The notes under the pieces were generated by a model, which made no database searches, had not been told where the DNA came from, and was given only the letters and a program-made list of their open reading frames with translations. Shown piece after piece: positions 1 to 64,000 of a stretch of DNA of 64,000 bases. Position numbers and translations under genes: made by a program. Source of the DNA: Malaciobacter molluscorum LMG 25693 (GTDB taxonomy: Bacteria; Campylobacterota; Campylobacteria; Campylobacterales; Arcobacteraceae). The stretch covers positions 2,232,001-2,296,000 of the forward strand of contig NZ_CP032098.1 of NCBI RefSeq assembly GCF_003544935.1. Direction: 5' to 3'. Positions within the stretch are counted from its first letter, which is position 1, and each line of letters begins with the position of its first letter.

Positions 1-704
1 TATTTTTGAACAATATTCATCAAAGTTTCATTAAAATTCAAATTTGAACTTTGTAAAGTTCCAATAGAAATAATTAAATCAAATTGACCTAAATTTAGTT
101 CATCCAAGTTATTTATATCCCATGCATAAAAACTTACATTACTATTATTATCAAATCTTTTTTTAGCATACTTTATTGCTGTTTTACTATAATCAATTCC
201 TACAAGTTCTAAATCTTCAAAATTTTCACATAAGTTTTTGATTACTTCAAATTCACTACCACTATTTACCCCAAGATTTAAAACTCTTTTTCTTTTTCCT
301 ATTTTCACATTTTTCAAACAACTTATATAATTTAATAAAAAATCAGGTTCTTCATTCTTATTAATTCTTGAAAAAGAAGACGTAACTCCATATTTTTCAT
401 TACTATTTTCGTCTTCATGAAAAGATTTTTGTTTATTTAATTTCTTAAAAGTTATTTCTATTAGCTTTTCATCTATACATTTTGGTAATAACATTTTACA
501 ATTAAGAATTGAAGCTAAATCTATAAAAGAATACAAACTTCTGTATGTAAACTCCTGATTATCTAAAATAAGTTTTTCTCCTGCATAAACTCCATCTTTT
601 ATATCTGGATTTAGTGCCAAAAAACTTATTTGTTTTTTTTGTTCTAATTGAGTAAGTAAGGTATTATATATTTCAAACATAGGTTTATTTGAAAAGTCGT
701 GCAT
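1..704 (-). CDS. SAM-dependent methyltransferase, partial
   Basis: An open minus-strand frame starts at an ATG at 704, preceded by AAAGAGAA, and runs off the left edge, so its C-terminus is not visible. About 234 residues can be read. The second half has a Rossmann methyltransferase core: a VLNLGVNSGSEFE motif I-like glycine loop, then LVGIDYSKTAI with the acidic residue expected at the end of strand 2, then FDLIISIGTLQ at motif IV. The N-terminal third (YNTLLTQLEQKKQISF) is unrecognised. Class I fold is well supported; the substrate is unknown. Confidence 0.75.
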   Translation of the reverse strand, partial: MHDFSNKPMFEIYNTLLTQLEQKKQISFLALNPDIKDGVYAGEKLILDNQEFTYRSLYSFIDLASILNCKMLLPKCIDEKLIEITFKKLNKQKSFHEDENSNEKYGVTSSFSRINKNEEPDFLLNYISCLKNVKIGKRKRVLNLGVNSGSEFEVIKNLCENFEDLELVGIDYSKTAIKYAKKRFDNNSNVSFYAWDINNLDELNLGQFDLIISIGTLQSSNLNFNETLMNIVQK

Positions 705-744
705 TTGTTCTCTTTATTTTTTATAGAAATTATATAAAACTTAT

Positions 745-1503
745 CTATATTTCAATATTAAAATAATCTCTTAACACCTCTGCTCTATTTTCTAAACTAA
801 TTTCCCAGACTCTCTTATGATCATCTTTTTTATAAGTCATAGTATCATCAGTTAAAGTTACTCTTCCATTTTCTAAAGCTTTAGTAACTAATAAAGGAGC
901 ATAATTTGAGAACTGTTTATAATTTTTAGTATTTTCAAATATACCAGAAAAATCACTAACACTTTTTTTCTCTTTTGTAAAAATATATCTTGTTTGCCAA
1001 CCTTTATACTTATGATTAAACATAAGAGCAAACTCTTCTTCATTTATCTTTTTCAATTTATATTCAATATCTTCACTTTTTACAATTTTATCTTCATTTA
1101 AACAAAGAGGAACTCTAACATTTTGTCCGTTTGCTACATCAACTAAATATTGTTTATTATCAATAGTAACTAAAAGTGCTAAATGTGGATAATCTGCACC
1201 AATATAAGTAATATCTTCTACTTTTGCAAATATCATTTGTACATCAAAACCTAAGTTTTTTAATAAATACATAAATAAAGTATTTGATTCATAACAGATT
1301 CCACCACGATAATTACAAACAATTTTTTCATAAATTTTTAGAATATTTACAGAAAATTCTTTTTTAAAAACAAAATCAAGATTTTCATATGGTACATTTA
1401 ATATATAAGCTTCTTGTAGTTTTGTTAGATTATCTAAACTAATATTTATTTTTGAAGGTTTATCAAAAATTTCTATTCTTTTTAATATTTTTTCTATTTC
1501 CAT
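745..1503 (-). CDS. nat: Arylamine N-acetyltransferase
   Basis: This is a 252-residue protein, slightly short for the NAT family (about 270-290). It carries the NAT catalytic triad: Cys70 in RGGICYE, His107 in DYPHLAL and Asp122 in LVDVANG. Family knowledge: NATs transfer acetyl from acetyl-CoA to arylamines or hydrazines through a cysteine thioester in the cytoplasm. It stands alone on the minus strand between the methyltransferase fragment and the nickel transport operon. The physiological substrate cannot be told from the sequence. Confidence 0.9.
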   Translation of the reverse strand: MEIEKILKRIEIFDKPSKINISLDNLTKLQEAYILNVPYENLDFVFKKEFSVNILKIYEKIVCNYRGGICYESNTLFMYLLKNLGFDVQMIFAKVEDITYIGADYPHLALLVTIDNKQYLVDVANGQNVRVPLCLNEDKIVKSEDIEYKLKKINEEEFALMFNHKYKGWQTRYIFTKEKKSVSDFSGIFENTKNYKQFSNYAPLLVTKALENGRVTLTDDTMTYKKDDHKRVWEISLENRAEVLRDYFNIEI

Positions 1504-1580
1504 AAAACAACCTTTATTAAAAGTTCTATTATATAAAGTTGAATAAAAACAAAACTTAAATAAATAAAAATTAAAATTTC

Positions 1581-2231
1581 TTAAATTTTTTCTAAACCAC
1601 TTTTTTCTAATTTATAAACAGTGGGTGCTAATTTTTCTATAAAGCTTTTATGGTGAGAGACAATAATCATTGATTTCTTTATCGAATTTAATATATCTAT
1701 AATTCTTTTTTCAGTATTAAAATCAAGTGCATTTGTAGGTTCATCTAATAATAAAATTTTAGGTTGAGTAATTAAAATACCAGCTAATGCAACAATTTTT
1801 TGTTCTCCTCCGCTTAATTCAAGAATAACTCTACTTTTTAAATGAGATATACCTAGATTTTCTAATATTAATATTGCTTTATGATATGCTTCTTCTTTAT
1901 TCATACCTTTTGCTCTTAAATTAAACATTACATCTTCGATAACAATTGGGCATAAAAAATAATCATTTACATCTTGAGGTAAATAACCAACATCACTTCT
2001 AAATTTGTTGTACTCTTTTTTTGAAAGTATTGGATTATGAAATAATTGAAGTTCTCCTTCATAAGAATCTTTTAATCCCGCAATAATTTTCAATAATGTA
2101 CTTTTCCCTACTCCATTTGCACCAATAATTGCAACTTTTTCTTGATGACCAACATTTAAGTCAATATTTGAAAAAAGTTGTCGATTTTCATTTTTATATG
2201 AAATCTTTTTTAATGTTATTGAACAACTCAT
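1581..2231 (-). CDS. cbiO: Energy-coupling factor nickel/cobalt transporter, ATPase subunit
   Basis: This 216-residue ABC ATPase has Walker A GANGVGKST, a Q-loop (YLPQDV), signature LSGGEQK, Walker B ILLLDEPT and a switch histidine (IVSHH). It is the last gene of a five-gene unit (DUF4198, CbiM-like, CbiL-like, CbiQ-like, CbiO-like). Its start overlaps the stop of the permease gene by four bases, implying translational coupling. Such ATPases power uptake of Ni2+ or Co2+ through the CbiM/NikM substrate subunit. With the DUF4198 and L-type partners present, nickel is the likelier cargo, by analogy with NikKMLQO systems. Confidence 0.88.
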   Translation of the reverse strand: MSCSITLKKISYKNENRQLFSNIDLNVGHQEKVAIIGANGVGKSTLLKIIAGLKDSYEGELQLFHNPILSKKEYNKFRSDVGYLPQDVNDYFLCPIVIEDVMFNLRAKGMNKEEAYHKAILILENLGISHLKSRVILELSGGEQKIVALAGILITQPKILLLDEPTNALDFNTEKRIIDILNSIKKSMIIVSHHKSFIEKLAPTVYKLEKSGLEKI

Positions 2232-2872
2232 AATATAACCTTTATAACAATAATTAAGAAGATTAAAAATATTAAAATTTTATCTTTATTTGTAATCATA
2301 AATTCATCATTTAAATATATTTTTTTATTAAATCCTCTAGCAACAAATGATTCTTTTAATTTATATGATTTTCTTATTGATTTTATAAAAAGCATTCCTA
2401 ATATATTTCCAAAAGTATAATATGTAAAAAGATTTGTTTTTGCTTTAAATCCTCTTGCTCTTAGTGTACTTTTTATATTTTTAAAATCATTTGTAAGATT
2501 ATCAATCATTTTTAAAGTGAAATATGTTGTAGATATAAAACTATCTGGAAATTTCAAAAGATTAAAACCCCTTACAATATCATAGCCTTTTGAATTATAA
2601 AAAATTGAAATATTAAATAAAATAATCATATTTGTTCTAATAAATATATTTAAAGCTTCATAAGGTTGATTTTCTAAATAAAGAACTATACTCAATGCTA
2701 AAATAAAAGAGTTTAAAAAAACTAATGTTTTGAAAATTTTTAAAATATGTGATTTATTATAAAATAGAATTAAAGCAATTGGAAATAAGTAGTAAATTTC
2801 ATAAGAGGTGAAACTTACTACACTTGAAAATAAAAATGCACAAACTAAAGAGATTGCAGGAGAAAATATCAC
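2228..2872 (-). CDS. cbiQ: ECF transporter transmembrane T-component (CbiQ/NikQ-like)
   Basis: This 214-residue membrane protein has several hydrophobic helices in its N-terminal half and at its C-terminus. Between them are the two Ala-Arg-Gly coupling motifs typical of T-components: STLRARGFKAK near residue 137 and SFVARGFNKK near residue 176. These cytosolic helices contact the ATPase. It overlaps both neighbours by four bases, so the unit looks tightly coupled. It is shorter than many CbiQ proteins (about 225-260) but complete. Confidence 0.85.
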   Translation of the reverse strand: MIFSPAISLVCAFLFSSVVSFTSYEIYYLFPIALILFYNKSHILKIFKTLVFLNSFILALSIVLYLENQPYEALNIFIRTNMIILFNISIFYNSKGYDIVRGFNLLKFPDSFISTTYFTLKMIDNLTNDFKNIKSTLRARGFKAKTNLFTYYTFGNILGMLFIKSIRKSYKLKESFVARGFNKKIYLNDEFMITNKDKILIFLIFLIIVIKVIL

Positions 2873-3354
2873 TTTTTAACTCTTTTTAAAAAATAAAATA
2901 TTCCCACAATTACAAGTAATGCAAATATAATTTTTGCAAAATTTAAATATTGAAGTTCTTGCTGTAAAAGTTTAACTTTTGCTTTTAATTTTTCATTCTC
3001 TTTTTGTAAATCTGATTTAATAATTAAATTTTTATTGTTTTTATTTTCAATAGTTGGTTCATCATCATTTAAAGAGATCTCTTTTCTTGCAATATGTCCA
3101 CCCATAGCATCTACAATAACAATAAATTTTTTATTTTTTATATCTAAATTTGCTTCACCATCTTTGTTTGTTTTTAGTTGATTTAAAATTTTTCCATCAA
3201 GTGATTTTACTTTTACATCACAATGTTGACATCCATTTCCATTTGCAAAATATGCATTTATATATAATGTGCCATCTTCATAATCTGTAAAAAGATTTAA
3301 TTTATGTGCAAACAAAGACATACTTAATAAACTAATAAATATTAAAATTTTCAT
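2869..3354 (-). CDS. Periplasmic/membrane-anchored accessory subunit of nickel ECF transporter (NikL/CbiL-like)
   Basis: The 161-residue protein has an N-terminal signal segment (LIFISLLSMSLFAHKLN), a small beta-rich domain with a possible metal site (NGNGCQHCDVKV, plus several His), a Lys/Glu-rich coiled coil around residues 113-137 and one C-terminal membrane helix (IIFALLVIVGIFYFL). That order matches NikL-type extra subunits that help NikM/CbiM load nickel from the periplasm. Assignment rests mainly on architecture and on its place between the M and Q genes. Confidence 0.72.
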   Translation of the reverse strand: MKILIFISLLSMSLFAHKLNLFTDYEDGTLYINAYFANGNGCQHCDVKVKSLDGKILNQLKTNKDGEANLDIKNKKFIVIVDAMGGHIARKEISLNDDEPTIENKNNKNLIIKSDLQKENEKLKAKVKLLQQELQYLNFAKIIFALLVIVGIFYFLKRVKK

Positions 3355-3953
3355 ATATTATACTCTTTTAATAAACTTGGCATAGATTTTTTTATATACA
3401 TTAGTAAAAATAGAGTAATTATTCCTTCTAATATCATCGCAGGAATATTTGCAGCAATTACAGCATATGATGCAATTGCATATTCACTTTTGGCAAATAA
3501 TAAAACTAATGCAAGCAAAATAGTTGCAAAAAACACACCTAAAAAACCTATCATAAAAAATTTAATCTTTTGAGAAAATCTTTTTAAAATTCCTAATTTT
3601 AATATAATGTAAGTTAAATAAGCAGGTAAAGCCATTACTATTATATTTGCACCCAAAGAAGTAAGTCCTCCATATCCTAAAAGAGTAGCTTGTAATATCA
3701 AAGCAATAGAAATAGGTAAAAAACTCATACTTCCTAAAAATGCACCAATTACTCCGACTAAAATAAGATGAATTTGTGTAGGGCCCAAAGGAATATGAAT
3801 AAAAGAAGCAATAAAAAAAAGTGCACTCATTGCTGCACACAAGGATATATCTTTATTTTTAATCTTTTTTAATGAATATGCACACATACCAATAGATACA
3901 ACACCTAATGTCGTGGCTACTTGTACGCTTAGAACTCCATCTGATATATGCAT
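3351..3953 (-). CDS. cbiM: ECF transporter substrate-capture protein CbiM/NikM
   Basis: The 200-residue integral membrane protein begins Met-His-Ile-Ser-Asp-Gly. In CbiM/NikM structures this N-terminus inserts into the protein and binds Ni or Co through the amino group and His2. A second conserved segment, FIHIPLGPTQIHL near residues 51-63, supplies the further metal-binding His. About six hydrophobic helices are visible. It overlaps the downstream L-subunit gene by four bases. Nickel versus cobalt cannot be decided here. Nickel for a hydrogenase or urease encoded elsewhere is an inference. Confidence 0.92.
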   Translation of the reverse strand: MHISDGVLSVQVATTLGVVSIGMCAYSLKKIKNKDISLCAAMSALFFIASFIHIPLGPTQIHLILVGVIGAFLGSMSFLPISIALILQATLLGYGGLTSLGANIIVMALPAYLTYIILKLGILKRFSQKIKFFMIGFLGVFFATILLALVLLFAKSEYAIASYAVIAANIPAMILEGIITLFLLMYIKKSMPSLLKEYNI

Positions 3954-3965
3954 TTTAACCTCTTA

Positions 3966-4691
3966 TTAATAAGCTTTTATCCAAAGCAAAGCACCATTTT
4001 CAATAGGATATTTTTTACCTTCATGTATTTTTGTTCCCTCTTCAATCAATGCTGCAAATCCCCACCAACCTTTATGATTCATAACAAAAGAGAAGTTTCC
4101 ATTTTCATCTGTTTTTACAACTTGTGTTATATGAGAATCTGTTGGTGCTTTTAATTTAAATTCATTATATAATTCAACTTCTACCTCAACATTTATAGCT
4201 GGTTTTCCATCATGCAAAACTTTTCCAGTAAAAATATTTCCTGAATATAAACCAAAAGGTTTTGACATTGGAACAATTTCATATTTTAATCCAATAGGTT
4301 CATCCCATCCCTCTTCTAAACCATAAGCACTAACTATTACTTTTGGTACATGAGAAATAAACTTTGCTTCTGCTGGTTCAAAATATGGTTGAGGAATAGT
4401 AAAGAATTTATAAACACCAGGTCTTTTTATTTTATAGTTAGTTTTCCATGCTTGGTGATTAAATTTTGTAAAACTTTTTAAAGGTAAAGAATTTTTTTTA
4501 TTATTTACATAAATACCAACTGGTTTTACCATTTTCATACCATTTTGTTCAAAGGGATGAATAAACATTGATTTTATTTCTAAATTCGCTTCTTTTTTAT
4601 TTGTCACATTATCTGTACTAGGTGTCATCATAAGAAAGTGTGCATTTGCAAAAATAACAATAGATGAAAGAAGAACTAATATTTTTTTCAT
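3966..4691 (-). CDS. DUF4198 periplasmic protein (NikK-like)
   Basis: This 241-residue exported protein has a cleavable signal peptide (KKILVLLSSIVIFANAHFLMM, processing likely after ANA) followed by a DUF4198-type beta-sandwich. The mature N-terminus starts His-Phe-Leu, which could bind metal. The C-terminal half carries a carboxypeptidase-regulatory-like pattern (GKVLHDGKPAINVEVEVEL) and DENGNFSFVMNHKGWWGF. DUF4198 proteins accompany nickel ECF transporters and are thought to bind metal in the periplasm. It is the first gene of the operon; no terminator separates it from the M gene. Confidence 0.8.
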   Translation of the reverse strand: MKKILVLLSSIVIFANAHFLMMTPSTDNVTNKKEANLEIKSMFIHPFEQNGMKMVKPVGIYVNNKKNSLPLKSFTKFNHQAWKTNYKIKRPGVYKFFTIPQPYFEPAEAKFISHVPKVIVSAYGLEEGWDEPIGLKYEIVPMSKPFGLYSGNIFTGKVLHDGKPAINVEVEVELYNEFKLKAPTDSHITQVVKTDENGNFSFVMNHKGWWGFAALIEEGTKIHEGKKYPIENGALLWIKAY

Positions 4692-4779
4692 AATAAACCT
4701 TTATTTTATTTTTGTTTATTATAAAGATATTAGTGTTAGATGATTATAAGTTTTCAATGTTCTTATGTATTTTTAGTAC

Positions 4780-4807
4780 AAAAGAGACTTAAACTATAGT
4801 CTCTTTT
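4780..4807 (-). terminator. Rho-independent terminator after the ferredoxin gene
   Basis: Perfect 10-bp arms, AAAAGAGACT and AGTCTCTTTT, enclose an 8-nt loop. The hairpin overlaps the ferredoxin stop codon and is followed on the minus strand by TTTTGTAC. It separates the nif-regulated ferredoxin from the nickel operon. Confidence 0.75.
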
Positions 4808-5192
4808 AAAATTCTTGAACAAATTGAGCTTCTTGCCTTTGTGCGATAGATATAGATTCATTAAATTTTTGAGACTTAACAATAGGTAACATTAAACCTT
4901 TTTTCTTATGTTCTCTTATTTTATAAATACCTTCTTCATTTCTTAAAGCATAATATTCATTAAACTCTTCAGTATAAGGCATATCCCATACTATTGCACC
5001 TTCAGTTGGACAGGCTTCTGCACACCTTGGAGAGTCTGCATGATCAACACATTCTACACAACTTTCAGGTTTTACATAAAAAAAATCTTCATTAGGATTT
5101 TTTTCATTTCCTTCTTCTAAAATCGCTGCAACAGGACATTCACTTGCACAAGCTTCACAACTAATACACTCATCAGTAATTCTAACTGCCAT
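4806..5192 (-). CDS. 2[4Fe-4S] ferredoxin, nif-associated
   Basis: The 128-residue ferredoxin has a first cluster motif CISCEACASECP near residues 9-20. Its second motif is spaced, CVECVDHADSPRCAEACP, with an insertion between the second and third cysteines as in Allochromatium-type ferredoxins. A C-terminal extension of about 60 residues follows. It has its own sigma-54 promoter 36 bp upstream and a terminator at its end, so it is a monocistronic nif-regulon gene. A role as electron donor to nitrogenase or to NifB is inferred from this regulation. Confidence 0.9.
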   Translation of the reverse strand: MAVRITDECISCEACASECPVAAILEEGNEKNPNEDFFYVKPESCVECVDHADSPRCAEACPTEGAIVWDMPYTEEFNEYYALRNEEGIYKIREHKKKGLMLPIVKSQKFNESISIAQRQEAQFVQEF

Positions 5193-5227
5193 AATAAATC
5201 CTTCTTATAAATTTATAATAATGTAGT

Positions 5228-5243
5228 TGCAAAAACTATTCCA
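5228..5243 (-). promoter_or_regulatory. Sigma-54 (RpoN) promoter for the ferredoxin gene
   Basis: Minus-strand sequence TGGAATAGTTTTTGCA has the invariant GG and GC separated by exactly 10 nt. It fills the space between the clpX stop and the ferredoxin start 36 bp downstream. Confidence 0.85.
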
Positions 5244-6479
5244 CTATTTATTTATCTCATTATATTTAACTTGTTTTGCTCTTTTTACTTTTTGTTTTAT
5301 ATTTATTAATTTCACTTCACTATTACCTTTTATATAATCTCTAGTAATAATACAAGTTTGTACTTTATTATCTGATGGAATTATATACTGTAAAGGGAAC
5401 ATAAATTTTTCGATAATTCCTCTAAGTCCTCTAGCTCCTACATCTTTTTGCACTGCAATTTGAGCAATTTCATCTAAAGCATCATCTTCAAATTTTAACT
5501 CAACTCCATCTAATTCAAATAGTATTTCATACTGTTTAATAATCGCATTTTTAGGTTCTTTTAAAACTCTTACTAAATCATCTTTGGATAATTTATTAAG
5601 CTCTGCAATAACAGGTATTCTTCCTATAAATTCAGGTATTAATCCAAAAGATATTAACTCTTTTGATTCTATTTCTTTATAATATTCATTTTTTGAGTTT
5701 TCATTTAAAAATCCCATAACAGCAGATTTATCTTTCTCTTTATCTTTTCTAATTCCAACAAAAGCTCCACCACAAATAAAAAGCACATGAGTTGTATCAA
5801 ATAGTATAGTTTCAGCACTTGAATTTTTTCTACTTCCTTTTACAGGTACATAAACATCAGCACCCTCCAAAATTTTAAGTAAACCTTGTTGTACTCCTTC
5901 ACCACTTACATCTCTACCACTTGTGGCACTTTCACTTTTATTTGCTATTTTATCTATTTCATCAATATATACAATTCCTCTTTTTGCTTTTTCTATATCA
6001 AAATCAGCAGCAGCTAAAAGTCTTGAAAGAATTGATTCAACATCTTCTCCTACATATCCAGCTTCAGTTAATGCAGTTGCATCAGCTATTGCAAAAGGTA
6101 CATCCATTATTTTTGCTAAAGATTTTGCAAGTAAAGTCTTACCTGAGCCTGTTGGACCAATTAACATAATATTTGATTTTTCAAGTTCAACATTTTTTAC
6201 CATAGGTTTATCAATTCTTTTATAATGATTATAAAGTGCAACTGCCAAAACTTTTTTTGCATCATCTTGACCAATAACATAATCATCTAAATGTTCTTTT
6301 ATACTTATTGGAACATTTAAACCTTTTTGAAACTGTTGTTTATACTCTTTAAAAGACTCTTTTCCCAATACATTAAAACACATGCAAATACATTCATCAC
6401 AAATATGTGCATTTTCACTACTAAAAATCTTTTTGACCTCTTTGATCTTTTTGCCACAAAAATCACAAGAACTATTCAT
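5244..6479 (-). CDS. clpX: ATP-dependent Clp protease ATP-binding subunit ClpX, nif-cluster paralogue
   Basis: The 411-residue AAA+ unfoldase has an N-terminal zinc-binding domain (Cys5, Cys8, Cys27, Cys30), Walker A GPTGSGKT near 108-115, pore loop GYVG near 141-144 and Walker B IVYIDEID near 169-176. The ClpP-docking IGF loop is present as MGF. Every feature needed for an active unfoldase is visible. It overlaps the upstream SIR2-like gene by eight bases and shares its sigma-54 promoter. Azotobacter vinelandii has a nif-linked ClpX2 that controls NifB and NifEN levels. A similar role here is inferred, with a housekeeping clpX expected elsewhere. Confidence 0.93.
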
Positions 6480-7296
6480 AACTATTTATAAACTCATCAA
6501 TACCCATATCTATATTTTCTAAATTATGAGTTTTAATAAATTTATCCTCTTTTTTACTTAATTCTTCTTTATTTAATAAAACAAATCCACCATCTAACCC
6601 CAATGTAATTTCATTAGCAACCATTCTAAAAGTATCTCTTGAAAAATCAACTCCAAAAAAGATATACTGTTTTCCTTTTCTAAACTCTTTTAATACTTCA
6701 GGAACTGCATATCCACCCATAGCTTCAGTTAACCAGTCCACAAAATCTGCATCTGAAATTACAAAATTCATATCAGGTTTTATTGAACCCATTGGTTTAA
6801 ATAAAATTGGCAAGTCTAAATTTAACTCTTCTTTATCTATTTTTGTATAAGTTTTTGAGATAACATCAAATTTGTAAATAATATATCTATCATAATCAGC
6901 AGTAATTCTAGAAATACCAGTTATTAAAAAATGATTTACACTAGAATAAATTTTTTGCAAACTATCATCTAAATTTGTATCAATTACATATTTAGGTTTA
7001 ATCTTTTCAAGCCATTTATATACAGATGGTATATCATACTTTGTAGAAGTGTATATATGATTTGTCATTTGAACAATAAATTCCCGCCCTTTTCTTTGTT
7101 CTAAACTCATTGCAGCTCTTGTATATTCATACATTAACCTTGGACTCATAGCTCTATTATTATTTAAAGCTAATATCATGGAATCACTATCATAAGGTAA
7201 TTTTTTTCCATCTTTTGTAAGTGTTTTTTCAAAAACACCCATTCCTAAAAAAGGAATAATTTCCCCAGTTTTTAACTTTTTAATTAATTCTTTCAT
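6472..7296 (-). CDS. SIR2-like domain protein with an altered catalytic site
   Basis: The 274-residue protein has a SIR2-like NAD-binding pattern: IIPFLGMGVF near residues 13-22 (usual PFxGAGxS), VIDTNLDDSL (usual TTNxD) and a C-terminal YIFFGVDFSRDTF resembling the FxGYSxxD block. The segment that normally reads LHGS, with the catalytic His, is FKPMGS here, so catalysis looks lost or changed. It is transcribed from its own sigma-54 promoter and overlaps clpX by eight bases. A role as NAD- or ligand-sensing adaptor for ClpX is speculation. Fold assignment is moderately strong. Confidence 0.7.
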   Translation of the reverse strand: MKELIKKLKTGEIIPFLGMGVFEKTLTKDGKKLPYDSDSMILALNNNRAMSPRLMYEYTRAAMSLEQRKGREFIVQMTNHIYTSTKYDIPSVYKWLEKIKPKYVIDTNLDDSLQKIYSSVNHFLITGISRITADYDRYIIYKFDVISKTYTKIDKEELNLDLPILFKPMGSIKPDMNFVISDADFVDWLTEAMGGYAVPEVLKEFRKGKQYIFFGVDFSRDTFRMVANEITLGLDGGFVLLNKEELSKKEDKFIKTHNLENIDMGIDEFINSYE

Positions 7297-7333
7297 AAAA
7301 TACCCTATCTTATGTTTTTATATTTAAACAATA

Positions 7334-7349
7334 TGCAAAAACTATTCCT
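7334..7349 (-). promoter_or_regulatory. Sigma-54 promoter for the SIR2-like/clpX unit
   Basis: Minus strand AGGAATAGTTTTTGCA, GG-N10-GC with exact spacing, 38 bp upstream of the SIR2-like start. It is nearly identical to the promoters at 5228 and 27178. Confidence 0.83.
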
Positions 7350-7358
7350 TTAATTTAT

Positions 7359-7865
7359 TTAATGACAACCAACTCCTGTATAAGATTGATAAGCTCTATT
7401 TAACTCTATTCTTAATATTTCCAAATTAAAGCTATTTTCTAAATCATTTGGCATATCTATATGATAAATTGCACCATCTTTTCCTATTATAAATAAGGCT
7501 TTTGTTAAACAATTTTCATATTTACCATTTATTATTTTTGTTCCATATAACGAAGCAAAATCATCATTAGTATCAAATATAGTAATCAATTTTTTAAATT
7601 TAGGAGTCTTGATTTTTTTATCAAAGATTAGATAAGTAGAAATATCAACTTTAGCACTATTTATAAATTCATCAAAAAAATTAATTTCATCTTTAAAATC
7701 TTCAAAATTTGGAAATGATAAAAATATCTGAATAGTTCTTTTTTTATTTGATTTTTTTATTAATATATCTTTACTATTTATATCTTTAACTTCTATATCT
7801 TCAGCCATATATCCAATATCAATAAACTCATCAATTAAATCAAACTTTTCATTTTTATAAATCAT
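7359..7865 (-). CDS. Thiol-peroxidase/redoxin-like protein lacking the peroxidatic cysteine
   Basis: The 168-residue protein resembles Tpx-type peroxiredoxins over their length: a strand-rich N-terminus, [14 protein letters not shown] where Tpx has its active-site segment, then [19 protein letters not shown] and [15 protein letters not shown]. No cysteine is present where the peroxidatic Cys should be. Only two cysteines remain, one in YENC and one in the terminal VGCH. Its ATG overlaps the nifA stop (ATGA), so the two are translationally coupled. A non-peroxidase role alongside NifA is inferred. Confidence 0.6.
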
Positions 7866-9409
7866 TGTAAAATTCCATACTCTTTTATTTTTTCATTTAT
7901 TTGTTCAAAAGTAAGCCCTAACTCTTTTGCTGCTATTTCTTGATTTAGATTATTTTTAATCAATGCATTTTCAATTGCTTCTTTTTCAAATACATCAATT
8001 CTTTTATCACTAACTTGTATTGAACTATACTCTTTTTTTAAATTATCATCATTTAAAGCAGGTAGTAGCAAAAGCATATCGTGTTTACTAACACCACCTT
8101 CTTCATTTCCTAAAAGAACAACTCTTTCTATAGTATTTTCTAATTCTCTTACATTTCCAGGCCAAGGATAAATAGATAAAACATCCATAGCTTCTGGAGT
8201 AATTTGTACATTTTTCTTATGATTTTTAATGGCTTTTTCTAAAAAAAACTCTACTAACTGTTTTATATCATCACCTCTTTGTCTTAATGCAGGTAAATCA
8301 ATCGGTATTACATTTAATCTATAATATAAATCCTCTCTAAAATCGCCGTCTTTAACCATTTTTTCTAAATTCCTATTTGTTGCTGCAATTAGTCTTACAT
8401 TTACTTTTATTGTTTTATTCCCACCAACTCGTTCAAACTCTCTTTCTTGTAATACTCTTAATAATTTCACTTGTGCTGAAGCTGAGATATCACCAATTTC
8501 ATCTAAAAATAGTGTTCCCCCATCTGCTAATTCAAATCTTCCTTTTCTTGTCTCTTTTGCATCTGTAAATGCACCCTTTTCATGTCCAAATAGCTCACTT
8601 TCAAGTAAGCTATCTGTTATTGCCGCACAATTTAATTTAATAAAAGGTTCATCTTTTCTTTTACTTCTTTTATGAATTGCAGCTGCAACAAGCTCTTTTC
8701 CAGTCCCTGTTTCTCCACGAATTAATACAGTTACATCAGATTGGGCAATTCTTTGAATAGCATTAAATACTTGTTTCATTTTAGGGCTATCACCAATAAT
8801 ATCTCCAAAATTATGAACTTTAGAATCCCACTCCATTTTATAATAAAGTTTTAATTCTTTTAATCTCTCTTTTTCTTTTTTATTTAATAAATATGAATAA
8901 ATTGATTGTGCAAATATTGAAGATACAATAGTTAAAATCCTAACACAGTCTTCAAAACCTATCTCTGTTGTTTTTGTTAAAGTAGCTCCTAAAACACCTA
9001 TTGTTTTATCTTCTATCATTAAAGGAACTGCAACATAAGATAAGTTATTTAAATCTCTTTTTCCAGATTTATTTAAAAACAAAGAATCATTATGAATATT
9101 TTCTACAACAACTGGTTCTTTAGATTCAGCTGCTAAACCAGTCACACCTTCACCCAATTTATAAGATGATAATTTCTTTTGAATTGTACTTAACTCAACA
9201 GAAGCAAATACATTTAAATAATTATCTTCTTCAAGAAGATGAACAGAACAGTTTGTTAAATGTAGAGAATTTTTTAATATCTTCATAGATTTTTCTAAAG
9301 AAGTCTCTAAATCATAATGGTTTGATATTACTGAAGCAATATCATAAAGTGTTGTTAATTCTTTTAATGTAAGACAACTCATACATGCTGTTTTATCAAA
9401 AAGTGCCAT
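7862..9409 (-). CDS. nifA: Nif-specific sigma-54-dependent activator NifA
   Basis: The 515-residue activator has an N-terminal GAF domain (about 20-175), a central AAA+ domain with Walker A GETGTGKE (232-239) and the sigma-54 contact loop [13 protein letters not shown], Walker [12 protein letters not shown], then a Fis-type HTH at the C-terminus ([20 protein letters not shown]). The contact loop reads GAFTDA rather than the common GAFTGA. No cysteine pair lies in the linker before the HTH, unlike oxygen-sensitive rhizobial NifA, but a CMSC pair (Cys9, Cys12) sits at the N-terminus. No nifL is seen. No sigma-54 site precedes it, so its own control is probably different. Confidence 0.95.
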
Positions 9410-9500
9410 AATATTTGTCCTTCATTATTAAGTGCTATATTTTTATTATAAATCAATTTTATAGTTAATATAGAGCTTTCTTGTTTATTAATTATTCATT

Positions 9501-9716
9501 TTAGTTAGAATTTTTTATCTTTTTACAGATCTCTTCTTTTGGTAATTTTTTAATTCCAGGTTTTATCCACCAAATTTCTCCATTTGATAATTCTACTTCT
9601 CCACCCCAATTACTCTGTTCATCAAACTGTAATGATTCAATTGTCTCTTCCATATCTTTTTTTGCAAAATAAAAAAATATTTTTCCTTCTTGTTCTCGTA
9701 ACATTACTTTTGCCAT
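9501..9716 (-). CDS. nifT: Nitrogen fixation protein NifT/FixU
   Basis: The 71-residue protein matches NifT in size and pattern: KVMLRE at the start, YFAKKDMEETI, SNWGGEVELSNGEIWWI and a Pro-rich end (KLPKEE). NifT is a small, widely conserved nif protein without a settled function, often next to nifK. Here it is not next to nifK but ends an operon with an FAD oxidoreductase and an aldo/keto reductase. SD-like GGAGAAAA precedes the ATG. Confidence 0.85.
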   Translation of the reverse strand: MAKVMLREQEGKIFFYFAKKDMEETIESLQFDEQSNWGGEVELSNGEIWWIKPGIKKLPKEEICKKIKNSN

Positions 9717-9726
9717 TTTTTCTCCT

Positions 9727-11376
9727 TTATTTTTTATTTATAATTAGATTTCTTATCTTTAATAAAAAGCTATCTTGCTCAAATTCTAATTTAAAAAAAC
9801 CTTTTTGAAACTCTCTTATTAAAATATGTTTATTATATTTTTCATCTAAAATAGGAAAATCTTTTCTAAAATGAGCGCCTCTACTTTCTTTTCGTAAATT
9901 TGCACTTAATATTATTGCTTCTGATATTTCGAGTGCATTTCGTAATTCTAAAATAGAGCTCAACTCTACATTATTTGTTCTTTCTTTATTTATACAATGT
10001 AAAGAGTATGATTGTGTTCTTAGATATTTAATATAATCAAATGCTTTTATTAAACTTACCTCATCTCTTATAATTCCTACATTTTCATACATGCAATTTC
10101 CTAAAGAGATTCTAATTGCATTAAAATTTTTAGAACTATCTGAAGAAAAGATATAATCTATCATCTGTATATCTTGTATTACACTATTATAATTTATCAC
10201 TTCAAAATTATTATCAAGACTATAAGTTAATGCTTTTTGTCCTGCTAATTCTCCAAATACAGTAGACTCCAATAATGAATTTCCTCCTAATCTATTTGCA
10301 CCATGAATTCGAGTATTTGCCATCTCTCCACATATAAATAGACCTTTTATTTTACTTTCTACCATATTTGTAACTTCAACACCACCCATACTATAATGGG
10401 CAACTGGTTTTATTTGTAAAAGTTCTTTACTAATATCTACTCCAACTTGATTAAATGCTGCATTATATAAACTAGGTAATTTCTTTTGTATTTTTTCTAT
10501 ACCTAAATGTCTTAAGTCAATATAAACTTTTTTATTTTTTTGTTGTTGTTCAACTATTGCTTTTGCAAGTTTATCTCTTGTTTCAAGTTCATTTACAAAA
10601 CGTTCATTATCCTCATTTATTAAATATCCACCCTCAGCTCTTGCAGCTTCTGTTACCAAATAGTTTGTTTTAGCTATTCCTGTTGGATGAAATTGAATAA
10701 ATTCCATATCTTTTAAAGCTAATTTTGCACGCAAACAAACAGCTATTAAATCGCCCGTATAATCTTGTGCATTTGTAGAGTTTCCTCTAAAAATCCCTGC
10801 ATATCCACCACCTGCAAGAACAACTGCTTTTGCCGGATAGACTAAAACATTTGAATCAATTTTTCGTAAAGCAATTACTCCACTAATTCTATTTTTGTGT
10901 GTTGCTAGATTTAAAACAAAAGTATTTACTAAAAAAGTTATACCTATTTGTTTCGCCTTTTTTATTAAAGCTTGTGTTATTGCACTTCCTGTTTTATCTT
11001 TAACATAACAAGTTCTATTTTGTTTACCTCCACCAAATGGTCTTTGTAAAATATTCCCATTTTTATCTTTATCAAAATCAACACCATAAGATTCTAACTT
11101 TGAAATTATTTTATTTGCACGTTTACACATATATGTTATATTTTCTAAGTTTGCTAAATATTTAGATGAGATATAAGTATCATCAATATGGGACTGAATT
11201 TTTTCAGAATCATTCTCATTTAAAACTGCATTTATTCCACCACATGCCATAGAAGAATTTGATTTAAAAATATTTGTTTTTGTGATAATTGCAACTTTAT
11301 TTGTAGAAGTTTTTGCTTCTATTGCAGCCATAAGGCCTGAAATCCCACTACCTACTATTATTACATCATAAATCAT
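9727..11376 (-). CDS. FAD-dependent oxidoreductase of the fumarate reductase/L-aspartate oxidase family
   Basis: The 549-residue flavoprotein has dinucleotide motif VIIVGSGISGLMAA at its start and GGGYAGIFRGNST. It keeps the catalytic residues of the succinate/fumarate/aspartate family: HPTG, Arg in TEAARAEGG, His in VAHYSMGG and Arg in GANRLGGNSLLE. The covalent-FAD histidine of SdhA/FrdA is replaced (KSNSSMACGG), so FAD is probably non-covalent, as in NadB. It lies in a sigma-54-driven operon between an aldo/keto reductase and nifT. Exact substrate unknown; a nif-linked NadB- or fumarate reductase-like role is inferred. Confidence 0.82.
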   Translation of the reverse strand: MIYDVIIVGSGISGLMAAIEAKTSTNKVAIITKTNIFKSNSSMACGGINAVLNENDSEKIQSHIDDTYISSKYLANLENITYMCKRANKIISKLESYGVDFDKDKNGNILQRPFGGGKQNRTCYVKDKTGSAITQALIKKAKQIGITFLVNTFVLNLATHKNRISGVIALRKIDSNVLVYPAKAVVLAGGGYAGIFRGNSTNAQDYTGDLIAVCLRAKLALKDMEFIQFHPTGIAKTNYLVTEAARAEGGYLINEDNERFVNELETRDKLAKAIVEQQQKNKKVYIDLRHLGIEKIQKKLPSLYNAAFNQVGVDISKELLQIKPVAHYSMGGVEVTNMVESKIKGLFICGEMANTRIHGANRLGGNSLLESTVFGELAGQKALTYSLDNNFEVINYNSVIQDIQMIDYIFSSDSSKNFNAIRISLGNCMYENVGIIRDEVSLIKAFDYIKYLRTQSYSLHCINKERTNNVELSSILELRNALEISEAIILSANLRKESRGAHFRKDFPILDEKYNKHILIREFQKGFFKLEFEQDSFLLKIRNLIINKK

Positions 11377-11378
11377 AT

Positions 11379-12491
11379 TTATACTTTATATATTAAATCA
11401 TATTTTACTCTTGGTACTGATTTAATCTTTGTTATTTCTAAATTACTTTTTATGTGAACTGGTACTTTTGAAGCAAAAAGTGAACTTATTATTCCAGGTG
11501 TTGAACGAACAAATTGTAATGCAAGTTGAATATCATTTTCTAATACCATTTTTGAATCAAGTAAATATCCTATTTCTGATTTAAAAGAGCGCTTAAAAAG
11601 ATTCATTTGAAGTAAAGAAGAACTAGAAATAAGCCCAAGTCCTAATCTATGAGCTGCTTGAACAACTGTACATCTTTCTTTTGTTACTATTTGAGTTGGT
11701 ATTGTATAAATAGAAGTTTTTGCTAAATTAAAAGGTGTTTGAATATATTTAAACTTATGATCTCTTCCTGCAATTTTAACTGCAATCTTTACTAAATCTT
11801 CTAAATTTATATGCTCCTTGGAATTCTCATCATTTATTAAAGCATTCCAAACAGCAACTCCATAATATTTGATTTGTCCAGAATTAACCATCTTCTCAAA
11901 TCTTTCAAATACTTTCTCTATTTTTTTTAAGAATTTTTTATATCCAAGTGAAATTAGTTGCATTTCTGGATTATGCAAAAAATATATATCAATTGAATCA
12001 AGTTGTAGGTTATTAAGTGATTTTTTACAAGACCATTCTAGAAAAGCAGGAGTCATGCAGTGTTGGTCTAATTCTATATCTTCTCTTGTTGCAAGTTTTT
12101 TACTTATAATATTATCTTCTATCCATGTATAAGGATTTTTCGGAAAAGGATAATCAAGTTGAATAAATCCAGCTTTTGAACAAACAATTAACTCCTCTCT
12201 TGATATTTCACCATCATTTATGAGCTCTTTTATAGCTATTGCAATCTCTTTTTCACTTTGACCATATCTGTAATTACTTGCTGTATCTATTAAATTTATT
12301 CCATTTCTTATAGCTTCTTTTACACCTTCAATATAATGAAACACATAATTTTCTTCTTTATAAGGTTCTTTATTAAAAGTTCCAAGTCCTAATTTTGAAA
12401 ATATTAAATCATTATGTTTTATATAAAAATCTTGATAGTGTGAAAACTTTTTTGCATAATTTAATGTTGATTGAGCTGTTGCATAAGACAT
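11379..12491 (-). CDS. Aldo/keto reductase, nif-associated
   Basis: The 370-residue AKR-superfamily protein has the catalytic tetrad visible in order: Asp in NLIDTASNYRYG, Tyr in the same motif, Lys in IVCSKAGF and His in IYFLHNPE. The C-terminal part has the NADPH-binding pattern RSTPGIISSLFASKV. It is first in a unit with the FAD oxidoreductase (2-bp gap) and nifT, and a sigma-54 promoter lies 39 bp upstream. Substrate unknown; the promoter puts it in the nif regulon. Confidence 0.88.
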   Translation of the reverse strand: MSYATAQSTLNYAKKFSHYQDFYIKHNDLIFSKLGLGTFNKEPYKEENYVFHYIEGVKEAIRNGINLIDTASNYRYGQSEKEIAIAIKELINDGEISREELIVCSKAGFIQLDYPFPKNPYTWIEDNIISKKLATREDIELDQHCMTPAFLEWSCKKSLNNLQLDSIDIYFLHNPEMQLISLGYKKFLKKIEKVFERFEKMVNSGQIKYYGVAVWNALINDENSKEHINLEDLVKIAVKIAGRDHKFKYIQTPFNLAKTSIYTIPTQIVTKERCTVVQAAHRLGLGLISSSSLLQMNLFKRSFKSEIGYLLDSKMVLENDIQLALQFVRSTPGIISSLFASKVPVHIKSNLEITKIKSVPRVKYDLIYKV

Positions 12492-12529
12492 ATTTCTTCC
12501 TTAAAAATAATCCTTTATATATATCTATA

Positions 12530-12545
12530 TGCAAAGTCTGTTCCT
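12530..12545 (-). promoter_or_regulatory. Sigma-54 promoter for the AKR-FAD-nifT operon
   Basis: Minus strand AGGAACAGACTTTGCA keeps GG-N10-GC. It touches the stop codon of the small membrane gene at 12545 and lies 39 bp before the AKR start. Confidence 0.82.
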
Positions 12546-12640
12546 TAAGATTTTTTATCTTTATATTTGTAATTTGTATAAGCAATTATAAAGCCTATAT
12601 AAACAATTAAAATAAAAGATATAATTATTTTTATAAACAT
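12545..12640 (-). CDS. Small single-span membrane protein downstream of nifK
   Basis: This 31-residue frame has a strong ribosome site (AAGGAGT, 5 nt before the ATG). It encodes a Met-Phe-Ile-Lys start, one hydrophobic helix (IIISFILIVYIGFIIAY) and a basic tail ending KYKDKKS. It begins 41 bp after the nifK stop with no terminator between, so it is probably the last gene of the nifH operon. I do not recognise it. Its composition is that of small membrane proteins that modulate larger complexes. Confidence 0.6.
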   Translation of the reverse strand: MFIKIIISFILIVYIGFIIAYTNYKYKDKKS

Positions 12641-12680
12641 TATGACTCCTTATAAAACTAGAAGAAAAACCTCTAGTTTA

Positions 12681-14228
12681 TTATCTTACTGCATCAAAAA
12701 AGTAATCTGTTTGAGCAATATTTTTAGTTTCTTCATCTAAATGGTCTAAAATAGAGTTAGTAATCCAAGTTAAAAGATTTATTCCACCTTCATAACCACT
12801 TATTGAATATCTATGTAAATGATGCCTATCAAAAATAGGAAAACCTATTCTAATTAGAGGGATTTTAGTATCTCTATAAAGTTCTTTTCCATAAACATTA
12901 CCAATCATAAAATCAACTGGTTCTGTAAATAATAAACTTCTTAAAGCCCATAAATCTTTTCCTGGCCAAATATTACACTCTTCTTTTCTATTTGATTTGT
13001 CAAGTATTGTTTTCATATCATCTTCCCAACCTTTTCTTGGTGCGTTATGACAAACAATATGAGTTGGAATAGAACCCATTTCAATTAAAAAAGAAACCAT
13101 ACCCAACAAAAAGTCAGGATCTCCCCAAATTGCAAATTTTTTACCATGCATATATGAATAAGAATCTTGCATCGCATCAACTAATTTAGCTCTTTGATTT
13201 TTTAGTTCATTTGGAACTTCTTTATTAGTTAATTCTGATAATTTCATAACAAAAGCATCTGTACCACTTAAACCTATTGGATTACAAGTTACATAATCTT
13301 GTTTCCATTTGTTTTTTATTGTTTTTGCAGTTAAAACAGTAGAATACTTTTGTAAAGAGATAGTTGCTTTTGCATTAATTGCAGTTTTTGCATCTTCTAT
13401 TTTTGTTCCACCAGCATATAATTTATATTCTCCTGCTCCTGTATCCCATTGTTCTTCATGGTCTCCAATCATAATGATTTTATCACTGAACATTTTTGAA
13501 ATATTTTTAATTTCTCTTAAAGATCCCAAATATGGTTCAAATCCTGGAATTATATTTATTCTTTCTTCATCTAAAACTTTTTCTGTTCTAGATGGATTTA
13601 ATTGTTCTAATGTTGCTTTCATCATATTATCATAACCTGTAATATGAGAACCAACAAAAGATGGAGTATGAGCATATGGAATTTCAACATTATCTAATTC
13701 CCCTTGGGCATACTCTCTAGCACCTGTAACAAATGCATTTAAATCATCACCAATTACTTCTGCCATACAAGTAGTTGAAACTGCTATCATATCTGGTTTA
13801 TATAAAGCATTACAGTTTCTCAAGCCATCTTTCATATTTGCCAAACCACCAAAAACTGCTGCTGATTCACTCATAGAATCAGATACACAAGGAGTTGGTT
13901 CTTTAAAATGTCTAGTAAAATATGTTCTAAAGTATGCAACACAACCATGTGAACCATGAACATAAGGCATAGTATTTTCAAATCCAAGACCTACCATAAC
14001 AGCACCCAAAGGCTGGCATGCTTTAGCTGGATTAATTGTAATTGCTTCTCTACTTAAGTTTTTTTCTCTATACTCCCATGATTTTGTCCACTCAGCAATC
14101 TCTTCAACTTTTTGAAAATTAGTTGCTCCAACTGAACTTTCAAATTGTTTTTTATTTTCTAAAACCTCTTGATATTCAGGTTTTAAGAATAGCTTTTGTC
14201 CATTTACTATATTATCTACATCTTGCAT
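12681..14228 (-). CDS. nifK: Nitrogenase MoFe protein beta subunit
   Basis: The 515-residue beta subunit has the three P-cluster cysteines at Cys71 (AKACQPLGA), Cys96 (GSHGCVAYFR) and Cys154 (VSTTCMAEVIGDD). Length and the VGSHITGYDNM and GDPDFLLGM segments are typical of NifK. With NifD it forms the alpha2beta2 MoFe protein, which reduces N2 using electrons from NifH. Its start lies 1 bp after the nifD stop, so translation is coupled. It belongs to the nifH operon under the sigma-54 promoter at 17047. Confidence 0.97.
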   Translation of the reverse strand: MQDVDNIVNGQKLFLKPEYQEVLENKKQFESSVGATNFQKVEEIAEWTKSWEYREKNLSREAITINPAKACQPLGAVMVGLGFENTMPYVHGSHGCVAYFRTYFTRHFKEPTPCVSDSMSESAAVFGGLANMKDGLRNCNALYKPDMIAVSTTCMAEVIGDDLNAFVTGAREYAQGELDNVEIPYAHTPSFVGSHITGYDNMMKATLEQLNPSRTEKVLDEERINIIPGFEPYLGSLREIKNISKMFSDKIIMIGDHEEQWDTGAGEYKLYAGGTKIEDAKTAINAKATISLQKYSTVLTAKTIKNKWKQDYVTCNPIGLSGTDAFVMKLSELTNKEVPNELKNQRAKLVDAMQDSYSYMHGKKFAIWGDPDFLLGMVSFLIEMGSIPTHIVCHNAPRKGWEDDMKTILDKSNRKEECNIWPGKDLWALRSLLFTEPVDFMIGNVYGKELYRDTKIPLIRIGFPIFDRHHLHRYSISGYEGGINLLTWITNSILDHLDEETKNIAQTDYFFDAVR

Positions 14229-14229
14229 A

Positions 14230-15696
14230 TTAAGCTCCTATCTCTTCTTTTTCCCATGGTGCTTGAGTATGATTCCACACAGGAGAATTCATAGCCAAAT
14301 CCATATCTTTTGCAAACACAGCAAATGCATCATATCCATGATAAGGACCACTATAATCCCATGAATGCATCTGTCTAAAAGGTAATCCCATTTTTTGAAA
14401 TACATATTTTTCTTTTACTCCAGCCGCTACTAAATCTGGTCTCATTTTTTTTACAAACTGCTCAAGTTCGAACTCATTTGCATCATCATAAATCAAAGTA
14501 GATCTTTTTAAATCCTCTTTTGTTCTTTTATAATCATCTCCATGTGCAAATTCATAACCAGTTCCAATAACTTCCATACCTAAATCCTCATATGCCCCAA
14601 TAACATGCCTTGGTCTTAATCCACCAACATAAAGCATAACTTTTTTACCCTCTAATAGAGGTCTATATTTTGCGATAACCTTATCAGTCATAGCTGTATA
14701 TTTTGCAATAACTTCTTCTGTTTTATTTTGAATTTTTTCATCAAAAAATGCTGCAATTTTTCTTAAACTTTCAGTAGTATTTGTTGGTCCAAAAAAGTTA
14801 TACTCCATCCAAGGAATTCCAAATTCTTGTTCCATGTGTCTTGAAATATAATTCATTGATCTATAACAATGAAGTAAATTTAATTTTGATTTTGCGGCAA
14901 TAGCCATCTCTTTATAAGAAGCATCACCAGACCATTGAGCAATTACTCTTAATCCTATTTCTTCTAATAAAATTCTAGTTGCCCATGCATCTCCACCAAT
15001 ATTATAATCTCCAATAATTGACACATCATAAGGTGTTGATTCAAAATCTTTTTTATATGACTCATCAGGCATAACATGATCTCTAATCATATCATTTGCT
15101 ATATGATGTCCTAAACTTTGAGAAACACCTCTAAATCCTTCACATGAAACTGCAACTGTTTGTGTTCCAGTCTCTTTTTTATAAATTTTTGAAACTGATT
15201 GAATATCATCTCCAATAAGTCCAATTGGACATTCAGATTGAATAGAAATACCATTATTTAAAGGAAAAAGTTCATCAATCTCTTCTAATGCTTTTTTTAA
15301 TTTTTTATCTCCACCAAAAACAATATCTTTTTCATTAAAATCAGTTGAAAAGTTCATAGTTACAAATGTATCAACACCTGTTGTTCCAATATAATAATTT
15401 CTTCTTCCACCTCTTGAATATTGACCACAACCAATAGGACCATGAGAAATATGAATCATATCTTTTATTGGTCCCCAAACAACACCTTTAGAACCAGCAT
15501 ATGCACATCCTCTTTGAGACATAACTCCTGGAACTGTTTGTTTATTACTTCTTGTAGTATCACAAGAACCTTTTACTCCTTCAGGACTATCTACGCCTAA
15601 GTGCTTAGCTCTATTTTTTGCAGCTTTATCAGGATAAGCACTTAAAACTTCTTCAATAGCCTCTTGTTGTTGAGTTTTTAATGTTTCTTCACCCAT
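14230..15696 (-). CDS. nifD: Nitrogenase MoFe protein alpha subunit
   Basis: The 488-residue alpha subunit has P-cluster cysteines at Cys64 (RGCAYAG), Cys90 ([12 protein letters not shown]) and Cys156 ([11 protein letters not shown]). FeMo-cofactor ligands are Cys277 (LHCYRSMNY) and His444 (MHSWDYSGP). The active-site Gln and His of GVSQSLGHH correspond to Gln191 and His195 of the Azotobacter protein. These mark it as Mo-type; no anfG/vnfG-like gene is present. It follows an unrecognised 117-residue gene instead of directly following nifH. Confidence 0.98.
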
Positions 15697-15714
15697 GTTT
15701 CTTCCTCTTTATAT

Positions 15715-16068
15715 TTATGCTACTTTTACTCTGTAAAGATTCATATCATCTAATTTTTTACAAAGTTCCTTTGTTAGCTCTTTATCTACTGATTTTGAGA
15801 TTTCAGAAATTTGATATTTATTTGTATAATAAACCATTTTTGACTCACCTTCAATTTCTGAATTTTCAAAATAATCAATAAATGCTGTATGAGCAAATGT
15901 TCCTTCTGGTACTACTAACTCTTCTAAAATATTTCCTTCTTTTGTCTCACTTGTTAAAGTAACAGTTTTACCTTTTGATTCAATTCCATCTTCTACTTTT
16001 TCAATAACTTTATCAAAACTTACATCATTTCCCATTTCTGCTGGAAAGTGGTATCCACAAATAAACAT
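15715..16068 (-). CDS. Unknown protein encoded between nifH and nifD
   Basis: The 117-residue soluble acidic protein has no recognised motif. It starts MFICGYHFPAEMGND and has several Glu/Lys-rich strands and a basic end (MNLYRVKVA). It sits 18 bp upstream of nifD and 29 bp after nifH, has a good ribosome site (AAAGGAGAAAAA) and no promoter of its own, so it must be made together with the nitrogenase structural proteins. It does not resemble the PII-like NifI proteins that occupy this position in archaea and some anaerobes. Function unknown; an assembly or protective partner is a guess. Confidence 0.8.
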   Translation of the reverse strand: MFICGYHFPAEMGNDVSFDKVIEKVEDGIESKGKTVTLTSETKEGNILEELVVPEGTFAHTAFIDYFENSEIEGESKMVYYTNKYQISEISKSVDKELTKELCKKLDDMNLYRVKVA

Positions 16069-16097
16069 TTTTTCTCCTTTTATTAGTTTAATATTTC

Positions 16098-17024
<927 letters not shown>

Positions 17025-17046
17025 TTATGTTTACTAAAAAAGAAAA

Positions 17047-17062
17047 TGCATTTAATGTTCCA
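17047..17062 (-). promoter_or_regulatory. Sigma-54 promoter of the nifH operon
   Basis: Minus strand TGGAACATTAAATGCA, GG-N10-GC, 37 bp upstream of the chosen nifH ATG. No TGT-N10-ACA NifA site is visible in the 100 bp upstream. Confidence 0.88.
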
Positions 17063-17167
17063 CAGAAGATTTTAAAAAATAGAATTAATTTAATTTAGTG
17101 ATTATTTAGATAATTTAACTATAATAATCCAAAATAATTATATTTTTTAAATAAAGAGGAACACAAA

Positions 17168-17791
17168 ATGGAAGTAGATTTAAAAAGTATTGCAATTGGA
17201 AAAATAAAAAATTATTCAATAAAAAATAAAGATTTTGAAAGTGCATACAAAAAAGATATTTTTCTAAATTCTGCAAAAGTTGATAAAGATGGATTTATAG
17301 ATGATTTTCAAGCAGACAAAAGATACCATGGAGGAGAAGATAAGGCTATTCATATAGGATCAAATACTCACCTTACAAAAAATCCTGATTTTGATAAACT
17401 TTTTATTGGTTGCAATATAATAGTTGAGAAATTAGATGAAAAAGATATTTGCGTAGGAGATATTTATAAAATTGGTGAAATTAAAATTCAAGTAACTCAA
17501 CCAAGACATCCATGTTGGAAAATTTCTGCAATCTTTACTAAAGATATAAATAAATATATTGTGAAAAATCATGCAACAGGTTGGTATGCAAAGGTTTTAA
17601 AAGAAGGAACAATGAATATAACAGATAAAATGGTTTTAGAAAAAAGAGTTTCAAATTTAACTATTTATAATTTATCAAACTTCTTAAAAAATAGACCAAA
17701 TGATAAAAGAATAATAAATGAAATTTTAGAATCAGAATTTATAGCACAAAGTTATAAACAAGACTTCTTAAAAGCATTAGATAAAAAGTAA
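17168..17791 (+). CDS. MOSC domain protein
   Basis: The 207-residue protein has a MOSC domain of the YiiM kind: YHGGEDKAIHI near residues 53-63 and the conserved cysteine in QPRHPCWK (Cys116), thought to carry sulfur or bind Mo cofactor. A C-terminal helical tail follows. It diverges from nifH across a 155-bp spacer; SD AAGAGGAA precedes the ATG. MOSC proteins handle molybdenum-cofactor sulfur or N-hydroxylated compounds. A link to nitrogenase molybdenum is not supported by promoter sequence. Confidence 0.85.
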   Translation: MEVDLKSIAIGKIKNYSIKNKDFESAYKKDIFLNSAKVDKDGFIDDFQADKRYHGGEDKAIHIGSNTHLTKNPDFDKLFIGCNIIVEKLDEKDICVGDIYKIGEIKIQVTQPRHPCWKISAIFTKDINKYIVKNHATGWYAKVLKEGTMNITDKMVLEKRVSNLTIYNLSNFLKNRPNDKRIINEILESEFIAQSYKQDFLKALDKK

Positions 17792-17805
17792 ACTTACTTT
17801 TTATC
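17780..17805. terminator. Bidirectional terminator between MOSC and Tle1-like genes
   Basis: Perfect 12-bp arms GATAAAAAGTAA and TTACTTTTTATC with a 2-nt centre, spanning both convergent stop codons. It has A/T tracts on both strands. Confidence 0.65.
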
Positions 17806-20395
17806 CTCTTGTAAACTTCTCTCCAGATGCAGTATAGATAACTCTTTTTCCATAAAAATCAGTTTTGTCTTTATTCTTAAAAGAGGCTTTATTTACAAAA
17901 TCAGCATATTTTGAAGAGTGATGAATATAATTATCTTTTAGTTTTTTATATTTATCATCATCATTTTTAAACTCTCCTTTTACTTCCAATACTTTATATA
18001 TACTAGTTAAAAAATCATCTTTTTTTAAACTATATAAAGATAAAGAACCAAAAGGAACAATCTCTAAAGCTTCTTTTTTACCCAAATGTTTGCCATTTGT
18101 CATATCTTTATAAATAGCTCTTTCATACATAATTTTCAATGTTACATATTCATATTTATTTAAAATCTCTTTTTTATGCATATATAAAAAAAGAACTGGT
18201 TGAAGCATGGATGTTCCGGTAATCACTTCAGGAACAATACAATAATAAAATCCATCTTCATTATTTTCTTTTATATCATCTTTTAATTTTACTTTTGAAA
18301 TATTATTTGTTTTTAGCCAATTATATTTTTTATTCCATGCTATCAATATATTTTCTATATTTATTGGGATTTTATCATAGTCTTTAACATATCTTTTAGT
18401 TAATAAAGTAGTTTCACTAGAAGTGTTATATCCGCCTCCAACATCAGAATGAGATCCAGGAATAAAATACTCTTCAAACTTTTTACCACCACTTAAAGTT
18501 ATTCCATCTGTTTTTTGTAACTCTTGATTTTTATCTAAAAAAATAGAGTATGCATCAAAGTTATACCGAAACTCATCACTTGCCATAAGATGAACAACTT
18601 GACCTATTTTTTCATCATTCCCATCTTTAAAAAAGTTTAAATTTAAAGACTCAAAATCATTTGACTGTTTTATACCAAAGTGAGGAACAGTATCATAAAT
18701 ACCTACAAATCTAAAGTTTATAAACTCTATTGAAATTTTTTCTTTTCCATAATATGGATTTTTTATTCTACTTCTACCTGATCCATAATATCTATTTTGT
18801 GTATTTAAAGGGTTATAATATCTCTTCCCATCAATAAATACGATACCATTACTTCCAAAAAAAGGTGTAAATATATTTTCACCTTTTTTCATTTTGATAC
18901 TATACTTATCATCACTTTTTTCTGAATTATTCAAAATTGAACAGATAAAATGCCTAGCAGTTGCTGCACCTCTACTAAAACCAAAAACATCAAAATATAA
19001 TTTAGTTATATAACTAATTTTTGATGCTCTAAATTGTTCTGCTATTTTTATACAAGTATAAATAATATGAGCTTCTATTCCAGTCTTATCTTTTGTTAAA
19101 AACTTTTCTCCACCAAGACCAGAACCAAATAAAACAGAATCTTCTTCATAGCCTTTTTGAATAAAAGGATTATTTGTTCCTGCACCACTTTCATACAATT
19201 TAAATCTAGTTGTTGAAAGAATAGTTTTATCCCTTTTTACATCTGCTCCATCATAAAGATTATACAATCTACTAATATTTGTCTCACCATTTACAAAACT
19301 ACTATCTTCACTATCATCAACTAATATATTTTCTCTTATAAATTCTTCTCTATTTTTTTCTTCACTTGTATTTAACTTTTTTTTCACTTCAACAAAATAT
19401 TCAAATACTTTTCTTGCATGATTTGCTTTTAGACTTTGAAGTAACTCTTTTTCTTCTGTTTCTAAATTTGAATCTTCATCAAAATATCTTATCTCTTTTT
19501 TTGCTTTATCAATTTGAGAAATCAATAAAAGTAAAACCTCATCATTCATTTTCGGATTTGGTTCTGATACTATATATTCTTGAATAGTATCATACATTTT
19601 AATATCAGGTTTTGTCTCTAAATCTCTACCTTTATTCTCTTCAATATACTTAGCTGGTTCTTCTAAAAATTCTACATAATTCATATAAAAATTTATATTA
19701 TAAATATTATTATTTGTTCCATCAAAAAAAACTCCATATTCAACTACTACTTCAGGCATATATGAAGCTGTAATATTTTCTTCATAAATAATTACTTCAA
19801 GCTCTTTTTTGGGCGAGTCTTTTTTTATATTATATACATAAGGAACAGATACTATTATATAAGCACTCTCTTTTTCTAGATTTCTTATTTGTTCTTCATT
19901 TATTATCTTTTGACAACTATCTTTATTAAAAACTAAAGTTCCTATGCTTTTAGTTTCACCTTTTTGTTTTAAACTATCTTCTAATTTTTGATTATAAGCA
20001 TAGGTATAACCTTTTGCTTTTAAAACGCTTCCATAAGAATTTGCATTATATAAACGCAAAGAAGTCAAATTTACTATTTTTTTATCTATATTTATCTTAG
20101 TTAAAGCAGTTAAATCATCTTTAGTTAGATTTTCACTCTCTTTTGTTATAGCTTGTGTTAAATATTTACTATATTCATCTTTTACTTTATTTAATATTTT
20201 CTTTTTATCTTTTTCATCTTTATTTACTTTTTCACTCTCTTCTTCAGTTACAATAATATAAGCACATCTAGTTCTAATGGAAGAGTCATAATCATCTATA
20301 TTTTTATTAGTCTCTTCAATAGAGTATCTATAAAAATGTGCACCTTCACTCTCTTTAAAAAAAACTTCTCCTATTGTTATATCATTACTATTCAT
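17801..20395 (-). CDS. DUF2235 lipase, Tle1-like type VI effector candidate
   Basis: The 864-residue protein has the DUF2235 alpha/beta-hydrolase core: VFFDGTNNN near residue 225, nucleophile motif FGFSRGAATARHF near 470, and PGSHSDVGGGY near 648 carrying an acidic/His catalytic region. This order matches Tle1-family phospholipase effectors of type VI secretion. A beta-rich N-terminal part of about 220 residues precedes the core. Its start overlaps an upstream Sel1-repeat lipoprotein gene by eight bases. No T6SS structural genes or VgrG are in the window, so delivery is inferred. It has no sigma-54 promoter and looks like cargo inside the nif region. Confidence 0.8.
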   Translation of the reverse strand: MNSNDITIGEVFFKESEGAHFYRYSIEETNKNIDDYDSSIRTRCAYIIVTEEESEKVNKDEKDKKKILNKVKDEYSKYLTQAITKESENLTKDDLTALTKINIDKKIVNLTSLRLYNANSYGSVLKAKGYTYAYNQKLEDSLKQKGETKSIGTLVFNKDSCQKIINEEQIRNLEKESAYIIVSVPYVYNIKKDSPKKELEVIIYEENITASYMPEVVVEYGVFFDGTNNNIYNINFYMNYVEFLEEPAKYIEENKGRDLETKPDIKMYDTIQEYIVSEPNPKMNDEVLLLLISQIDKAKKEIRYFDEDSNLETEEKELLQSLKANHARKVFEYFVEVKKKLNTSEEKNREEFIRENILVDDSEDSSFVNGETNISRLYNLYDGADVKRDKTILSTTRFKLYESGAGTNNPFIQKGYEEDSVLFGSGLGGEKFLTKDKTGIEAHIIYTCIKIAEQFRASKISYITKLYFDVFGFSRGAATARHFICSILNNSEKSDDKYSIKMKKGENIFTPFFGSNGIVFIDGKRYYNPLNTQNRYYGSGRSRIKNPYYGKEKISIEFINFRFVGIYDTVPHFGIKQSNDFESLNLNFFKDGNDEKIGQVVHLMASDEFRYNFDAYSIFLDKNQELQKTDGITLSGGKKFEEYFIPGSHSDVGGGYNTSSETTLLTKRYVKDYDKIPINIENILIAWNKKYNWLKTNNISKVKLKDDIKENNEDGFYYCIVPEVITGTSMLQPVLFLYMHKKEILNKYEYVTLKIMYERAIYKDMTNGKHLGKKEALEIVPFGSLSLYSLKKDDFLTSIYKVLEVKGEFKNDDDKYKKLKDNYIHHSSKYADFVNKASFKNKDKTDFYGKRVIYTASGEKFTRG

Positions 20396-21503
20396 AATTT
20401 ATTCCTAGTTTTTTTAAATGGTATTTTGCATTTTGATGCCCCATTTTTGCTGCTTTTTTATACCATTTTATTGCATTTTCTTTATCATTTAAATCTTTAT
20501 CATAGGTATATCCTATATTATATGTTGAACTTGCATATCCTAGTTTACTAGCTTTTTTATACCATTTTATTGCATTATAATAATCTCTTAAGGATAAGGC
20601 ATAAATATTTCCAACACTTGCAAGACAAGAGATACAACCTAACTCTTCATATCCTTTTTTAAACCAATAAATTGCTTTTTGATTATCTTTTAAAACTTCC
20701 CAATATATAAAGCCTAATCTTGAAACTGAATCTTTACTTTTTAGCTCAAAGCCTTTTTTATACCACTCTATTGCCTTTTCATAATCTTTTAAATCTTCTT
20801 CATATCCTTGTCCTATAGCACCAGCACATTTTCCTAAACCCATTTCATAACATTTGAGAAAATAAGTATAAGATTTCTTTTTATCCTTAAAGTCTTTTTC
20901 TTTATCATAAAATATACCTAAATTAAAATATCCTTTTGCATTTCCTAATTCTCCTACTTTTTTAAAAGTCTCAATAGCCTTTTCGTATTTTTCTTGTTTT
21001 CTATATATATGAGCCATCGCTAGCAACGAATAAGTATCACCTTTTTCAAAGGATTTCTTATACCACTTTAGAGCTTTTTTATATTGAAACTTTTTATCAT
21101 AAATTACACCTAAATTATGTGCTGCTTTTGCTTTTCCATTATTTGCTGCTATTTTATAATATTCTATTGCTTTATCTTTTTGATTTAAAAAGTTTGAATA
21201 CAAACTTCCCAATTGCAAGTATGACTCTATACTTCCTTTTTCTTTCCCTTTTATAAAATACTCTTCAGCCTTTTTATAATCTTTATCTCTCATATAATAC
21301 AAGCCTACACAGTTATAGCCTTGTATCTCTCCATCTGAAATTAATCTTTTATAATCTACTAAATTTTCTTTTGTATAAATTCTCTTATTACACTGTTTTA
21401 TATCATACGTACTTTTTTTTAATTCTACTTTTTCATCACGACATGAAGCTAATATCATTGAAAACATAATTAGGATAAATATGGATTTTATAGATAAGTT
21501 CAA
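20388..21503 (-). CDS. Sel1-repeat lipoprotein, likely immunity partner of the Tle1-like lipase
   Basis: The 371-residue lipoprotein has a signal peptide with lipobox LASC (Cys21), followed by about eight Sel1/TPR-like repeats, each with AIEWYKKG-type helices and a Gly-x-Ala/x pattern. Periplasmic anchoring fits an immunity protein against a phospholipase acting on the inner membrane leaflet from the periplasm. Its stop overlaps the lipase start, so the pair is co-translated. The immunity role is inferred from this pairing, not from a diagnostic domain. Confidence 0.8.
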   Translation of the reverse strand: MNLSIKSIFILIMFSMILASCRDEKVELKKSTYDIKQCNKRIYTKENLVDYKRLISDGEIQGYNCVGLYYMRDKDYKKAEEYFIKGKEKGSIESYLQLGSLYSNFLNQKDKAIEYYKIAANNGKAKAAHNLGVIYDKKFQYKKALKWYKKSFEKGDTYSLLAMAHIYRKQEKYEKAIETFKKVGELGNAKGYFNLGIFYDKEKDFKDKKKSYTYFLKCYEMGLGKCAGAIGQGYEEDLKDYEKAIEWYKKGFELKSKDSVSRLGFIYWEVLKDNQKAIYWFKKGYEELGCISCLASVGNIYALSLRDYYNAIKWYKKASKLGYASSTYNIGYTYDKDLNDKENAIKWYKKAAKMGHQNAKYHLKKLGINYE

Positions 21504-21588
21504 AATAAACCTTAATAATAATTTTTTTGATTATATTAAAAATTATATTCATTTAGGTTTAAATAATTTTTTTAGCACTAAAATAATT

Positions 21589-22836
21589 TTATAAACTTTC
21601 CACCTTATAAAGTTTTTTTCTCTCTTTTGAAGAAGGAATATCTAGAATTTTTCTATATTTAGTAACAGTTCTTCTTACCATTTTAAGATTATATTTTTCA
21701 AAAACTTTTTCTAAAATATGTTGGTCTGTTAAAGGTTCGGTTCTATTTTCATACTCAATCAAACTTTTGATATAACTTTTAATTTGAGATGAAGATAAAT
21801 CTTTATTATTAACTGCATTTGTAAAAAAGTGTTTTAAAGAAAAAACTCCTAAACTACACTCAATATATTTATTTGCAACTGCTCGACTTATAGTTGATTC
21901 TGCAAAATTAAGTTCATTTGCCAATTCTTGCATAGAAAAAGGTTTTAGTTCACCCCCAACAAAAAATGATATTTGTTTTTCCACAATTAACAATACAATT
22001 TTATAAAGAGTTGATTTTCTTAAATTTAATAAATTTACTAAATCTCTTGCTTGTTTTATCTTCTCTTTTATTTCTAGTTTTTTAGAAGAGAAAGGATCTT
22101 TTACTTCTATATCTGGATAATAAGCATTATTTATTTTTATATTTATATCTTCATTTACTTCCACAAAAAAATCTGGAATTATTTGAGTATTTGTATTTAT
22201 GTACTCAATTGATGGAGGATTATTAAAATGTTTTATAACCTCTTTTGCATCTTCAAATCTATGGTGAGTTGCATATCTATCTAAAACTTTTATATTTTTT
22301 ATAATTTTTTTTATAAATTTATATAATTCATCATCAATCTTTTTATCAGAAGCATCAAGTTGAAATAAAAATGATTCTGATAAATCTATTGAGCCAACAC
22401 CACTTGGTTCTAACATTGAAAATCTTTGTCTAATTGATTCAACATAACTTGAAGTGACATTACAATTTATAGCAATACTTTCAATATCTCCTTCAAAATA
22501 TCCCTCTTCATTTATATCACATAAAATTTCAGTTGCAACTTTTTGTGAATTTGGAGTTGGAAAAAGTGGTTCACATATTTGTTCACTTATTTTATCATTT
22601 AATGATTTTTTATATATTGCTAAAGACTCAACAAATTCAGAACTAACTCCTTGAGATATAAAATCATTATAAAAATCTTTTGGTTTTTTAACCTCTAAAA
22701 ATGGATTTTCATAAGATATATTTTTTAAATGTTTTTCTAAATCTTGGAGTGAAGATTGTAGCATAGGAAGCCATAACTTCAAAGATAAACTAAGACTTTG
22801 TTTTTGTGCTATTGATGTTGATAATACTTGAGCCAT
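21589..22836 (-). CDS. rpoN: RNA polymerase sigma-54 factor
   Basis: The 415-residue sigma-54 has a Gln/Leu-rich region I (QKQSLSLSLKLWLPMLQSSLQDLEKHL), a core-binding domain, an HTH (SESTISRAVANKYIEC-like, around residue 310) and the RpoN box VRRTVTKYRK near residues 387-396, which reads the -24 element. It lies inside the nif region downstream of the nifX-to-ferredoxin gene run, separated from the ferredoxin by a hairpin. Campylobacterota normally use another rpoN for flagella, so this may be a dedicated nif paralogue. That is an inference. Confidence 0.94.
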   Translation of the reverse strand: MAQVLSTSIAQKQSLSLSLKLWLPMLQSSLQDLEKHLKNISYENPFLEVKKPKDFYNDFISQGVSSEFVESLAIYKKSLNDKISEQICEPLFPTPNSQKVATEILCDINEEGYFEGDIESIAINCNVTSSYVESIRQRFSMLEPSGVGSIDLSESFLFQLDASDKKIDDELYKFIKKIIKNIKVLDRYATHHRFEDAKEVIKHFNNPPSIEYINTNTQIIPDFFVEVNEDINIKINNAYYPDIEVKDPFSSKKLEIKEKIKQARDLVNLLNLRKSTLYKIVLLIVEKQISFFVGGELKPFSMQELANELNFAESTISRAVANKYIECSLGVFSLKHFFTNAVNNKDLSSSQIKSYIKSLIEYENRTEPLTDQHILEKVFEKYNLKMVRRTVTKYRKILDIPSSKERKKLYKVESL

Positions 22837-22861
22837 ATTTTTACCTTCTATTTTTACATTT

Positions 22862-22888
22862 TACTCAAATTGAAAAACAATTTGAGTA
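22862..22888 (-). terminator. Terminator between the [2Fe-2S] ferredoxin gene and rpoN
   Basis: Perfect 11-bp arms TACTCAAATTG and CAATTTGAGTA with a 5-nt loop, 17 bp after the ferredoxin stop. The 3' side is A/T-rich but not a pure T run, so it may be leaky and pass some transcripts into rpoN. Confidence 0.65.
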
Positions 22889-22904
22889 TAAAAATGTATA
22901 TTTA

Positions 22905-23201
22905 TTAATACTTAATTCTTACTAAACCATTTGGTTTAACTATTTTCATTTGACATGAAAGTCTAGTCTTATCTGTACATGTACCTGCACAAGCCTCTTT
23001 TATTACTTTTTTTTCTTTTTCATTTATTTCAGATAAAAATTCCATTCCTTGTTCTATTTCTACAATACAAGTACCACACTCACCATCTCTACACCCAAAA
23101 GGTAATGCAGAACCTGATGCCTCTACAACATCTTGAATTGTACTTCCCGGTTTTACATTGATTGCTAAAAAATCATTTATAATCTCTACTCTTGTTGTCA
23201 T
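22905..23201 (-). CDS. [2Fe-2S] ferredoxin, nif-associated
   Basis: The 98-residue plant-type ferredoxin has cluster ligands in FGCRDGECGTC (near residues 36-46) and the fourth Cys in TRLSCQMKI near residue 83. The fold is that of soluble electron carriers found in many nif clusters (FdxD or FeSII relatives). It follows nifZ by 65 bp in the same direction, with a terminator hairpin after it. It may donate electrons to nitrogenase or protect it under oxygen. Which role applies cannot be told. Confidence 0.88.
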   Translation of the reverse strand: MTTRVEIINDFLAINVKPGSTIQDVVEASGSALPFGCRDGECGTCIVEIEQGMEFLSEINEKEKKVIKEACAGTCTDKTRLSCQMKIVKPNGLVRIKY

Positions 23202-23266
23202 TTTCTTTCCTTTATTTTAATTTGTAATGTTTATATCAAAATATATAAAAACCAATTTGTTTTACT

Positions 23267-23683
23267 CTATTCTCCTTTATTGATTTTTTTGAATTTTTCT
23301 CTATGCCTTTTTAAATATTGCATCTCTTTTTCAAATTCATCTTCATACTTTTGCATTGCAAATAACTCATTTTCTCTACATCCAACTATTTCAACTAATG
23401 CAGAGTTTACACCTAAAAAATGAACTTCATAAACTCTTATTACTTGAAGAAATTCACCTATTTTTCGTATATATCCTATTGAACCAGCTGGCATCATAAC
23501 CGTACCAATTGAACAAAAAGGATAAGTTCCATCATTTACAATATCTTTTAACAGTTTTACTTGTTGTCCTACAAAAAATTTAGGTTTTTCCTCATCATTT
23601 GCAGACCTACTTGCTGTTACCTCATCGTATAATGTAGTATTTACATCTACTATTGATTTATGTTCGTATCCATTAGCAGCCAC
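23267..23683 (-). CDS. nifZ: Nitrogenase maturation protein NifZ
   Basis: The 138-residue protein matches NifZ: FFVGQQVKLLKDIVNDGTYP, MMPAGSIGYIRKIGEFLQV and RVYEVHFLGVN. The C-terminus is a charged helix. NifZ acts as a chaperone in P-cluster maturation of the MoFe protein. Its start overlaps nifW by 11 bases. The first 30 residues (ANGYEHKSIVDVNTTLYDEV) are an extension before the conserved core. Confidence 0.9.
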   Translation of the reverse strand: MAANGYEHKSIVDVNTTLYDEVTASRSANDEEKPKFFVGQQVKLLKDIVNDGTYPFCSIGTVMMPAGSIGYIRKIGEFLQVIRVYEVHFLGVNSALVEIVGCRENELFAMQKYEDEFEKEMQYLKRHREKFKKINKGE

Positions 23684-23999
23684 AACTTCCTCCTAAACTT
23701 GATGAACAAGAAGAACATCCTGACAAATTACCTTTTTCAAACATATTCCAAACTTGCGCAGCACTTGGAGCGTATCCATTTTTAAAATCCATATAAACTC
23801 TTAATAATGAAAACTTTAAAAAGTCCATTAGTTTATTCTCTTCTGCTATTGAGTTTAAACCTTTTTTTATAAGATTTCCATACTCTTTCATAATATGAAA
23901 TCTTTTTACATTGATTAATTTTTGATCATATTCCATATCAAAAAAATCAAAAAAGTCTTCTGTATTCTTCAATCTATAAAATTCATCAATTGTTTTCAT
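23673..23999 (-). CDS. nifW: Nitrogenase-stabilizing/protective protein NifW with cysteine-rich tail
   Basis: The 108-residue protein has the NifW pattern: a start with LKNTEDFFDFFDMEYD, INVKRFHIMKEYG and LLRVYMDFKNGYAPSAAQVWNMF. After that core comes an unusual tail, GCSSCSSSLGGSCGC, with four cysteines in 15 residues. NifW protects the MoFe protein from oxygen in Azotobacter. The tail could bind metal or a cluster, or respond to redox state; that is inference. It lies 13 bp after nifF and overlaps nifZ. Confidence 0.85.
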   Translation of the reverse strand: MKTIDEFYRLKNTEDFFDFFDMEYDQKLINVKRFHIMKEYGNLIKKGLNSIAEENKLMDFLKFSLLRVYMDFKNGYAPSAAQVWNMFEKGNLSGCSSCSSSLGGSCGC

Positions 24000-24012
24000 T
24001 GCTATACCTTTT

Positions 24013-24531
24013 TTAGAAAATCTCTTTTTTTAAATTAGCAATCCAATTTTCTATTCTTATCTGAGTTTTTTCTTTTTCATTGTGTTCATCAATTGCTAAG
24101 CCACATAATTTATCTTCTATTTGAGAAAGTGAAAATTTATAGTTATAATCATTTGCATCAACAAAACCAACTATACTTGCACCTGCTTGGGAAAAAGTTT
24201 TATATAATTTTCCCAAAGCTGAACAAAAATGCTCACCATGCTTTACACTATCACCTGCTCCAAATAGAGCAATTTTTTTACCTGAAAAATCAATGCCAAC
24301 AGATTCAATATCAAGTTGAGGATCAACCCATTCATGATGAACATCTCCTTGTCCCCATGTTGAGCTTCCTATAAATAAAACATCATAAGGTAACAACTGC
24401 TCTACATCATCAAAGTCTTCTTCCATATTTATAAAGTCTTCTTCTTCAACATTAAAAGCTTTTGCTAATTGTTGAGCAATTTTCAAAGATGTACCACCAG
24501 CAGTTGCACAAAATATTCCTACATTTGCCAT
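24013..24531 (-). CDS. nifF: Flavodoxin NifF
   Basis: The 172-residue long-chain flavodoxin has FMN phosphate loop CATAGGTSLKIA at its start, then PYDVLFIGSSTWGQGDVHHEW and FGAGDSVKHGEHFCSAL around the isoalloxazine. The loop has Ala-Gly-Gly where the usual pattern is Thr-Gly-Asn/Thr. It is encoded between the DUF269 gene and nifW. NifF-type flavodoxins deliver low-potential electrons to NifH. Confidence 0.9.
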   Translation of the reverse strand: MANVGIFCATAGGTSLKIAQQLAKAFNVEEEDFINMEEDFDDVEQLLPYDVLFIGSSTWGQGDVHHEWVDPQLDIESVGIDFSGKKIALFGAGDSVKHGEHFCSALGKLYKTFSQAGASIVGFVDANDYNYKFSLSQIEDKLCGLAIDEHNEKEKTQIRIENWIANLKKEIF

Positions 24532-24541
24532 TTTTTTTCCT

Positions 24542-24970
24542 TTAACTTTTATACTTTTTATATTTTTCTTGTGCTTTTATTAAATACTTTTCACCCTCTT
24601 GCTCTAACTTTTCAAAAGTTCTAAATGAAAATCTATGTGCATCTTTAAAATATTTTTCACAAAGTACAATATCATTTGCAAAAACAACTACTCTCCCAAA
24701 ACCTTCATGACTCATCTCCATTACAACAGAACACATTACGCCTGTAAGTTTTTCAAAAGCTAAAGCTATTGCTTGATAAATAAGTCTTATATCTTGAATT
24801 TGCATCTCATCTATATCTGAAATAATTGCAATATTTTTCAAATCCTCTTTTGTCTTTACATACTTTTGATTTAATAATTCTTCATTAGATTTATTACTCC
24901 AAGTACCAAACTGATCAAGTGCTCTTATTTGTCCTACTAAAGTGTCTAAAAATAGTTTTCTTAATTCCAT
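24542..24970 (-). CDS. NifX-associated nitrogen fixation protein (DUF269)
   Basis: The 142-residue protein has the DUF269 pattern: LVGQIRALDQFGTWSN at the N-terminus, a helical middle (IRLIYQAIALAFEKLTG) and the conserved HEGFGRVVVF and AHRFSFRTFEKLE blocks. DUF269 proteins are almost always encoded next to nifX, as here; the start abuts the nifX stop. Precise function is unsettled but tied to cofactor assembly. Confidence 0.88.
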   Translation of the reverse strand: MELRKLFLDTLVGQIRALDQFGTWSNKSNEELLNQKYVKTKEDLKNIAIISDIDEMQIQDIRLIYQAIALAFEKLTGVMCSVVMEMSHEGFGRVVVFANDIVLCEKYFKDAHRFSFRTFEKLEQEGEKYLIKAQEKYKKYKS

Positions 24971-25365
24971 TATGCAACCTTTTTTTCTACTATTTTTTTA
25001 ATAAATGGTGGAGGATTTGTATTTAACATCTCTTTTAGTTTTTCTACTTCTTTATCAATTTGGATAATCTCTTTATATTTAATAGTAAAAATTCCATTAT
25101 TAATTAGTTTAGCTGCTGCTGTTGCACCAATATTTGTAAAATAGACAATATCAATTCCTTTTAATGCTTTAACTGTCTCATCTGTTTGTTTTGGTGTAAC
25201 TTTTACTATTTTGCAAAGAGAAGTAGAGAGTTTACTTATTTCATAAACTACAAACTGTTTCGCACTACCAAAGTGAGAATCTATACTACTTAAATCAGTA
25301 GTCGCAAAGCCTACTTTTAGTACGCCTTGAGTTTCATTGTTTGATTTAATTTCTATACTATTCAT
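24970..25365 (-). CDS. nifX: FeMo-cofactor carrier protein NifX
   Basis: The 131-residue protein has the dinitrogenase iron-molybdenum cofactor-binding fold: LKVGFATTDLSSIDSHFGSA near residues 16-35, FVVYEISKL, then IDIVYFTNIGATAAAKLIN and a Pro-rich end (NPPPFIKKI). NifX carries NifB-co and a FeMo-co precursor between NifB and NifEN. It is first in a run of nifX-DUF269-nifF-nifW-nifZ-ferredoxin under a sigma-54 promoter. Confidence 0.92.
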   Translation of the reverse strand: MNSIEIKSNNETQGVLKVGFATTDLSSIDSHFGSAKQFVVYEISKLSTSLCKIVKVTPKQTDETVKALKGIDIVYFTNIGATAAAKLINNGIFTIKYKEIIQIDKEVEKLKEMLNTNPPPFIKKIVEKKVA

Positions 25366-25396
25366 TGTTTTTTCCTAATAAATTTAAATATTAATA

Positions 25397-25412
25397 TGCA
25401 AATAGTGTTCCA
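25397..25412 (-). promoter_or_regulatory. Sigma-54 promoter for the nifX-nifF-nifW-nifZ operon
   Basis: Minus strand TGGAACACTATTTGCA, GG-N10-GC, 31 bp upstream of nifX and 18 bp after the nifN stop. Confidence 0.85.
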
Positions 25413-25430
25413 CAAAAAGATAAAACAAAA

Positions 25431-26711
25431 TTATTCAAATTTATAGTGGTTTATTATGTTTGCTAATTCAAAAAGAAAATAACAACTTCCTTCATACAAT
25501 ACATCGTTTTTCAACTGATTCCCAATACCTTCAAAATCAGGAAAACCTCTTAAAATAAGTGCTTTTTTATATTTTTTTGTATATCTTTCACCATGAAAGT
25601 TTGAAATTAATATATCACTTTGTAGAAGATATTTTTCCACATCTTCAAAATCTCCAACTAATATATTTTCACACTCTAATTTTTCTAAAACTTCATCTTT
25701 ATGCGTTGTTATGATTGCTTTAATATTTGCACCTGCTTCTATAATAGTGTTTGCTATACTTACACATTGGTCTGGTTCTAAAGCTAATACAAAAGAGCTA
25801 CTTCCTATTGAAAAGTGCGTATCTAAAAGTGCATCTTGTAACCTTTTTCTCCATCGCACAATACTAGGATGAGGAGTTGTAATCTCTTTAATACTGCATA
25901 ATTTTTTATAAAAATCATCAGTTCTTTGCAGACCACATAAACTATCAAAATGAAGTAAGTTTATATTTTCATTTTTCTTTAGCATTAACTCACCAGCTTT
26001 TTTTACACTATTTCCAATAGTTATAACAAGAGAAGATAAAGCTAAATTTTTAATCTCCTCAACATTAATTCCACCAGAAGTCAATGCTCCTTGTTTTTCA
26101 CCTAGATGTCCATCTAAACTATCACTTAAATCAGGAAGTGAGTAAACCTCATAACCAAATAAAGAAATAGTATCTTTTATCTTTTCTACTTCTATTGGTT
26201 TTAAATTGACATTTGGAATTATTAAAGCTTTATTATTATCAATATAAGATGTTTTATTTACTAGCTGAGTTATTATTGCTTCTACACTTTTAGCAAATCC
26301 ACTTTCAAGTGAACCCTCAAAATCAGGAGTATTTACATAAACCATTTTTTGAATATCTTTTAATAATAAAGTTGCACCTTTAATATCATCACCTTTTGTC
26401 TCAGTTAAACCAGTTGTAAAAAGTCCAATTAAATCTGGTTTTACTTTTTTTGTAATATTTTTTATACTCTCACTTATTGCATAATCTCCACCATCAAGAA
26501 CTGCTGTTATATCATTTACAGCTGTTGTTTGAACTGCAATTGGATCATTAAAATGTCTTGTGAAAAAAACTTTTGAAAAAGAGGCACAACCTTGTGCTCC
26601 ATGCATTAGAGGCATACAGTTTTTAATACCTAAAAAACATAACATTGCGCCCATTGGTTGAGATAATTTTATAGGATTTAGTTGAAGTGGTTTTGCACTT
26701 AATGCGTCCAT
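25431..26711 (-). CDS. nifN: FeMo-cofactor scaffold protein NifN
   Basis: The NifN-type protein (426 residues from this start) has LSQPMGAMLCFLGI, HGAQGCASFSKVFFTRHF and FTTGLTETKGDDI, the NifK-like layout with fewer cluster cysteines. With NifE it forms the NifEN scaffold on which the cofactor is built. The open frame continues upstream to an ATG at 26756, but that stretch overlaps the sigma-54 promoter, and GGAATATATT precedes the ATG at 26711, so MDALSAKPLQL is taken as the true start. It is not adjacent to nifE: cowN and an unknown gene intervene. Confidence 0.95.
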   Translation of the reverse strand: MDALSAKPLQLNPIKLSQPMGAMLCFLGIKNCMPLMHGAQGCASFSKVFFTRHFNDPIAVQTTAVNDITAVLDGGDYAISESIKNITKKVKPDLIGLFTTGLTETKGDDIKGATLLLKDIQKMVYVNTPDFEGSLESGFAKSVEAIITQLVNKTSYIDNNKALIIPNVNLKPIEVEKIKDTISLFGYEVYSLPDLSDSLDGHLGEKQGALTSGGINVEEIKNLALSSLVITIGNSVKKAGELMLKKNENINLLHFDSLCGLQRTDDFYKKLCSIKEITTPHPSIVRWRKRLQDALLDTHFSIGSSSFVLALEPDQCVSIANTIIEAGANIKAIITTHKDEVLEKLECENILVGDFEDVEKYLLQSDILISNFHGERYTKKYKKALILRGFPDFEGIGNQLKNDVLYEGSCYFLFELANIINHYKFE

Positions 26712-26744
26712 AATATATTCCTTATGGTATATTTTATAAACATA

Positions 26745-26760
26745 TGCAAAAATCATTCCA
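26745..26760 (-). promoter_or_regulatory. Sigma-54 promoter of nifN
   Basis: Minus strand TGGAATGATTTTTGCA, GG-N10-GC, 33 bp upstream of the chosen nifN start. It rules out the longer reading of the nifN frame. Confidence 0.85.
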
Positions 26761-26832
26761 CTTTATTGAAAGAATCTATAAAAAGAGAGTAAAAATATTA
26801 ATAGTAATAAAAACAAAACTATAAAATAATTA

Positions 26833-27138
26833 TTAGCAACAGTCAAATTCAACTCTATCTAAGAGTTCTATTCCTTTTTCAAAATCATATTCTTCAAATA
26901 AATCAAAAATATAAAATACATTTGAACAAATATGATAAAGAATATCTTTTTCATTCTCTTTTGCTAATATTTCATGGTAGTTTTCAGGAATAAAAGTATC
27001 AAATCTATTCCAAAAATTATTTTTAGATTCTGGTTTTTGTTCAAAAAGTTCATATAAAGCATCTAAAACGTTTGCTGCATCTTTATAACAATCAATATTA
27101 TCAAAAGTCACATATCTATCTCGTATTTTTTCTCCCAT
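26833..27138 (-). CDS. cowN: CowN, nitrogenase protection against carbon monoxide
   Basis: The 101-residue protein matches CowN: RYVTFDNIDCYKDAANVLDAL at the N-terminus, NNFWNRFDTFIP in the middle and the family's ending LLDRVEFDCC. CowN sustains N2 fixation when CO is present by interacting with the MoFe protein. It is monocistronic between the unknown repeat protein and nifN, with its own sigma-54 promoter 39 bp upstream. A direct repeat ATGGGAGAAAAAA spans its ribosome site and start. Confidence 0.87.
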   Translation of the reverse strand: MGEKIRDRYVTFDNIDCYKDAANVLDALYELFEQKPESKNNFWNRFDTFIPENYHEILAKENEKDILYHICSNVFYIFDLFEEYDFEKGIELLDRVEFDCC

Positions 27139-27177
27139 AGTTTTTTTTCTCCCATAAAATATTTTTTTAATATAGGA

Positions 27178-27193
27178 TGCAAAAACTATTCCT
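27178..27193 (-). promoter_or_regulatory. Sigma-54 promoter of cowN
   Basis: Minus strand AGGAATAGTTTTTGCA, GG-N10-GC, identical in all 16 bases to the SIR2-like/clpX promoter at 7334. Confidence 0.85.
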
Positions 27194-27203
27194 TATATGT
27201 TGA

Positions 27204-28607
27204 TTAAATTAATGAATCTTTAACGGCATTATATTCTGTTATAAATTTTGAATAAGCTTCAATTAGCTCTTTATTATAAATATTTTCTGAAACATTACTT
27301 ACTTTAGATGCTATTCTTGAAACATTATTTATTAAAGAATCTAAATTTATTTGGGTTTTATCTTGTTGTTTATTTGTTATATTTTCTTCTTCATCTTCTT
27401 TTTGTCTTAGATTTACTTCATCTGAATAAATTGTACTATTATTTATTACTATTGAATTTAAATTACCTTTTTGTAAATCATCCATCTTTTCTGTTATTGC
27501 AAGAGCACTCCATACGGTAACTTTAGAATCATTTATACTTCTTAATTTATTATAAATAGTCTCATTTATATTTTCATCATTTGTATATTCTAGTGCATTA
27601 AGTTGTGATTTAAAAGCAAGTAAATCATCCATTTTATTTTTATCTAATTTATTTGCTTTTTTTAAAGTATCATCTATAATTTTTTCTAATTTATTTTTAT
27701 TATCTTTTACTTCATCATAAGATAGTTGTCTCAATTGTTTTATTGTATAAATTGAATAATCAATTTTTTCATTATCTACTTTCTTGACATCTAAATTATC
27801 TTCTTTTTCATCTTCTACTTTTATTTTTTCATAATCATTTTTATTTATTTCACTTATATCAAATGTTTTATTACCTATTTGCATACTCTTATTTTTTGAG
27901 ATTGAACTATTATAAATAGAAAGAGTTTCCGCATTAGCATAATTACCTTTTTTTATCATATCTTCATAATTTCTTATATCTTCTTTTCTTCCTTTAATAG
28001 AATCTTCAATAATTGAAAAAATATCTATAATTCCATCTGAAGAAGCATAATGATCAAGTTCATTATTAAAATTACTCATTATGTTAAGATCTAAAGGATC
28101 ATTTTGCATATCATACTTTTGATAAAGAGAAAAGACTTCTTTATTTATTTCATTATTATCATAATAATCTACTGCTTTTAATTGTTTTTGGAATATAAAT
28201 AAATCAGCAACTTTATCTATTTTTTCTGCTAATTCTTTATTTTCATTATTATAAGATATTTTCCCATCTATAATAATACTCTCTTTTAAGAAATACCCTC
28301 TATTACCATATTTTAAATAATTTGAGACATCACCTGAAGAGTATGCTTTTTCTAATCTATTTTCGATTACTTTTTTTATCTTTTCATAATTTTTCTTTAT
28401 TTCATCATAAGATAAAGACCTTAACTCTTTTGTTGTATATGTAGAATAATCACCTTCAATTCTTTTGGGAATTATTGAATCAGTTTTATCTTCTTTTTGT
28501 GTTTTTGTTGATTCGCTTACTATATTTGATGAAGCATGTTTTTTCATCAGATTCGATGTAGGTGCACTCAGATTAAGATTTGATGTTCGATGTGATGAAA
28601 TTATCAT
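27204..28607 (-). CDS. Unknown protein with a duplicated YTxKxLRxLSYDE motif
   Basis: About 467 residues with no recognised domain. A roughly 35-residue segment occurs twice, near residues 57-93 (YSTYTTKELRSLSYDEIKK) and 286-322 (YSIYTIKQLRQLSYDEVKD), each followed by a long charged helix. There is no signal peptide or membrane helix; Lys, Asn, Glu and Ser dominate. An ATG at 28622 gives five more residues, but AAAGGA sits inside them, 6 nt before the ATG at 28607, so the latter is preferred. It lies between nifE and cowN but no sigma-54 site precedes it, so it may be unrelated cargo. Confidence 0.75.
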   Translation of the reverse strand: MIISSHRTSNLNLSAPTSNLMKKHASSNIVSESTKTQKEDKTDSIIPKRIEGDYSTYTTKELRSLSYDEIKKNYEKIKKVIENRLEKAYSSGDVSNYLKYGNRGYFLKESIIIDGKISYNNENKELAEKIDKVADLFIFQKQLKAVDYYDNNEINKEVFSLYQKYDMQNDPLDLNIMSNFNNELDHYASSDGIIDIFSIIEDSIKGRKEDIRNYEDMIKKGNYANAETLSIYNSSISKNKSMQIGNKTFDISEINKNDYEKIKVEDEKEDNLDVKKVDNEKIDYSIYTIKQLRQLSYDEVKDNKNKLEKIIDDTLKKANKLDKNKMDDLLAFKSQLNALEYTNDENINETIYNKLRSINDSKVTVWSALAITEKMDDLQKGNLNSIVINNSTIYSDEVNLRQKEDEEENITNKQQDKTQINLDSLINNVSRIASKVSNVSENIYNKELIEAYSKFITEYNAVKDSLI

Positions 28608-28718
28608 AATAAATCCTTTCATTATTTTTTTAATTAAACTATAAAATTATTTTATTTTAACTTTTCTTATTTTTAGATAAAATTTTTATATTAATATTTA
28701 AAGAATGAGATTTTATTA

Positions 28719-30059
28719 CTAATTCCATGGTTCAGATATTCCTACAATTTTAAAAACTCTATTATTTACTGCAAATAAAATATCTTTTGCTAAATTAATA
28801 AGTCCACGATATCCACCATAACTTACTTTTTTTTCCTGATTTACATCTACAAAAGCTACTTTTTTCTTAATTGCTGTGTATAAACTTCTTCCTCCTGCAA
28901 GTAAAATATCAACATTATATTGATCAATTAATTGTGCTTGTTCAACTGCTGGATTTTCCATAAGAATATTTACATATTTTGAAGCTATTTGTTTATCTTC
29001 TAATGTAGTTTTTTTTACACTTGTTGCAACTACTTCAATCCCAATATCTTGTAAAGCACTTGCAATTGACCAAGATTTATTTCCTCCTGTATTTAAAATT
29101 GCTTTTTTATTTTTTAGAATTTCTTTATAAATTAAAAGTTCTTTTTCTAGTTTTTCTTCTTCTTGTTTTATTATTTTTTCTGCTTTTTTACTTAGATCTT
29201 TATTTCCAAATGCATTTACAATACTTCTTATAGCATTTGATGTATCTCTTTTTCCATAAAAGGATACGCTTACATAAGGAATTTGATATTTTTCTTGCAT
29301 TTTTCTTGTAAAACTTATTAAAGATTTTGCACAAACAATCACATTTAATTTTGCCCTATGTGCCATTTGAATATTTTCAATTCTTCCATCACCTGCTAAT
29401 GTTGAAACAACTTTAATCCCAATTTTTTCTAAAATAGGAGTATATTGCCACATATCACCCGTCACATTATACTCTCCTATTAAATTTATTCCAAAAGGAT
29501 GAATACTTTCTGGTTCTTTTGTTCCTATTAATTGATGAAAAAGTGATTCAGCACCAAGTCTTGAACCTAAATTTTTACCTCCTACAAATCCAGGGGAATG
29601 AATAACTACAATTGGTATATTATATTTTTGTTGCATCTTTGTACACACATTATCCATATCATCACCAATCATTGCAGTTACACAAGTTTCATATACAAAT
29701 ATTGCTTTAGGGTTTTTATTTTCTAGTATATATTTGATTGAATCTTCAAGTTTTTTATTTCCTCCAAAAATTATATCATTTGTATTTACATCTGTGGTAT
29801 ATCCTAAAACTGTATTATTTTGTCTATCATAAGAAGTTAAAGTTTGTCTAGTTTCCCAAGATGCTCCAATACAAGTTGCAGGAGAATGAACTAAATGAAC
29901 AACATCAGCAAAAGGAAAAAGTGAAATTTGTGAACCTTCAAAAGCACATCCACCAGATGTAGCACCTGGCTTAGGTTTATCACAAGATGATTTTTTTGTT
30001 TTATTGTGAGAGCAAGAACTTTCATTTAATAACTCACTAATTATTTTCTTATTTACCAT
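28719..30059 (-). CDS. nifE: FeMo-cofactor scaffold protein NifE
   Basis: The 446-residue NifD-like protein has GGCAFEGSQISLFPF, HSPATCIGASWETR and YETCVTAMIGDDMDN (cluster cysteines), and VIVCAKSLISF where NifD has its cofactor cysteine. It lacks the MHSWDYSGP His motif of NifD, consistent with NifE. The N-terminal cysteine-rich segment (SSCSHNKTKKSSCDKP) is an added stretch. It is alone behind its own sigma-54 promoter, 34 bp upstream. Confidence 0.95.
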   Translation of the reverse strand: MVNKKIISELLNESSCSHNKTKKSSCDKPKPGATSGGCAFEGSQISLFPFADVVHLVHSPATCIGASWETRQTLTSYDRQNNTVLGYTTDVNTNDIIFGGNKKLEDSIKYILENKNPKAIFVYETCVTAMIGDDMDNVCTKMQQKYNIPIVVIHSPGFVGGKNLGSRLGAESLFHQLIGTKEPESIHPFGINLIGEYNVTGDMWQYTPILEKIGIKVVSTLAGDGRIENIQMAHRAKLNVIVCAKSLISFTRKMQEKYQIPYVSVSFYGKRDTSNAIRSIVNAFGNKDLSKKAEKIIKQEEEKLEKELLIYKEILKNKKAILNTGGNKSWSIASALQDIGIEVVATSVKKTTLEDKQIASKYVNILMENPAVEQAQLIDQYNVDILLAGGRSLYTAIKKKVAFVDVNQEKKVSYGGYRGLINLAKDILFAVNNRVFKIVGISEPWN

Positions 30060-30092
30060 AAGTAATCCTTTTATGGAAATTTTTAAATATTA

Positions 30093-30108
30093 TGCAAGTT
30101 TTATTCCA
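30093..30108 (-). promoter_or_regulatory. Sigma-54 promoter of nifE
   Basis: Minus strand TGGAATAAAACTTGCA, GG-N10-GC, 34 bp upstream of nifE. Confidence 0.84.
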
Positions 30109-30129
30109 AGTGCTTAAAATTAAGCACTT
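30108..30129. repeat. Perfect inverted repeat touching the nifE -24 element
   Basis: Arms AAGTGCTTAA and TTAAGCACTT with a 2-nt centre share one base with the -24 element of nifE and lie 5 bp after the stop of the flavin oxidoreductase gene. It may be that gene's terminator or a protein-binding site controlling nifE. Confidence 0.6.
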
Positions 30130-30133
30130 AAAA

Positions 30134-30655
30134 TTAAAAAAGTTTTTTAATATATTCTAAATATTCTTGGTTATATTTATTTAATGTTTCTTCACTTAAT
30201 CCTTTTTCTGCAGAATAAGTAATAAAAGGTTCTTTATAATTCATTTGAATATATAATGAAGTACCATAGAAAGGATAAAGAAGATTTGTCATCATATTTT
30301 CATTATCAGATACATAATCCTTTTTCTCAGCTCCACAACTAACAGCTATACAAAAATCTTTACCTTTTAATTTATAATCTTTACCATAAGCAAATCCAGG
30401 TTCTAATACTAAATCAAACCACTCTTTTAAAAGAGAAGGCGAACTAAACCAATACATTGGAAATTGAAAAATAATTACATCATTTTCTAAAAGTAAATCT
30501 TGTTCTTTTTTAATATCTATTTTAAAATCTGGATATTTTAAGTATAAATTATTAATAGTTATATTCTTAAATTCACTCACTCCTTCTAATATTTTTTTAT
30601 TTACTATTGATTCATCAAAATTAGGATGAACTAAATTAATAAGTATCTTTTTCAT
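30134..30655 (-). CDS. NAD(P)H-dependent flavin oxidoreductase (flavodoxin-2 fold)
   Basis: The 173-residue protein of the NQO1/KefF-like family has ILINLVHPNFDESIVNKKI at its start, VIIFQFPMYWFSSPSLLKEWFD (FMN site), and a Gly-Lys-Asp stretch (GFAYGKDYKLKGKDF). It is divergent from an HxlR regulator across a 98-bp spacer with palindromes, the usual layout for quinone- or electrophile-inducible reductases. Substrate inferred to be quinones or related electrophiles. Confidence 0.88.
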   Translation of the reverse strand: MKKILINLVHPNFDESIVNKKILEGVSEFKNITINNLYLKYPDFKIDIKKEQDLLLENDVIIFQFPMYWFSSPSLLKEWFDLVLEPGFAYGKDYKLKGKDFCIAVSCGAEKKDYVSDNENMMTNLLYPFYGTSLYIQMNYKEPFITYSAEKGLSEETLNKYNQEYLEYIKKLF

Positions 30656-30681
30656 AATAATCCTTTTTGTAAATTTTTGAA

Positions 30682-30750
30682 AGTATATACTATTTTTAAA
30701 TTTTATGTAAGTATGTACTTTTTTGTAGTATACTATCTAAAAGGATAGTA
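30682..30750. promoter_or_regulatory. Cluster of HxlR-type operators in the divergent spacer
   Basis: Several palindromes: AGTATATACT (30682-30691), AGTATGTACT (30710-30719), TACT-N7-AGTA (30716-30730) and TACTATC-N6-GATAGTA (30731-30750). The TACT-N7-AGTA form equals the known YodB-type operator of HxlR regulators. The last one spans the ribosome site of the regulator gene, suggesting autorepression. Confidence 0.65.
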
Positions 30751-30753
30751 ATA

Positions 30754-31101
30754 ATGAAAAAAAGCAAAGATAAAAAAATGATTGAAACACCATTTAATTA
30801 TACCTTGTCTCTTATTTCAGGAAAATGGAAAATGATTATTTTATATCTCTTATCAGAATATAAAATTATAAGATACAATGAACTACAAAGAAAAATAGGT
30901 AATATTACTTATAAAATGTTAAGTTGTCAGTTAAAAGAACTTGAAGCTGATAAATTAATTATAAGAAAAGAATATCCAATGATCCCTCCTAAAGTAGAGT
31001 ATAGTTTATCTGAAAAAGGAAAAACACTAATTCCTATTCTAGATTCAATGTGTGAATGGGGAAGTAAACAAAGGCCAGATTTAGTTATATGTATGGAATA
31101 G
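30754..31101 (+). CDS. HxlR-family transcriptional regulator
   Basis: The 115-residue winged-helix protein has the HxlR pattern: LISGKWKMIILYLLSEYKIIRYNELQRKI at residues 20-48, ITYKMLSCQLKELEADKLI for the recognition helix, and KVEYSLSEKGKTLIPIL in the wing. Cysteines occur in MLSCQL, SMCEWG and the end VICME. Members sense quinones, aldehydes or oxidants through cysteines. It likely represses itself and the divergent oxidoreductase. Its last codons contain the -24 element of the next sigma-54 promoter. Confidence 0.9.
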   Translation: MKKSKDKKMIETPFNYTLSLISGKWKMIILYLLSEYKIIRYNELQRKIGNITYKMLSCQLKELEADKLIIRKEYPMIPPKVEYSLSEKGKTLIPILDSMCEWGSKQRPDLVICME

Positions 31102-31109
31102 TTTTTGCA
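31094..31109 (+). promoter_or_regulatory. Sigma-54 promoter of the Sel1-Nfu gene
   Basis: TGGAATAGTTTTTGCA, GG-N10-GC. It overlaps the last codons of the HxlR gene and lies 32 bp before the Sel1-Nfu ATG. It is the same 16-mer as the ferredoxin promoter. Confidence 0.86.
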
Positions 31110-31141
31110 TAATAAAATAACAAAAAAATTAGGCTTAAAAA

Positions 31142-31879
31142 ATGAAACATCAAGAAGCTTTAAATGCATATAAAAATAAAGATTTTCAAAAAGCTTTTAA
31201 TATTTGGAAAGAAGAAAGTAAAAAACAAAATCACCAAGCAATGGCAAATATTGCATTAATGTACTTAAAAGCAGAAGGTGTTTCAAAAGATTACTTACAA
31301 GCTAAATATTGGTTTGAGAAATCAAGCTCTTACGGCAATGCATCTGCAAATTTCAATCTTGCTTTAATGTATCAAACAAAAATTGGAGTTAAAGAAGATA
31401 TACAAAAAGCAAAAGATTATTTTAGAAAAGCTGTTCAAAAAAATCATACTCAAGCATCATTTAGATTAGCACTAATATTACTTCAAAATAGAAAAAGCAT
31501 AGATGATTTAAAAGAGGGTTTTGAATGTATGATAAAAGCTGCAAATAATGGTCATACTTTAGCAAGAATTCAACTTTACCAAAATGAAAAACAACAAAAA
31601 GAAAATATAATTTTAAATACAAATTTTAGAAAATTAAATAAAGAAAAACAATTAAAAATTGTAAAAGATTCATTAGATAGGTACATCAAGCCTATTTTAT
31701 TAAAAGATGGTGGAAATATACTATTGGTTGAATATATTAATAATCCTGATATCGAACTAAGATTGGCTTATCAAGGAGCTTGTGTTGGATGTTCCATTGC
31801 ATCAACTGGTACTTACTCCATGATTGAGAATACTATAAAAAAAATCATTGATGAAAAAGTTAAAATACTTATTTTATAA
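31142..31879 (+). CDS. Sel1-repeat protein fused to a C-terminal NifU-like (Nfu) domain
   Basis: The 245-residue protein has about four Sel1 repeats in residues 1-150 (QAMANIALMYLKAEGVSKD, ASANFNLALMYQTKIGVKED and later copies). A Nfu domain follows in residues 165-245: DRYIKPILLKDGGNILLVEY and the cluster-binding CVGCSIA. Nfu domains carry 4Fe-4S clusters to apoproteins. It is driven by a sigma-54 promoter. No nifU or nifS is found in this window, so this protein may serve cluster delivery during nitrogenase maturation. The fusion of these two domains is unusual to my knowledge. Confidence 0.88.
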   Translation: MKHQEALNAYKNKDFQKAFNIWKEESKKQNHQAMANIALMYLKAEGVSKDYLQAKYWFEKSSSYGNASANFNLALMYQTKIGVKEDIQKAKDYFRKAVQKNHTQASFRLALILLQNRKSIDDLKEGFECMIKAANNGHTLARIQLYQNEKQQKENIILNTNFRKLNKEKQLKIVKDSLDRYIKPILLKDGGNILLVEYINNPDIELRLAYQGACVGCSIASTGTYSMIENTIKKIIDEKVKILIL

Positions 31880-31965
31880 TCTAAAATCAAGCTTATATAC
31901 AAATGTAACTGACATGTAGTCATTTTGTATTATGATACCTCAAAAATATTAAAAGGTATGGTAAA

Positions 31966-33849
31966 ATGATTACAGTTTCTACAAATAAAAAACTACTAAT
32001 ATTTCCAATTATTTTTTTAGCGATCATTATTCTTTCTGGTTTTACAATTAGATATTTTAATATAAAAGCAAATATTGGAATTAGTGCGGCAATTAAGACA
32101 AATGGTTATATAAATAATTTATTACATTCAAGATTAGCTTTTAAAGAATTTTTAGAAGAACTTGATGAAGATTATGCAAGTAAAGTAACAACTGATTATA
32201 AGAATTTAGCAAAAAATGTTAAAGAATTAAAAAATTTACATGAAGATTTTGTTAATAAAAATAAAGAAGCAATTGATAAAATTTTAAGTGATATAAATAA
32301 ATATTTAAAAATATTTGATCAATATTCAATTGAAAGAATAGATAACTTAAATGAAAATTCTAATAAATTTGAGACTAATTCAACACAAACAAAATTAGAA
32401 CAGATGAATAATCTAGTTCAATTTATTGAAAATAATTTAAAACAAATAATAAATGATGCAAAAGCATTTAAAGAATCTTCAACAAAAAGATTAAACTTTG
32501 CATTAATCATTTTAGCAATTGTATCTACAATTATTTTTTCAGTTATTTCATTTATTATTTCAAGAATAATTGTTAAATCTATAAATAGTTTCAAGACTGG
32601 TTTATTATCATTTTTTGAATATCTAAATCTAGAAAAAGATGAAATCACCCTTTTAAATGAAAAAAGTAAAGATGAATTTGGTCAAATGGCAAAAGTAGTA
32701 AATAGAAATATAAAAAAAACACAAAATGCAATGAATGAGGATAGATTATTAATTGATGAAACTATACATGTTTTAGATAATTTTGGAAAAGGAGATTTAA
32801 CACAAAGACTAACAACAAAAGTTTCAAACCCAGCATTAACTGAATTAAAAGATGTTCTAAACAATATGGCAAATACTTTTGAAAAAAATATCAATAATAT
32901 TTTAGATATTTTATTGGAATATTCAAAATATGATTATCATAAAAGAGTAGATGAAAAAGATTTAAGAAAACACCTTTTAAAATTAGCAAAAGGAGTAAAT
33001 CATCTAGCTGAAACAACAACACAAATGTTAATAGAAAATAAAGCAAATGGTCTAACATTAGATAAAAGTTCAGATATATTACTTATAAATGTAGATAAAT
33101 TAAATCAAAGTTCAAATGAAACAGCTACAAGACTGGAAGAGACTTCTGCAACTTTAGAAGAGATTACAAATAATATTAGGAATAATACTTCAAATATTAA
33201 TAAAATGGCAGTTTTATCAAATGAAGTTACTAATTCTGCAAAAGAAGGTGAACTATTAGCAAAAAATACTTCAATTGCGATGGAAGATATAAATACTCAA
33301 GTTAAAGCTATTAATGAAGCTATTAGTGTAATAGACCAAATTGCTTTCCAAACAAATATATTATCATTAAATGCAGCAGTTGAAGCAGCAACAGCGGGTG
33401 AGGCTGGAAAAGGATTTGCAGTAGTTGCACAAGAAGTTAGAAATCTTGCAAGTCGAAGTGCTAATGCAGCTAAAGAGATTAAAAATATAGTAGAAAATGC
33501 AACACAAAAAGCAAATGAAGGAAAAGATATCTCTTCAGGTATGATAAATGGATATACAAAACTAAATGAAAATATTAATTTTACAATCAATTTAATCAAA
33601 GATATTGAATTAGCAAGTAAAGAACAACTTGAAAATATTGAACATATAAATGATTCTATAACACAATTGGACAGACAAACTCAGCAATATGCAGCTGTAG
33701 CAAATGAAACACATGAAGTTTCTATGATTACAGATAATATAGCAAAACTTATTGTAAAAAATGCAGATGAAAAAGAGTTTGAAGGCAAAGATTTAGTTGA
33801 AGTAAAAAATATAAATAATATTAATACTAAAAACCTACAAGAAGCTTAA
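31966..33849 (+). CDS. Methyl-accepting chemotaxis protein
   Basis: The 627-residue chemoreceptor has a first membrane helix at about 8-28, a periplasmic four-helix-type sensor of about 140 residues ([19 protein letters not shown]), a second helix near 172-198 ([21 protein letters not shown]), HAMP and linker regions, and the cytoplasmic signalling hairpin with [39 protein letters not shown]. Ligand unknown. It lies between two sigma-54-regulated genes but shows no such promoter itself. Confidence 0.93.
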
Positions 33850-33862
33850 AGCATAAGATCTA

Positions 33863-33878
33863 CGGAATATTTCTTGCA
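33863..33878 (+). promoter_or_regulatory. Sigma-54 promoter of the second nifX-like gene
   Basis: CGGAATATTTCTTGCA, GG-N10-GC, 14 bp after the chemoreceptor stop and 69 bp before the chosen start of the NifX-like gene. Slightly weaker than others (C instead of T before GG). Confidence 0.75.
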
Positions 33879-33879
33879 T

Positions 33880-33910
33880 AAGATAACAAGTAAAGAATAC
33901 TTGTTATCTT
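33880..33910 (+). repeat. Hairpin at the start of the nifX-like transcript
   Basis: Perfect 11-bp arms AAGATAACAAG and CTTGTTATCTT with a 9-nt loop. It begins 2 bp after the -12 GC element, so it would form at the 5' end of the sigma-54 transcript. Alternatively it terminates the chemoreceptor gene, though no T run follows. Confidence 0.65.
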
Positions 33911-33947
33911 GAACTTTATTAAGATGGCAGAAGAGGATACTTATATT

Positions 33948-34307
33948 ATGAAAATTGCATTTGCCTCAAAAGACAATATCTATATTAATGAACATTTCGG
34001 TTGGTGTAAAAAGTTTTTTATTTATGAAGTAAATGAAAATAATTACAATTTTATAAAAGAAGTTCAATCTGAAGAAAAAATTGAAAATGAACTAGATAAA
34101 TTATCATATAAAATCAAATGTCTTGAAAATAGTGATATTTTATATGTAGAACAAATAGGTCCAAAAGCATCTTTATTAGTAAAAGATTCAAAAATCTTTC
34201 CAATTAAAGCTTCAAATGAAAAAGAAAAGATTACAGATATATTAAAAAAATTAATAAAAATGCAAGAAAATCCTCCAATATGGATGAAAAGAATACTCGC
34301 AAAATAA
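33948..34307 (+). CDS. NifX/NafY-family cofactor-binding protein, second copy
   Basis: About 119 residues from this start. MKIAFASKDNIYINEHFGWCKKFFIYEV has the NifX-type strand and HFG loop, followed by SDILYVEQIGPKASLLVKDSK and the ending NPPIWMKRILAK. Longer readings start at ATG 33924 or TTG 33909, but family members begin at MKIAF, and GAGGA lies 10 nt upstream. It has its own sigma-54 promoter and precedes nifB. Probably binds NifB-co or FeMo-co like NifX; its specific role is not known. Confidence 0.85.
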   Translation: MKIAFASKDNIYINEHFGWCKKFFIYEVNENNYNFIKEVQSEEKIENELDKLSYKIKCLENSDILYVEQIGPKASLLVKDSKIFPIKASNEKEKITDILKKLIKMQENPPIWMKRILAK

Positions 34308-34349
34308 TTAAATCCTCTTCTTATCTATAAGATTATTTTATTTTTCCAA

Positions 34350-34365
34350 AGGAACATAAAATGCA
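34350..34365 (+). promoter_or_regulatory. Sigma-54 promoter of nifB
   Basis: AGGAACATAAAATGCA, GG-N10-GC, 49 bp upstream of the nifB ATG. Confidence 0.83.
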
Positions 34366-34414
34366 TAAGTCTATAAAAAGATTAAAAAACATGTCTATAT
34401 AAAAAGGAGAGGAT

Positions 34415-35854
34415 ATGAGTTGTTCTTGTACATCCAGTAGCACAAATAATACTTTACAACAAGATGTAATGGATAAGATAAATAATCATCCTTGCTATAG
34501 TGAAGGAGCACACCAACACTATGCAAGAATTCATTTAGCAGTTGCGCCTGCTTGTAATATTCAATGTAATTATTGTAATAGGAAATTTGACTGTTCAAAT
34601 GAATCAAGACCAGGTGTTACCTCATCAAAACTTTCACCTATTGATGCAGTAAAAAAAGTTTTATATGTTGGAGGTAAAATTCAACAACTTTCAGTGGTGG
34701 GGATTGCTGGTCCAGGAGATGCACTTGCAAATCCTAAAAAAACATTCGAAACATTTAAATTACTTCAAGAAAAAGCACCTGATTTGAAACTATGTTTATC
34801 AACAAATGGATTAAGACTTCCAGAGTTTATAGATGAGATTGTAAAATACAATATTGATCATGTAACTGTTACAATAAATAGTGTAGATGAAACTGGAGAG
34901 ATTGGAAGCAAAATATATCCTTGGATACATTGGAAGCATAAAAAGGTTTTTGGAAAACAAGCAGCTAAAATTCTATTAAAGCAACAAATAGAAGGTATAA
35001 AAATGCTAACACAAAAAGGAATACTTGTAAAAGCAAATTCTGTATTAATTCCAGGAGTAAATGATAAAGAGATTGCAAATGTAGCAAAAAAATTAAAAGA
35101 GCTAAATGTATTTTTGCACAATATTATGCCTCTATTATCAAAACCAGAATTTGGTACATATTATGGATTAAATAATCAAAGAAGTGCAACAGATCAAGAA
35201 GTTATGCAAGCACAAGAAGTATGTGGAATGGATATAAAACTTATGGCACATTGCAGACAATGTCGTGCTGATGCAGTTGGGCTAATTGGTGAAGATAAAT
35301 CAAATGAATATAATAATGATATATTTAAAAACAAATCATGGAAAGAATTAGAAGATATTTATAACATAAAAGCAAGAGAACAAAGACATGCTTTAATTGA
35401 AAACTGGAGAAAAGCATTAGATAGTGCAAATGAAAGAGTAAAAATAGAACAAGCTTCAAAAGAACAACTAAGCTCAAATAATAAAACAAAACTAATTGCT
35501 GTAACAAGTAGTAGTGAAGGAATAATAAATCTTCATTTTGGTAGTGCAACTGAATTCTTAATATATGAAGCTGGAAATAAAGCTATAAAATTTGTAATGC
35601 ATAGAAAAGTTCAAAATGCTTATTGTAAAGGTCCAGAAGATTGTGATGGTTCATATCCAATAGAAGAGATAAAACAAACACTTAAAGATATTGATTTGTT
35701 GTTAACTGAAAAAATTGGTGATTGTCCACAAGAAGAATTAAGAAAGATTGATTTGATTACTGATGACTCATATGCATTAGAACCAATAGAAAAATCAGTT
35801 TTTGAAGCTACTAAAAAGCACTTTTTTTATGAAAAAGAGAAAGAAGTAAATTGA
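34415..35854 (+). CDS. nifB: Nitrogenase cofactor biosynthesis protein NifB
   Basis: The 479-residue radical SAM enzyme has CxxxCxxC at Cys47, Cys51 and Cys54 (PACNIQCNYCNRKFDC), further conserved cysteines near its N-terminus (SCSC), and CRQCRADAVGLIGED near residue 285-300. A C-terminal NifX-like domain (about 365-475, LIAVTSSSEGIINLHFGSATEF) is fused, as in many proteobacterial NifB. It builds NifB-co, the 8Fe-9S-C core, from two 4Fe-4S clusters. AAAAGGAGAGG precedes the ATG. Confidence 0.97.
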   Translation: MSCSCTSSSTNNTLQQDVMDKINNHPCYSEGAHQHYARIHLAVAPACNIQCNYCNRKFDCSNESRPGVTSSKLSPIDAVKKVLYVGGKIQQLSVVGIAGPGDALANPKKTFETFKLLQEKAPDLKLCLSTNGLRLPEFIDEIVKYNIDHVTVTINSVDETGEIGSKIYPWIHWKHKKVFGKQAAKILLKQQIEGIKMLTQKGILVKANSVLIPGVNDKEIANVAKKLKELNVFLHNIMPLLSKPEFGTYYGLNNQRSATDQEVMQAQEVCGMDIKLMAHCRQCRADAVGLIGEDKSNEYNNDIFKNKSWKELEDIYNIKAREQRHALIENWRKALDSANERVKIEQASKEQLSSNNKTKLIAVTSSSEGIINLHFGSATEFLIYEAGNKAIKFVMHRKVQNAYCKGPEDCDGSYPIEEIKQTLKDIDLLLTEKIGDCPQEELRKIDLITDDSYALEPIEKSVFEATKKHFFYEKEKEVN

Positions 35855-35870
35855 AGGAACAGTTTTTGCA
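35855..35870 (+). promoter_or_regulatory. Sigma-54 promoter of the nifV operon
   Basis: AGGAACAGTTTTTGCA, GG-N10-GC, directly after the nifB stop and 34 bp before nifV. Confidence 0.86.
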
Positions 35871-35904
35871 TATTTATTAAATAAATATACATTAAGGCAA
35901 AAAG

Positions 35905-37020
35905 ATGTTTTTAATAAATGATACAACTTTAAGAGATGGTGAACAAGCTGCTTATGTTGCCTTTAATACTAAAGAAAAAATAAAAATTGCTCAAAAACTT
36001 TTTAAAGTTGGTGCTGATGAACTTGAAGTTGGTATTCCTGCAATGGGACGAAAAGAGCAAGAAGATATAAAAGAGATAATTTCTTTAAACTTACCTACGA
36101 GAATAATGAGTTGGAATAGAGCCACACTAAAAGACTTAGAAGCTTCATTAAAATGCAATTTAAAAGCTGTGGATTTGTCTATTCCTGTATCTGATATTCT
36201 TATTGATGTTAAGTTTAAAGGTGATAAAAATAGACTTTTAAAACAACTTGAAGAAGTAATAATTCAAGCAAAAAAAGAGAACTTATTTGTATGTATTGGA
36301 GGAGAAGATTCAAGTAGAGCAAATCTCTCTTTTCTAAAAGAAGTTATGCAACTAGGAAATAGCTTAGGTGCAAATAGATTTAGATATTGTGATACAGTAG
36401 GAATCTTAACACCACACACCACATATGAAAATATAAAAAATTTAGTAGATTTAAATTTATTAGATATTGAGATGCATACACACAATGACTTTGGAATGGC
36501 AACAGCAAATACAATAAGTGGATTTGAAGCAGGAGCAAAAAGTGCAAATACTACAGTTATAGGTCTTGGAGAAAGAGCAGGAAATGCATCTTTTGAACAA
36601 GTTTTAATGAGTTTAAAAACTCTATTAAAAAAAGATGTGCATATAAACTCAAAAGATTTAAAAGATTTAATAACAACAGTAAGTAAAGCATCAAATAGAA
36701 GAATAGATACAAACTTACCAATAATTGGCAAAAATATTTTTTCACATGAATCAGGGATTCATGTAAATGCAATGATTAAATCAAATCTTTGTTACGAGCC
36801 TTTTTCACCTATTGATGTGGGATTAAAAAGAGATTATCCAATCGGAAAGCATTCAGGAACCTCAACTTTAATATATCATTTAAAATCTTTGGGAATAGAA
36901 GCAAATAAAGATGTACTGCAAAAGTTATTACCAATAGTTAGACAAATAGTCACTAAAAGAAAAAAAGTATTACAAAATAATGAATTAAGAGAGTTATACT
37001 TATGTTTATTGGATATTTAA
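35905..37020 (+). CDS. nifV: Homocitrate synthase NifV
   Basis: The 371-residue enzyme of the DRE-TIM family starts LINDTTLRDGEQAAYVAF (metal and catalytic Arg/Asp motif), has FRYCDTVGIL and EMHTHNDFGMATANT with the two metal-binding His, and GIHVNAMIKSNLCYEPF near its C-terminal domain. It condenses acetyl-CoA with 2-oxoglutarate to homocitrate, the organic ligand of FeMo-co. First gene of a run of overlapping genes reaching the nifQ-like gene at 39591. Confidence 0.96.
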   Translation: MFLINDTTLRDGEQAAYVAFNTKEKIKIAQKLFKVGADELEVGIPAMGRKEQEDIKEIISLNLPTRIMSWNRATLKDLEASLKCNLKAVDLSIPVSDILIDVKFKGDKNRLLKQLEEVIIQAKKENLFVCIGGEDSSRANLSFLKEVMQLGNSLGANRFRYCDTVGILTPHTTYENIKNLVDLNLLDIEMHTHNDFGMATANTISGFEAGAKSANTTVIGLGERAGNASFEQVLMSLKTLLKKDVHINSKDLKDLITTVSKASNRRIDTNLPIIGKNIFSHESGIHVNAMIKSNLCYEPFSPIDVGLKRDYPIGKHSGTSTLIYHLKSLGIEANKDVLQKLLPIVRQIVTKRKKVLQNNELRELYLCLLDI

Positions 37021-37808
37021 GAAACGACTTTGAGAACAACATATCAACATTTATTGAAAGTGATGAATTATTTGAACTTCAATTATTAAAAAACACATAC
37101 AATAGTTATCCTCAATACTGCTTTGCTGCATATGAGAAAGAACAAATTATTGGCATTTTATGTGCTTATTCTTTTGATAATTATATTTATATAAATATAT
37201 TAAAAACAATAAATCTAAATAAAGATATTATAAAAAGACTTGTTTCACTTTTAATAAAAAATATTGAAGATGAAAATGTCTATTTACTAATAGAAGATAA
37301 TATATCAGAAGAATTAGAACAATTAGGATTCAAAAAACAGTGTACTTTTATAAGATATATTCATACTTCTGAACCTGTTGCTTTTAACTTTTCAAACTCT
37401 ATAGCAAAACAAATAAGCGAAGAAAACTATGATGAAATAGCCACAGATTTAGACAAAATTATATTCGAACAAAATAGAAAAAAATATCTATTAAAAGATT
37501 GTATGTTTGAGAGTTCATTAAAACTTTGTACAAAACAATCTTTTATGAATTCATATGCTGTAAATAAGAAATTCATAAGAATTTCACCTTGGATGATTAA
37601 AAAACAATCATTTTTAGATGCGGAGAAGTTACTAAGAGGTGTATTATATTATAGAGGATTAAAAAAAATCTTTGCTTATGCTTATGGTGAAGATGAAGAT
37701 ATTTTACAACTTTATGAAAACTATAAATTTAAAAAAGATAAGAATTTTTCTTTTATGTATTTAAAAGAAAAACCAAATATCAAATTTGAGAATCTATATG
37801 CAATTTAA
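37002..37808 (+). CDS. GNAT-like acetyltransferase, nif-linked
   Basis: The 268-residue protein shows two weak GNAT-like halves: FAAYEKEQIIGILCAYSF and an N-terminal strand-helix layout, then a C-terminal half with GVLYYRGLKKIFAYAYGEDEDILQLYENYKF, which resembles the end of GNAT domains. It overlaps nifV by 19 bases, so it is co-translated. No acetyl-CoA loop (Q/RxxGxG/A) is clear. Role in the nif operon is unknown. Confidence 0.6.
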   Translation: MFIGYLRNDFENNISTFIESDELFELQLLKNTYNSYPQYCFAAYEKEQIIGILCAYSFDNYIYINILKTINLNKDIIKRLVSLLIKNIEDENVYLLIEDNISEELEQLGFKKQCTFIRYIHTSEPVAFNFSNSIAKQISEENYDEIATDLDKIIFEQNRKKYLLKDCMFESSLKLCTKQSFMNSYAVNKKFIRISPWMIKKQSFLDAEKLLRGVLYYRGLKKIFAYAYGEDEDILQLYENYKFKKDKNFSFMYLKEKPNIKFENLYAI

Positions 37809-37818
37809 AGGATAAAAA

Positions 37819-38028
37819 ATGGATGAATTAACACCAGAACAAAAACAAAATAAAAAACAATTAGCAAAGTATAAAAGAAAAGTTGTTGAACTTGCAGGAA
37901 TTTTGCATGATATTGTAGAAGATACAATATGGCATGACTATGATAAATTACCAAAACTAAGTGAAGATATTTTAGTTGCAATGAATGATGTTAATAAATT
38001 TAAACAAAAACATCCATATTTGAAATAA
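37819..38028 (+). CDS. DUF683 / CCE_0567-type small helical nif protein
   Basis: The 69-residue helical protein has QNKKQLAKYKRKVVELAGILHDIVEDTIWHDYDKL, the pattern of the Rop-like two-helix DUF683 family found in nif clusters. Family members form small metal-binding bundles in cyanobacterial diazotrophs. AAAGGATAAAAA precedes its ATG, 10 bp after the GNAT-like gene. Function not established. Confidence 0.72.
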   Translation: MDELTPEQKQNKKQLAKYKRKVVELAGILHDIVEDTIWHDYDKLPKLSEDILVAMNDVNKFKQKHPYLK

Positions 38029-38032
38029 AAAT

Positions 38033-38275
38033 ATGGAAGATTTGAAAAATAAACAAATATGTAAATGTGGTGAAAAATGTATTGAAGAAGCCATACAAAT
38101 ATTTAAGAATACAGATCTTCCCTATAAAAAAGCAAAGAAACTAGTAACACAATGTAATAAAACATGCTGTAGAAAAGCATTGATAAGTCTTTTTAATATG
38201 GTCAGATTTGGTCAAGTGGATTATGAAGAAATATCTTTTTTAATTGATGCTGCAAATGATAGATTAAAGGAATAA
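38033..38275 (+). CDS. Small cysteine-rich protein in the nifV operon
   Basis: The 80-residue protein has two cysteine groups: CKCGEKC near residues 10-16 and CNKTCC near residues 42-47, with a helix between them and another after. Six cysteines in this spacing suggest a metal or Fe-S site. It starts 4 bp after the DUF683 gene with a weak ribosome site, so translation is probably coupled. I do not recognise the family. The context suggests a role in cofactor or cluster handling. Confidence 0.75.
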   Translation: MEDLKNKQICKCGEKCIEEAIQIFKNTDLPYKKAKKLVTQCNKTCCRKALISLFNMVRFGQVDYEEISFLIDAANDRLKE

Positions 38276-38276
38276 T

Positions 38277-39281
38277 ATGCAAGATGAATTAAATGATTTT
38301 ATAAAATGGGTAAAATCAAACAACTTAAAAAACATAATATGCATAGATGAACTTGATAAAATAAATCTATTAGATTTAAGCAAACAAAAGATAAAAACTA
38401 TTCCTAATAGCATTTGTGTATTAAAAAATCTAACCGTATTAAAACTTTCAAATAATAGAATAAAAAAACTGCCCTCTTCTATTGGGAAACTAACAAACCT
38501 AAAAAATCTACAATGTGAAAATAACTTGATAGAAGAAATTCCCAAAGCTATTGGAAAGCTTTCAAATCTTTTGATACTAAATTTAAATGGAAATAGAATA
38601 AAAAAAGTTCCAAAAGAGTTATGCTCATTATCAAATCTTTCAAGATTAACACTAGCAGCAAATAGAATAAAGATAATTCCTAAAGAGTTAGATAAATTAG
38701 AAAAACTTTTATATTTATCACTTGATACAAATGAATTAAAAAAAGTAGGAAATATTTTTTCTAATATGAAAGAGTTGTATTATCTTGATTTATCTTTTAA
38801 TAAAATCTCTTTTTTACCAGAATCAATAACTAATCTAAAAGAGTTAAAAACACTTTTATTAGAAGAAAATCAAATAAAAAATCTAAAAATCATAGATGAT
38901 TTATCATCTCTTACAAAACTAAATATTACAGATAATAATCTAAATTCATTAGATATAAACTTTGCAAAACTAAAAAAATTAGAAGTTTTAATACTTGATA
39001 ATAATAACTTAATTAAATTACAAAAAAGTATATATTCTTTAGATAATTTAATCATATTAAGTGCAAGTTCAAATAATATAAATTCTATTTCAAAGCAGAT
39101 AAATAATCTAATCAAACTTGAAGAGTTGGATTTAGAAGATAATAAAATAGAGGAACTACCCAAAAGTATTTGTGAGTTAAAAAACCTAAAAACACTATAT
39201 TTAAAATCTAATAATAAAATAAAAATCCCAAATAATTTAGCTTTAACTTATCTTGATATATTAGGAGAAAATCATGAATGA
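38277..39281 (+). CDS. Leucine-rich repeat protein, nif-associated
   Basis: The 334-residue protein has about 12 LRRs of about 23 residues each (LTVLKLSNNRIKKLPSSIGK type), from near residue 28 to the end, with a short N-terminal helix. No signal peptide, so it is cytoplasmic. It starts 1 bp after the Cys-rich gene and overlaps the nifQ-like gene by eight bases. LRR or LRV proteins occur in some nif clusters; this one has no cysteine cluster motif. It probably serves as a protein-binding scaffold, an inference from the fold. Confidence 0.85.
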   Translation: MQDELNDFIKWVKSNNLKNIICIDELDKINLLDLSKQKIKTIPNSICVLKNLTVLKLSNNRIKKLPSSIGKLTNLKNLQCENNLIEEIPKAIGKLSNLLILNLNGNRIKKVPKELCSLSNLSRLTLAANRIKIIPKELDKLEKLLYLSLDTNELKKVGNIFSNMKELYYLDLSFNKISFLPESITNLKELKTLLLEENQIKNLKIIDDLSSLTKLNITDNNLNSLDINFAKLKKLEVLILDNNNLIKLQKSIYSLDNLIILSASSNNINSISKQINNLIKLEELDLEDNKIEELPKSICELKNLKTLYLKSNNKIKIPNNLALTYLDILGENHE

Positions 39282-39591
39282 ATTAGAGATTATGGAGAGT
39301 GAGATTTTAGAACTGTTGCAAAAACATGCAAATAACGAATATGCAAAAAATGCTCTTGCACCATGGATTGCCAAAACTTCAATAAAAATGGGACATTTGT
39401 ATTCTGATTTGGGATTGGCAAGTCGTAGAGAAATGGGAAAACTAATGACACATAATTTTATATCCTTAGCTAGATTAAAACCTGAAACTATGAGATGGAA
39501 AAGATACCTTTATAACTGTATAGGCAAGACTGCCCCTGCATGTGCTACATGTACTGATATAAATAATTGTCTAAAATGTTCATTGGGCTAA
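39274..39591 (+). CDS. nifQ: NifQ-like protein, short form
   Basis: The 105-residue protein corresponds to the conserved C-terminal half of NifQ: YSDLGLASRREMGKLMTHNF, LKPETMRWKRYLYNCIG and a terminal cysteine cluster, CIGKTAPACATCTDINNCLKC. NifQ (about 170-180 residues elsewhere) carries a Mo-Fe-S cluster and supplies molybdenum for FeMo-co. Here the N-terminal part is missing but the core looks intact. Last gene of the nifV operon. Confidence 0.75.
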   Translation: MNELEIMESEILELLQKHANNEYAKNALAPWIAKTSIKMGHLYSDLGLASRREMGKLMTHNFISLARLKPETMRWKRYLYNCIGKTAPACATCTDINNCLKCSLG

Positions 39592-39766
39592 TTTTATTTT
39601 CAAAAAATAGATTTAATTTTTAAGGTTTATTCTAAAACTTTGAAAATTAGGTTTATTATATCATTTTATAAATTTACTTCTAAAAATACATAAGAACTTA
39701 ATTTTTTTAATAAGCATTCATATAAATACATCTATACTTTTAAAAATTATTATTAAAAGAAAAGAG

Positions 39767-40903
39767 ATGAAAAAAAAAAGATTTTTATTAACTTTAACTA
39801 CAATTGGCTTATTATATCAAACAAATATTTATGCACAAGAACTTGAAGACTTTATAAAAGAAGTAGATATATCAGGAACATTATCATATAGATATAATGA
39901 TTATGAGACTGATAAAAAAGCAGGAAAAACTCAAAACTTTTATAAACTAGCTTTAAATGTATCAAAAAAAATAAATGAAAATGTAACACTAAACACAAGA
40001 TTTCTAGGAGAACGTTTTTCCATAAACACGGGGAAACAAGCAGATGAAGGAATTGATATAAATTTATCAGAAGTAAATTTTCTTTATACAGGTATAAAAG
40101 ATTTATCTATTACTTTTGGTAAACAAGCTATTTATTCACCTTGGACAACTCCAAGAGATGCAATGGGAGATGAAAATACAGGTACTGGAATATATGCTGT
40201 GTATAATAAAGATGTATTAACTTTAAGTGCTGCATATTTTAATCAAACAAATTTTAATAAAGCAGAAATCAGTACATGGAATGGAATAAAAGGAATTGAT
40301 GGTTCTGAAGATTTAGCAATAATAAGTGCATATTTAAATCTTCCTTATCTTAGTTTGGATCTAGCATATTCTGATTTGGAAGATATTTATGATAGTTATT
40401 CTATTGGATTAAATAGTAACTTCAAATTTACTAATATTTCAATCTCTACTTTTACTAGATATACATCTTTAGATTTAGATAATAGTAATAAAGACAATTC
40501 ACTTTGGCAAATAGGACTTATTGCAAAGAAAGGAATTTATTCACTATTTACAGCCTATGGACAAACAAATAAAGAAGGTGGAAAGGTATCAATTGATACA
40601 AGTGCAAAAACAAATATGGATTATGGATGGAGGATAACAGCATCAAATGATGCTGATGCAAAATATTTTTATATAAGTACAAATGCAAATGTGACAACAT
40701 CTACAAATTTAGGAATATATTATTCAAGTGCAAATTATGGTTCAAACTCAAGAAAAGAAGCAAAAGATTTGACTAATATTTATCTACAAATCAAATATAA
40801 AATGTCTAAAAACCTCATTTCATATTTAAGATATGGAACACTAAAAACACAAGATGAGGGAACTGGAAATGTAGGAAGATTAAATATTCAATACTCTTTT
40901 TAA
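39767..40903 (+). CDS. Outer-membrane porin
   Basis: The 378-residue protein has a signal peptide (LLTLTTIGLLYQTNIYAQE, cleavage after YAQ or IYA) followed by alternating beta strands throughout and a C-terminal aromatic residue (NIQYSF), typical of outer-membrane beta-barrels. The pattern resembles Campylobacterota major-porin/OprD-like channels. It precedes the kinase, regulator and reductase genes of the TMAO/DMSO-type locus, so it may admit that substrate; that is inferred. Confidence 0.83.
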   Translation: MKKKRFLLTLTTIGLLYQTNIYAQELEDFIKEVDISGTLSYRYNDYETDKKAGKTQNFYKLALNVSKKINENVTLNTRFLGERFSINTGKQADEGIDINLSEVNFLYTGIKDLSITFGKQAIYSPWTTPRDAMGDENTGTGIYAVYNKDVLTLSAAYFNQTNFNKAEISTWNGIKGIDGSEDLAIISAYLNLPYLSLDLAYSDLEDIYDSYSIGLNSNFKFTNISISTFTRYTSLDLDNSNKDNSLWQIGLIAKKGIYSLFTAYGQTNKEGGKVSIDTSAKTNMDYGWRITASNDADAKYFYISTNANVTTSTNLGIYYSSANYGSNSRKEAKDLTNIYLQIKYKMSKNLISYLRYGTLKTQDEGTGNVGRLNIQYSF

Positions 40904-40909
40904 TAAAAA

Positions 40910-40985
40910 TTTGAGATAAAATTAATACAGTAATAAGTTATTTATATATTTTAGATATACTATTATTACTTTATTAAATCTCAAA
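40910..40985. repeat. Long imperfect inverted repeat upstream of the sensor kinase
   Basis: TTTGAGAT at 40910 pairs with ATCTCAAA at 40978-40985, and the inner stretches (AGTAATAA against TTATTACT) pair as well with small bulges. It lies between the porin stop and the kinase start. It may be the porin terminator or an operator for the response regulator. Confidence 0.45.
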
Positions 40986-40997
40986 GGTAATAATAAT

Positions 40998-43016
40998 ATG
41001 AAAAGAAATAGAGTTTATATTCTTATATCAATTATATTTTTTCTCATATATATTTTTGTTATTTGTACTACATATAATAAAAATAGAAACTACTTATTTA
41101 AAACAACTATAAATAATCAATTGAAACTTGTAAGCTCTTATAAACAAAAATTTGATGAAAGATTGTCTGCATTAAAAAGAATAGTTGAAACAATGGGTAA
41201 AAAACTAATAAAAAAAGATAAATTTAAAGACTTTGATTCAATAAAAGAGATGCTAACAACTGCCATGATTTCAGGTGATGGATTTAAGAGTGTTTATATC
41301 TCTTATCCAGATAACTTTACAATTTCAGGAAGAACAGACTGGTATTATTCTGATGATTATATAGCAACTAAAAGACCTTGGTATATTGAAGCAATAAACA
41401 AAAAAGCAACTATAATTTCAAAACCATATGTAGGTTCACCTGGTTTTGAAGATAAACTTTATATAAGTATTGCTTCTCCAATATATGATAAAAATAATAA
41501 ACTTTTAGCTGTAATGTCAAGCGATTTAGAGTTAGGTACAGTACAAAAAGAGTTATCTGAACTTTTCCCTATAAAAAATGGTTTCGCTTTTTTAATGACA
41601 AGTGATTCTAAAGTAATTGTACAATCAAATAAATTAGGATTTGATTTTAATAATAAAAAAGTTAAAGAGTTTCTTCACAGTTTTTCAAAAGATAAAAAAG
41701 GTGATAAAACTTTTAATTTGAACGATGAAAAATATATTTTTACATACGAACATTTGAAAAATAGTGACTGGTTATTTGTTTCTGTTTTAGAAGAAAAAGA
41801 GATTTTTAAAGATTTAAATCAACAGCTTTTTATGAATCTAATCTCATCATTAATTCTTTTTATTTTAGGATTAGGAACAATAATTTTTATATCAATTACC
41901 CAAAAAAAACTTTATGATAAACATCTTCTATTAGGACATTTTGCAAAAAGTCCTACTTGGGGAATTTTATTAACAGATAAAAACGGTAATATCATCTTTA
42001 TAAATAAAGTTTTTGAACAAATTTTCAATATAAAAAGTAAAAGTCTTTATGAAAAACCTTTAGATACTATTCTTCATGTTTTAAAAAATAAAAAAGAACA
42101 GAATAAAATAGATAGTTTTCAAGATATTAAAAATAACCTATTTACAATAAAATCTTATAACTTAGTTAAAAATGACAAAGTTTATCGTGTACAAATAACT
42201 CCTTTATTAAATAGATTTCAAAAACAATTAGAAGGAACAATTATTACACTAAATGATATAAGTCATGAAAAATATTTAGAAAAAAAAGATAGTGAACAAG
42301 AACAAATATTAATACAAAACAGTAAAATGGCTGCATTAGGAGAAATGGTAAGTGCAATCTCACATCAATGGAGACAACCTTTAAGTACCCTTTTAATGCT
42401 AATAAGTAATGCTGAAGAAATTGTTGAGAAAAACTCTTTACATAAAGCAAATAATTTTTTATTAAGATCAAAAAAAACAATTGAACTTATGAATGAAACA
42501 GTTAATGCTTTTAGAAATTTTTATAAAGAAGATTTTGATAAAAGAGAGTTTGATTTAATTAAAATAATAAATGAAATTGTTCTAATAACGCTACCTCAAA
42601 TGAAAATTAATGCAATAGAGCTTGACTTTAAATACAATAAAAATATTAATTATAAATGCAGAAGTTATCCTTCTTATATAAAACAAGTTTTATTAAACTT
42701 AATAACTAATGCAAAAGATGAATTATGTCTAGTTTTAAAAGAAAACCCATTCTTTGAAGCAAAAATAAGTATAGAATTAAAAAAAGACAAAAACTACTTT
42801 TATTTAATTATTGAAGATAATGCAAAAGGCGTATTAAAAGAGAATAAAGAAAAAATATTTGAACCTTTTTTTACTACAAAAGCACAAGGAACTGGGACTG
42901 GACTATACTTGTGTAAACTTTTAGTAGAAAATAAAATGCATGGAGAAATATCCCTATCAAAATCTAAAAATCCTACAAGATTTTTAATAAAATTTGGAGA
43001 CACCAAAAATGTATAA
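40998..43016 (+). CDS. dCache-PAS sensor histidine kinase
   Basis: The 672-residue kinase has a membrane helix at about 6-25, a periplasmic dCache sensor (about 30-270, with YISYPDNFTISGRTDWYYSDD and RPWYIEAINKKATIISKPYVG), a second helix near 277-300, a PAS domain (about 310-420), and HisKA with the phospho-His near 455 (AISHQWRQPLSTL). A HATPase domain follows (NLITNAKDEL, EDNAKGV, GTGTGLYLCKLL). It overlaps the response regulator gene by eight bases. It probably senses the reductase substrate or a related osmolyte. Confidence 0.92.
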   Translation: MKRNRVYILISIIFFLIYIFVICTTYNKNRNYLFKTTINNQLKLVSSYKQKFDERLSALKRIVETMGKKLIKKDKFKDFDSIKEMLTTAMISGDGFKSVYISYPDNFTISGRTDWYYSDDYIATKRPWYIEAINKKATIISKPYVGSPGFEDKLYISIASPIYDKNNKLLAVMSSDLELGTVQKELSELFPIKNGFAFLMTSDSKVIVQSNKLGFDFNNKKVKEFLHSFSKDKKGDKTFNLNDEKYIFTYEHLKNSDWLFVSVLEEKEIFKDLNQQLFMNLISSLILFILGLGTIIFISITQKKLYDKHLLLGHFAKSPTWGILLTDKNGNIIFINKVFEQIFNIKSKSLYEKPLDTILHVLKNKKEQNKIDSFQDIKNNLFTIKSYNLVKNDKVYRVQITPLLNRFQKQLEGTIITLNDISHEKYLEKKDSEQEQILIQNSKMAALGEMVSAISHQWRQPLSTLLMLISNAEEIVEKNSLHKANNFLLRSKKTIELMNETVNAFRNFYKEDFDKREFDLIKIINEIVLITLPQMKINAIELDFKYNKNINYKCRSYPSYIKQVLLNLITNAKDELCLVLKENPFFEAKISIELKKDKNYFYLIIEDNAKGVLKENKEKIFEPFFTTKAQGTGTGLYLCKLLVENKMHGEISLSKSKNPTRFLIKFGDTKNV

Positions 43017-43698
43017 TAAAATTACTAAGTTATTAGAGAATAAAAATATTTTAATTGTTGAAGATGAAATAGATTTACAAGATATAATAGTAGAATCAAT
43101 TAAAGATTATGCAAATTGTGTTTTTAGAGCTAATAATGGTCTTGAGGGACTTGAAATTTTTAAAAGTAATTCTATTGATTTAATAATTTCAGATATTCAT
43201 ATGGCAAAAATGAATGGTTTAAAAATGAGCAATGAAATAAGAACAATCGATCCATATGTTCCATTAATTTTTTTAACAGCACATGACACAGATGAAAATA
43301 TGCTTGATGCAATAGAATTAAAAAGTAAAAGTATTTTAATAAAGCCTTTTGATAAAAAACAGTTATTAATCTCCATGGGATTAGCAATTTCTTCTTTTAA
43401 TGAAGATAAAAAGATTTTAAATCTAAATAATAGTTTTATTTATAATATTGAAACAAAAGAGCTAAAACAAAAAGATAAATATATAAGTCTTACAAGAAAA
43501 GAGCAAAAACTTTTAGATTTATTAATTAAACATCAAGAACATGCAGTTCCTTTTTCTTTAATTGAAAGTTATGTTTGGAATGAAAATGGAGCTACTCCTG
43601 ATGCAATAAGAATGTTTATTAATAAATTAAGAAAAAAAATATATCCTGAATTGATTGAAAACATTCAAGGTATAGGATATAAACTAACTTTAAAATAA
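43009..43698 (+). CDS. OmpR-family response regulator
   Basis: About 229 residues. The receiver domain has acidic pocket VEDEID, phospho-Asp62 (IISDIHM) and switch Thr/Lys (LTAHD, LIKPF), followed by a winged-helix output domain (LTRKEQKLLDLLIKH, DAIRMFINKLRKKI, IQGIGYKL). An in-frame TTG at 42994 would add five residues, but the GGAGA ribosome site lies within them, 8 nt before the ATG at 43009. Cognate of the upstream kinase; likely controls the porin and reductase genes. Confidence 0.93.
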   Translation: MYNKITKLLENKNILIVEDEIDLQDIIVESIKDYANCVFRANNGLEGLEIFKSNSIDLIISDIHMAKMNGLKMSNEIRTIDPYVPLIFLTAHDTDENMLDAIELKSKSILIKPFDKKQLLISMGLAISSFNEDKKILNLNNSFIYNIETKELKQKDKYISLTRKEQKLLDLLIKHQEHAVPFSLIESYVWNENGATPDAIRMFINKLRKKIYPELIENIQGIGYKLTLK

Positions 43699-43792
43699 AA
43701 TTAATTTTTTTTACTAAATATTTTTTAAAAGATTATACTTTTTTTATACTCTTCTTATATCATTTGTTAATGACAAAATTAGGAGACATTAA

Positions 43793-44380
43793 ATGAGAAG
43801 ACTTAAAAAAGGTTTGTTATTACTAAGTTTACTTTCCTTAACAAGCTTTACATATGCTCAAGATTCTATAATCAATGAGCGAACAAAAATACTACAAAAT
43901 GGAAAAGATTTAGGTTTTATAACTGTATTAACTCCAATTGATGTAGTAAAAAAGCAAGCAAACACAGCAACCATAAAAATAAAGGGTTATAGATTAGAAA
44001 ACTATCCTCAAATGATAGTTAGGGATCTAAAAAGAAAAGAACTTTATGTTGAATTTAAAGATGAAGAGAGTTCAAACAAATACTTCAAAACTATAAAAGA
44101 GCATGAAGATGATTATGGGGAGATTTGGCATGAAGTTGAAGGTGTTTTTACTATTGATATTAAAAATATTGCAAAAAACCCAGATAAATTAAAATTAAAA
44201 GCTAAAAAAACGTATGAACAAAATTGTTCAATGTGTCATCACTTACCAGCTTCTAATGCATATACAGTGAACCAATGGCCACAACAAATTGAAAGTATGA
44301 TGGAACAAGTAACACTTGAACCAAAAACAAAAAATTTAATCATTAAATATCTTCAGCAACATGCAGCTGATGCAAAATAA
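43793..44380 (+). CDS. Periplasmic monohaem cytochrome c, reductase partner
   Basis: The 195-residue exported protein has signal peptide KKGLLLLSLLSLTSFTYAQ, an N-terminal beta domain of about 120 residues and one haem-binding CSMCH near residue 146, with a downstream Met (ESMMEQV) as possible sixth ligand. It lies 11 bp before the molybdoenzyme gene. Campylobacter has a similar monohaem cytochrome next to its TMAO/DMSO reductase. It likely passes electrons from the quinol chain to the reductase. Confidence 0.86.
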   Translation: MRRLKKGLLLLSLLSLTSFTYAQDSIINERTKILQNGKDLGFITVLTPIDVVKKQANTATIKIKGYRLENYPQMIVRDLKRKELYVEFKDEESSNKYFKTIKEHEDDYGEIWHEVEGVFTIDIKNIAKNPDKLKLKAKKTYEQNCSMCHHLPASNAYTVNQWPQQIESMMEQVTLEPKTKNLIIKYLQQHAADAK

Positions 44381-44391
44381 AGGAGTTTAAA

Positions 44392-46863
44392 ATGAAAAGA
44401 AGAGATTTTATAAAATATGGTTCGATTCTTGGTGCAGCAACAACTGTAAAAGCAAAAAGTTTAGAAGGTTGGGCAGATTTAACAAATTTTGATAAAAAAA
44501 CAGTATTAAGTTCAAATAGATTTGGTATGTTTGAAGCAGTAATACAAAGTGGTGAAGTTTTAGAGACTAAAGCATTTAAAGGTGATTATTTCCCAAGTCC
44601 TATGATAAAAGCAGCTGCTGATAGAATTCAAAATCAAACTAGAGTTGAATACCCAATGGTTAGAAAATCATTTCTTAAAGCAAAAGGACCTTCAAATAAT
44701 CACTTAAGAGGGAAAGAAGAGTTTGTAAGAGTATCTTGGGATGTTGCACTTGATTTGACAGCAAAACATATGAGAGATACATTTGATAAATATGGTCCTG
44801 AAAGTATATATGGAGAGTGCTACTGGTGGGGTGGTTCTGGTAGAGTAAGTTGGGGAAGAACAGTATCAAGAAGAATGATGAGAATTCTTGGTGGTTTCGT
44901 TACAGAATCAGGAGACTATTCTACTGGTGCTGGACTTGTAATCATGCCTCACGTATTAGGAGGTTCATCTGTTTATGATACTCCAACAAAATGGAAATCA
45001 ATTATTGAAAATGCAAAAAATGTTGTTATTTGGGGTTGTGATCCATTATTAACAAATCAAATTACTTGGTCAACTCCTATGCATAGATGTTATAAAGAGT
45101 ATGAAAAATTACAAGCTGCTGTATTTAGTGGTAAAATCAAAGCATTTAGTGTAGATCCAAGAAAAAATGAAACACAAAAATACTTAGATTCAGAGCACAT
45201 TGCAGTAAAACCAAATACAGATGTAGCATTGATGATTGGTATGGCACATTATTTATATACAAAAAAACTATATGATGAAAAATTTATCAAAAAATATACT
45301 GTAGGTTTCAATAAATTTAAAAAATACCTATTAGGTAAAGAAGATGGTGAAGAAAAAGATATTAAATGGGCTTCTAAAATTTGCGGTGTTGATGAAAAAA
45401 CAATTGCTAAATTTGCAACTACATTAGCAAAAGAAAGAACTGTATTATTATGCGGTAGAGCACTACAAAGACAAGATCATGGAGAACAAGCTCACTGGAT
45501 GTGCACAGTGTTAGCTGCAATGTTAGGACATATGGGATTACCAGGTGGAGGAATTGAATTCTCTCTTGCTTATAATTCAAGTGGAGCAACTGATAAATTA
45601 GCTCCAACAATTACAGGTATTAGTCAATCAATCCCTGAAAAATATAATAAAAAATATCCAAATGCACCTTGGTTAAAACACCATGATGTGGTTATTCCTT
45701 CATCAAGATCAATTGAAGCAATTCAAAGACCAGGAGAAGATTTAGATCAAAATGGTAAAAAAATTAAACTTCCGCATATTAGATTAATGTATAATGCCTC
45801 AGGTTCGCCACTTACAAGACACCATGATGTAAATAATATGATTAAACAATGGAAAAAAGTTGATACAGTAATTACTGCTGAACCTTACTGGACTTCTACT
45901 GCAAAAATGTCAGATATTATACTTCCTGTAGCGACAGAACTTGAAAGAATAGATATAGACCAAACAGGTGGAACAAAAGAGTATATTATTGCAAGAAAAG
46001 CACATGTTAAACCTAAAGGTGAAAGCCAAAGTGATTTCTGGATTTGTAGAGAACTTTGTAAAAGATGGGGTTATGAAGAAGTATTTACAGAGGAAAAAAC
46101 TGAATTAGAATGGGTTAAATACATCTATGAAGATGCAGTACAAAAAGCTAAAACTATGAATTTAAAAATGCCATCATTCGAGAAATTTTGGGAAAAAGGT
46201 TATGTGAGATTTGAAGAAGATGATACATCTACACAAAACTATACTAGATATACAGAGTTTAGAGAAAACCCATATAAACACAGATTGGGTACACCTTCAG
46301 GAAAAATAGAGATATATTCTCCTGTAATTGCAAAATTTAATTATGATGATTGTAAAGGTCATCCAATGTGGATAGAACCAATTGAATGGTTAGGAGATAA
46401 AGAGAAAACCAAAAAATATCCAATGCATATCATTAGCCCACATTCAAAATATAGATTACACTCTCAATTAAATAATACATTTATTAGAGGCTTATATGAG
46501 ATTGGGGGAAGAGAACCACTAGTAATTAACCATAAAGAGGCTAAAAAAAGAGGTTTAAAAACAGGAGACATTGCTAGAATATTTAATGATAGAGGGGAAA
46601 TACTTGTTGGTGTTTATGTATCAGATATTGTAATTGATGATGTAGCTGTAGTATGCGAAGGAGCTTGGTACTCTCCTGAAAAATTAGGAGATAAAACACT
46701 TTGCCAACATGGAAATGTAAATGTTCTTACGATTGATAAAGGAACATCAAAATTAGCACAAAGTAATATTGCACATACAGCACTAGTACAAATCGAAAAA
46801 TATAAAGGTGAATTAAAACCTATAAATGCTTTCACAAAACCAAAAATTATTCAAAGTTTATAA
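44392..46863 (+). CDS. torA: Periplasmic TMAO/DMSO reductase-type molybdoenzyme
   Basis: The 823-residue molybdopterin oxidoreductase has a Tat signal (KRRDFIKYGSILGAATT), no N-terminal 4Fe-4S motif, and the TorA/DorA/BisC pattern ESGDYSTGAGLVIMPHVLG with the Mo-ligand Ser near residue 176. The YWWGGSGRVSWGR and HWMCTVLAAMLGHMGLPGGG blocks fit this family. It reduces TMAO, DMSO or related N- and S-oxides at the end of anaerobic respiration. The preferred substrate is not certain from sequence. Confidence 0.92.
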   Translation: MKRRDFIKYGSILGAATTVKAKSLEGWADLTNFDKKTVLSSNRFGMFEAVIQSGEVLETKAFKGDYFPSPMIKAAADRIQNQTRVEYPMVRKSFLKAKGPSNNHLRGKEEFVRVSWDVALDLTAKHMRDTFDKYGPESIYGECYWWGGSGRVSWGRTVSRRMMRILGGFVTESGDYSTGAGLVIMPHVLGGSSVYDTPTKWKSIIENAKNVVIWGCDPLLTNQITWSTPMHRCYKEYEKLQAAVFSGKIKAFSVDPRKNETQKYLDSEHIAVKPNTDVALMIGMAHYLYTKKLYDEKFIKKYTVGFNKFKKYLLGKEDGEEKDIKWASKICGVDEKTIAKFATTLAKERTVLLCGRALQRQDHGEQAHWMCTVLAAMLGHMGLPGGGIEFSLAYNSSGATDKLAPTITGISQSIPEKYNKKYPNAPWLKHHDVVIPSSRSIEAIQRPGEDLDQNGKKIKLPHIRLMYNASGSPLTRHHDVNNMIKQWKKVDTVITAEPYWTSTAKMSDIILPVATELERIDIDQTGGTKEYIIARKAHVKPKGESQSDFWICRELCKRWGYEEVFTEEKTELEWVKYIYEDAVQKAKTMNLKMPSFEKFWEKGYVRFEEDDTSTQNYTRYTEFRENPYKHRLGTPSGKIEIYSPVIAKFNYDDCKGHPMWIEPIEWLGDKEKTKKYPMHIISPHSKYRLHSQLNNTFIRGLYEIGGREPLVINHKEAKKRGLKTGDIARIFNDRGEILVGVYVSDIVIDDVAVVCEGAWYSPEKLGDKTLCQHGNVNVLTIDKGTSKLAQSNIAHTALVQIEKYKGELKPINAFTKPKIIQSL

Positions 46864-46864
46864 A

Positions 46865-46888
46865 AAAAGGCACGACTTCGTGCCTTTT
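46865..46888 (+). terminator. Strong terminator after the reductase gene
   Basis: GGCACG and CGTGCC arms with an ACTT loop, extended by four A:T pairs and ending in TTTT. The A run on the left makes it usable on the minus strand too, for the small gene at 46905. Confidence 0.9.
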
Positions 46889-46904
46889 AAATTATAAACT
46901 AATA

Positions 46905-47036
46905 TTATTTATCTATTAGTTTTAATGCTTCTTTAATAGATAGTCCAGATTTTGAACAAGCATCTTCAATTTTTTCTTTTTTCTTTAATAGTTTAAAAAA
47001 AACCATATATTTATATTCCATAGTTAAAATGGTCAT
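46905..47036 (-). CDS. Small 43-residue protein after the METTL21-like gene
   Basis: A 43-codon frame with AAAAAGGA 5 nt before the ATG, overlapping the end region of the methyltransferase gene and reaching to the shared terminator. It starts MTILTMEYKYMVFF, then a Lys-rich stretch, then ACSKSGLSIKEALKLIDK, which resembles the second half of a helix-turn-helix. I do not recognise it. The ribosome site and operon position support expression. Confidence 0.55.
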   Translation of the reverse strand: MTILTMEYKYMVFFKLLKKKEKIEDACSKSGLSIKEALKLIDK

Positions 47037-47038
47037 AT

Positions 47039-47689
47039 TTATCCTTTTTTATATTGATGAATAGAACCCTTGAATTCATTATCAGAATAATTCAATGTAT
47101 CTATTTTTTTATATGTGAAACCAAAATTAATCATTTTAGATTTAAACTTTGAATGATTACCTCTACTAGGATCAACAATAATAACTTCACACTTATTATT
47201 TGCATATTGATTAATAAAATTAGAAAGTAAAATTCCATGATTTTGCTCATAAAGTAAATCACTTCCAATTATTAAATCAAACTTTCCAACTTTTTCTAAA
47301 ATTTCATCTTTCCAATCTAATCTATAGAAAGGGATCTCTTTATCGTTGTTTAAATCTGAATTTTTTGAAAGAAAGCCTTTTACTTCAGGATGATAATCTG
47401 TAGCAGTAATATCTTGATGTAAATGATTTAAAACCAAACTACTTAAACCTATTCCACAACCAACTTCTAAAATTCTTTTTGAAACAGTATTTAATTGATA
47501 TATATAATTTGCTAAAACTTGACTAGAAGGCCATAAAACTCCAAATAAAGACCAAGAGGAAGAATATATTCCTAAATTCTTAGCTTCATTATTTTTATCA
47601 TAAAACTGTTGAGTATCTTTTAAAGTTCTTATATGTATATCCATATTACCAAACTCGATGGTTTGATACTTATATCGAAGACTAGACAA
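47039..47689 (-). CDS. METTL21-like protein methyltransferase
   Basis: The 216-residue SAM methyltransferase has motif I ILEVGCGIGLSSL, acidic strand-2 end ATDYHPE, and FDLIIGSDLLYE, whose DxxY motif marks the METTL21/Methyltransf_16 family of lysine methyltransferases. It ends just before a 43-residue gene and starts 3 bp after the cold-shock gene stop. Its target is unknown. Confidence 0.83.
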   Translation of the reverse strand: MSSLRYKYQTIEFGNMDIHIRTLKDTQQFYDKNNEAKNLGIYSSSWSLFGVLWPSSQVLANYIYQLNTVSKRILEVGCGIGLSSLVLNHLHQDITATDYHPEVKGFLSKNSDLNNDKEIPFYRLDWKDEILEKVGKFDLIIGSDLLYEQNHGILLSNFINQYANNKCEVIIVDPSRGNHSKFKSKMINFGFTYKKIDTLNYSDNEFKGSIHQYKKG

Positions 47690-47692
47690 AAA

Positions 47693-47917
47693 CTATTTAG
47701 GTTCTACATTTGTAGCATGCTCACCTTTTTGATTTGCACCAATATTAAAAGTCACCATTTGCCCATCTTTCAATGTAGCTTTTTCATATTTATTATTATG
47801 TTCACTTATTTCAGTATGATGAACAAAAATATCTTTGCTATTATCTTCTAATTGAATAAATCCAAAACCTTTTTCACTATTGAACCATTTTACAGTTCCA
47901 TTATATCTATTTGACAT
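47693..47917 (-). CDS. Cold-shock-domain protein
   Basis: The 74-residue CspA-type protein has RNP1 KGFGFIQL and RNP2 DIFVHHTEI, with VKWFNSEKG at the start. It binds single-stranded nucleic acid and melts RNA structure. First gene of a three-gene run with the methyltransferase and the small protein. Confidence 0.95.
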   Translation of the reverse strand: MSNRYNGTVKWFNSEKGFGFIQLEDNSKDIFVHHTEISEHNNKYEKATLKDGQMVTFNIGANQKGEHATNVEPK

Positions 47918-47936
47918 AGAAATCCTTTTATATATT

Positions 47937-47952
47937 ACTTCTTTTAAGAAGT
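47937..47952 (-). promoter_or_regulatory. Leader hairpin upstream of the cold-shock gene
   Basis: ACTTCTT and AAGAAGT arms with a 2-nt centre, about 20 nt upstream of the ATG and next to the AAAGGA ribosome site. It may be a structured mRNA leader of the kind known for cold-shock genes. Confidence 0.35.
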
Positions 47953-48041
47953 TTTAGTAAAGTTAAATCAGGGTTTTAAATTTTAGAGAGATAAGTTTTG
48001 ACAATAAAGTCAATAAAAAGCAAACAATAAATAAGTACTAA

Positions 48042-48371
48042 TTTTTCTTTAAGTTCCGAACTATATCTGAAAAAAATAAAAATAGCAAGTTTTTATCTAA
48101 TAAGTTTAAAATTATCAATTTTAACTTTCTTAATATTATCAAACATCTTCAATCATTTACATATTTTGAAAAAGAAGTTAATTTAAAAGATGAACAATCA
48201 AAAGCATATTTTAGTATAAATAAAAAACTAAGAGATGAAAAAAACGTCCTTAAAATCAAACTACATAAGATTAATATTATTAAAGAAGGACACAAAAGAA
48301 TGTATGAGATATTTACTTATTTGAGGAAAGTTATTTATATAAATAACTATCTATTCTCTATCTCAACTTAA
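48042..48371 (+). pseudogene. Open-frame remnant without start codon
   Basis: The 445-bp spacer after the cold-shock gene contains a 109-codon plus-strand frame with no usable start. It reads as protein-like (KDEQSKAYFSINKKLRDEKN, KRMYEIFTYLRKVIYINNY) and ends inside the 3' end of the convergent NACHT gene. It may be the tail of a gene truncated when the accessory region was acquired. Family unknown; chance cannot be excluded in such AT-rich DNA. Confidence 0.3.
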
Positions 48372-50804
48372 CCCAAGCCATTTTTCATCAAGTTTAGCTA
48401 ACAAAGTTTCTGCTTCTTCATTCTTACATCTATATTCAACTTCATTTTCCCATGCTCCAATAAATATACATCTGGAAGTGTCAATTTTATTTATATATTT
48501 TACTTCTCCCCATTGAGTTTTAAATTTTTGTAAAGATGAATTTATAGCATCTCGTTCTATTCTGTCAGTATATTTTATTTTTTTTAGAATTAAGTAATCA
48601 TGAACTCTAATATATATTAAAAAAATGAGAAGAAATAGAAAAGACAAACCTCCTATTATTAAAAATATAGATGTAAATTTATTTACAATGATTCCGACTA
48701 CAATTGTAATAGAAACACCCACAATAACAACTCCAATAAATTTAATTAACTTAACTAGGAATTCTCCGAATTTTTTTAAAGTTATTGATTTTAATATACA
48801 ATAAAATGACTGTATTTTTATAAAGAATTCAAACCAAGGAAAAATTAAAATTATTACAATTAAATAAATTATATAATTTAAATTAATAGAATTTATATCT
48901 AATAAAAATAACCTATTAAAGTCTGGAGTATTTAATAAGAATATTGCGATAGTAGCATAAATAGTAAATAATAACTCATAATTTCGTTCTATTTTAAATC
49001 CAATTAACTTTGAAACTAAGTCACATATAAATATCAAAAAAATATAAATTAATGCATATAAAGGAGCTAAAATTGCTAAAAGAACAGAACTAACAGCCTG
49101 TATGTAAATGCTAAAGATTTTAAATTTTATTATTTTGTAAATAGAAGCAAATGCATTTGAAACTTTTAATGAAAAAATTATATTTTTACGCTTTAAAATT
49201 AAAGTTAAAGAATCAATTGAAAATAAATATTTTTTTATTTTTGTTGATAATTCTTTACTAATTGAGCCTAAATGTCTGCATGATTTAAAAGATTCTTCCT
49301 TAATCCACATATTTTTAATATTCAAGACATTTGTTATTACTTCATCAATATCATTATCACTTAATAATCCAACTGCTTCTACATTAAACTTTTTATGTAA
49401 AATTCCTTTTTTACTTTCAATCTGTTCTTTTAAGAAAATCTTTAAATCAAGCTCAAAATCTTTCAAACATTCTCTTCTTGATCTAAATGCCTCTTTTAAA
49501 AATCTAAGGCAATGTATCGATCTTGAATATTGTTCATCACCTTGATTTACATTTTCATCTTCAATCTTTTTAACTTCATTCCAACAATAATTTGCAATTT
49601 CAACTACCTTTTTTTTTGTTGAGAGTTCACAATACATTATTAAAGAATCTCTCCATTTAGTATCTTTGGGTATTGATTCCAACATTATATATTCAATATC
49701 TTTATCAATTAAATTTATTGCTACAAAATATTCATGAAACCTTCTATGTACAAAACTAAATAACTCATTATCACCTCTTCCTAATCTTATAATTTTTGAA
49801 TACTTCAATTTACTAATTATTGCTGAAATAATTTCTTTTGAATATTCTTTTTCTAGGATTTTATAAACTAAATTAACTGGAATTTCTAATCCATAATTAT
49901 AATCTTTATACATTTTATTTGATATATGTTTTACTGCATTAAGAACTACTGCATTAAGAACTACTTCATTATTTACTATCTTAGTATTTGGTCTTGAAAG
50001 AGATGAGTTAAGTTGCTTTTCAATAAAATCTTTATAAATATAACTTTGATTTTCTGGTAATTTATTGTGCTTTTCTAAATAGGAACTAATTAATGCTGCA
50101 GTAAATGGATTTCTTGAAAGAGATAATAATTCAGGTTTATCCTTAAATAACTTTGTTATTAATTCTTCTTTCTCATCAATTCTTTTCTGCATAATTTCAA
50201 TAATTTTATCATCATCTAAAGGTTTTATTTCATATAAAGTATCTGTATTAAATTCTTTTGTAGGTTTTCTAAAAATACGAGAAGATAATAATCCTTTTGA
50301 TTCATGTCCATATGTTAAAAACTTATAAATTACACTAGATAATTCTTTTATAAGCCATGAAGAATCTTCTTCATCAAGAACTGCAGGAATTTCATCAAAT
50401 GAATCTAAAACTAAAAATAAATGACCATTTTCTAGTAAATCATCAAAATAATTATCAATAAATTTAGTAGTAAAATCATTATCAAGTCTTTTTATTATAT
50501 TTTCTTTAATAAATTTATGAAGTCCTTTTGCAGATGGAGGATTATTTTCATCCCACTTTTTGTCTATAATCCATTCTTTTAAATTTATATAAATAGGAAT
50601 TCTATTTGTTTTTTCAACATCATCAAGTAAATCAATACATAACTTACATAAAGATGTACTTTTACCTGAACCAGGATCACCTAGCACTAAAAAAGCTTTA
50701 TCTTTTTTATTTTTTTTCATTGCAATATTAAGTTTAGTAATTTCTCTTTTATAAATATTATTTAATTTCAACTTCAGCTTCAAGTGGAACAAAATAAGAA
50801 TCAT
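48363..50804 (-). CDS. NACHT-domain STAND NTPase with C-terminal membrane segments
   Basis: The 813-residue protein has a NACHT P-loop FLVLGDPGSGKST (residues 42-50 cover the loop), Walker B LFLVLDSFDEIP near 138-149, SSRIFRKPTKEF and a winged-helix region (VHRRFHEYFVAIN). The C-terminal third has several hydrophobic helices (about 560-740) and a soluble tail. Many bacterial NACHT proteins are antiphage sensors, with membrane parts acting as pore or anchor. It may begin at ATG 50804 or 50720, or be the 3' part of a frameshifted gene with the upstream membrane frame. Confidence 0.83.
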   Translation of the reverse strand: MILILFHLKLKLKLNNIYKREITKLNIAMKKNKKDKAFLVLGDPGSGKSTSLCKLCIDLLDDVEKTNRIPIYINLKEWIIDKKWDENNPPSAKGLHKFIKENIIKRLDNDFTTKFIDNYFDDLLENGHLFLVLDSFDEIPAVLDEEDSSWLIKELSSVIYKFLTYGHESKGLLSSRIFRKPTKEFNTDTLYEIKPLDDDKIIEIMQKRIDEKEELITKLFKDKPELLSLSRNPFTAALISSYLEKHNKLPENQSYIYKDFIEKQLNSSLSRPNTKIVNNEVVLNAVVLNAVKHISNKMYKDYNYGLEIPVNLVYKILEKEYSKEIISAIISKLKYSKIIRLGRGDNELFSFVHRRFHEYFVAINLIDKDIEYIMLESIPKDTKWRDSLIMYCELSTKKKVVEIANYCWNEVKKIEDENVNQGDEQYSRSIHCLRFLKEAFRSRRECLKDFELDLKIFLKEQIESKKGILHKKFNVEAVGLLSDNDIDEVITNVLNIKNMWIKEESFKSCRHLGSISKELSTKIKKYLFSIDSLTLILKRKNIIFSLKVSNAFASIYKIIKFKIFSIYIQAVSSVLLAILAPLYALIYIFLIFICDLVSKLIGFKIERNYELLFTIYATIAIFLLNTPDFNRLFLLDINSINLNYIIYLIVIILIFPWFEFFIKIQSFYCILKSITLKKFGEFLVKLIKFIGVVIVGVSITIVVGIIVNKFTSIFLIIGGLSFLFLLIFLIYIRVHDYLILKKIKYTDRIERDAINSSLQKFKTQWGEVKYINKIDTSRCIFIGAWENEVEYRCKNEEAETLLAKLDEKWLGLS

Positions 50805-51267
50805 TCCAGTTTACTTCATTATCAATAGCTTTCAAATTAAGTTTTAAACATTCACAAAAAGAGATGACTTTTTCTTCAAAATTTCTTTGTTTGTAAGTAG
50901 TTTTTATTTTATTTGGATGTTTACTTAAAATAGGTTTATCTTTAGAAGTAAAATAATTTATTGCAATAACCATAATAGTATAAAGAGTTATTATAAATAA
51001 AAAAGGAAAGGTATCACTAGAGATATTTATAAAATTTAAAAAACTAATGTTTAAGAAATCTTTTAAACTATTAGCCATCAAACTATTCAAAAAATTATTA
51101 GATAATGCTAATGTAATAAAACCTGCTAACGAAAGAAACCTTAACTTGTATTTATTATGGTTAATTGGCAACCAAATTGGCCTAGCAAAATACAAAATAA
51201 TTACTAAAATAAAACTTATAGCAAAAGTAAGTTCTTTAATAAGTATATATGTAATAGATATAATCAA
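50758..51267 (-). CDS. Membrane protein fused or coupled to the NACHT gene
   Basis: The 169-residue protein has membrane helices near residues 4-28, 43-66 and 86-108, then a soluble tail ending WNDSYFVPLEAEVEIK. Its last 47 bases overlap the start of the NACHT frame in the +1 phase. The tail reads like the segment just before a P-loop in NACHT proteins, and skipping one base at the stop would join the two frames. Either two coupled genes or one gene broken by a frameshift. Confidence 0.65.
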   Translation of the reverse strand: MIISITYILIKELTFAISFILVIILYFARPIWLPINHNKYKLRFLSLAGFITLALSNNFLNSLMANSLKDFLNISFLNFINISSDTFPFLFIITLYTIMVIAINYFTSKDKPILSKHPNKIKTTYKQRNFEEKVISFCECLKLNLKAIDNEVNWNDSYFVPLEAEVEIK

Positions 51268-51375
51268 AGGAACAGTAAATAGTGTTATATAATAAAAAGT
51301 TTTTGTTATTGAAAAAAGACATTGTATCCACTTAATAATAATTTAATTAATCATAATTATATTCAATTTTTATTG

Positions 51376-51480
51376 AATTAAAAGATTTTTCAAGCAATCA
51401 GAATACCATTGAATAAGCTATTCACTCTTTATTTTAAATTTTTTCTCTATTATATACTGCCTTTACTCTCTTTATAAATA
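51376..51480 (-). pseudogene. Decayed 3' end of a tyrosine integrase gene
   Basis: Minus-strand translation gives KRVKAVYNRE and, in another frame, QWYSDCL. These match NKVKAAYNRE and QWYADWL at the end of the intact integrase at 62419, with stops and frameshifts between. It is a remnant of an older integrase oriented the same way. The rest of the 51268-51781 spacer holds the hairpin and yciI remnant listed separately. Confidence 0.72.
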
Positions 51481-51571
51481 AAACCAGCTTATAAAAATTT
51501 TTTAGTACCGTAAGAAATACTGTAATTAATTCTAAAAAGTTTGTTATTGATTGTTATTGTTTTGCAGTTTT

Positions 51572-51603
51572 AAACCCTACAAAGTATCGATTTTGTAGGG
51601 TTT
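51572..51603. terminator. Strong hairpin between the integrase and yciI remnants
   Basis: Perfect 12-bp arms AAACCCTACAAA and TTTGTAGGGTTT with an 8-nt loop, followed by a T run on the plus strand. It corresponds in position to the hairpin at 63754, which lies between the intact integrase and the intact yciI. Confidence 0.7.
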
Positions 51604-51617
51604 TTTGTGATTATTTA

Positions 51618-51656
51618 TTAATCTTTAGGAAGTAGCTTCACAGGACGATTTGGAAT
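51618..51656 (-). pseudogene. Remnant of the yciI 3' end; probable attachment-site copy (attL side)
   Basis: Minus strand GAATTCCAAATCG then CCTGTGAAGCTACTTCC match the last codons of the yciI-type gene at 63788 (EFQIVPVKLLPKD) apart from one missing base and several silent changes. The core CAGGACGATTTGGAA equals CAGGAACGATTTGGAA on the right apart from one A. It marks the left junction of the integrative element. Confidence 0.7.
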
Positions 51657-51710
51657 TCAATCAACATCTAAAAAAGCCTTTAAATAAGACTTTTTATAAA
51701 TTTAATATTT

Positions 51711-51725
51711 TTTATACCTGAAAAA
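51711..51725. repeat. TTTATACCTGAAAAA direct repeat, left end of the element
   Basis: Exact 15-bp match to 63675-63689 at the other end. A third related ACCTGAAAA follows at 51728. Spaced repeats near both ends fit integrase arm-type sites. Confidence 0.5.
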
Positions 51726-51781
51726 TTACCTGAAAATTTTTTTCTTTTAAAAGTAAAAAATATATTCCAATATAGTTAATT

Positions 51782-52531
51782 TTATTTTATTTTATTTTTT
51801 ATTCTAGAATATAATTCTTGCCATCCTAATAAATCATAGTTTTTTTCATCTATAGATTTATATCTTACAATAAAATATAAAATGCTATTTAGCTTTTTTG
51901 GTAAGTTACTCATTCCTGGAAATATAAAATATGAAATATCAGACTTATCTAAATAAGAAAAGAACTCTTCATCATTAAAATTAAAAAAAGGTAATTTAAA
52001 TTTTAATTTTGCAAAATATTGTTCTATCGCATTAAAAAGTTTTTCTTCATCGTAATGTGTTTCAAATTGAACTTTTTTAAAAATATACACTTCTTTTTCA
52101 TTTAAAAAATGAAAGAAATCATGTCTATTAAATTTTTTAATATCATTATTTTCAATATAATCTTTTAGGTCATTTACAAATATAGTTTTGATTGATTTAT
52201 CAATTAAATCTTTTGGTTCAACCTCTACAACTGCTAAATCAATTGATTCTAAAGATTTAATTTTAAATCTAACAAATTTAAAATTTATCTCAACCTTTTC
52301 TGGATTTTCTGCACAAGAACAATAGAATTCTTTTATATCTTCGTATAGTGTATCTTTATCTATAATTTCATCAGAATAAAAAACATCTATAGTAAATTTT
52401 TTATTTTTTTCTAAAGAGGAATAAATATTTACATTTTCTATTTTAGATTCTTTAAAATCATAAATATTACCCTTTTGAGTAATATTGCCATGATTATCTA
52501 AAATTCTTTGATTATTAGCTCTTTTGTCCAT
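51782..52531 (-). CDS. Unknown protein sharing an NNQxIxDNHGN motif with the upstream repressor
   Basis: The 249-residue protein is unrecognised. It begins with NNQRILDNHGNITQKGNI (residues about 6-23), nearly the same as a linker in the HTH protein encoded just upstream. The rest is an alpha/beta protein with many Phe, Lys and Asp residues and no membrane helix. It starts 2 bp after the repressor gene stop, so the two form an operon. The shared motif suggests that the two proteins assemble through it. Confidence 0.7.
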   Translation of the reverse strand: MDKRANNQRILDNHGNITQKGNIYDFKESKIENVNIYSSLEKNKKFTIDVFYSDEIIDKDTLYEDIKEFYCSCAENPEKVEINFKFVRFKIKSLESIDLAVVEVEPKDLIDKSIKTIFVNDLKDYIENNDIKKFNRHDFFHFLNEKEVYIFKKVQFETHYDEEKLFNAIEQYFAKLKFKLPFFNFNDEEFFSYLDKSDISYFIFPGMSNLPKKLNSILYFIVRYKSIDEKNYDLLGWQELYSRIKNKIK

Positions 52532-52533
52532 AA

Positions 52534-52941
52534 CTATTTAAACTTCATTAAATGTGCAATTAGCTCGTCAATTTTATCTTCAATTATTTCATCATTTTTA
52601 TCTAAACATTTATTATATGCTCTTTTAAACATTGCAAAAACAGCTTCATCAATATTTAAACTATTCTCTTTTTTTTCATCTAATGAATGAATATTACCTG
52701 TTTGAGATAAATTACCATGATTATCTGTAATTGTTTGGTTATTAACATTTGAATTAATATCACTGAATATCTCACTATAAATTCCAAGTTCTCTACATTT
52801 CTTTTTTATAGCACTTAATGAATTTCTTGATTTCCAATTTGAAATAGTTTGTTGAGATATTTTTAATTTTTCAGCTAGATCAATATTATTATTTACCTGA
52901 AAATATCTATATAGTTCATAAATAATGTCTTCTGCTGTCAT
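52534..52941 (-). CDS. CI/Cro-like HTH repressor with NNQxIxDNHGN motif
   Basis: The 135-residue protein has an N-terminal HTH, NNNIDLAEKLKISQQTISNWKSRN (about residues 17-40), of the phage CI type. The middle linker reads NNQTITDNHGNLSQTGNI (about 68-85), shared with the downstream protein. A helical C-terminus follows. It diverges from the AlpA-like genes across a 303-bp spacer with repeated AAAATAYACA sequences, a position typical of a lysogeny-type repressor of the element. Confidence 0.8.
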   Translation of the reverse strand: MTAEDIIYELYRYFQVNNNIDLAEKLKISQQTISNWKSRNSLSAIKKKCRELGIYSEIFSDINSNVNNQTITDNHGNLSQTGNIHSLDEKKENSLNIDEAVFAMFKRAYNKCLDKNDEIIEDKIDELIAHLMKFK

Positions 52942-52958
52942 AATTTACCTTTTTAAAC

Positions 52959-53028
52959 AAAATATACACAAAATAAACAAAATTAAGTATAATATAAGAA
53001 AATATACATTAATATTCAAAATACACAT
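52959..53028. promoter_or_regulatory. Repeated AAAATAYACA operator-like sequences
   Basis: AAAATATACACA (52959-52970), AAAATATACATT (52999-53010) and AAAATACACATT (53018-53028) lie 20-90 bp upstream of the HTH gene. Direct repeats this close to a repressor start suggest autoregulation. Confidence 0.45.
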
Positions 53029-53155
53029 TTTATAATGTTTATTTCACACTTTAACACAAATTATAGTGTATTAAGCATTTTAAATACATTAATTAGAAGT
53101 TTTGACTACTAATTAGTGAAAAGTTCTTTAAAAATCTAATGTTTAAGGTAGTCCC

Positions 53156-53181
53156 CACCTTGAGAGGGTTAGGTCAAGGTG
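53156..53181 (+). repeat. CACCTTGA inverted repeat in the divergent spacer
   Basis: CACCTTGA and TCAAGGTG separated by GAGGGTTAGG, about 64 bp before the first AlpA-like gene. It is GC-rich for this region. Possible regulatory hairpin, small RNA or operator. The rest of the 52942-53244 spacer shows only AT-rich sequence and the repeats noted above. Confidence 0.5.
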
Positions 53182-53244
53182 AGCCACCGATTAACAAGTG
53201 CTCTAAACTTACAATTATTATAAGTTATTCAATGAGGAATAAAA

Positions 53245-53469
53245 ATGAGAGAAGAATTAATAAATAAATATTTAAATGACATTGACAATTTAGGGTTTGA
53301 TAAAACACTAACATTAACATCAAAACAAACTGCTCAAGTACTTAATGTATCAGTTAGAACTTTAGAAAATTGGAGAAAGGATAATAATATTAATTTACCT
53401 TTCAAAAATGTAGGAAAATCATATATTTACACAAAACGTGATGTAGCAGAGTTTTTAGCAAAGGAATAA
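53245..53469 (+). CDS. Excisionase-like HTH protein
   Basis: The 74-residue protein has a MerR-like winged helix: LTSKQTAQVLNVSVRTLENWRKD and a wing with VGKSYIYTKRDVAEFLAKE. Such small proteins control excision or early transcription of mobile elements. GAGGAATAAAA precedes the ATG. It lies 2 bp before a second HTH gene. Confidence 0.82.
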   Translation: MREELINKYLNDIDNLGFDKTLTLTSKQTAQVLNVSVRTLENWRKDNNINLPFKNVGKSYIYTKRDVAEFLAKE

Positions 53470-53471
53470 TT

Positions 53472-53678
53472 ATGAATGAACCAAACGATAAATTTATAAA
53501 GATAGATGAAATAGTAGAAATTACTGGAATTGGTAAAACAAAAGTAAATGAATTAATAGCAAAAGGTAAATTAATTAAACCAATAATAATCGAAGGATTT
53601 AACAACAGACTCTTTTCCTACAACGAACTTCAAGATTGGATTGAAGCTCAAAAACAAAAAAGATCTAAAACAGCATAA
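53472..53678 (+). CDS. AlpA-like HTH regulator
   Basis: The 68-residue protein has the AlpA-type pattern: IKIDEIVEITGIGKTKVNELI for the HTH, GKLIKPIIIEGFNNRLFSYNELQDWIEAQ for wing and tail. AlpA proteins in P4-like and satellite islands activate integrase and excision genes. It is coupled to the upstream excisionase-like gene. Confidence 0.8.
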   Translation: MNEPNDKFIKIDEIVEITGIGKTKVNELIAKGKLIKPIIIEGFNNRLFSYNELQDWIEAQKQKRSKTA

Positions 53679-53807
53679 GCTCCCTCTTTTATGTCGCCAA
53701 ACAGTTAAAAGAGAGAGCTGTTAAAACGGATTAAGGCTTTAACTGAGTATATCTTATCAATACTTAGTTTTTAAAATTATTAAATTTAATAAGATGAAAG
53801 GCAATGA

Positions 53808-54392
53808 ATGTCTGAAAATAAAAAATTTTTCTGGCTCAAACTCAAAAATGACTTTTTCGACCGAGATGAAATTAAGATAATTGAAAATCAACAAAATGGA
53901 AAAGATTACATAATTTTCTACATGAAGTTACTACTTAAAAGTGTAGAAAGTGATGGAAAACTTTTTTTCAGAGATACAATTCCATATTCACCTGAAATGT
54001 TAGCAACAATTACTAATACATCAATCGATACGGTGAAGGTAGCTGTTAGTCTGTTTATTGAACTTCAACTAATGGAAAGATGGGATGATGGTACATTATT
54101 CATGATTGAAACCGAAAACATGGTCGGTAGCGAATCAAAATGGGCGAAATATAAAAGGATTGAAAGAGAGAAAAAAAAGGAAATTGGACAATGTCCAAAG
54201 CAGTCCAAAAAAATTCCAATAGAGATAGAGAAAGAGTTAGAGATAGAAAATAAAGAAACTGACAATAGCGAATACACAAACTGGGACGCTTTAATTACAA
54301 TGTATCAAGCTGAAAAAGAAAAAAAGAAAAAACCTAGAGCATACACGCAGAAACCAAGAGCAATTAAAAAAGAAGAAGAAATTAAAATATAA
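53808..54392 (+). CDS. Phage replisome organizer-like protein
   Basis: The 194-residue protein has FFWLKLKNDFFDRDEIKIIENQQNGKDYIIFYMKLL at its N-terminus and TIPYSPEMLATITNTSIDTVKVAVSLF, the pattern of the phage replisome organizer N-terminal winged-helix domain. A highly charged, Lys-rich C-terminus follows. It would load helicase at the element's origin. No primase or helicase is seen nearby. Confidence 0.78.
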   Translation: MSENKKFFWLKLKNDFFDRDEIKIIENQQNGKDYIIFYMKLLLKSVESDGKLFFRDTIPYSPEMLATITNTSIDTVKVAVSLFIELQLMERWDDGTLFMIETENMVGSESKWAKYKRIEREKKKEIGQCPKQSKKIPIEIEKELEIENKETDNSEYTNWDALITMYQAEKEKKKKPRAYTQKPRAIKKEEEIKI

Positions 54393-54477
54393 AAAAATAA
54401 ATAGAGTTAATACCCAACAATGCAATCACTAATACAATAGACAACTGTATGAGTGAGGCACGAGCGAAGAAAGGCGT

Positions 54478-54493
54478 CAGCCGGCTCAGCCGG
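54478..54493 (+). repeat. Tandem CAGCCGG within a GC-rich patch
   Basis: CAGCCGG-CT-CAGCCGG sits in a patch (about 54450-54505) far richer in G and C than its surroundings, followed by GGAGGGGGAA and, 35 bp later, TTTTTCCTCC, which could pair. It may be an origin, an RNA leader or a foreign insert. Confidence 0.5.
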
Positions 54494-54586
54494 AGGGGGA
54501 ATCACAATTATGAATATAGAGGTAGTTGCCTTTTTCCTCCTAGAGAAAACTTAAGTAGCGATAGCATATTAATCAAGGAATATAAA

Positions 54587-55096
54587 ATGAAATTAATTAA
54601 AAGTCTAATAACAATTAGCTTACTATGTGTAGGTGTAGCATCATATGGTAATACACAAATACCTAGTAATTATTATAATAAGCTTGATTATCAAGTAGAA
54701 ACTGCAAGACAAACAAGTAAGTTATATATCAACATATCTAATCTGCATAATCTAATTGAAAAGATTAGAAAAACAGAAAAAACATTATCTGCATTAAAAA
54801 CTAAAGATATAAAAGAGCTATGGACAGATAAAAGCTTACTAATTAACAATGATAAGTTCATAAGAATGAATACAGTGAACAGAGTGCAACTAGCAGATGA
54901 AATTAGTAGCAACTATAGTGAGTTATTGAAAAAATCACTAACTAATCAGTTGCAAAGAATCAATACAATCATGAAGAAACTAGAACTAGAAATTGAAAAA
55001 TTAAATCTTGATAGTGTTGATAACATGAATAAATATAATGAGTTAGACAAACAATTTGATTCAATATATATAGATAATACAAAGGGTAAGAGATGA
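54587..55096 (+). CDS. Exported protein of the island, unknown function
   Basis: About 169 residues: a signal peptide (KLIKSLITISLLCVGVASYGN) followed by a helical, coiled-coil-prone mature part rich in Lys, Asn and Leu. An in-frame start at 54449 would add 46 residues crossing the GC-rich patch; AAGGAA 6 nt before 54587 and the signal peptide favour the shorter form. It overlaps the next gene by four bases. The mature form resembles periplasmic helical proteins of plasmid or phage mating modules only in shape. Confidence 0.68.
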   Translation: MKLIKSLITISLLCVGVASYGNTQIPSNYYNKLDYQVETARQTSKLYINISNLHNLIEKIRKTEKTLSALKTKDIKELWTDKSLLINNDKFIRMNTVNRVQLADEISSNYSELLKKSLTNQLQRINTIMKKLELEIEKLNLDSVDNMNKYNELDKQFDSIYIDNTKGKR

Positions 55097-55488
55097 CAAT
55101 GAGCATATTAGAACTGCTCAAATGGAGCAAATTACTAAATGTTGATGTTAAATCAACTCAATTGTATTGTTTACAACTTAATTACTATTTAGACACATCT
55201 ATAATCAATAAAACTAGATGTGTATCGTATGAAAATTTAAAAAGCTGCAAAGGAAATATTAAAAAGTTACATATTCATAAGTCAGATATGAAATATAGAT
55301 ATGCAATTAAAGCAGTTAATAATTGGTTATTACTATTTGAAAAGATAGAAGAATATAGAAAATTGCAAAAGATTATAACTGAGAGTGAAAAAAAAGAGTT
55401 AAAGCAAAAACTAAAAAACAAATTGAATGATACTGCATTTAATGAGTTTATGAAAATAGGTGAAGAAATTTACAAGGAGAAAATATGA
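55093..55488 (+). CDS. Unknown island protein
   Basis: The 131-residue protein has LLKWSKLLNVDVKSTQLYCLQLNYYLD at its start, then basic helices and a coiled-coil tail (EKKELKQKLKNKLNDTAFNEF). Not recognised; the layout vaguely resembles small plasmid or phage proteins of unknown function. Its start overlaps the exported-protein gene and its stop overlaps the next gene by four bases, so the three are translationally coupled. Confidence 0.62.
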   Translation: MTMSILELLKWSKLLNVDVKSTQLYCLQLNYYLDTSIINKTRCVSYENLKSCKGNIKKLHIHKSDMKYRYAIKAVNNWLLLFEKIEEYRKLQKIITESEKKELKQKLKNKLNDTAFNEFMKIGEEIYKEKI

Positions 55489-55787
55489 AATTTTCAGAAT
55501 TAGAACTAAAAGTAAGAGATATATTTAAAGGGTTCCCTAAAATTAGTTTAAGTGAAAATCAGAAGGTTGATGCAATAGAAATATTTGTGTCTTCTAGCAC
55601 TCTTATTCACATTGATTTGAATGAAAAATTAATAAGAATTAAAAAGAACAAAGAACACATTTTTGTCAAAATAATAAATTCTATTAATCCTATTCCTAGT
55701 TTTAATTACCTACTTATTAATCGAAGAATAAAAAAGGTTAAACACTTATTAGAAAAAGAGAATTGTGAGTTTCACGATATTATGTAG
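55485..55787 (+). CDS. Unknown island protein truncated by the transposon
   Basis: The 100-residue frame is unrecognised (ELELKVRDIFKGFPKISLSEN, KVDAIEIFVSSSTLIHIDLNE). Its last residues (Asp-Ile-Met) and stop codon come from the left terminal inverted repeat of the transposon at 55775, so its original 3' end has been displaced. Coupled to the preceding gene by a four-base overlap. Confidence 0.65.
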   Translation: MKFSELELKVRDIFKGFPKISLSENQKVDAIEIFVSSSTLIHIDLNEKLIRIKKNKEHIFVKIINSINPIPSFNYLLINRRIKKVKHLLEKENCEFHDIM

Positions 55788-55798
55788 CAAACGCACAA
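55775..55798 (+). repeat. Left terminal inverted repeat of the IS1595-type transposon
   Basis: 24 bp beginning CGATATTATGTAGCAAA, matching the complement of 60353-60376 except for one base. It contains the stop codon of the truncated gene. Confidence 0.85.
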
Positions 55799-55860
55799 GA
55801 CTTTCAACCTAATTTTCGGCTAAAATTTCTTTTGATTTTTATAATTTAAAGGAGTAAAAA

Positions 55861-56304
55861 ATGGCAGACACTCATGTTATTTCAGCACTAACAACAAAAA
55901 GAGGAGAACTCTTAGGTTCTATTAGACATTACAAACAACTAATTACCTCTTTAGATAAAGATTTAGCTACTATTGATGCAACTATAAGAATTTTTGAACC
56001 TGATTATAAATTTGATTCTACAAAAATTGTTAATAAGCATAGAAGAAATACTTACTTTAATAATGGTGAAGCTAAGATTTTAATACTTGATACTTTAAGA
56101 GTTAAAAGTGAGCCAATAAGAACTGATGACTTAAGTGATATTGTTGCTTCTAAAAAAGGTTTATTCTTTGAAAATGATTATGAAACTAGGTCTTTTAGAA
56201 AAGCTATAATCTCAGCTCTTAATAATCTTGAAAAAGATAATTTAGTTCAAAGGGTTAGTAAAGAGGGATTAGTGATTACTTGGAAGATTAAAAAGTTAAA
56301 TTAA
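55861..56304 (+). CDS. Coiled-coil/winged-helix passenger of the IS1595-type element
   Basis: The 147-residue protein has an N-terminal coiled coil (about 8-45, ELLGSIRHYKQLITSLDKDLATI) and a C-terminal winged-helix-like region (GEAKILILDTLRVKSEPIRTDDLSDIV, AIISALNNLEKDNLVQRVSKEGLVITWKI). It converges on the transposase gene with a four-base overlap. Similar small genes accompany some IS1595-family transposases. Role unknown, perhaps regulation or target choice. AAAGGAG precedes its ATG. Confidence 0.72.
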   Translation: MADTHVISALTTKRGELLGSIRHYKQLITSLDKDLATIDATIRIFEPDYKFDSTKIVNKHRRNTYFNNGEAKILILDTLRVKSEPIRTDDLSDIVASKKGLFFENDYETRSFRKAIISALNNLEKDNLVQRVSKEGLVITWKIKKLN

Positions 56305-57317
56305 GCTCCTAATCTTTCAGCAACTCTTTTATTTCCTTGCCAGTACCCACAAAACTCATTAGATACTAAAGAACTTAAACATTTAGATAAAATATCATCA
56401 AAGATAGCTTTATTATTCATTCTTCTTGTATCTTCTCTATATGCAATTTCATTGGCATAATTAGATAAATATAAATTTCCAATTTTATGACATTGACCAT
56501 ATTGCATTCTTCTAAATCTTGCATTATAAGATTCACTTTGGTTATTGTTCTCTCCATAGATACCTGAATATTCAATTTGATGGTTAACTCTGTTCATATC
56601 ATAATGAGCTGTTAAATCATCATAAGCATTTGATTCATCAGTATGGATACTTGAACCTGATTTTATATGTTTATAGGCAATTTCTCTAACTTCTTTTGAG
56701 TTTTCAGATTTTAAAACAAAAGTTTTAGTTTTAACTGCTCCAACAAATTCACTTTTTTCATCTGCTCTTTGTCTTAAAGAAATAATAACTCTTTTATTTG
56801 GTTTATGAACTTTTCTTCTATCAACTCTTTTATCTAATTGATTTTTAGGTCTAACATAATGATTAACATAAACACCATCCATTTCACAAGTTCCCTCAAA
56901 CTTTTCATCACTATTATAATCCATTAAAGATTCTCTAATTTTATGAGATAAAACCCAAGCTGTTTTATATTGAACATCTAAATCTCTTGATAACTGTAAG
57001 GCACTAATACTTTTTACAGCATTAGTAAATAAAACAATTGCTAAAAGGTAAATTTGTAAAGGTTTTTTATGACTAGCAAAGATAGTTCCACTTGTTACAC
57101 TAAAAGTATGAAAACACTCTTTACATCGGTATTGAAATCTTGTTTTTAAAAAGTAATGTTTTTCTAAGCTTCCACAACAAGGACAAACTGGTTCACCATT
57201 TGTTGAACTCCATCTAACATTTTTAAACATTTCAAAGGCTTCCATATCTGACATCATCATAATTTTTACCATTGATAACTCTCTTGCTTTTGCTGATAGT
57301 AGAAAATGTTGTGCCAT
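56301..57317 (-). CDS. IS1595-family (ISXO2-like) transposase
   Basis: The 338-residue transposase has an N-terminal zinc ribbon (CPCCGS and CKECFHTFSVTSGTIF) and an ISXO2-type DDE domain (CEMDGVYVNHYVRPKNQ, HTDESNAYDDL, SGIYGENNNQSESYNARFRRMQYG). Full-length and without visible interruptions, so it may be active. Both terminal repeats are present. Confidence 0.94.
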   Translation of the reverse strand: MAQHFLLSAKARELSMVKIMMMSDMEAFEMFKNVRWSSTNGEPVCPCCGSLEKHYFLKTRFQYRCKECFHTFSVTSGTIFASHKKPLQIYLLAIVLFTNAVKSISALQLSRDLDVQYKTAWVLSHKIRESLMDYNSDEKFEGTCEMDGVYVNHYVRPKNQLDKRVDRRKVHKPNKRVIISLRQRADEKSEFVGAVKTKTFVLKSENSKEVREIAYKHIKSGSSIHTDESNAYDDLTAHYDMNRVNHQIEYSGIYGENNNQSESYNARFRRMQYGQCHKIGNLYLSNYANEIAYREDTRRMNNKAIFDDILSKCLSSLVSNEFCGYWQGNKRVAERLGA

Positions 57318-57485
57318 TTTTTGTTCCTTATGTTTTATTTATTTTAAATTATATCGAAAATGATTATATTTGTCAATAGGTAAAGTATTTATTTATAATT
57401 ATTAATGTATATATTTATAATTAATATTGACAATAAATATAATTTTAGATAAAATACTAGTAAGAATAAAAATTAAGGTTGATTT

Positions 57486-57704
57486 TTGGAAAACATTGAC
57501 GATTTACCTAAAAGACTTATTAAATCAGAACTTCAAAGAAGAGGTTTAAAAGTTAAAGATTTAGTTGAAAGATTAAAGCCTTATGGGGAAGATTTAACCG
57601 AACTATCATTTAATAATAAAATGAGTAGAGGTGGTTTTAATGCAGTGTTTTTTCTAAAATGTATGAAAGCACTTGGGGTTAAAAATCTAAATTTGGAAAT
57701 ATGA
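57486..57704 (+). CDS. DUF6471-like small regulator
   Basis: The 72-residue protein starts at TTG and has LIKSELQRRGLKVKDLVERLKPYG and FNNKMSRGGFNAVFFLKCMKALGV, a DUF6471-like helix-turn-helix pattern. It precedes the methyltransferase in the same direction and could act as a controller of the restriction-modification genes. TAAGG lies 8 nt before the TTG. The start codon is not certain. Confidence 0.65.
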   Translation: MENIDDLPKRLIKSELQRRGLKVKDLVERLKPYGEDLTELSFNNKMSRGGFNAVFFLKCMKALGVKNLNLEI

Positions 57705-57825
57705 TAAGGTTTAGGTATTATTTTATTTTTTTAAATGGCAATAAGAAATTTATTACATATTGTAATAAATAATCTATAAATTAAATACTTAGATTACAAT
57801 ATGATATTATTTTAAAGAGGGTATT

Positions 57826-58983
57826 ATGGTAGCAACAATAAAAACAAAAGAGAATAGATTGTCTCCCATTCTAAAATGGGCGGGTGGTAAAGAACAAGAA
57901 CTTAAATATATACATCCATGCTTACCTAAAAAGATAAATAATTATTATGAGCCTTTTATTGGTGGGGGAGCGGTATATTTTTCACTTAATGCTAATGAAA
58001 TGTTTATTAATGACAAATCACATGAATTAATTAATTTATACAATGCTATATCTACTCAAGATGATAAATTTTTTAATGTTGTTAATGAAATGATACATAA
58101 TTGGGAACTATTACAAAATATAATTATTAATAATGATAAAGATTTTATACAAAAATATAAACAGTTTTCTGAAAATGAAATTGATGATGATAAAGTTAAA
58201 AACTGGGTGACTTCATTTGTTTTAAAACATCATGATGAATTCAATGGAATGTTTGATACAAATTTTAATGTTAATATAGAAAATTTTTTGAAAGAAATAA
58301 GAAAAAATATTAATAATAAAATGAAAAGAATGAAAAAAATTGAACTTGAAAAAGGTAAACTTCCTGATAATGATATATTAGACAATATGGAAAGTGCTTT
58401 AAAAAGTGCTTTTTATATGCACTTTAGATATTTATATAATAATATTGAAAAATATAATATAGAACATAGTTTTGCAGTTGCAATATTTTTCTTTATTAGA
58501 AATTTTGCGTATAGTGGTATGTTTAGATATAACAAAAGTGGTGGTTTTAATGTTCCTTATGGTGGTATAGGCTATAACAGAAAAAACTTATCAAAAAAAG
58601 TAGATTATTTAAAAACAGAAGAATTAGTAGAGCATTTAAATAAAACTACAATTGATAATTTAGATTTTGAAGATTTTTTCAAAAAAAATAAACCAAAAAA
58701 AGATGACTTCATTTTTTTAGACCCACCATATGATAGTGAATTTAGTACTTATGCTCAAAATGAATTTACTAGAAATGACCAATCAAGGTTAGCAAACTAC
58801 TTAATAAACGATTGTAAAGCTAATTGGATGATGGTTATTAAAAATACTGATTTTATTTACGAGCTATACAATAAAGAAGGAATTTATATGACTTCTTTTG
58901 ATAAAAAATATTTAGTTAGTTTTCAAAATAGAAATGATAAAAATGTTGAACATTTATTAATAACAAATTATAAAATAAATTAA
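57826..58983 (+). CDS. D12-class (Dam-family) DNA adenine methyltransferase
   Basis: The 385-residue enzyme has LSPILKWAGGKEQEL at the start, motif I YEPFIGGGAVYFSL, MFINDKSHELINLY, and catalytic DPPY (IFLDPPYDSEF), the order of Dam-type N6-adenine methyltransferases. It is longer than Dam (about 270-280) because of a roughly 100-residue helical insert between the first and second halves. It is likely the protective half of the cassette; target sequence unknown. Confidence 0.9.
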   Translation: MVATIKTKENRLSPILKWAGGKEQELKYIHPCLPKKINNYYEPFIGGGAVYFSLNANEMFINDKSHELINLYNAISTQDDKFFNVVNEMIHNWELLQNIIINNDKDFIQKYKQFSENEIDDDKVKNWVTSFVLKHHDEFNGMFDTNFNVNIENFLKEIRKNINNKMKRMKKIELEKGKLPDNDILDNMESALKSAFYMHFRYLYNNIEKYNIEHSFAVAIFFFIRNFAYSGMFRYNKSGGFNVPYGGIGYNRKNLSKKVDYLKTEELVEHLNKTTIDNLDFEDFFKKNKPKKDDFIFLDPPYDSEFSTYAQNEFTRNDQSRLANYLINDCKANWMMVIKNTDFIYELYNKEGIYMTSFDKKYLVSFQNRNDKNVEHLLITNYKIN

Positions 58984-59016
58984 TTCTTGGTATTATATAT
59001 CCTAAAAGGAGTTATA

Positions 59017-59328
59017 ATGCCAAGAATAAGTGAAAATGATTTAATAATACCGACATTAAAGCTATTAAATACAGCAACTAATAATACTTTAACAACAACT
59101 GATTTAATTCAAAAATTAACAGTAGTGATGAAACCTTCAAAAGAAGATTTAGTAATTTTAAAAGATAGAAGTGATTCTAAATTTTCTCAAATTGTAAGAA
59201 ATCTAAAATCTCATGACACATTTAATGAATTAGGTCATGCTCAATATACTCCACCTTCATCAAAAGGACAAAGTGGAAGTTTTACAATAACAGAAAAAGG
59301 TAAGCAATACCTTCAATCAATACAATAA
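59017..59328 (+). CDS. Small protein related to the N-terminal domain of the adjacent HNH nuclease
   Basis: About 103 residues. MPRISENDLIIPTLKLLNTATNN, SKEDLVILKDRSDSKFSQIVRNL and FTITEKGKQYLQS line up with the first 100 residues of the downstream HNH nuclease (LQLPSLYLINLKNGA, GEDLDILDNRTDDKFSQIVRNL, FITDKGKQFL). It looks like a winged-helix domain on its own. An ATG at 58987 is in frame but AAAGGAG precedes 59017. A DNA-recognition or regulatory partner is inferred. Confidence 0.75.
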   Translation: MPRISENDLIIPTLKLLNTATNNTLTTTDLIQKLTVVMKPSKEDLVILKDRSDSKFSQIVRNLKSHDTFNELGHAQYTPPSSKGQSGSFTITEKGKQYLQSIQ

Positions 59329-59340
59329 ATAGGGTTTATT

Positions 59341-60123
59341 ATGACAAGAATATTAGAAGAAGACTTACAGCTTCCTTCACTTTACTTAATAAATTTAAAA
59401 AATGGTGCAATTACAACAACAGAACTATCAAAACTACTTCGTAATCTTTTAAATCCAAAAGGTGAGGACTTAGATATATTAGATAACCGAACAGATGATA
59501 AATTTTCTCAAATTGTAAGAAATTTAACTGGTACTGAAAGACCATTTGTTAAAAATGGATTTATTTATAGAGAAAGTGGACGAAATAAACCTTTGTTTAT
59601 TACAGATAAAGGTAAACAATTTTTGAAAGATAATTATGAATTTGTGCAATATCTATTTACAAATGACTTTAATTTTAATGATATGATTGAAAGTTTTAAA
59701 AGTATGAATTTGCCTGATAATAAAAATAAAAAAATTAAATTTCTAGATGAAAATATTACTATTGCGGAGGGGCAAAATAAAATTATTGAAACAAAATCTT
59801 ATAAACGTTCAAATAAGTTAAGAAATATGGCAATTGAATATTATACTAAAGATGGAAGAATAAAATGTAAAGCTTGTTGCTTTGATTTTGAAGATTTTTA
59901 TGGAGATTTTGGGAAAGGATTTATAGAAATACATCACCAAAAACCAGTTTTCATGTTTGATGAAAATGAATTAGAAAAAACAATTGAAGAAGCACTAGAT
60001 AATGTTATTCCAGTATGTCCAAATTGTCATAGAATGATACATAAAAGAAGAACAAATTATTTATCATTTGAAGAGTTGAAAAATTACATAAATACAGATT
60101 TGAGTTTTTGTAGTGAACAATAA
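59341..60123 (+). CDS. HNH endonuclease with N-terminal winged-helix-like domain
   Basis: The 260-residue protein has an N-terminal domain (1-100) like the small protein upstream, a linker, and a C-terminal HNH nuclease (about 175-250): CKACCFDF, EIHHQKPVFMF, DNVIPVCPNCHRMIHKRR, giving both zinc cysteine pairs and the catalytic His residues. It lies 12 bp after the small gene. Together with the methyltransferase it forms a plausible type II restriction-modification pair. Cut site unknown. Confidence 0.87.
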   Translation: MTRILEEDLQLPSLYLINLKNGAITTTELSKLLRNLLNPKGEDLDILDNRTDDKFSQIVRNLTGTERPFVKNGFIYRESGRNKPLFITDKGKQFLKDNYEFVQYLFTNDFNFNDMIESFKSMNLPDNKNKKIKFLDENITIAEGQNKIIETKSYKRSNKLRNMAIEYYTKDGRIKCKACCFDFEDFYGDFGKGFIEIHHQKPVFMFDENELEKTIEEALDNVIPVCPNCHRMIHKRRTNYLSFEELKNYINTDLSFCSEQ

Positions 60124-60337
60124 AACTAGAACCATTGAATATAACAAACAAACTCACAAAATAACACTCTGTACTTATACAGAGGATGAATTCTTAGAAT
60201 CAGAAATAGATATTACAGAACAAGTATCTACTTTGGTTCTTGAAAAGATTTATGATGATTACGATTTAGATGATGGAGATGAACTTCTAATTACTAAGAA
60301 AAAATCTTTAAAAAATCATACAAAAATTAAGCTATAA
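60113..60337 (+). CDS. Small acidic protein overlapping the nuclease gene
   Basis: The 74-residue frame starts at GTG, overlaps the HNH gene by 11 bases and ends 15 bp before the right terminal repeat. It is beta-rich with an acidic stretch (YDDYDLDDGDELL) and a basic tail. Not recognised. Coding use resembles its neighbours, so it is probably a real but minor cassette gene. Confidence 0.5.
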   Translation: MNNKTRTIEYNKQTHKITLCTYTEDEFLESEIDITEQVSTLVLEKIYDDYDLDDGDELLITKKKSLKNHTKIKL

Positions 60338-60352
60338 ATTTTTTTGATATTT

Positions 60353-60376
60353 TTGTGCATTTGCTACATAATATCG
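60353..60376 (-). repeat. Right terminal inverted repeat of the IS1595-type transposon
   Basis: Complement of the left repeat at 55775 with one C/T difference. It lies 8 bp before the stop of the next gene. Confidence 0.85.
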
Positions 60377-60384
60377 GAATTCTT

Positions 60385-60783
60385 TCATAAACCTGAGAAA
60401 GGCTCTTTAACTTCATTTCCATTTTTATCTCTGGATTTTATACTAATATTATCTACTCCTTTATATTCTGTTGCAGGAATATAAGTTACATTTCCACCAG
60501 GAATTATTACACCATCTTTTGTTATAGTTCCTTTTATATTTCTATCGACTACAAAAATAAAGTCTTGTTCATTTTCTTGGTCTAATATAACTCTGAAGCT
60601 ATTAATCTTCTGATTAAATAGAGTATTATTAATAAATTGAAATTTGTATCCTTTTTCTAAAGGTTTAATATATTCTAACGTAAGTGAATTATTAAAGTAA
60701 TAATATATGAATGATATACAAATCGTAAATAAACCTACTGTGCCACCTAACCACTTTATTGCATTATTAATATTATTAAACAT
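60385..60783 (-). CDS. Membrane-anchored unknown protein
   Basis: The 132-residue protein has one N-terminal membrane helix (WLGGTVGLFTICISFIYYYF) and a soluble beta-rich domain (GYKFQFINNTLFNQKINSFRVILDQE, GTITKDGVIIPGGNVTYIP). Its stop lies 8 bp from the transposon end, so the original 3' end may have been altered. Start abuts the stop of the upstream gene. Family not recognised. Confidence 0.66.
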   Translation of the reverse strand: MFNNINNAIKWLGGTVGLFTICISFIYYYFNNSLTLEYIKPLEKGYKFQFINNTLFNQKINSFRVILDQENEQDFIFVVDRNIKGTITKDGVIIPGGNVTYIPATEYKGVDNISIKSRDKNGNEVKEPFSGL

Positions 60784-61016
60784 TAAATACTTTTATTTTT
60801 ATAGAATTCTATTTGTTTATAAATTAAAATAGTTATACATGCTTCAAAATTTGGACGTGCTAACAATTTTAAATTTTCTAATCTAAAATCTTTTTTTTGT
60901 TCAATTGCAAATAAAAAATCAGTTATTACATCTGTATGATGTTCATCTTTTTTCAATTGATTTACTGCATTTCTATAATCATCTTGTGTAATTTCTTCTA
61001 GTTTTGATATTTTCAT
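60783..61016 (-). CDS. Small helical unknown protein
   Basis: The 77-residue protein reads as helical (LEEITQDDYRNAVNQLKKDEHH, FLFAIEQKKDFRLENLKLLARPNFEACITILIY). Overlaps the downstream gene by one base, so the two form a pair. It lies 30 bp after the Fic gene start region on the same strand; relation to Fic unknown. Confidence 0.6.
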   Translation of the reverse strand: MKISKLEEITQDDYRNAVNQLKKDEHHTDVITDFLFAIEQKKDFRLENLKLLARPNFEACITILIYKQIEFYKNKSI

Positions 61017-61046
61017 ATTAGAACTCCTTTTATATTAAATTAATTA

Positions 61047-62237
61047 TCAGTTCTCAAATAAATCAGGTATAAGATAGCTAGACAACTTACTATTTAATTT
61101 AAATCTTAATTTTCCTCTAGGACTATCTGTTTGTAAGTAATCTTCTTCTAGTAACTCTTTTACAATAGATATGGCTTTAGGTGCACTTACTCCTAAGATT
61201 TCTTGTGCATCACCTCTAGTTACTTCTCCATGAACCAATAAATATTCTAATAGTTTATTTGAATTTTTTGGTAGAGGCTTGACATTATGAATTAGTTTTT
61301 TTTGTGAAAGCTCAACATAAGCTTTTATCTTTGTTGCCATAGAATCTAATTTTAAATATTCACTCATAAATAATACTTGATCTAATGCAATATCTAACAT
61401 AAATTCTAAAAAGTTTTCAAGTCCTTTTAATGTTAATGGTCCTCTTCCATCATTATATCCACTAAACTTTTCATCTGCTAAAGACAGAAATTTCCTATAC
61501 TCTTTTTGATTTCTAGCAAGTCCTCTTGATATATTCCATAATCCATAACCTTGGATATCAGAGTGATACAATAAGTAATCTAAATAAAGTCTAGATACTC
61601 TTCCATTTCCATCATAAAATGGATGTATATATGTTAATCTATGATGAGAACATAAAGCATAGATTAGTTTCATTGTGTGTGTAGAGTTCCTAGATTGATT
61701 ATATAACATCTCAAACTCATTGAAGCAAGCTATTAATTCATCACTTTGTGGTGGGATATGTTCTCCAACTTGAACATAACCTTCTCTTAGTTTACCAGGT
61801 ACCATTTCTACTTCTAATTCACCATTTTTAATATTTAGTGCATACTTCATTTCTTCTTTACTATAAAATTCTTTATGAATCTCTAGTATTTTTTCTAATG
61901 AATATGGTTTAGTTGAAATATCTAGTGTTGTTTCTAAAAATTTTTGTACTTCGATATGTACCAATGACAATTGTTGCATACTTTTCTTTTTATCATCTTG
62001 TGAAAATTCATTTTTCATTGCACGTTCAATGTCAATAGGATGTGTACCTTCTGATTCAATTTTATTTGAGTAATAAGAGTTTATAGTCCGTAAATTTTCT
62101 TTTATTGCATTAACTATATGAATATTTAAATTTCCTGTTAACTTAGCACTCTCAATTATAATACGTTCCGCTTTATTAAGTATCTCTTGTTTTAAAGGAT
62201 AATGTTCAGTTTGTGGTATAATTGGAGTTGTGTACAT
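61047..62237 (-). CDS. Fic-family AMP-transferase with C-terminal winged helix
   Basis: The 396-residue protein has the Fic active-site loop HPFYDGNGRVSR near residues 206-217, an N-terminal inhibitory-helix motif of the SxxIEG type (YSNKIESEG, residues about 73-81) and a C-terminal winged-helix tail (GEVTRGDAQEILGVSAPKAISIV). The usual Fic layout: self-inhibited AMPylator. With the winged helix it may control its own or another gene. Target unknown. Confidence 0.92.
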   Translation of the reverse strand: MYTTPIIPQTEHYPLKQEILNKAERIIIESAKLTGNLNIHIVNAIKENLRTINSYYSNKIESEGTHPIDIERAMKNEFSQDDKKKSMQQLSLVHIEVQKFLETTLDISTKPYSLEKILEIHKEFYSKEEMKYALNIKNGELEVEMVPGKLREGYVQVGEHIPPQSDELIACFNEFEMLYNQSRNSTHTMKLIYALCSHHRLTYIHPFYDGNGRVSRLYLDYLLYHSDIQGYGLWNISRGLARNQKEYRKFLSLADEKFSGYNDGRGPLTLKGLENFLEFMLDIALDQVLFMSEYLKLDSMATKIKAYVELSQKKLIHNVKPLPKNSNKLLEYLLVHGEVTRGDAQEILGVSAPKAISIVKELLEEDYLQTDSPRGKLRFKLNSKLSSYLIPDLFEN

Positions 62238-62280
62238 TCGTAACCTTTTTATAAAAAAAGCATAGACTATCTATACTTTT

Positions 62281-62300
62281 TTTTAAATTCTTTTTTAAAT
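62281..62300. repeat. 20-bp direct repeat, copy 1
   Basis: TTTTAAATTCTTTTTTAAAT occurs here and at 62371-62390, 90 bp apart, in the spacer between the Fic and integrase genes. Possible operator or integrase arm sites; low complexity limits confidence. Confidence 0.4.
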
Positions 62301-62370
62301 CTTTTAGTAGATTAAATATACCATAAAATAGATATTTATAAGACTACTTTGTTAAATTATATTATAAAAT

Positions 62371-62390
62371 TTTTAAATTCTTTTTTAAAT
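62371..62390. repeat. 20-bp direct repeat, copy 2
   Basis: Exact copy of 62281-62300, 29 bp after the integrase stop on the minus strand. Confidence 0.4.
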
Positions 62391-62418
62391 AAAGAAAATT
62401 GATACTTATTTGTCAGTT

Positions 62419-63645
62419 TTAAACTATTTTAATATTATCCAACCAATCAGCATACCACTGTATCAGTTCTCTTTTCTCATCAAAATACTTATACTTTGAT
62501 TCTCTATTATAAGCTGCTTTTACTTTGTTTTTCTCTTTATGAGCTAAACAAGCTTCAATAATATCTGAATGAAAGCCATGTTCTTTATATAATTCATGGG
62601 CAATAGTAGAGAACATACTTCTAAAGCCATGAAAAGTGTGTTTATTTTGATAACCTAGCTTATTTAATGTATCAGATAAGGTAGCACCAGAAACTCCTCT
62701 ATCGTTCTTATATGGAGAAGGAAATACGAATCTACTTCTATGTCTTGAGAAAGGCTCTATTTGTTTTAAAATATCAATTGCCTGTTTTGGTAAAGGACAA
62801 ACAAAATCTACTTTCATTTTCATTTTCTCTTTTGGAATTTCCCAAACACCTTTTTCCAGATTAATATCGTCCCAACACATAAGCCTTATGTTTTCACTTC
62901 TTACAAACACATAAGGTATAAGTTTAAATATAAATATAGTACTTATATCACTTTTTAACTTCTCTCCTATGGAATTAATATCTAGTAAAAGTTGTTTTAT
63001 ATCTTTAGGTTCTGTAATTGCTGCTAAATGAGTATCTTTTTTATTAGGAATTAAAACTGACTTTTTATCAATATCGGCAATTATATTATGCTCTATATAT
63101 TCTTTTGTAACAGCAAACATATATATTTTGTTAATCAAGGATAATAATCTATGAGCAGTTTCTATAACCCCTCTACTTTGTAGTTTTTCCAATGCATTAA
63201 TTATATCAACTCTTTTTATATCTTTAATTGCAATATTACCTAACCAATCAGTAATATTTTTTAGTATTCTTTTGTTTTGTGTTATAGTCGCAGTACTTGA
63301 ACTTTTTTTTCTAAGATCAATCCATTCATCAATTACATTTTGTAAAGTTAGTGATTCTGAAGCTTTTTTAATTCTTTTTTCTGATATTGGATTTATATTT
63401 TTTGATAATAATTCTCTAGCAGCATCTCTTTTTTCCCTAGCTTCTTTTAAACCTACTCCTGGATAAACTCCAAAAGACATACTTAAGTTTTTACCACCAT
63501 ATTTAAAATCATATCTCCAATATTTACCACCTGTTGGTCTAACAACTAACCATAAACCTCTACCATCTGGTTTTTTGTATTGTTTATCTTTTGGTTTAAA
63601 GTTTTTTATTTCTGTTGTTGTAAGTGGTTTTGATATTTTTGGCAT
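62419..63645 (-). CDS. Tyrosine site-specific integrase (P4-like)
   Basis: The 408-residue integrase has a DUF4102 N-terminal arm-binding domain (LTTTEIKNFKPKDKQYKKPDGRGLWL), a core-binding domain and a catalytic domain with Arg in VFVRSENIRLM, HxxR in HTFHGFRSMF and the Tyr region AYNRESKYKYF near the end. It lies at the right end of the element, 143 bp from the yciI gene it targets, the usual P4-type position. The remnant at 51376 is a decayed relative. Confidence 0.93.
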   Translation of the reverse strand: MPKISKPLTTTEIKNFKPKDKQYKKPDGRGLWLVVRPTGGKYWRYDFKYGGKNLSMSFGVYPGVGLKEAREKRDAARELLSKNINPISEKRIKKASESLTLQNVIDEWIDLRKKSSSTATITQNKRILKNITDWLGNIAIKDIKRVDIINALEKLQSRGVIETAHRLLSLINKIYMFAVTKEYIEHNIIADIDKKSVLIPNKKDTHLAAITEPKDIKQLLLDINSIGEKLKSDISTIFIFKLIPYVFVRSENIRLMCWDDINLEKGVWEIPKEKMKMKVDFVCPLPKQAIDILKQIEPFSRHRSRFVFPSPYKNDRGVSGATLSDTLNKLGYQNKHTFHGFRSMFSTIAHELYKEHGFHSDIIEACLAHKEKNKVKAAYNRESKYKYFDEKRELIQWYADWLDNIKIV

Positions 63646-63674
63646 TTTTCAGGTACTCACTTTTAATAATTATA

Positions 63675-63689
63675 TTTATACCTGAAAAA
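63675..63689. repeat. TTTATACCTGAAAAA direct repeat, right end of the element
   Basis: Exact 15-bp match to 51711-51725. A reversed CAGGTA lies at 63650. Located just upstream of the integrase gene. Confidence 0.5.
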
Positions 63690-63753
63690 AACTTGATTTT
63701 ATCTAATTTAGTTTGATTTAATATGATAAACCATGAGAGCTACATGGTTCTAA

Positions 63754-63773
63754 AAGCCCTATGAAAAGGGCTT
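63754..63773 (-). terminator. Terminator of the yciI-type gene
   Basis: AAGCCCT and AGGGCTT arms with a 6-nt loop and TTTT on the minus-strand 3' side, 15 bp after the yciI stop. Confidence 0.75.
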
Positions 63774-63787
63774 ATTTGATTTAATAA

Positions 63788-64000
63788 TTAATCTTTTGGT
63801 AGTAATTTAACAGGAACGATTTGGAACTCTTCCATATTCCATACACCATTTACTACATAAGGCTCATTTTCTAACCATTCATTTAATTCATCATCATTTT
63901 CAAAATCAACAAATAAAGTAGAACCTACCATTTGATCCTCTTCTATTAATGCACCCGCATTAATTATTTTTCCTTCATTCATCAATTTCTTTGCACCTTC
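63788..64000 (-). CDS. YciI-type protein, partial at the window end; integration target
   Basis: At least 71 residues are visible and the open frame continues past the right edge. The visible part, with GKIINAGALIEEDQMVGSTLF, FENDDELNEWLENEPYVVNGVW and ending FQIVPVKLLPKD, matches the C-terminal half of YCII-domain proteins (ferredoxin-like fold, small enzymes of uncertain reaction). The element's attachment site is its 3' end, which is reconstituted intact here. Confidence 0.82.
   Translation of the reverse strand, partial: EGAKKLMNEGKIINAGALIEEDQMVGSTLFVDFENDDELNEWLENEPYVVNGVWNMEEFQIVPVKLLPKD

What the first reader, a model, noticed from the sequence alone, without database searches (positions are those of the whole stretch)
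55775..60376. IS1595-family transposon that carries a complete restriction-modification cassette
24-bp inverted repeats with one mismatch enclose a transposase, an adenine methyltransferase, an HNH nuclease, a controller-like gene and small proteins. IS1595 elements with passenger genes are known, but a ready-made methyltransferase/nuclease module inside such ends would be a self-spreading defence island. It is itself nested in an integrative element.
Basis: partly seen in the sequence, partly recalled or inferred. Interest (0 to 1): 0.75.

Follow-up and report, generated by a model that had tools for sequence, protein, structure and literature searches.

The report
Transposon family carrying interchangeable restriction-modification systems
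A 4.6-kb jumping element, present in three identical copies in this Arcobacter-family genome, carries a DNA-methylating and DNA-cutting pair; its relatives across the Campylobacterota have the same ends and core genes but hold a different restriction-modification system in the same slot.

Summary
Window 55775-60376 is one intact 4602-bp transposon. The same genome holds three copies identical over all 4602 bp. One copy has a perfect 8-bp target duplication and interrupts a transporter gene that is uninterrupted in three congeneric genomes, so the 24-bp repeats are true insertion ends. The element encodes an IS1595-family transposase with its DDE residues, a coiled-coil/winged-helix accessory protein, a DUF6471 regulator, a Dam-class adenine methyltransferase, a winged-helix protein, a winged-helix/HNH nuclease and a 74-aa protein.

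Relatives share the ends, accessory gene, transposase and usually the 74-aa gene, but carry different R-M systems in between. Of 27 elements with both ends found, 25 carry a type II, IIG or type I-like module (one degenerate). L048 and L049 have 99%-identical transposases and no detectable cargo similarity. Alphaproteobacterial relatives with the same kind of ends are mostly bare 1.1-1.7-kb insertion sequences.

Best reading: a clade of IS1595 transposons acting as carriers of exchangeable R-M cassettes. Mobility and cargo exchange rest on sequence evidence; restriction, specificity and benefit are inferred. I found no description in the open literature searched; the founding IS1595 paper was not available.

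The parts
55775..60376 (.). complete transposon, 4602 bp
   Evidence: three base-identical copies in own genome, TIR at both ends; empty site and 8-bp TSD shown for the sister copy
55775..55798 (+). left terminal inverted repeat (24 bp)
   Evidence: conserved in relatives
60353..60376 (-). right terminal inverted repeat (24 bp, one mismatch to left)
55861..56304 (+). 147-aa accessory protein, N-terminal coiled coil plus C-terminal winged helix; core gene, its end overlaps the end of the transposase gene
   Evidence: conserved in relatives and in most bare IS relatives; AlphaFold model pLDDT 87.6 and weak winged-helix matches in PDB
56301..57317 (-). IS1595-family DDE transposase, 338 aa
   Evidence: Pfam PF12762/PF12760 and NF033547; D147, D227, E262 invariant in 25 aligned sequences
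57318..57485 (.). divergent promoter region: consensus -35/-10 towards transposase (57376-57348, 12/12) and towards regulator/R-M (57427-57455, 11/12)
   Evidence: consensus match only
57486..57704 (+). DUF6471 small regulator-like protein, 72 aa (TTG start)
   Evidence: Pfam PF20075 4.7e-21; also beside R-M genes outside this element family
57826..58983 (+). D12/Dam-class N6-adenine DNA methyltransferase, 385 aa
   Evidence: PF02086, TIGR00571; PADLOC MTase_II 3.5e-61; DpnM and Dam among PDB matches
59017..59328 (+). 103-aa winged-helix protein, paralogue of the N-terminus of the next gene
   Evidence: weak Mrr_N match; 46% identical to HNH protein residues 1-97
59341..60123 (+). 260-aa winged-helix + HNH protein, presumed restriction endonuclease
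   Evidence: Pfam HNH, PADLOC methyl-directed REase model 1.1e-06, McrA-type structure 6ghc by sequence; HNH signature conserved in homologues
60113..60337 (+). 74-aa core protein of unknown function at the far end
   Evidence: homologues at the same place in most relatives

Best explanation
The window holds one member of a clade of IS1595-family transposons that function as carriers of restriction-modification systems. The constant part is the two ends, the accessory winged-helix gene, the DDE transposase and, in most members, a small regulator and a 74-aa far-end gene. Between regulator and far-end gene lies a slot holding a methyltransferase with its nuclease or specificity partner, exchanged between lineages much faster than the transposase diverges. 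The transposase acts on the 24-bp ends and duplicates 8 bp of target (shown for the sister copy and relatives by TSDs and an empty site). The R-M cassette travels with it (shown: three identical copies). After arrival the regulator probably delays nuclease expression until the methyltransferase has protected the genome, and the cassette then gives phage defence and/or addiction that stabilises the element (inferred). Cargo exchange probably occurs by recombination between elements in their shared core segments (inferred from blocks of homology on both sides of unrelated cargo).
For: Three identical 4602-bp copies in one closed genome. Perfect 8-bp TSD at one; the interrupted transporter gene is continuous in three congeners. 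Same kind of ends in 26 further elements, with perfect 8-bp TSDs at 18 of them plus the sister copy here. Of 27 elements with both ends, 25 carry a methyltransferase with an R-M type partner or fusion. Transposase-versus-cargo comparison: L048/L049 99% transposase identity and no cargo similarity; likewise L055/L057 93%, L063/L104 95%, L054/L094 86%, window/L051 88%, with conserved DNA blocks on either side of unrelated middles. The tree shows neighbouring elements with different cargo. Bare relatives of 1.1-1.7 kb with the same type of ends and 8-bp TSDs. Intact DDE residues and HNH signature.
Against: No wet-lab evidence of transposition, methylation or restriction. The window copy lacks a TSD, as do L048, L057, L063, L100, L104 and L165. 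Relatives' cargo is not always R-M: L053 (one end seen) has a Fic protein, L129 a P63C protein, L133 a Mod fragment with a HigBA-like pair. The methyltransferases of L044, L062 and L165 were recognised by motif only, and several partner proteins (L049, L054, L062, L063, L106) match no nuclease model. The sample is about 27 elements, nearly all Campylobacterota. The HNH protein's best PADLOC hit is a type IV (methyl-directed) model, which would not suit a cognate methyltransferase unless specificities differ.
Confidence: 0.8

Rival explanations
1. Ordinary IS1595 transposon with opportunistic passenger genes: R-M genes are simply common, compact and selectable in Campylobacterota, and any small cassette could ride in the slot.
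For: Non-R-M cargo exists (L053 Fic, L129 P63C, L133); sister elements elsewhere carry other short cargo (L115, L119). IS1595 elements with resistance passengers are known (tISCpe8, MTnSag1, cited in PMC5704250).
Against: In the accessory-gene search, which did not select for R-M, every element with both ends found had a methyltransferase. R-M types range from II and IIG to type I-like and III, which single inheritance does not explain. Cargo sits in a fixed slot beside a regulator family that also accompanies R-M genes elsewhere.
Confidence: 0.3
2. The MTase and HNH genes are not a cognate restriction pair: the MTase is a solitary regulator or protective methylase and the HNH protein a methyl-directed (type IV) or unrelated nuclease.
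For: Best PADLOC model for the HNH protein is type IV mREase; a 67%-identical MTase in L047 is paired with a winged-helix protein lacking the HNH domain.
Against: Gene order matches type II pairs in the other elements; a related MTase (39.6%) on plasmid pA3H9 sits beside a TdeIII-family type II nuclease. A nuclease aimed at the partner's own methylation would kill the host.
Confidence: 0.25
3. Immobile relic amplified by recombination rather than transposition.
For: Window copy and one sister copy lack a perfect TSD.
Against: Three base-identical copies at unrelated sites, one with a clean TSD and a documented empty site; intact transposase.
Confidence: 0.05

Closest known systems
IS1595 family (Pfam DDE_Tnp_IS1595, NCBIfam NF033547), including members with passenger genes such as tISCpe8 and MTnSag1
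   Same: transposase family, short terminal repeats, 8-bp duplications here, passenger genes inside one pair of ends
   Different: cargo is a restriction-modification system in a fixed slot, repeatedly replaced; a conserved coiled-coil/winged-helix accessory gene convergent with the transposase; tISCpe8 is a lincomycin-resistance element and both are mobilisable elements (PMC5704250)
Tn7-like transposons with defence cargo (PMC8649781)
   Same: transposons that carry diverse defence systems, R-M most common
   Different: multi-protein transposition machinery and mixed cargo; here a single DDE transposase and essentially one R-M module of 2-5 kb
R-M systems flanked by IS copies or in IS-mediated composite structures (PMC3031569 and works it cites: Furuta 2010, Khan 2010 PluTI, Rochepeau 1997)
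   Same: R-M genes moved by insertion-sequence transposases
   Different: those described in PMC3031569 are composite (two IS copies) or lab-observed co-integrates; here the R-M genes are inside one unit element with its own ends
Dam/DpnM-class type II R-M systems
   Same: D12-class adenine MTase with adjacent nuclease
   Different: nuclease is a winged-helix/HNH protein; specificity unknown

Membership tests
IS1595 insertion-sequence family | IS1595-type DDE transposase with zinc ribbon | tested here: met
   PF12762 6.5e-36, PF12760 1.2e-14, NF033547 above cut-off; D147, D227, E262 invariant
IS1595 insertion-sequence family | terminal inverted repeats and 8-bp target duplication | tested here: met
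   24-bp ends; perfect TSD at copy 886369 and at 18 relatives. Not present at the window copy itself
IS1595 insertion-sequence family | assignment to a named ISfinder subgroup | not testable with these tools
   ISfinder not available; Siguier 2009 not held
Unit transposon with passenger genes | cargo inside one pair of ends moves as a unit | tested here: met
   three identical full-length copies; empty site
Type II restriction-modification system | methyltransferase gene with adjacent nuclease gene | tested here: met
   MTase 57826-58983 and HNH protein 59341-60123 by profile
Type II restriction-modification system | nuclease cuts unmethylated sites of the methyltransferase | not testable with these tools
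   needs enzyme assays or methylome data
Type IV (methyl-directed) restriction | no cognate methyltransferase, cuts modified DNA | tested here: inconclusive
   best PADLOC model is mREase_IV but a methyltransferase is adjacent
Tn7-like transposon | TnsB/TnsC/TniQ genes | tested here: not met
   only one transposase gene plus accessory inside the ends

The most novel reading that the evidence does not exclude
A clade of IS1595 transposons is dedicated to restriction-modification: a fixed slot in a conserved core is filled by R-M systems of different types, exchanged between elements by recombination and controlled by a shared family of small regulators (DUF6471 and others), making the element a general vehicle for spreading and swapping R-M specificities in Campylobacterota.
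Probability: 0.6. Interest if true: 0.82.

Novelty: new variant of a known kind. Interest (0 to 1): 0.72.

Why it matters
R-M systems are long known to behave as if mobile, but a defined vehicle is rarely seen: most reports are plasmids, phages, composite IS structures or unexplained insertions. A unit transposon whose cargo slot almost always holds an R-M module, and swaps it while the transposase stays 93-99% identical, would explain how Campylobacterota change methylation specificity quickly. It makes the mobility and addiction questions directly testable, and gives a sequence handle (24-bp ends, accessory gene, DUF6471) for finding new restriction enzymes.

Tried and rejected
Chance repeats: rejected by three identical copies and an empty site. 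Viral contigs: no relative of the window transposase; one relative of the betaproteobacterial transposase. TSD by cross-pairing of flanks of the three copies (recombination between copies): no matching pair seen by eye in the flanks. tRNA attachment site for the surrounding integrase: no tRNA within the window or the next 13 kb, so the outer element was not delimited. Recognition site of the MTase: no close characterised relative; not guessed. AlphaFold of the HNH protein: low confidence (mean pLDDT 60), not used. Literature: IS1595 with R-M found no description of this family; Furuta 2010, Khan 2010 and the tISCpe8 paper are not held. DUF6471: no papers.

Full report
Observation. Window 55775-60376 is bounded by 24-bp inverted repeats with one mismatch, exactly as stated. 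Between them lie, from left to right: a 147-aa protein (+), an IS1595-family transposase (-), a DUF6471 protein (+), a D12/Dam-class adenine methyltransferase (+), a 103-aa winged-helix protein (+), a 260-aa winged-helix/HNH protein (+) and a 74-aa protein (+). The 103-aa protein is a paralogue of the N-terminus of the HNH protein (46% over 97 residues).

Ends and mobility. The window lies in a closed 2.80-Mb genome. A search with the transposase found three loci with 100% identity. Comparing the DNA shows that all 4602 bp are identical in all three and that similarity stops at the ends of the repeats. The copy at 886369-890970 has the perfect duplication GATTTATC. Without the insert and one copy of the 8 bp, a 480-codon transporter gene reads through, and three of five congeneric genomes have this region uninterrupted, at 82-90% identity across the insertion point. 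The copy at 101081 has an imperfect duplication (6 of 8) and the window copy none. So the repeats are insertion ends and the whole unit, cargo included, has moved recently; the transposase's DDE residues are intact.

Relatives. Relatives of the transposase and of the 147-aa accessory protein were fetched with flanks and searched for ends and duplications. Beside the window element, 26 loci have both ends, with a near-invariant motif CGnnATTATGTAGCAnnnGCACAA (more divergent ends in L042, L043, L044, L098, L106 and the L060 group). Perfect 8-bp duplications are present at 18 of them (L042, L043, L044, L049, L051, L054, L055, L060, L062, L066, L094, L095, L098, L105, L106, L107, L109, L111). Cargo: N4/N6 MTase plus partner (L049, L054); two D12 MTases plus AlwI-type nuclease (L051), fused D12 MTases plus AlwI-type nuclease (L094); EcoRI-type MTase plus GmrSD/HNH nuclease (L057); C5/N6 MTase fusion plus nuclease (L060, L105, L107); C5 MTase plus HaeII-type nuclease (L100); C5 MTase plus nuclease (L104, L109); Dam-class MTase plus nuclease (L095); N6/N4 MTase plus partner (L063, degenerate in L111); type IIG or MTase-specificity proteins (L042, L043, L055, L066, L106); type I-like M and S (L048, L098); MTases by motif only (L044, L062, L165). 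L052, with one end seen, has type III mod and res genes. Exceptions: L129 (P63C), L133 (Mod fragment plus HigBA-like pair) and, with one end seen, L053 (Fic).

Exchange of cargo. L048 and L049 share 95% DNA identity in the first 285 bp (end plus 74-aa gene) and 89.5% in the last 1.95 kb (regulator, transposase, accessory, end), while their middles are unrelated. Their transposases are 99.1% identical and their cargo proteins show no similarity at E 1e-5 over half their length. L055/L057, L063/L104, L054/L094 and window/L051 behave the same way. Only closely related copies (L060/L105, L104/L109 and the like) share cargo. The transposase tree places different R-M types on neighbouring tips (quick method, some long branches). 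Hence the R-M module is replaced faster than the transposase diverges. One genome (G327) holds two such elements with different R-M modules (L094, L095). The breakpoints suggest recombination between elements in their shared core, but I did not test this.

Origin. Alphaproteobacterial plasmid relatives (36-46% transposase identity) have the same kind of ends and 8-bp duplications. Five are 1.1-1.7 kb with only the transposase and, in four, the accessory gene; three are 2.4-3.0 kb with small non-R-M cargo. The simplest history is a one- or two-gene insertion sequence that gained a cargo slot.

Core genes. The accessory protein is predicted as a long helix followed by a winged helix (pLDDT 87.6; weak winged-helix matches), conserved nearly wherever the transposase is; a role at the ends or in transposase control is an inference. 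The transposase and the regulator/R-M operon are divergent, with near-consensus promoters facing away from each other. DUF6471 is rare: 9 of 200 Campylobacterota genomes, none of 14 control genomes. In four of the seven other strong hits it lies next to methyltransferase genes (L162, L163, L165, L166); two of these (L162, L166) sit beside genes that look like TniA/TniB/TniQ of another transposon type (identified by eye). I infer that DUF6471 proteins are R-M control proteins.

The R-M pair in this window. The MTase is close to Dam/DpnM structures. A 67%-identical MTase in another genome of the family is chromosomal, outside such an element, paired with a winged-helix protein without HNH, and a 39.6% relative sits beside a TdeIII-type nuclease on a plasmid. 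The HNH protein retains the HNH signature of its homologues; its best PADLOC model is a type IV nuclease, so a cognate type II pair is likely but not shown.

Novelty. IS1595 elements with passenger genes and R-M genes on mobile elements are each known. In the open papers searched I found no IS1595 group with R-M cargo (papers opened), but Siguier 2009, the founding paper, and ISfinder could not be read. I therefore file this as a new variant of a known kind. The specialisation claim rests on about 27 elements and needs a larger survey.

Noticed in passing
L162 (7407-7592 with 6132-11667) and L166 (4112-11631): DUF6471 regulator with a C5 or IIG-type methyltransferase directly beside three genes resembling TniA/TniB/TniQ: another transposon type that may carry R-M cassettes with the same regulator family.
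   Followed up: partly
window 48363-50804: 813-aa NACHT/STAND NTPase next to small regulators, a possible second defence gene in the same island.
   Followed up: partly
window 52534-54392 and 61047-63645: CI-like repressor, phage replisome organiser, Fic protein and tyrosine integrase around the transposon: probable integrative element or phage satellite, ends not found.
   Followed up: partly
window 17801-20395: 864-aa protein with a Tle1-like phospholipase domain of type VI effectors, beside the nif region.
   Followed up: no
window 59017-59328 and 59341-59631: Tandem winged-helix duplication: a stand-alone domain followed by the same domain fused to HNH.
   Followed up: partly
L066 2990-4148: A probable ISAs1-type transposase gene (two pieces) inserted near one end of an R-M transposon.
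   Followed up: no
L096, L099, L101, L102, L108, L112, L113: Solo accessory genes or single ends without transposase: apparent relics of decayed elements.
   Followed up: partly
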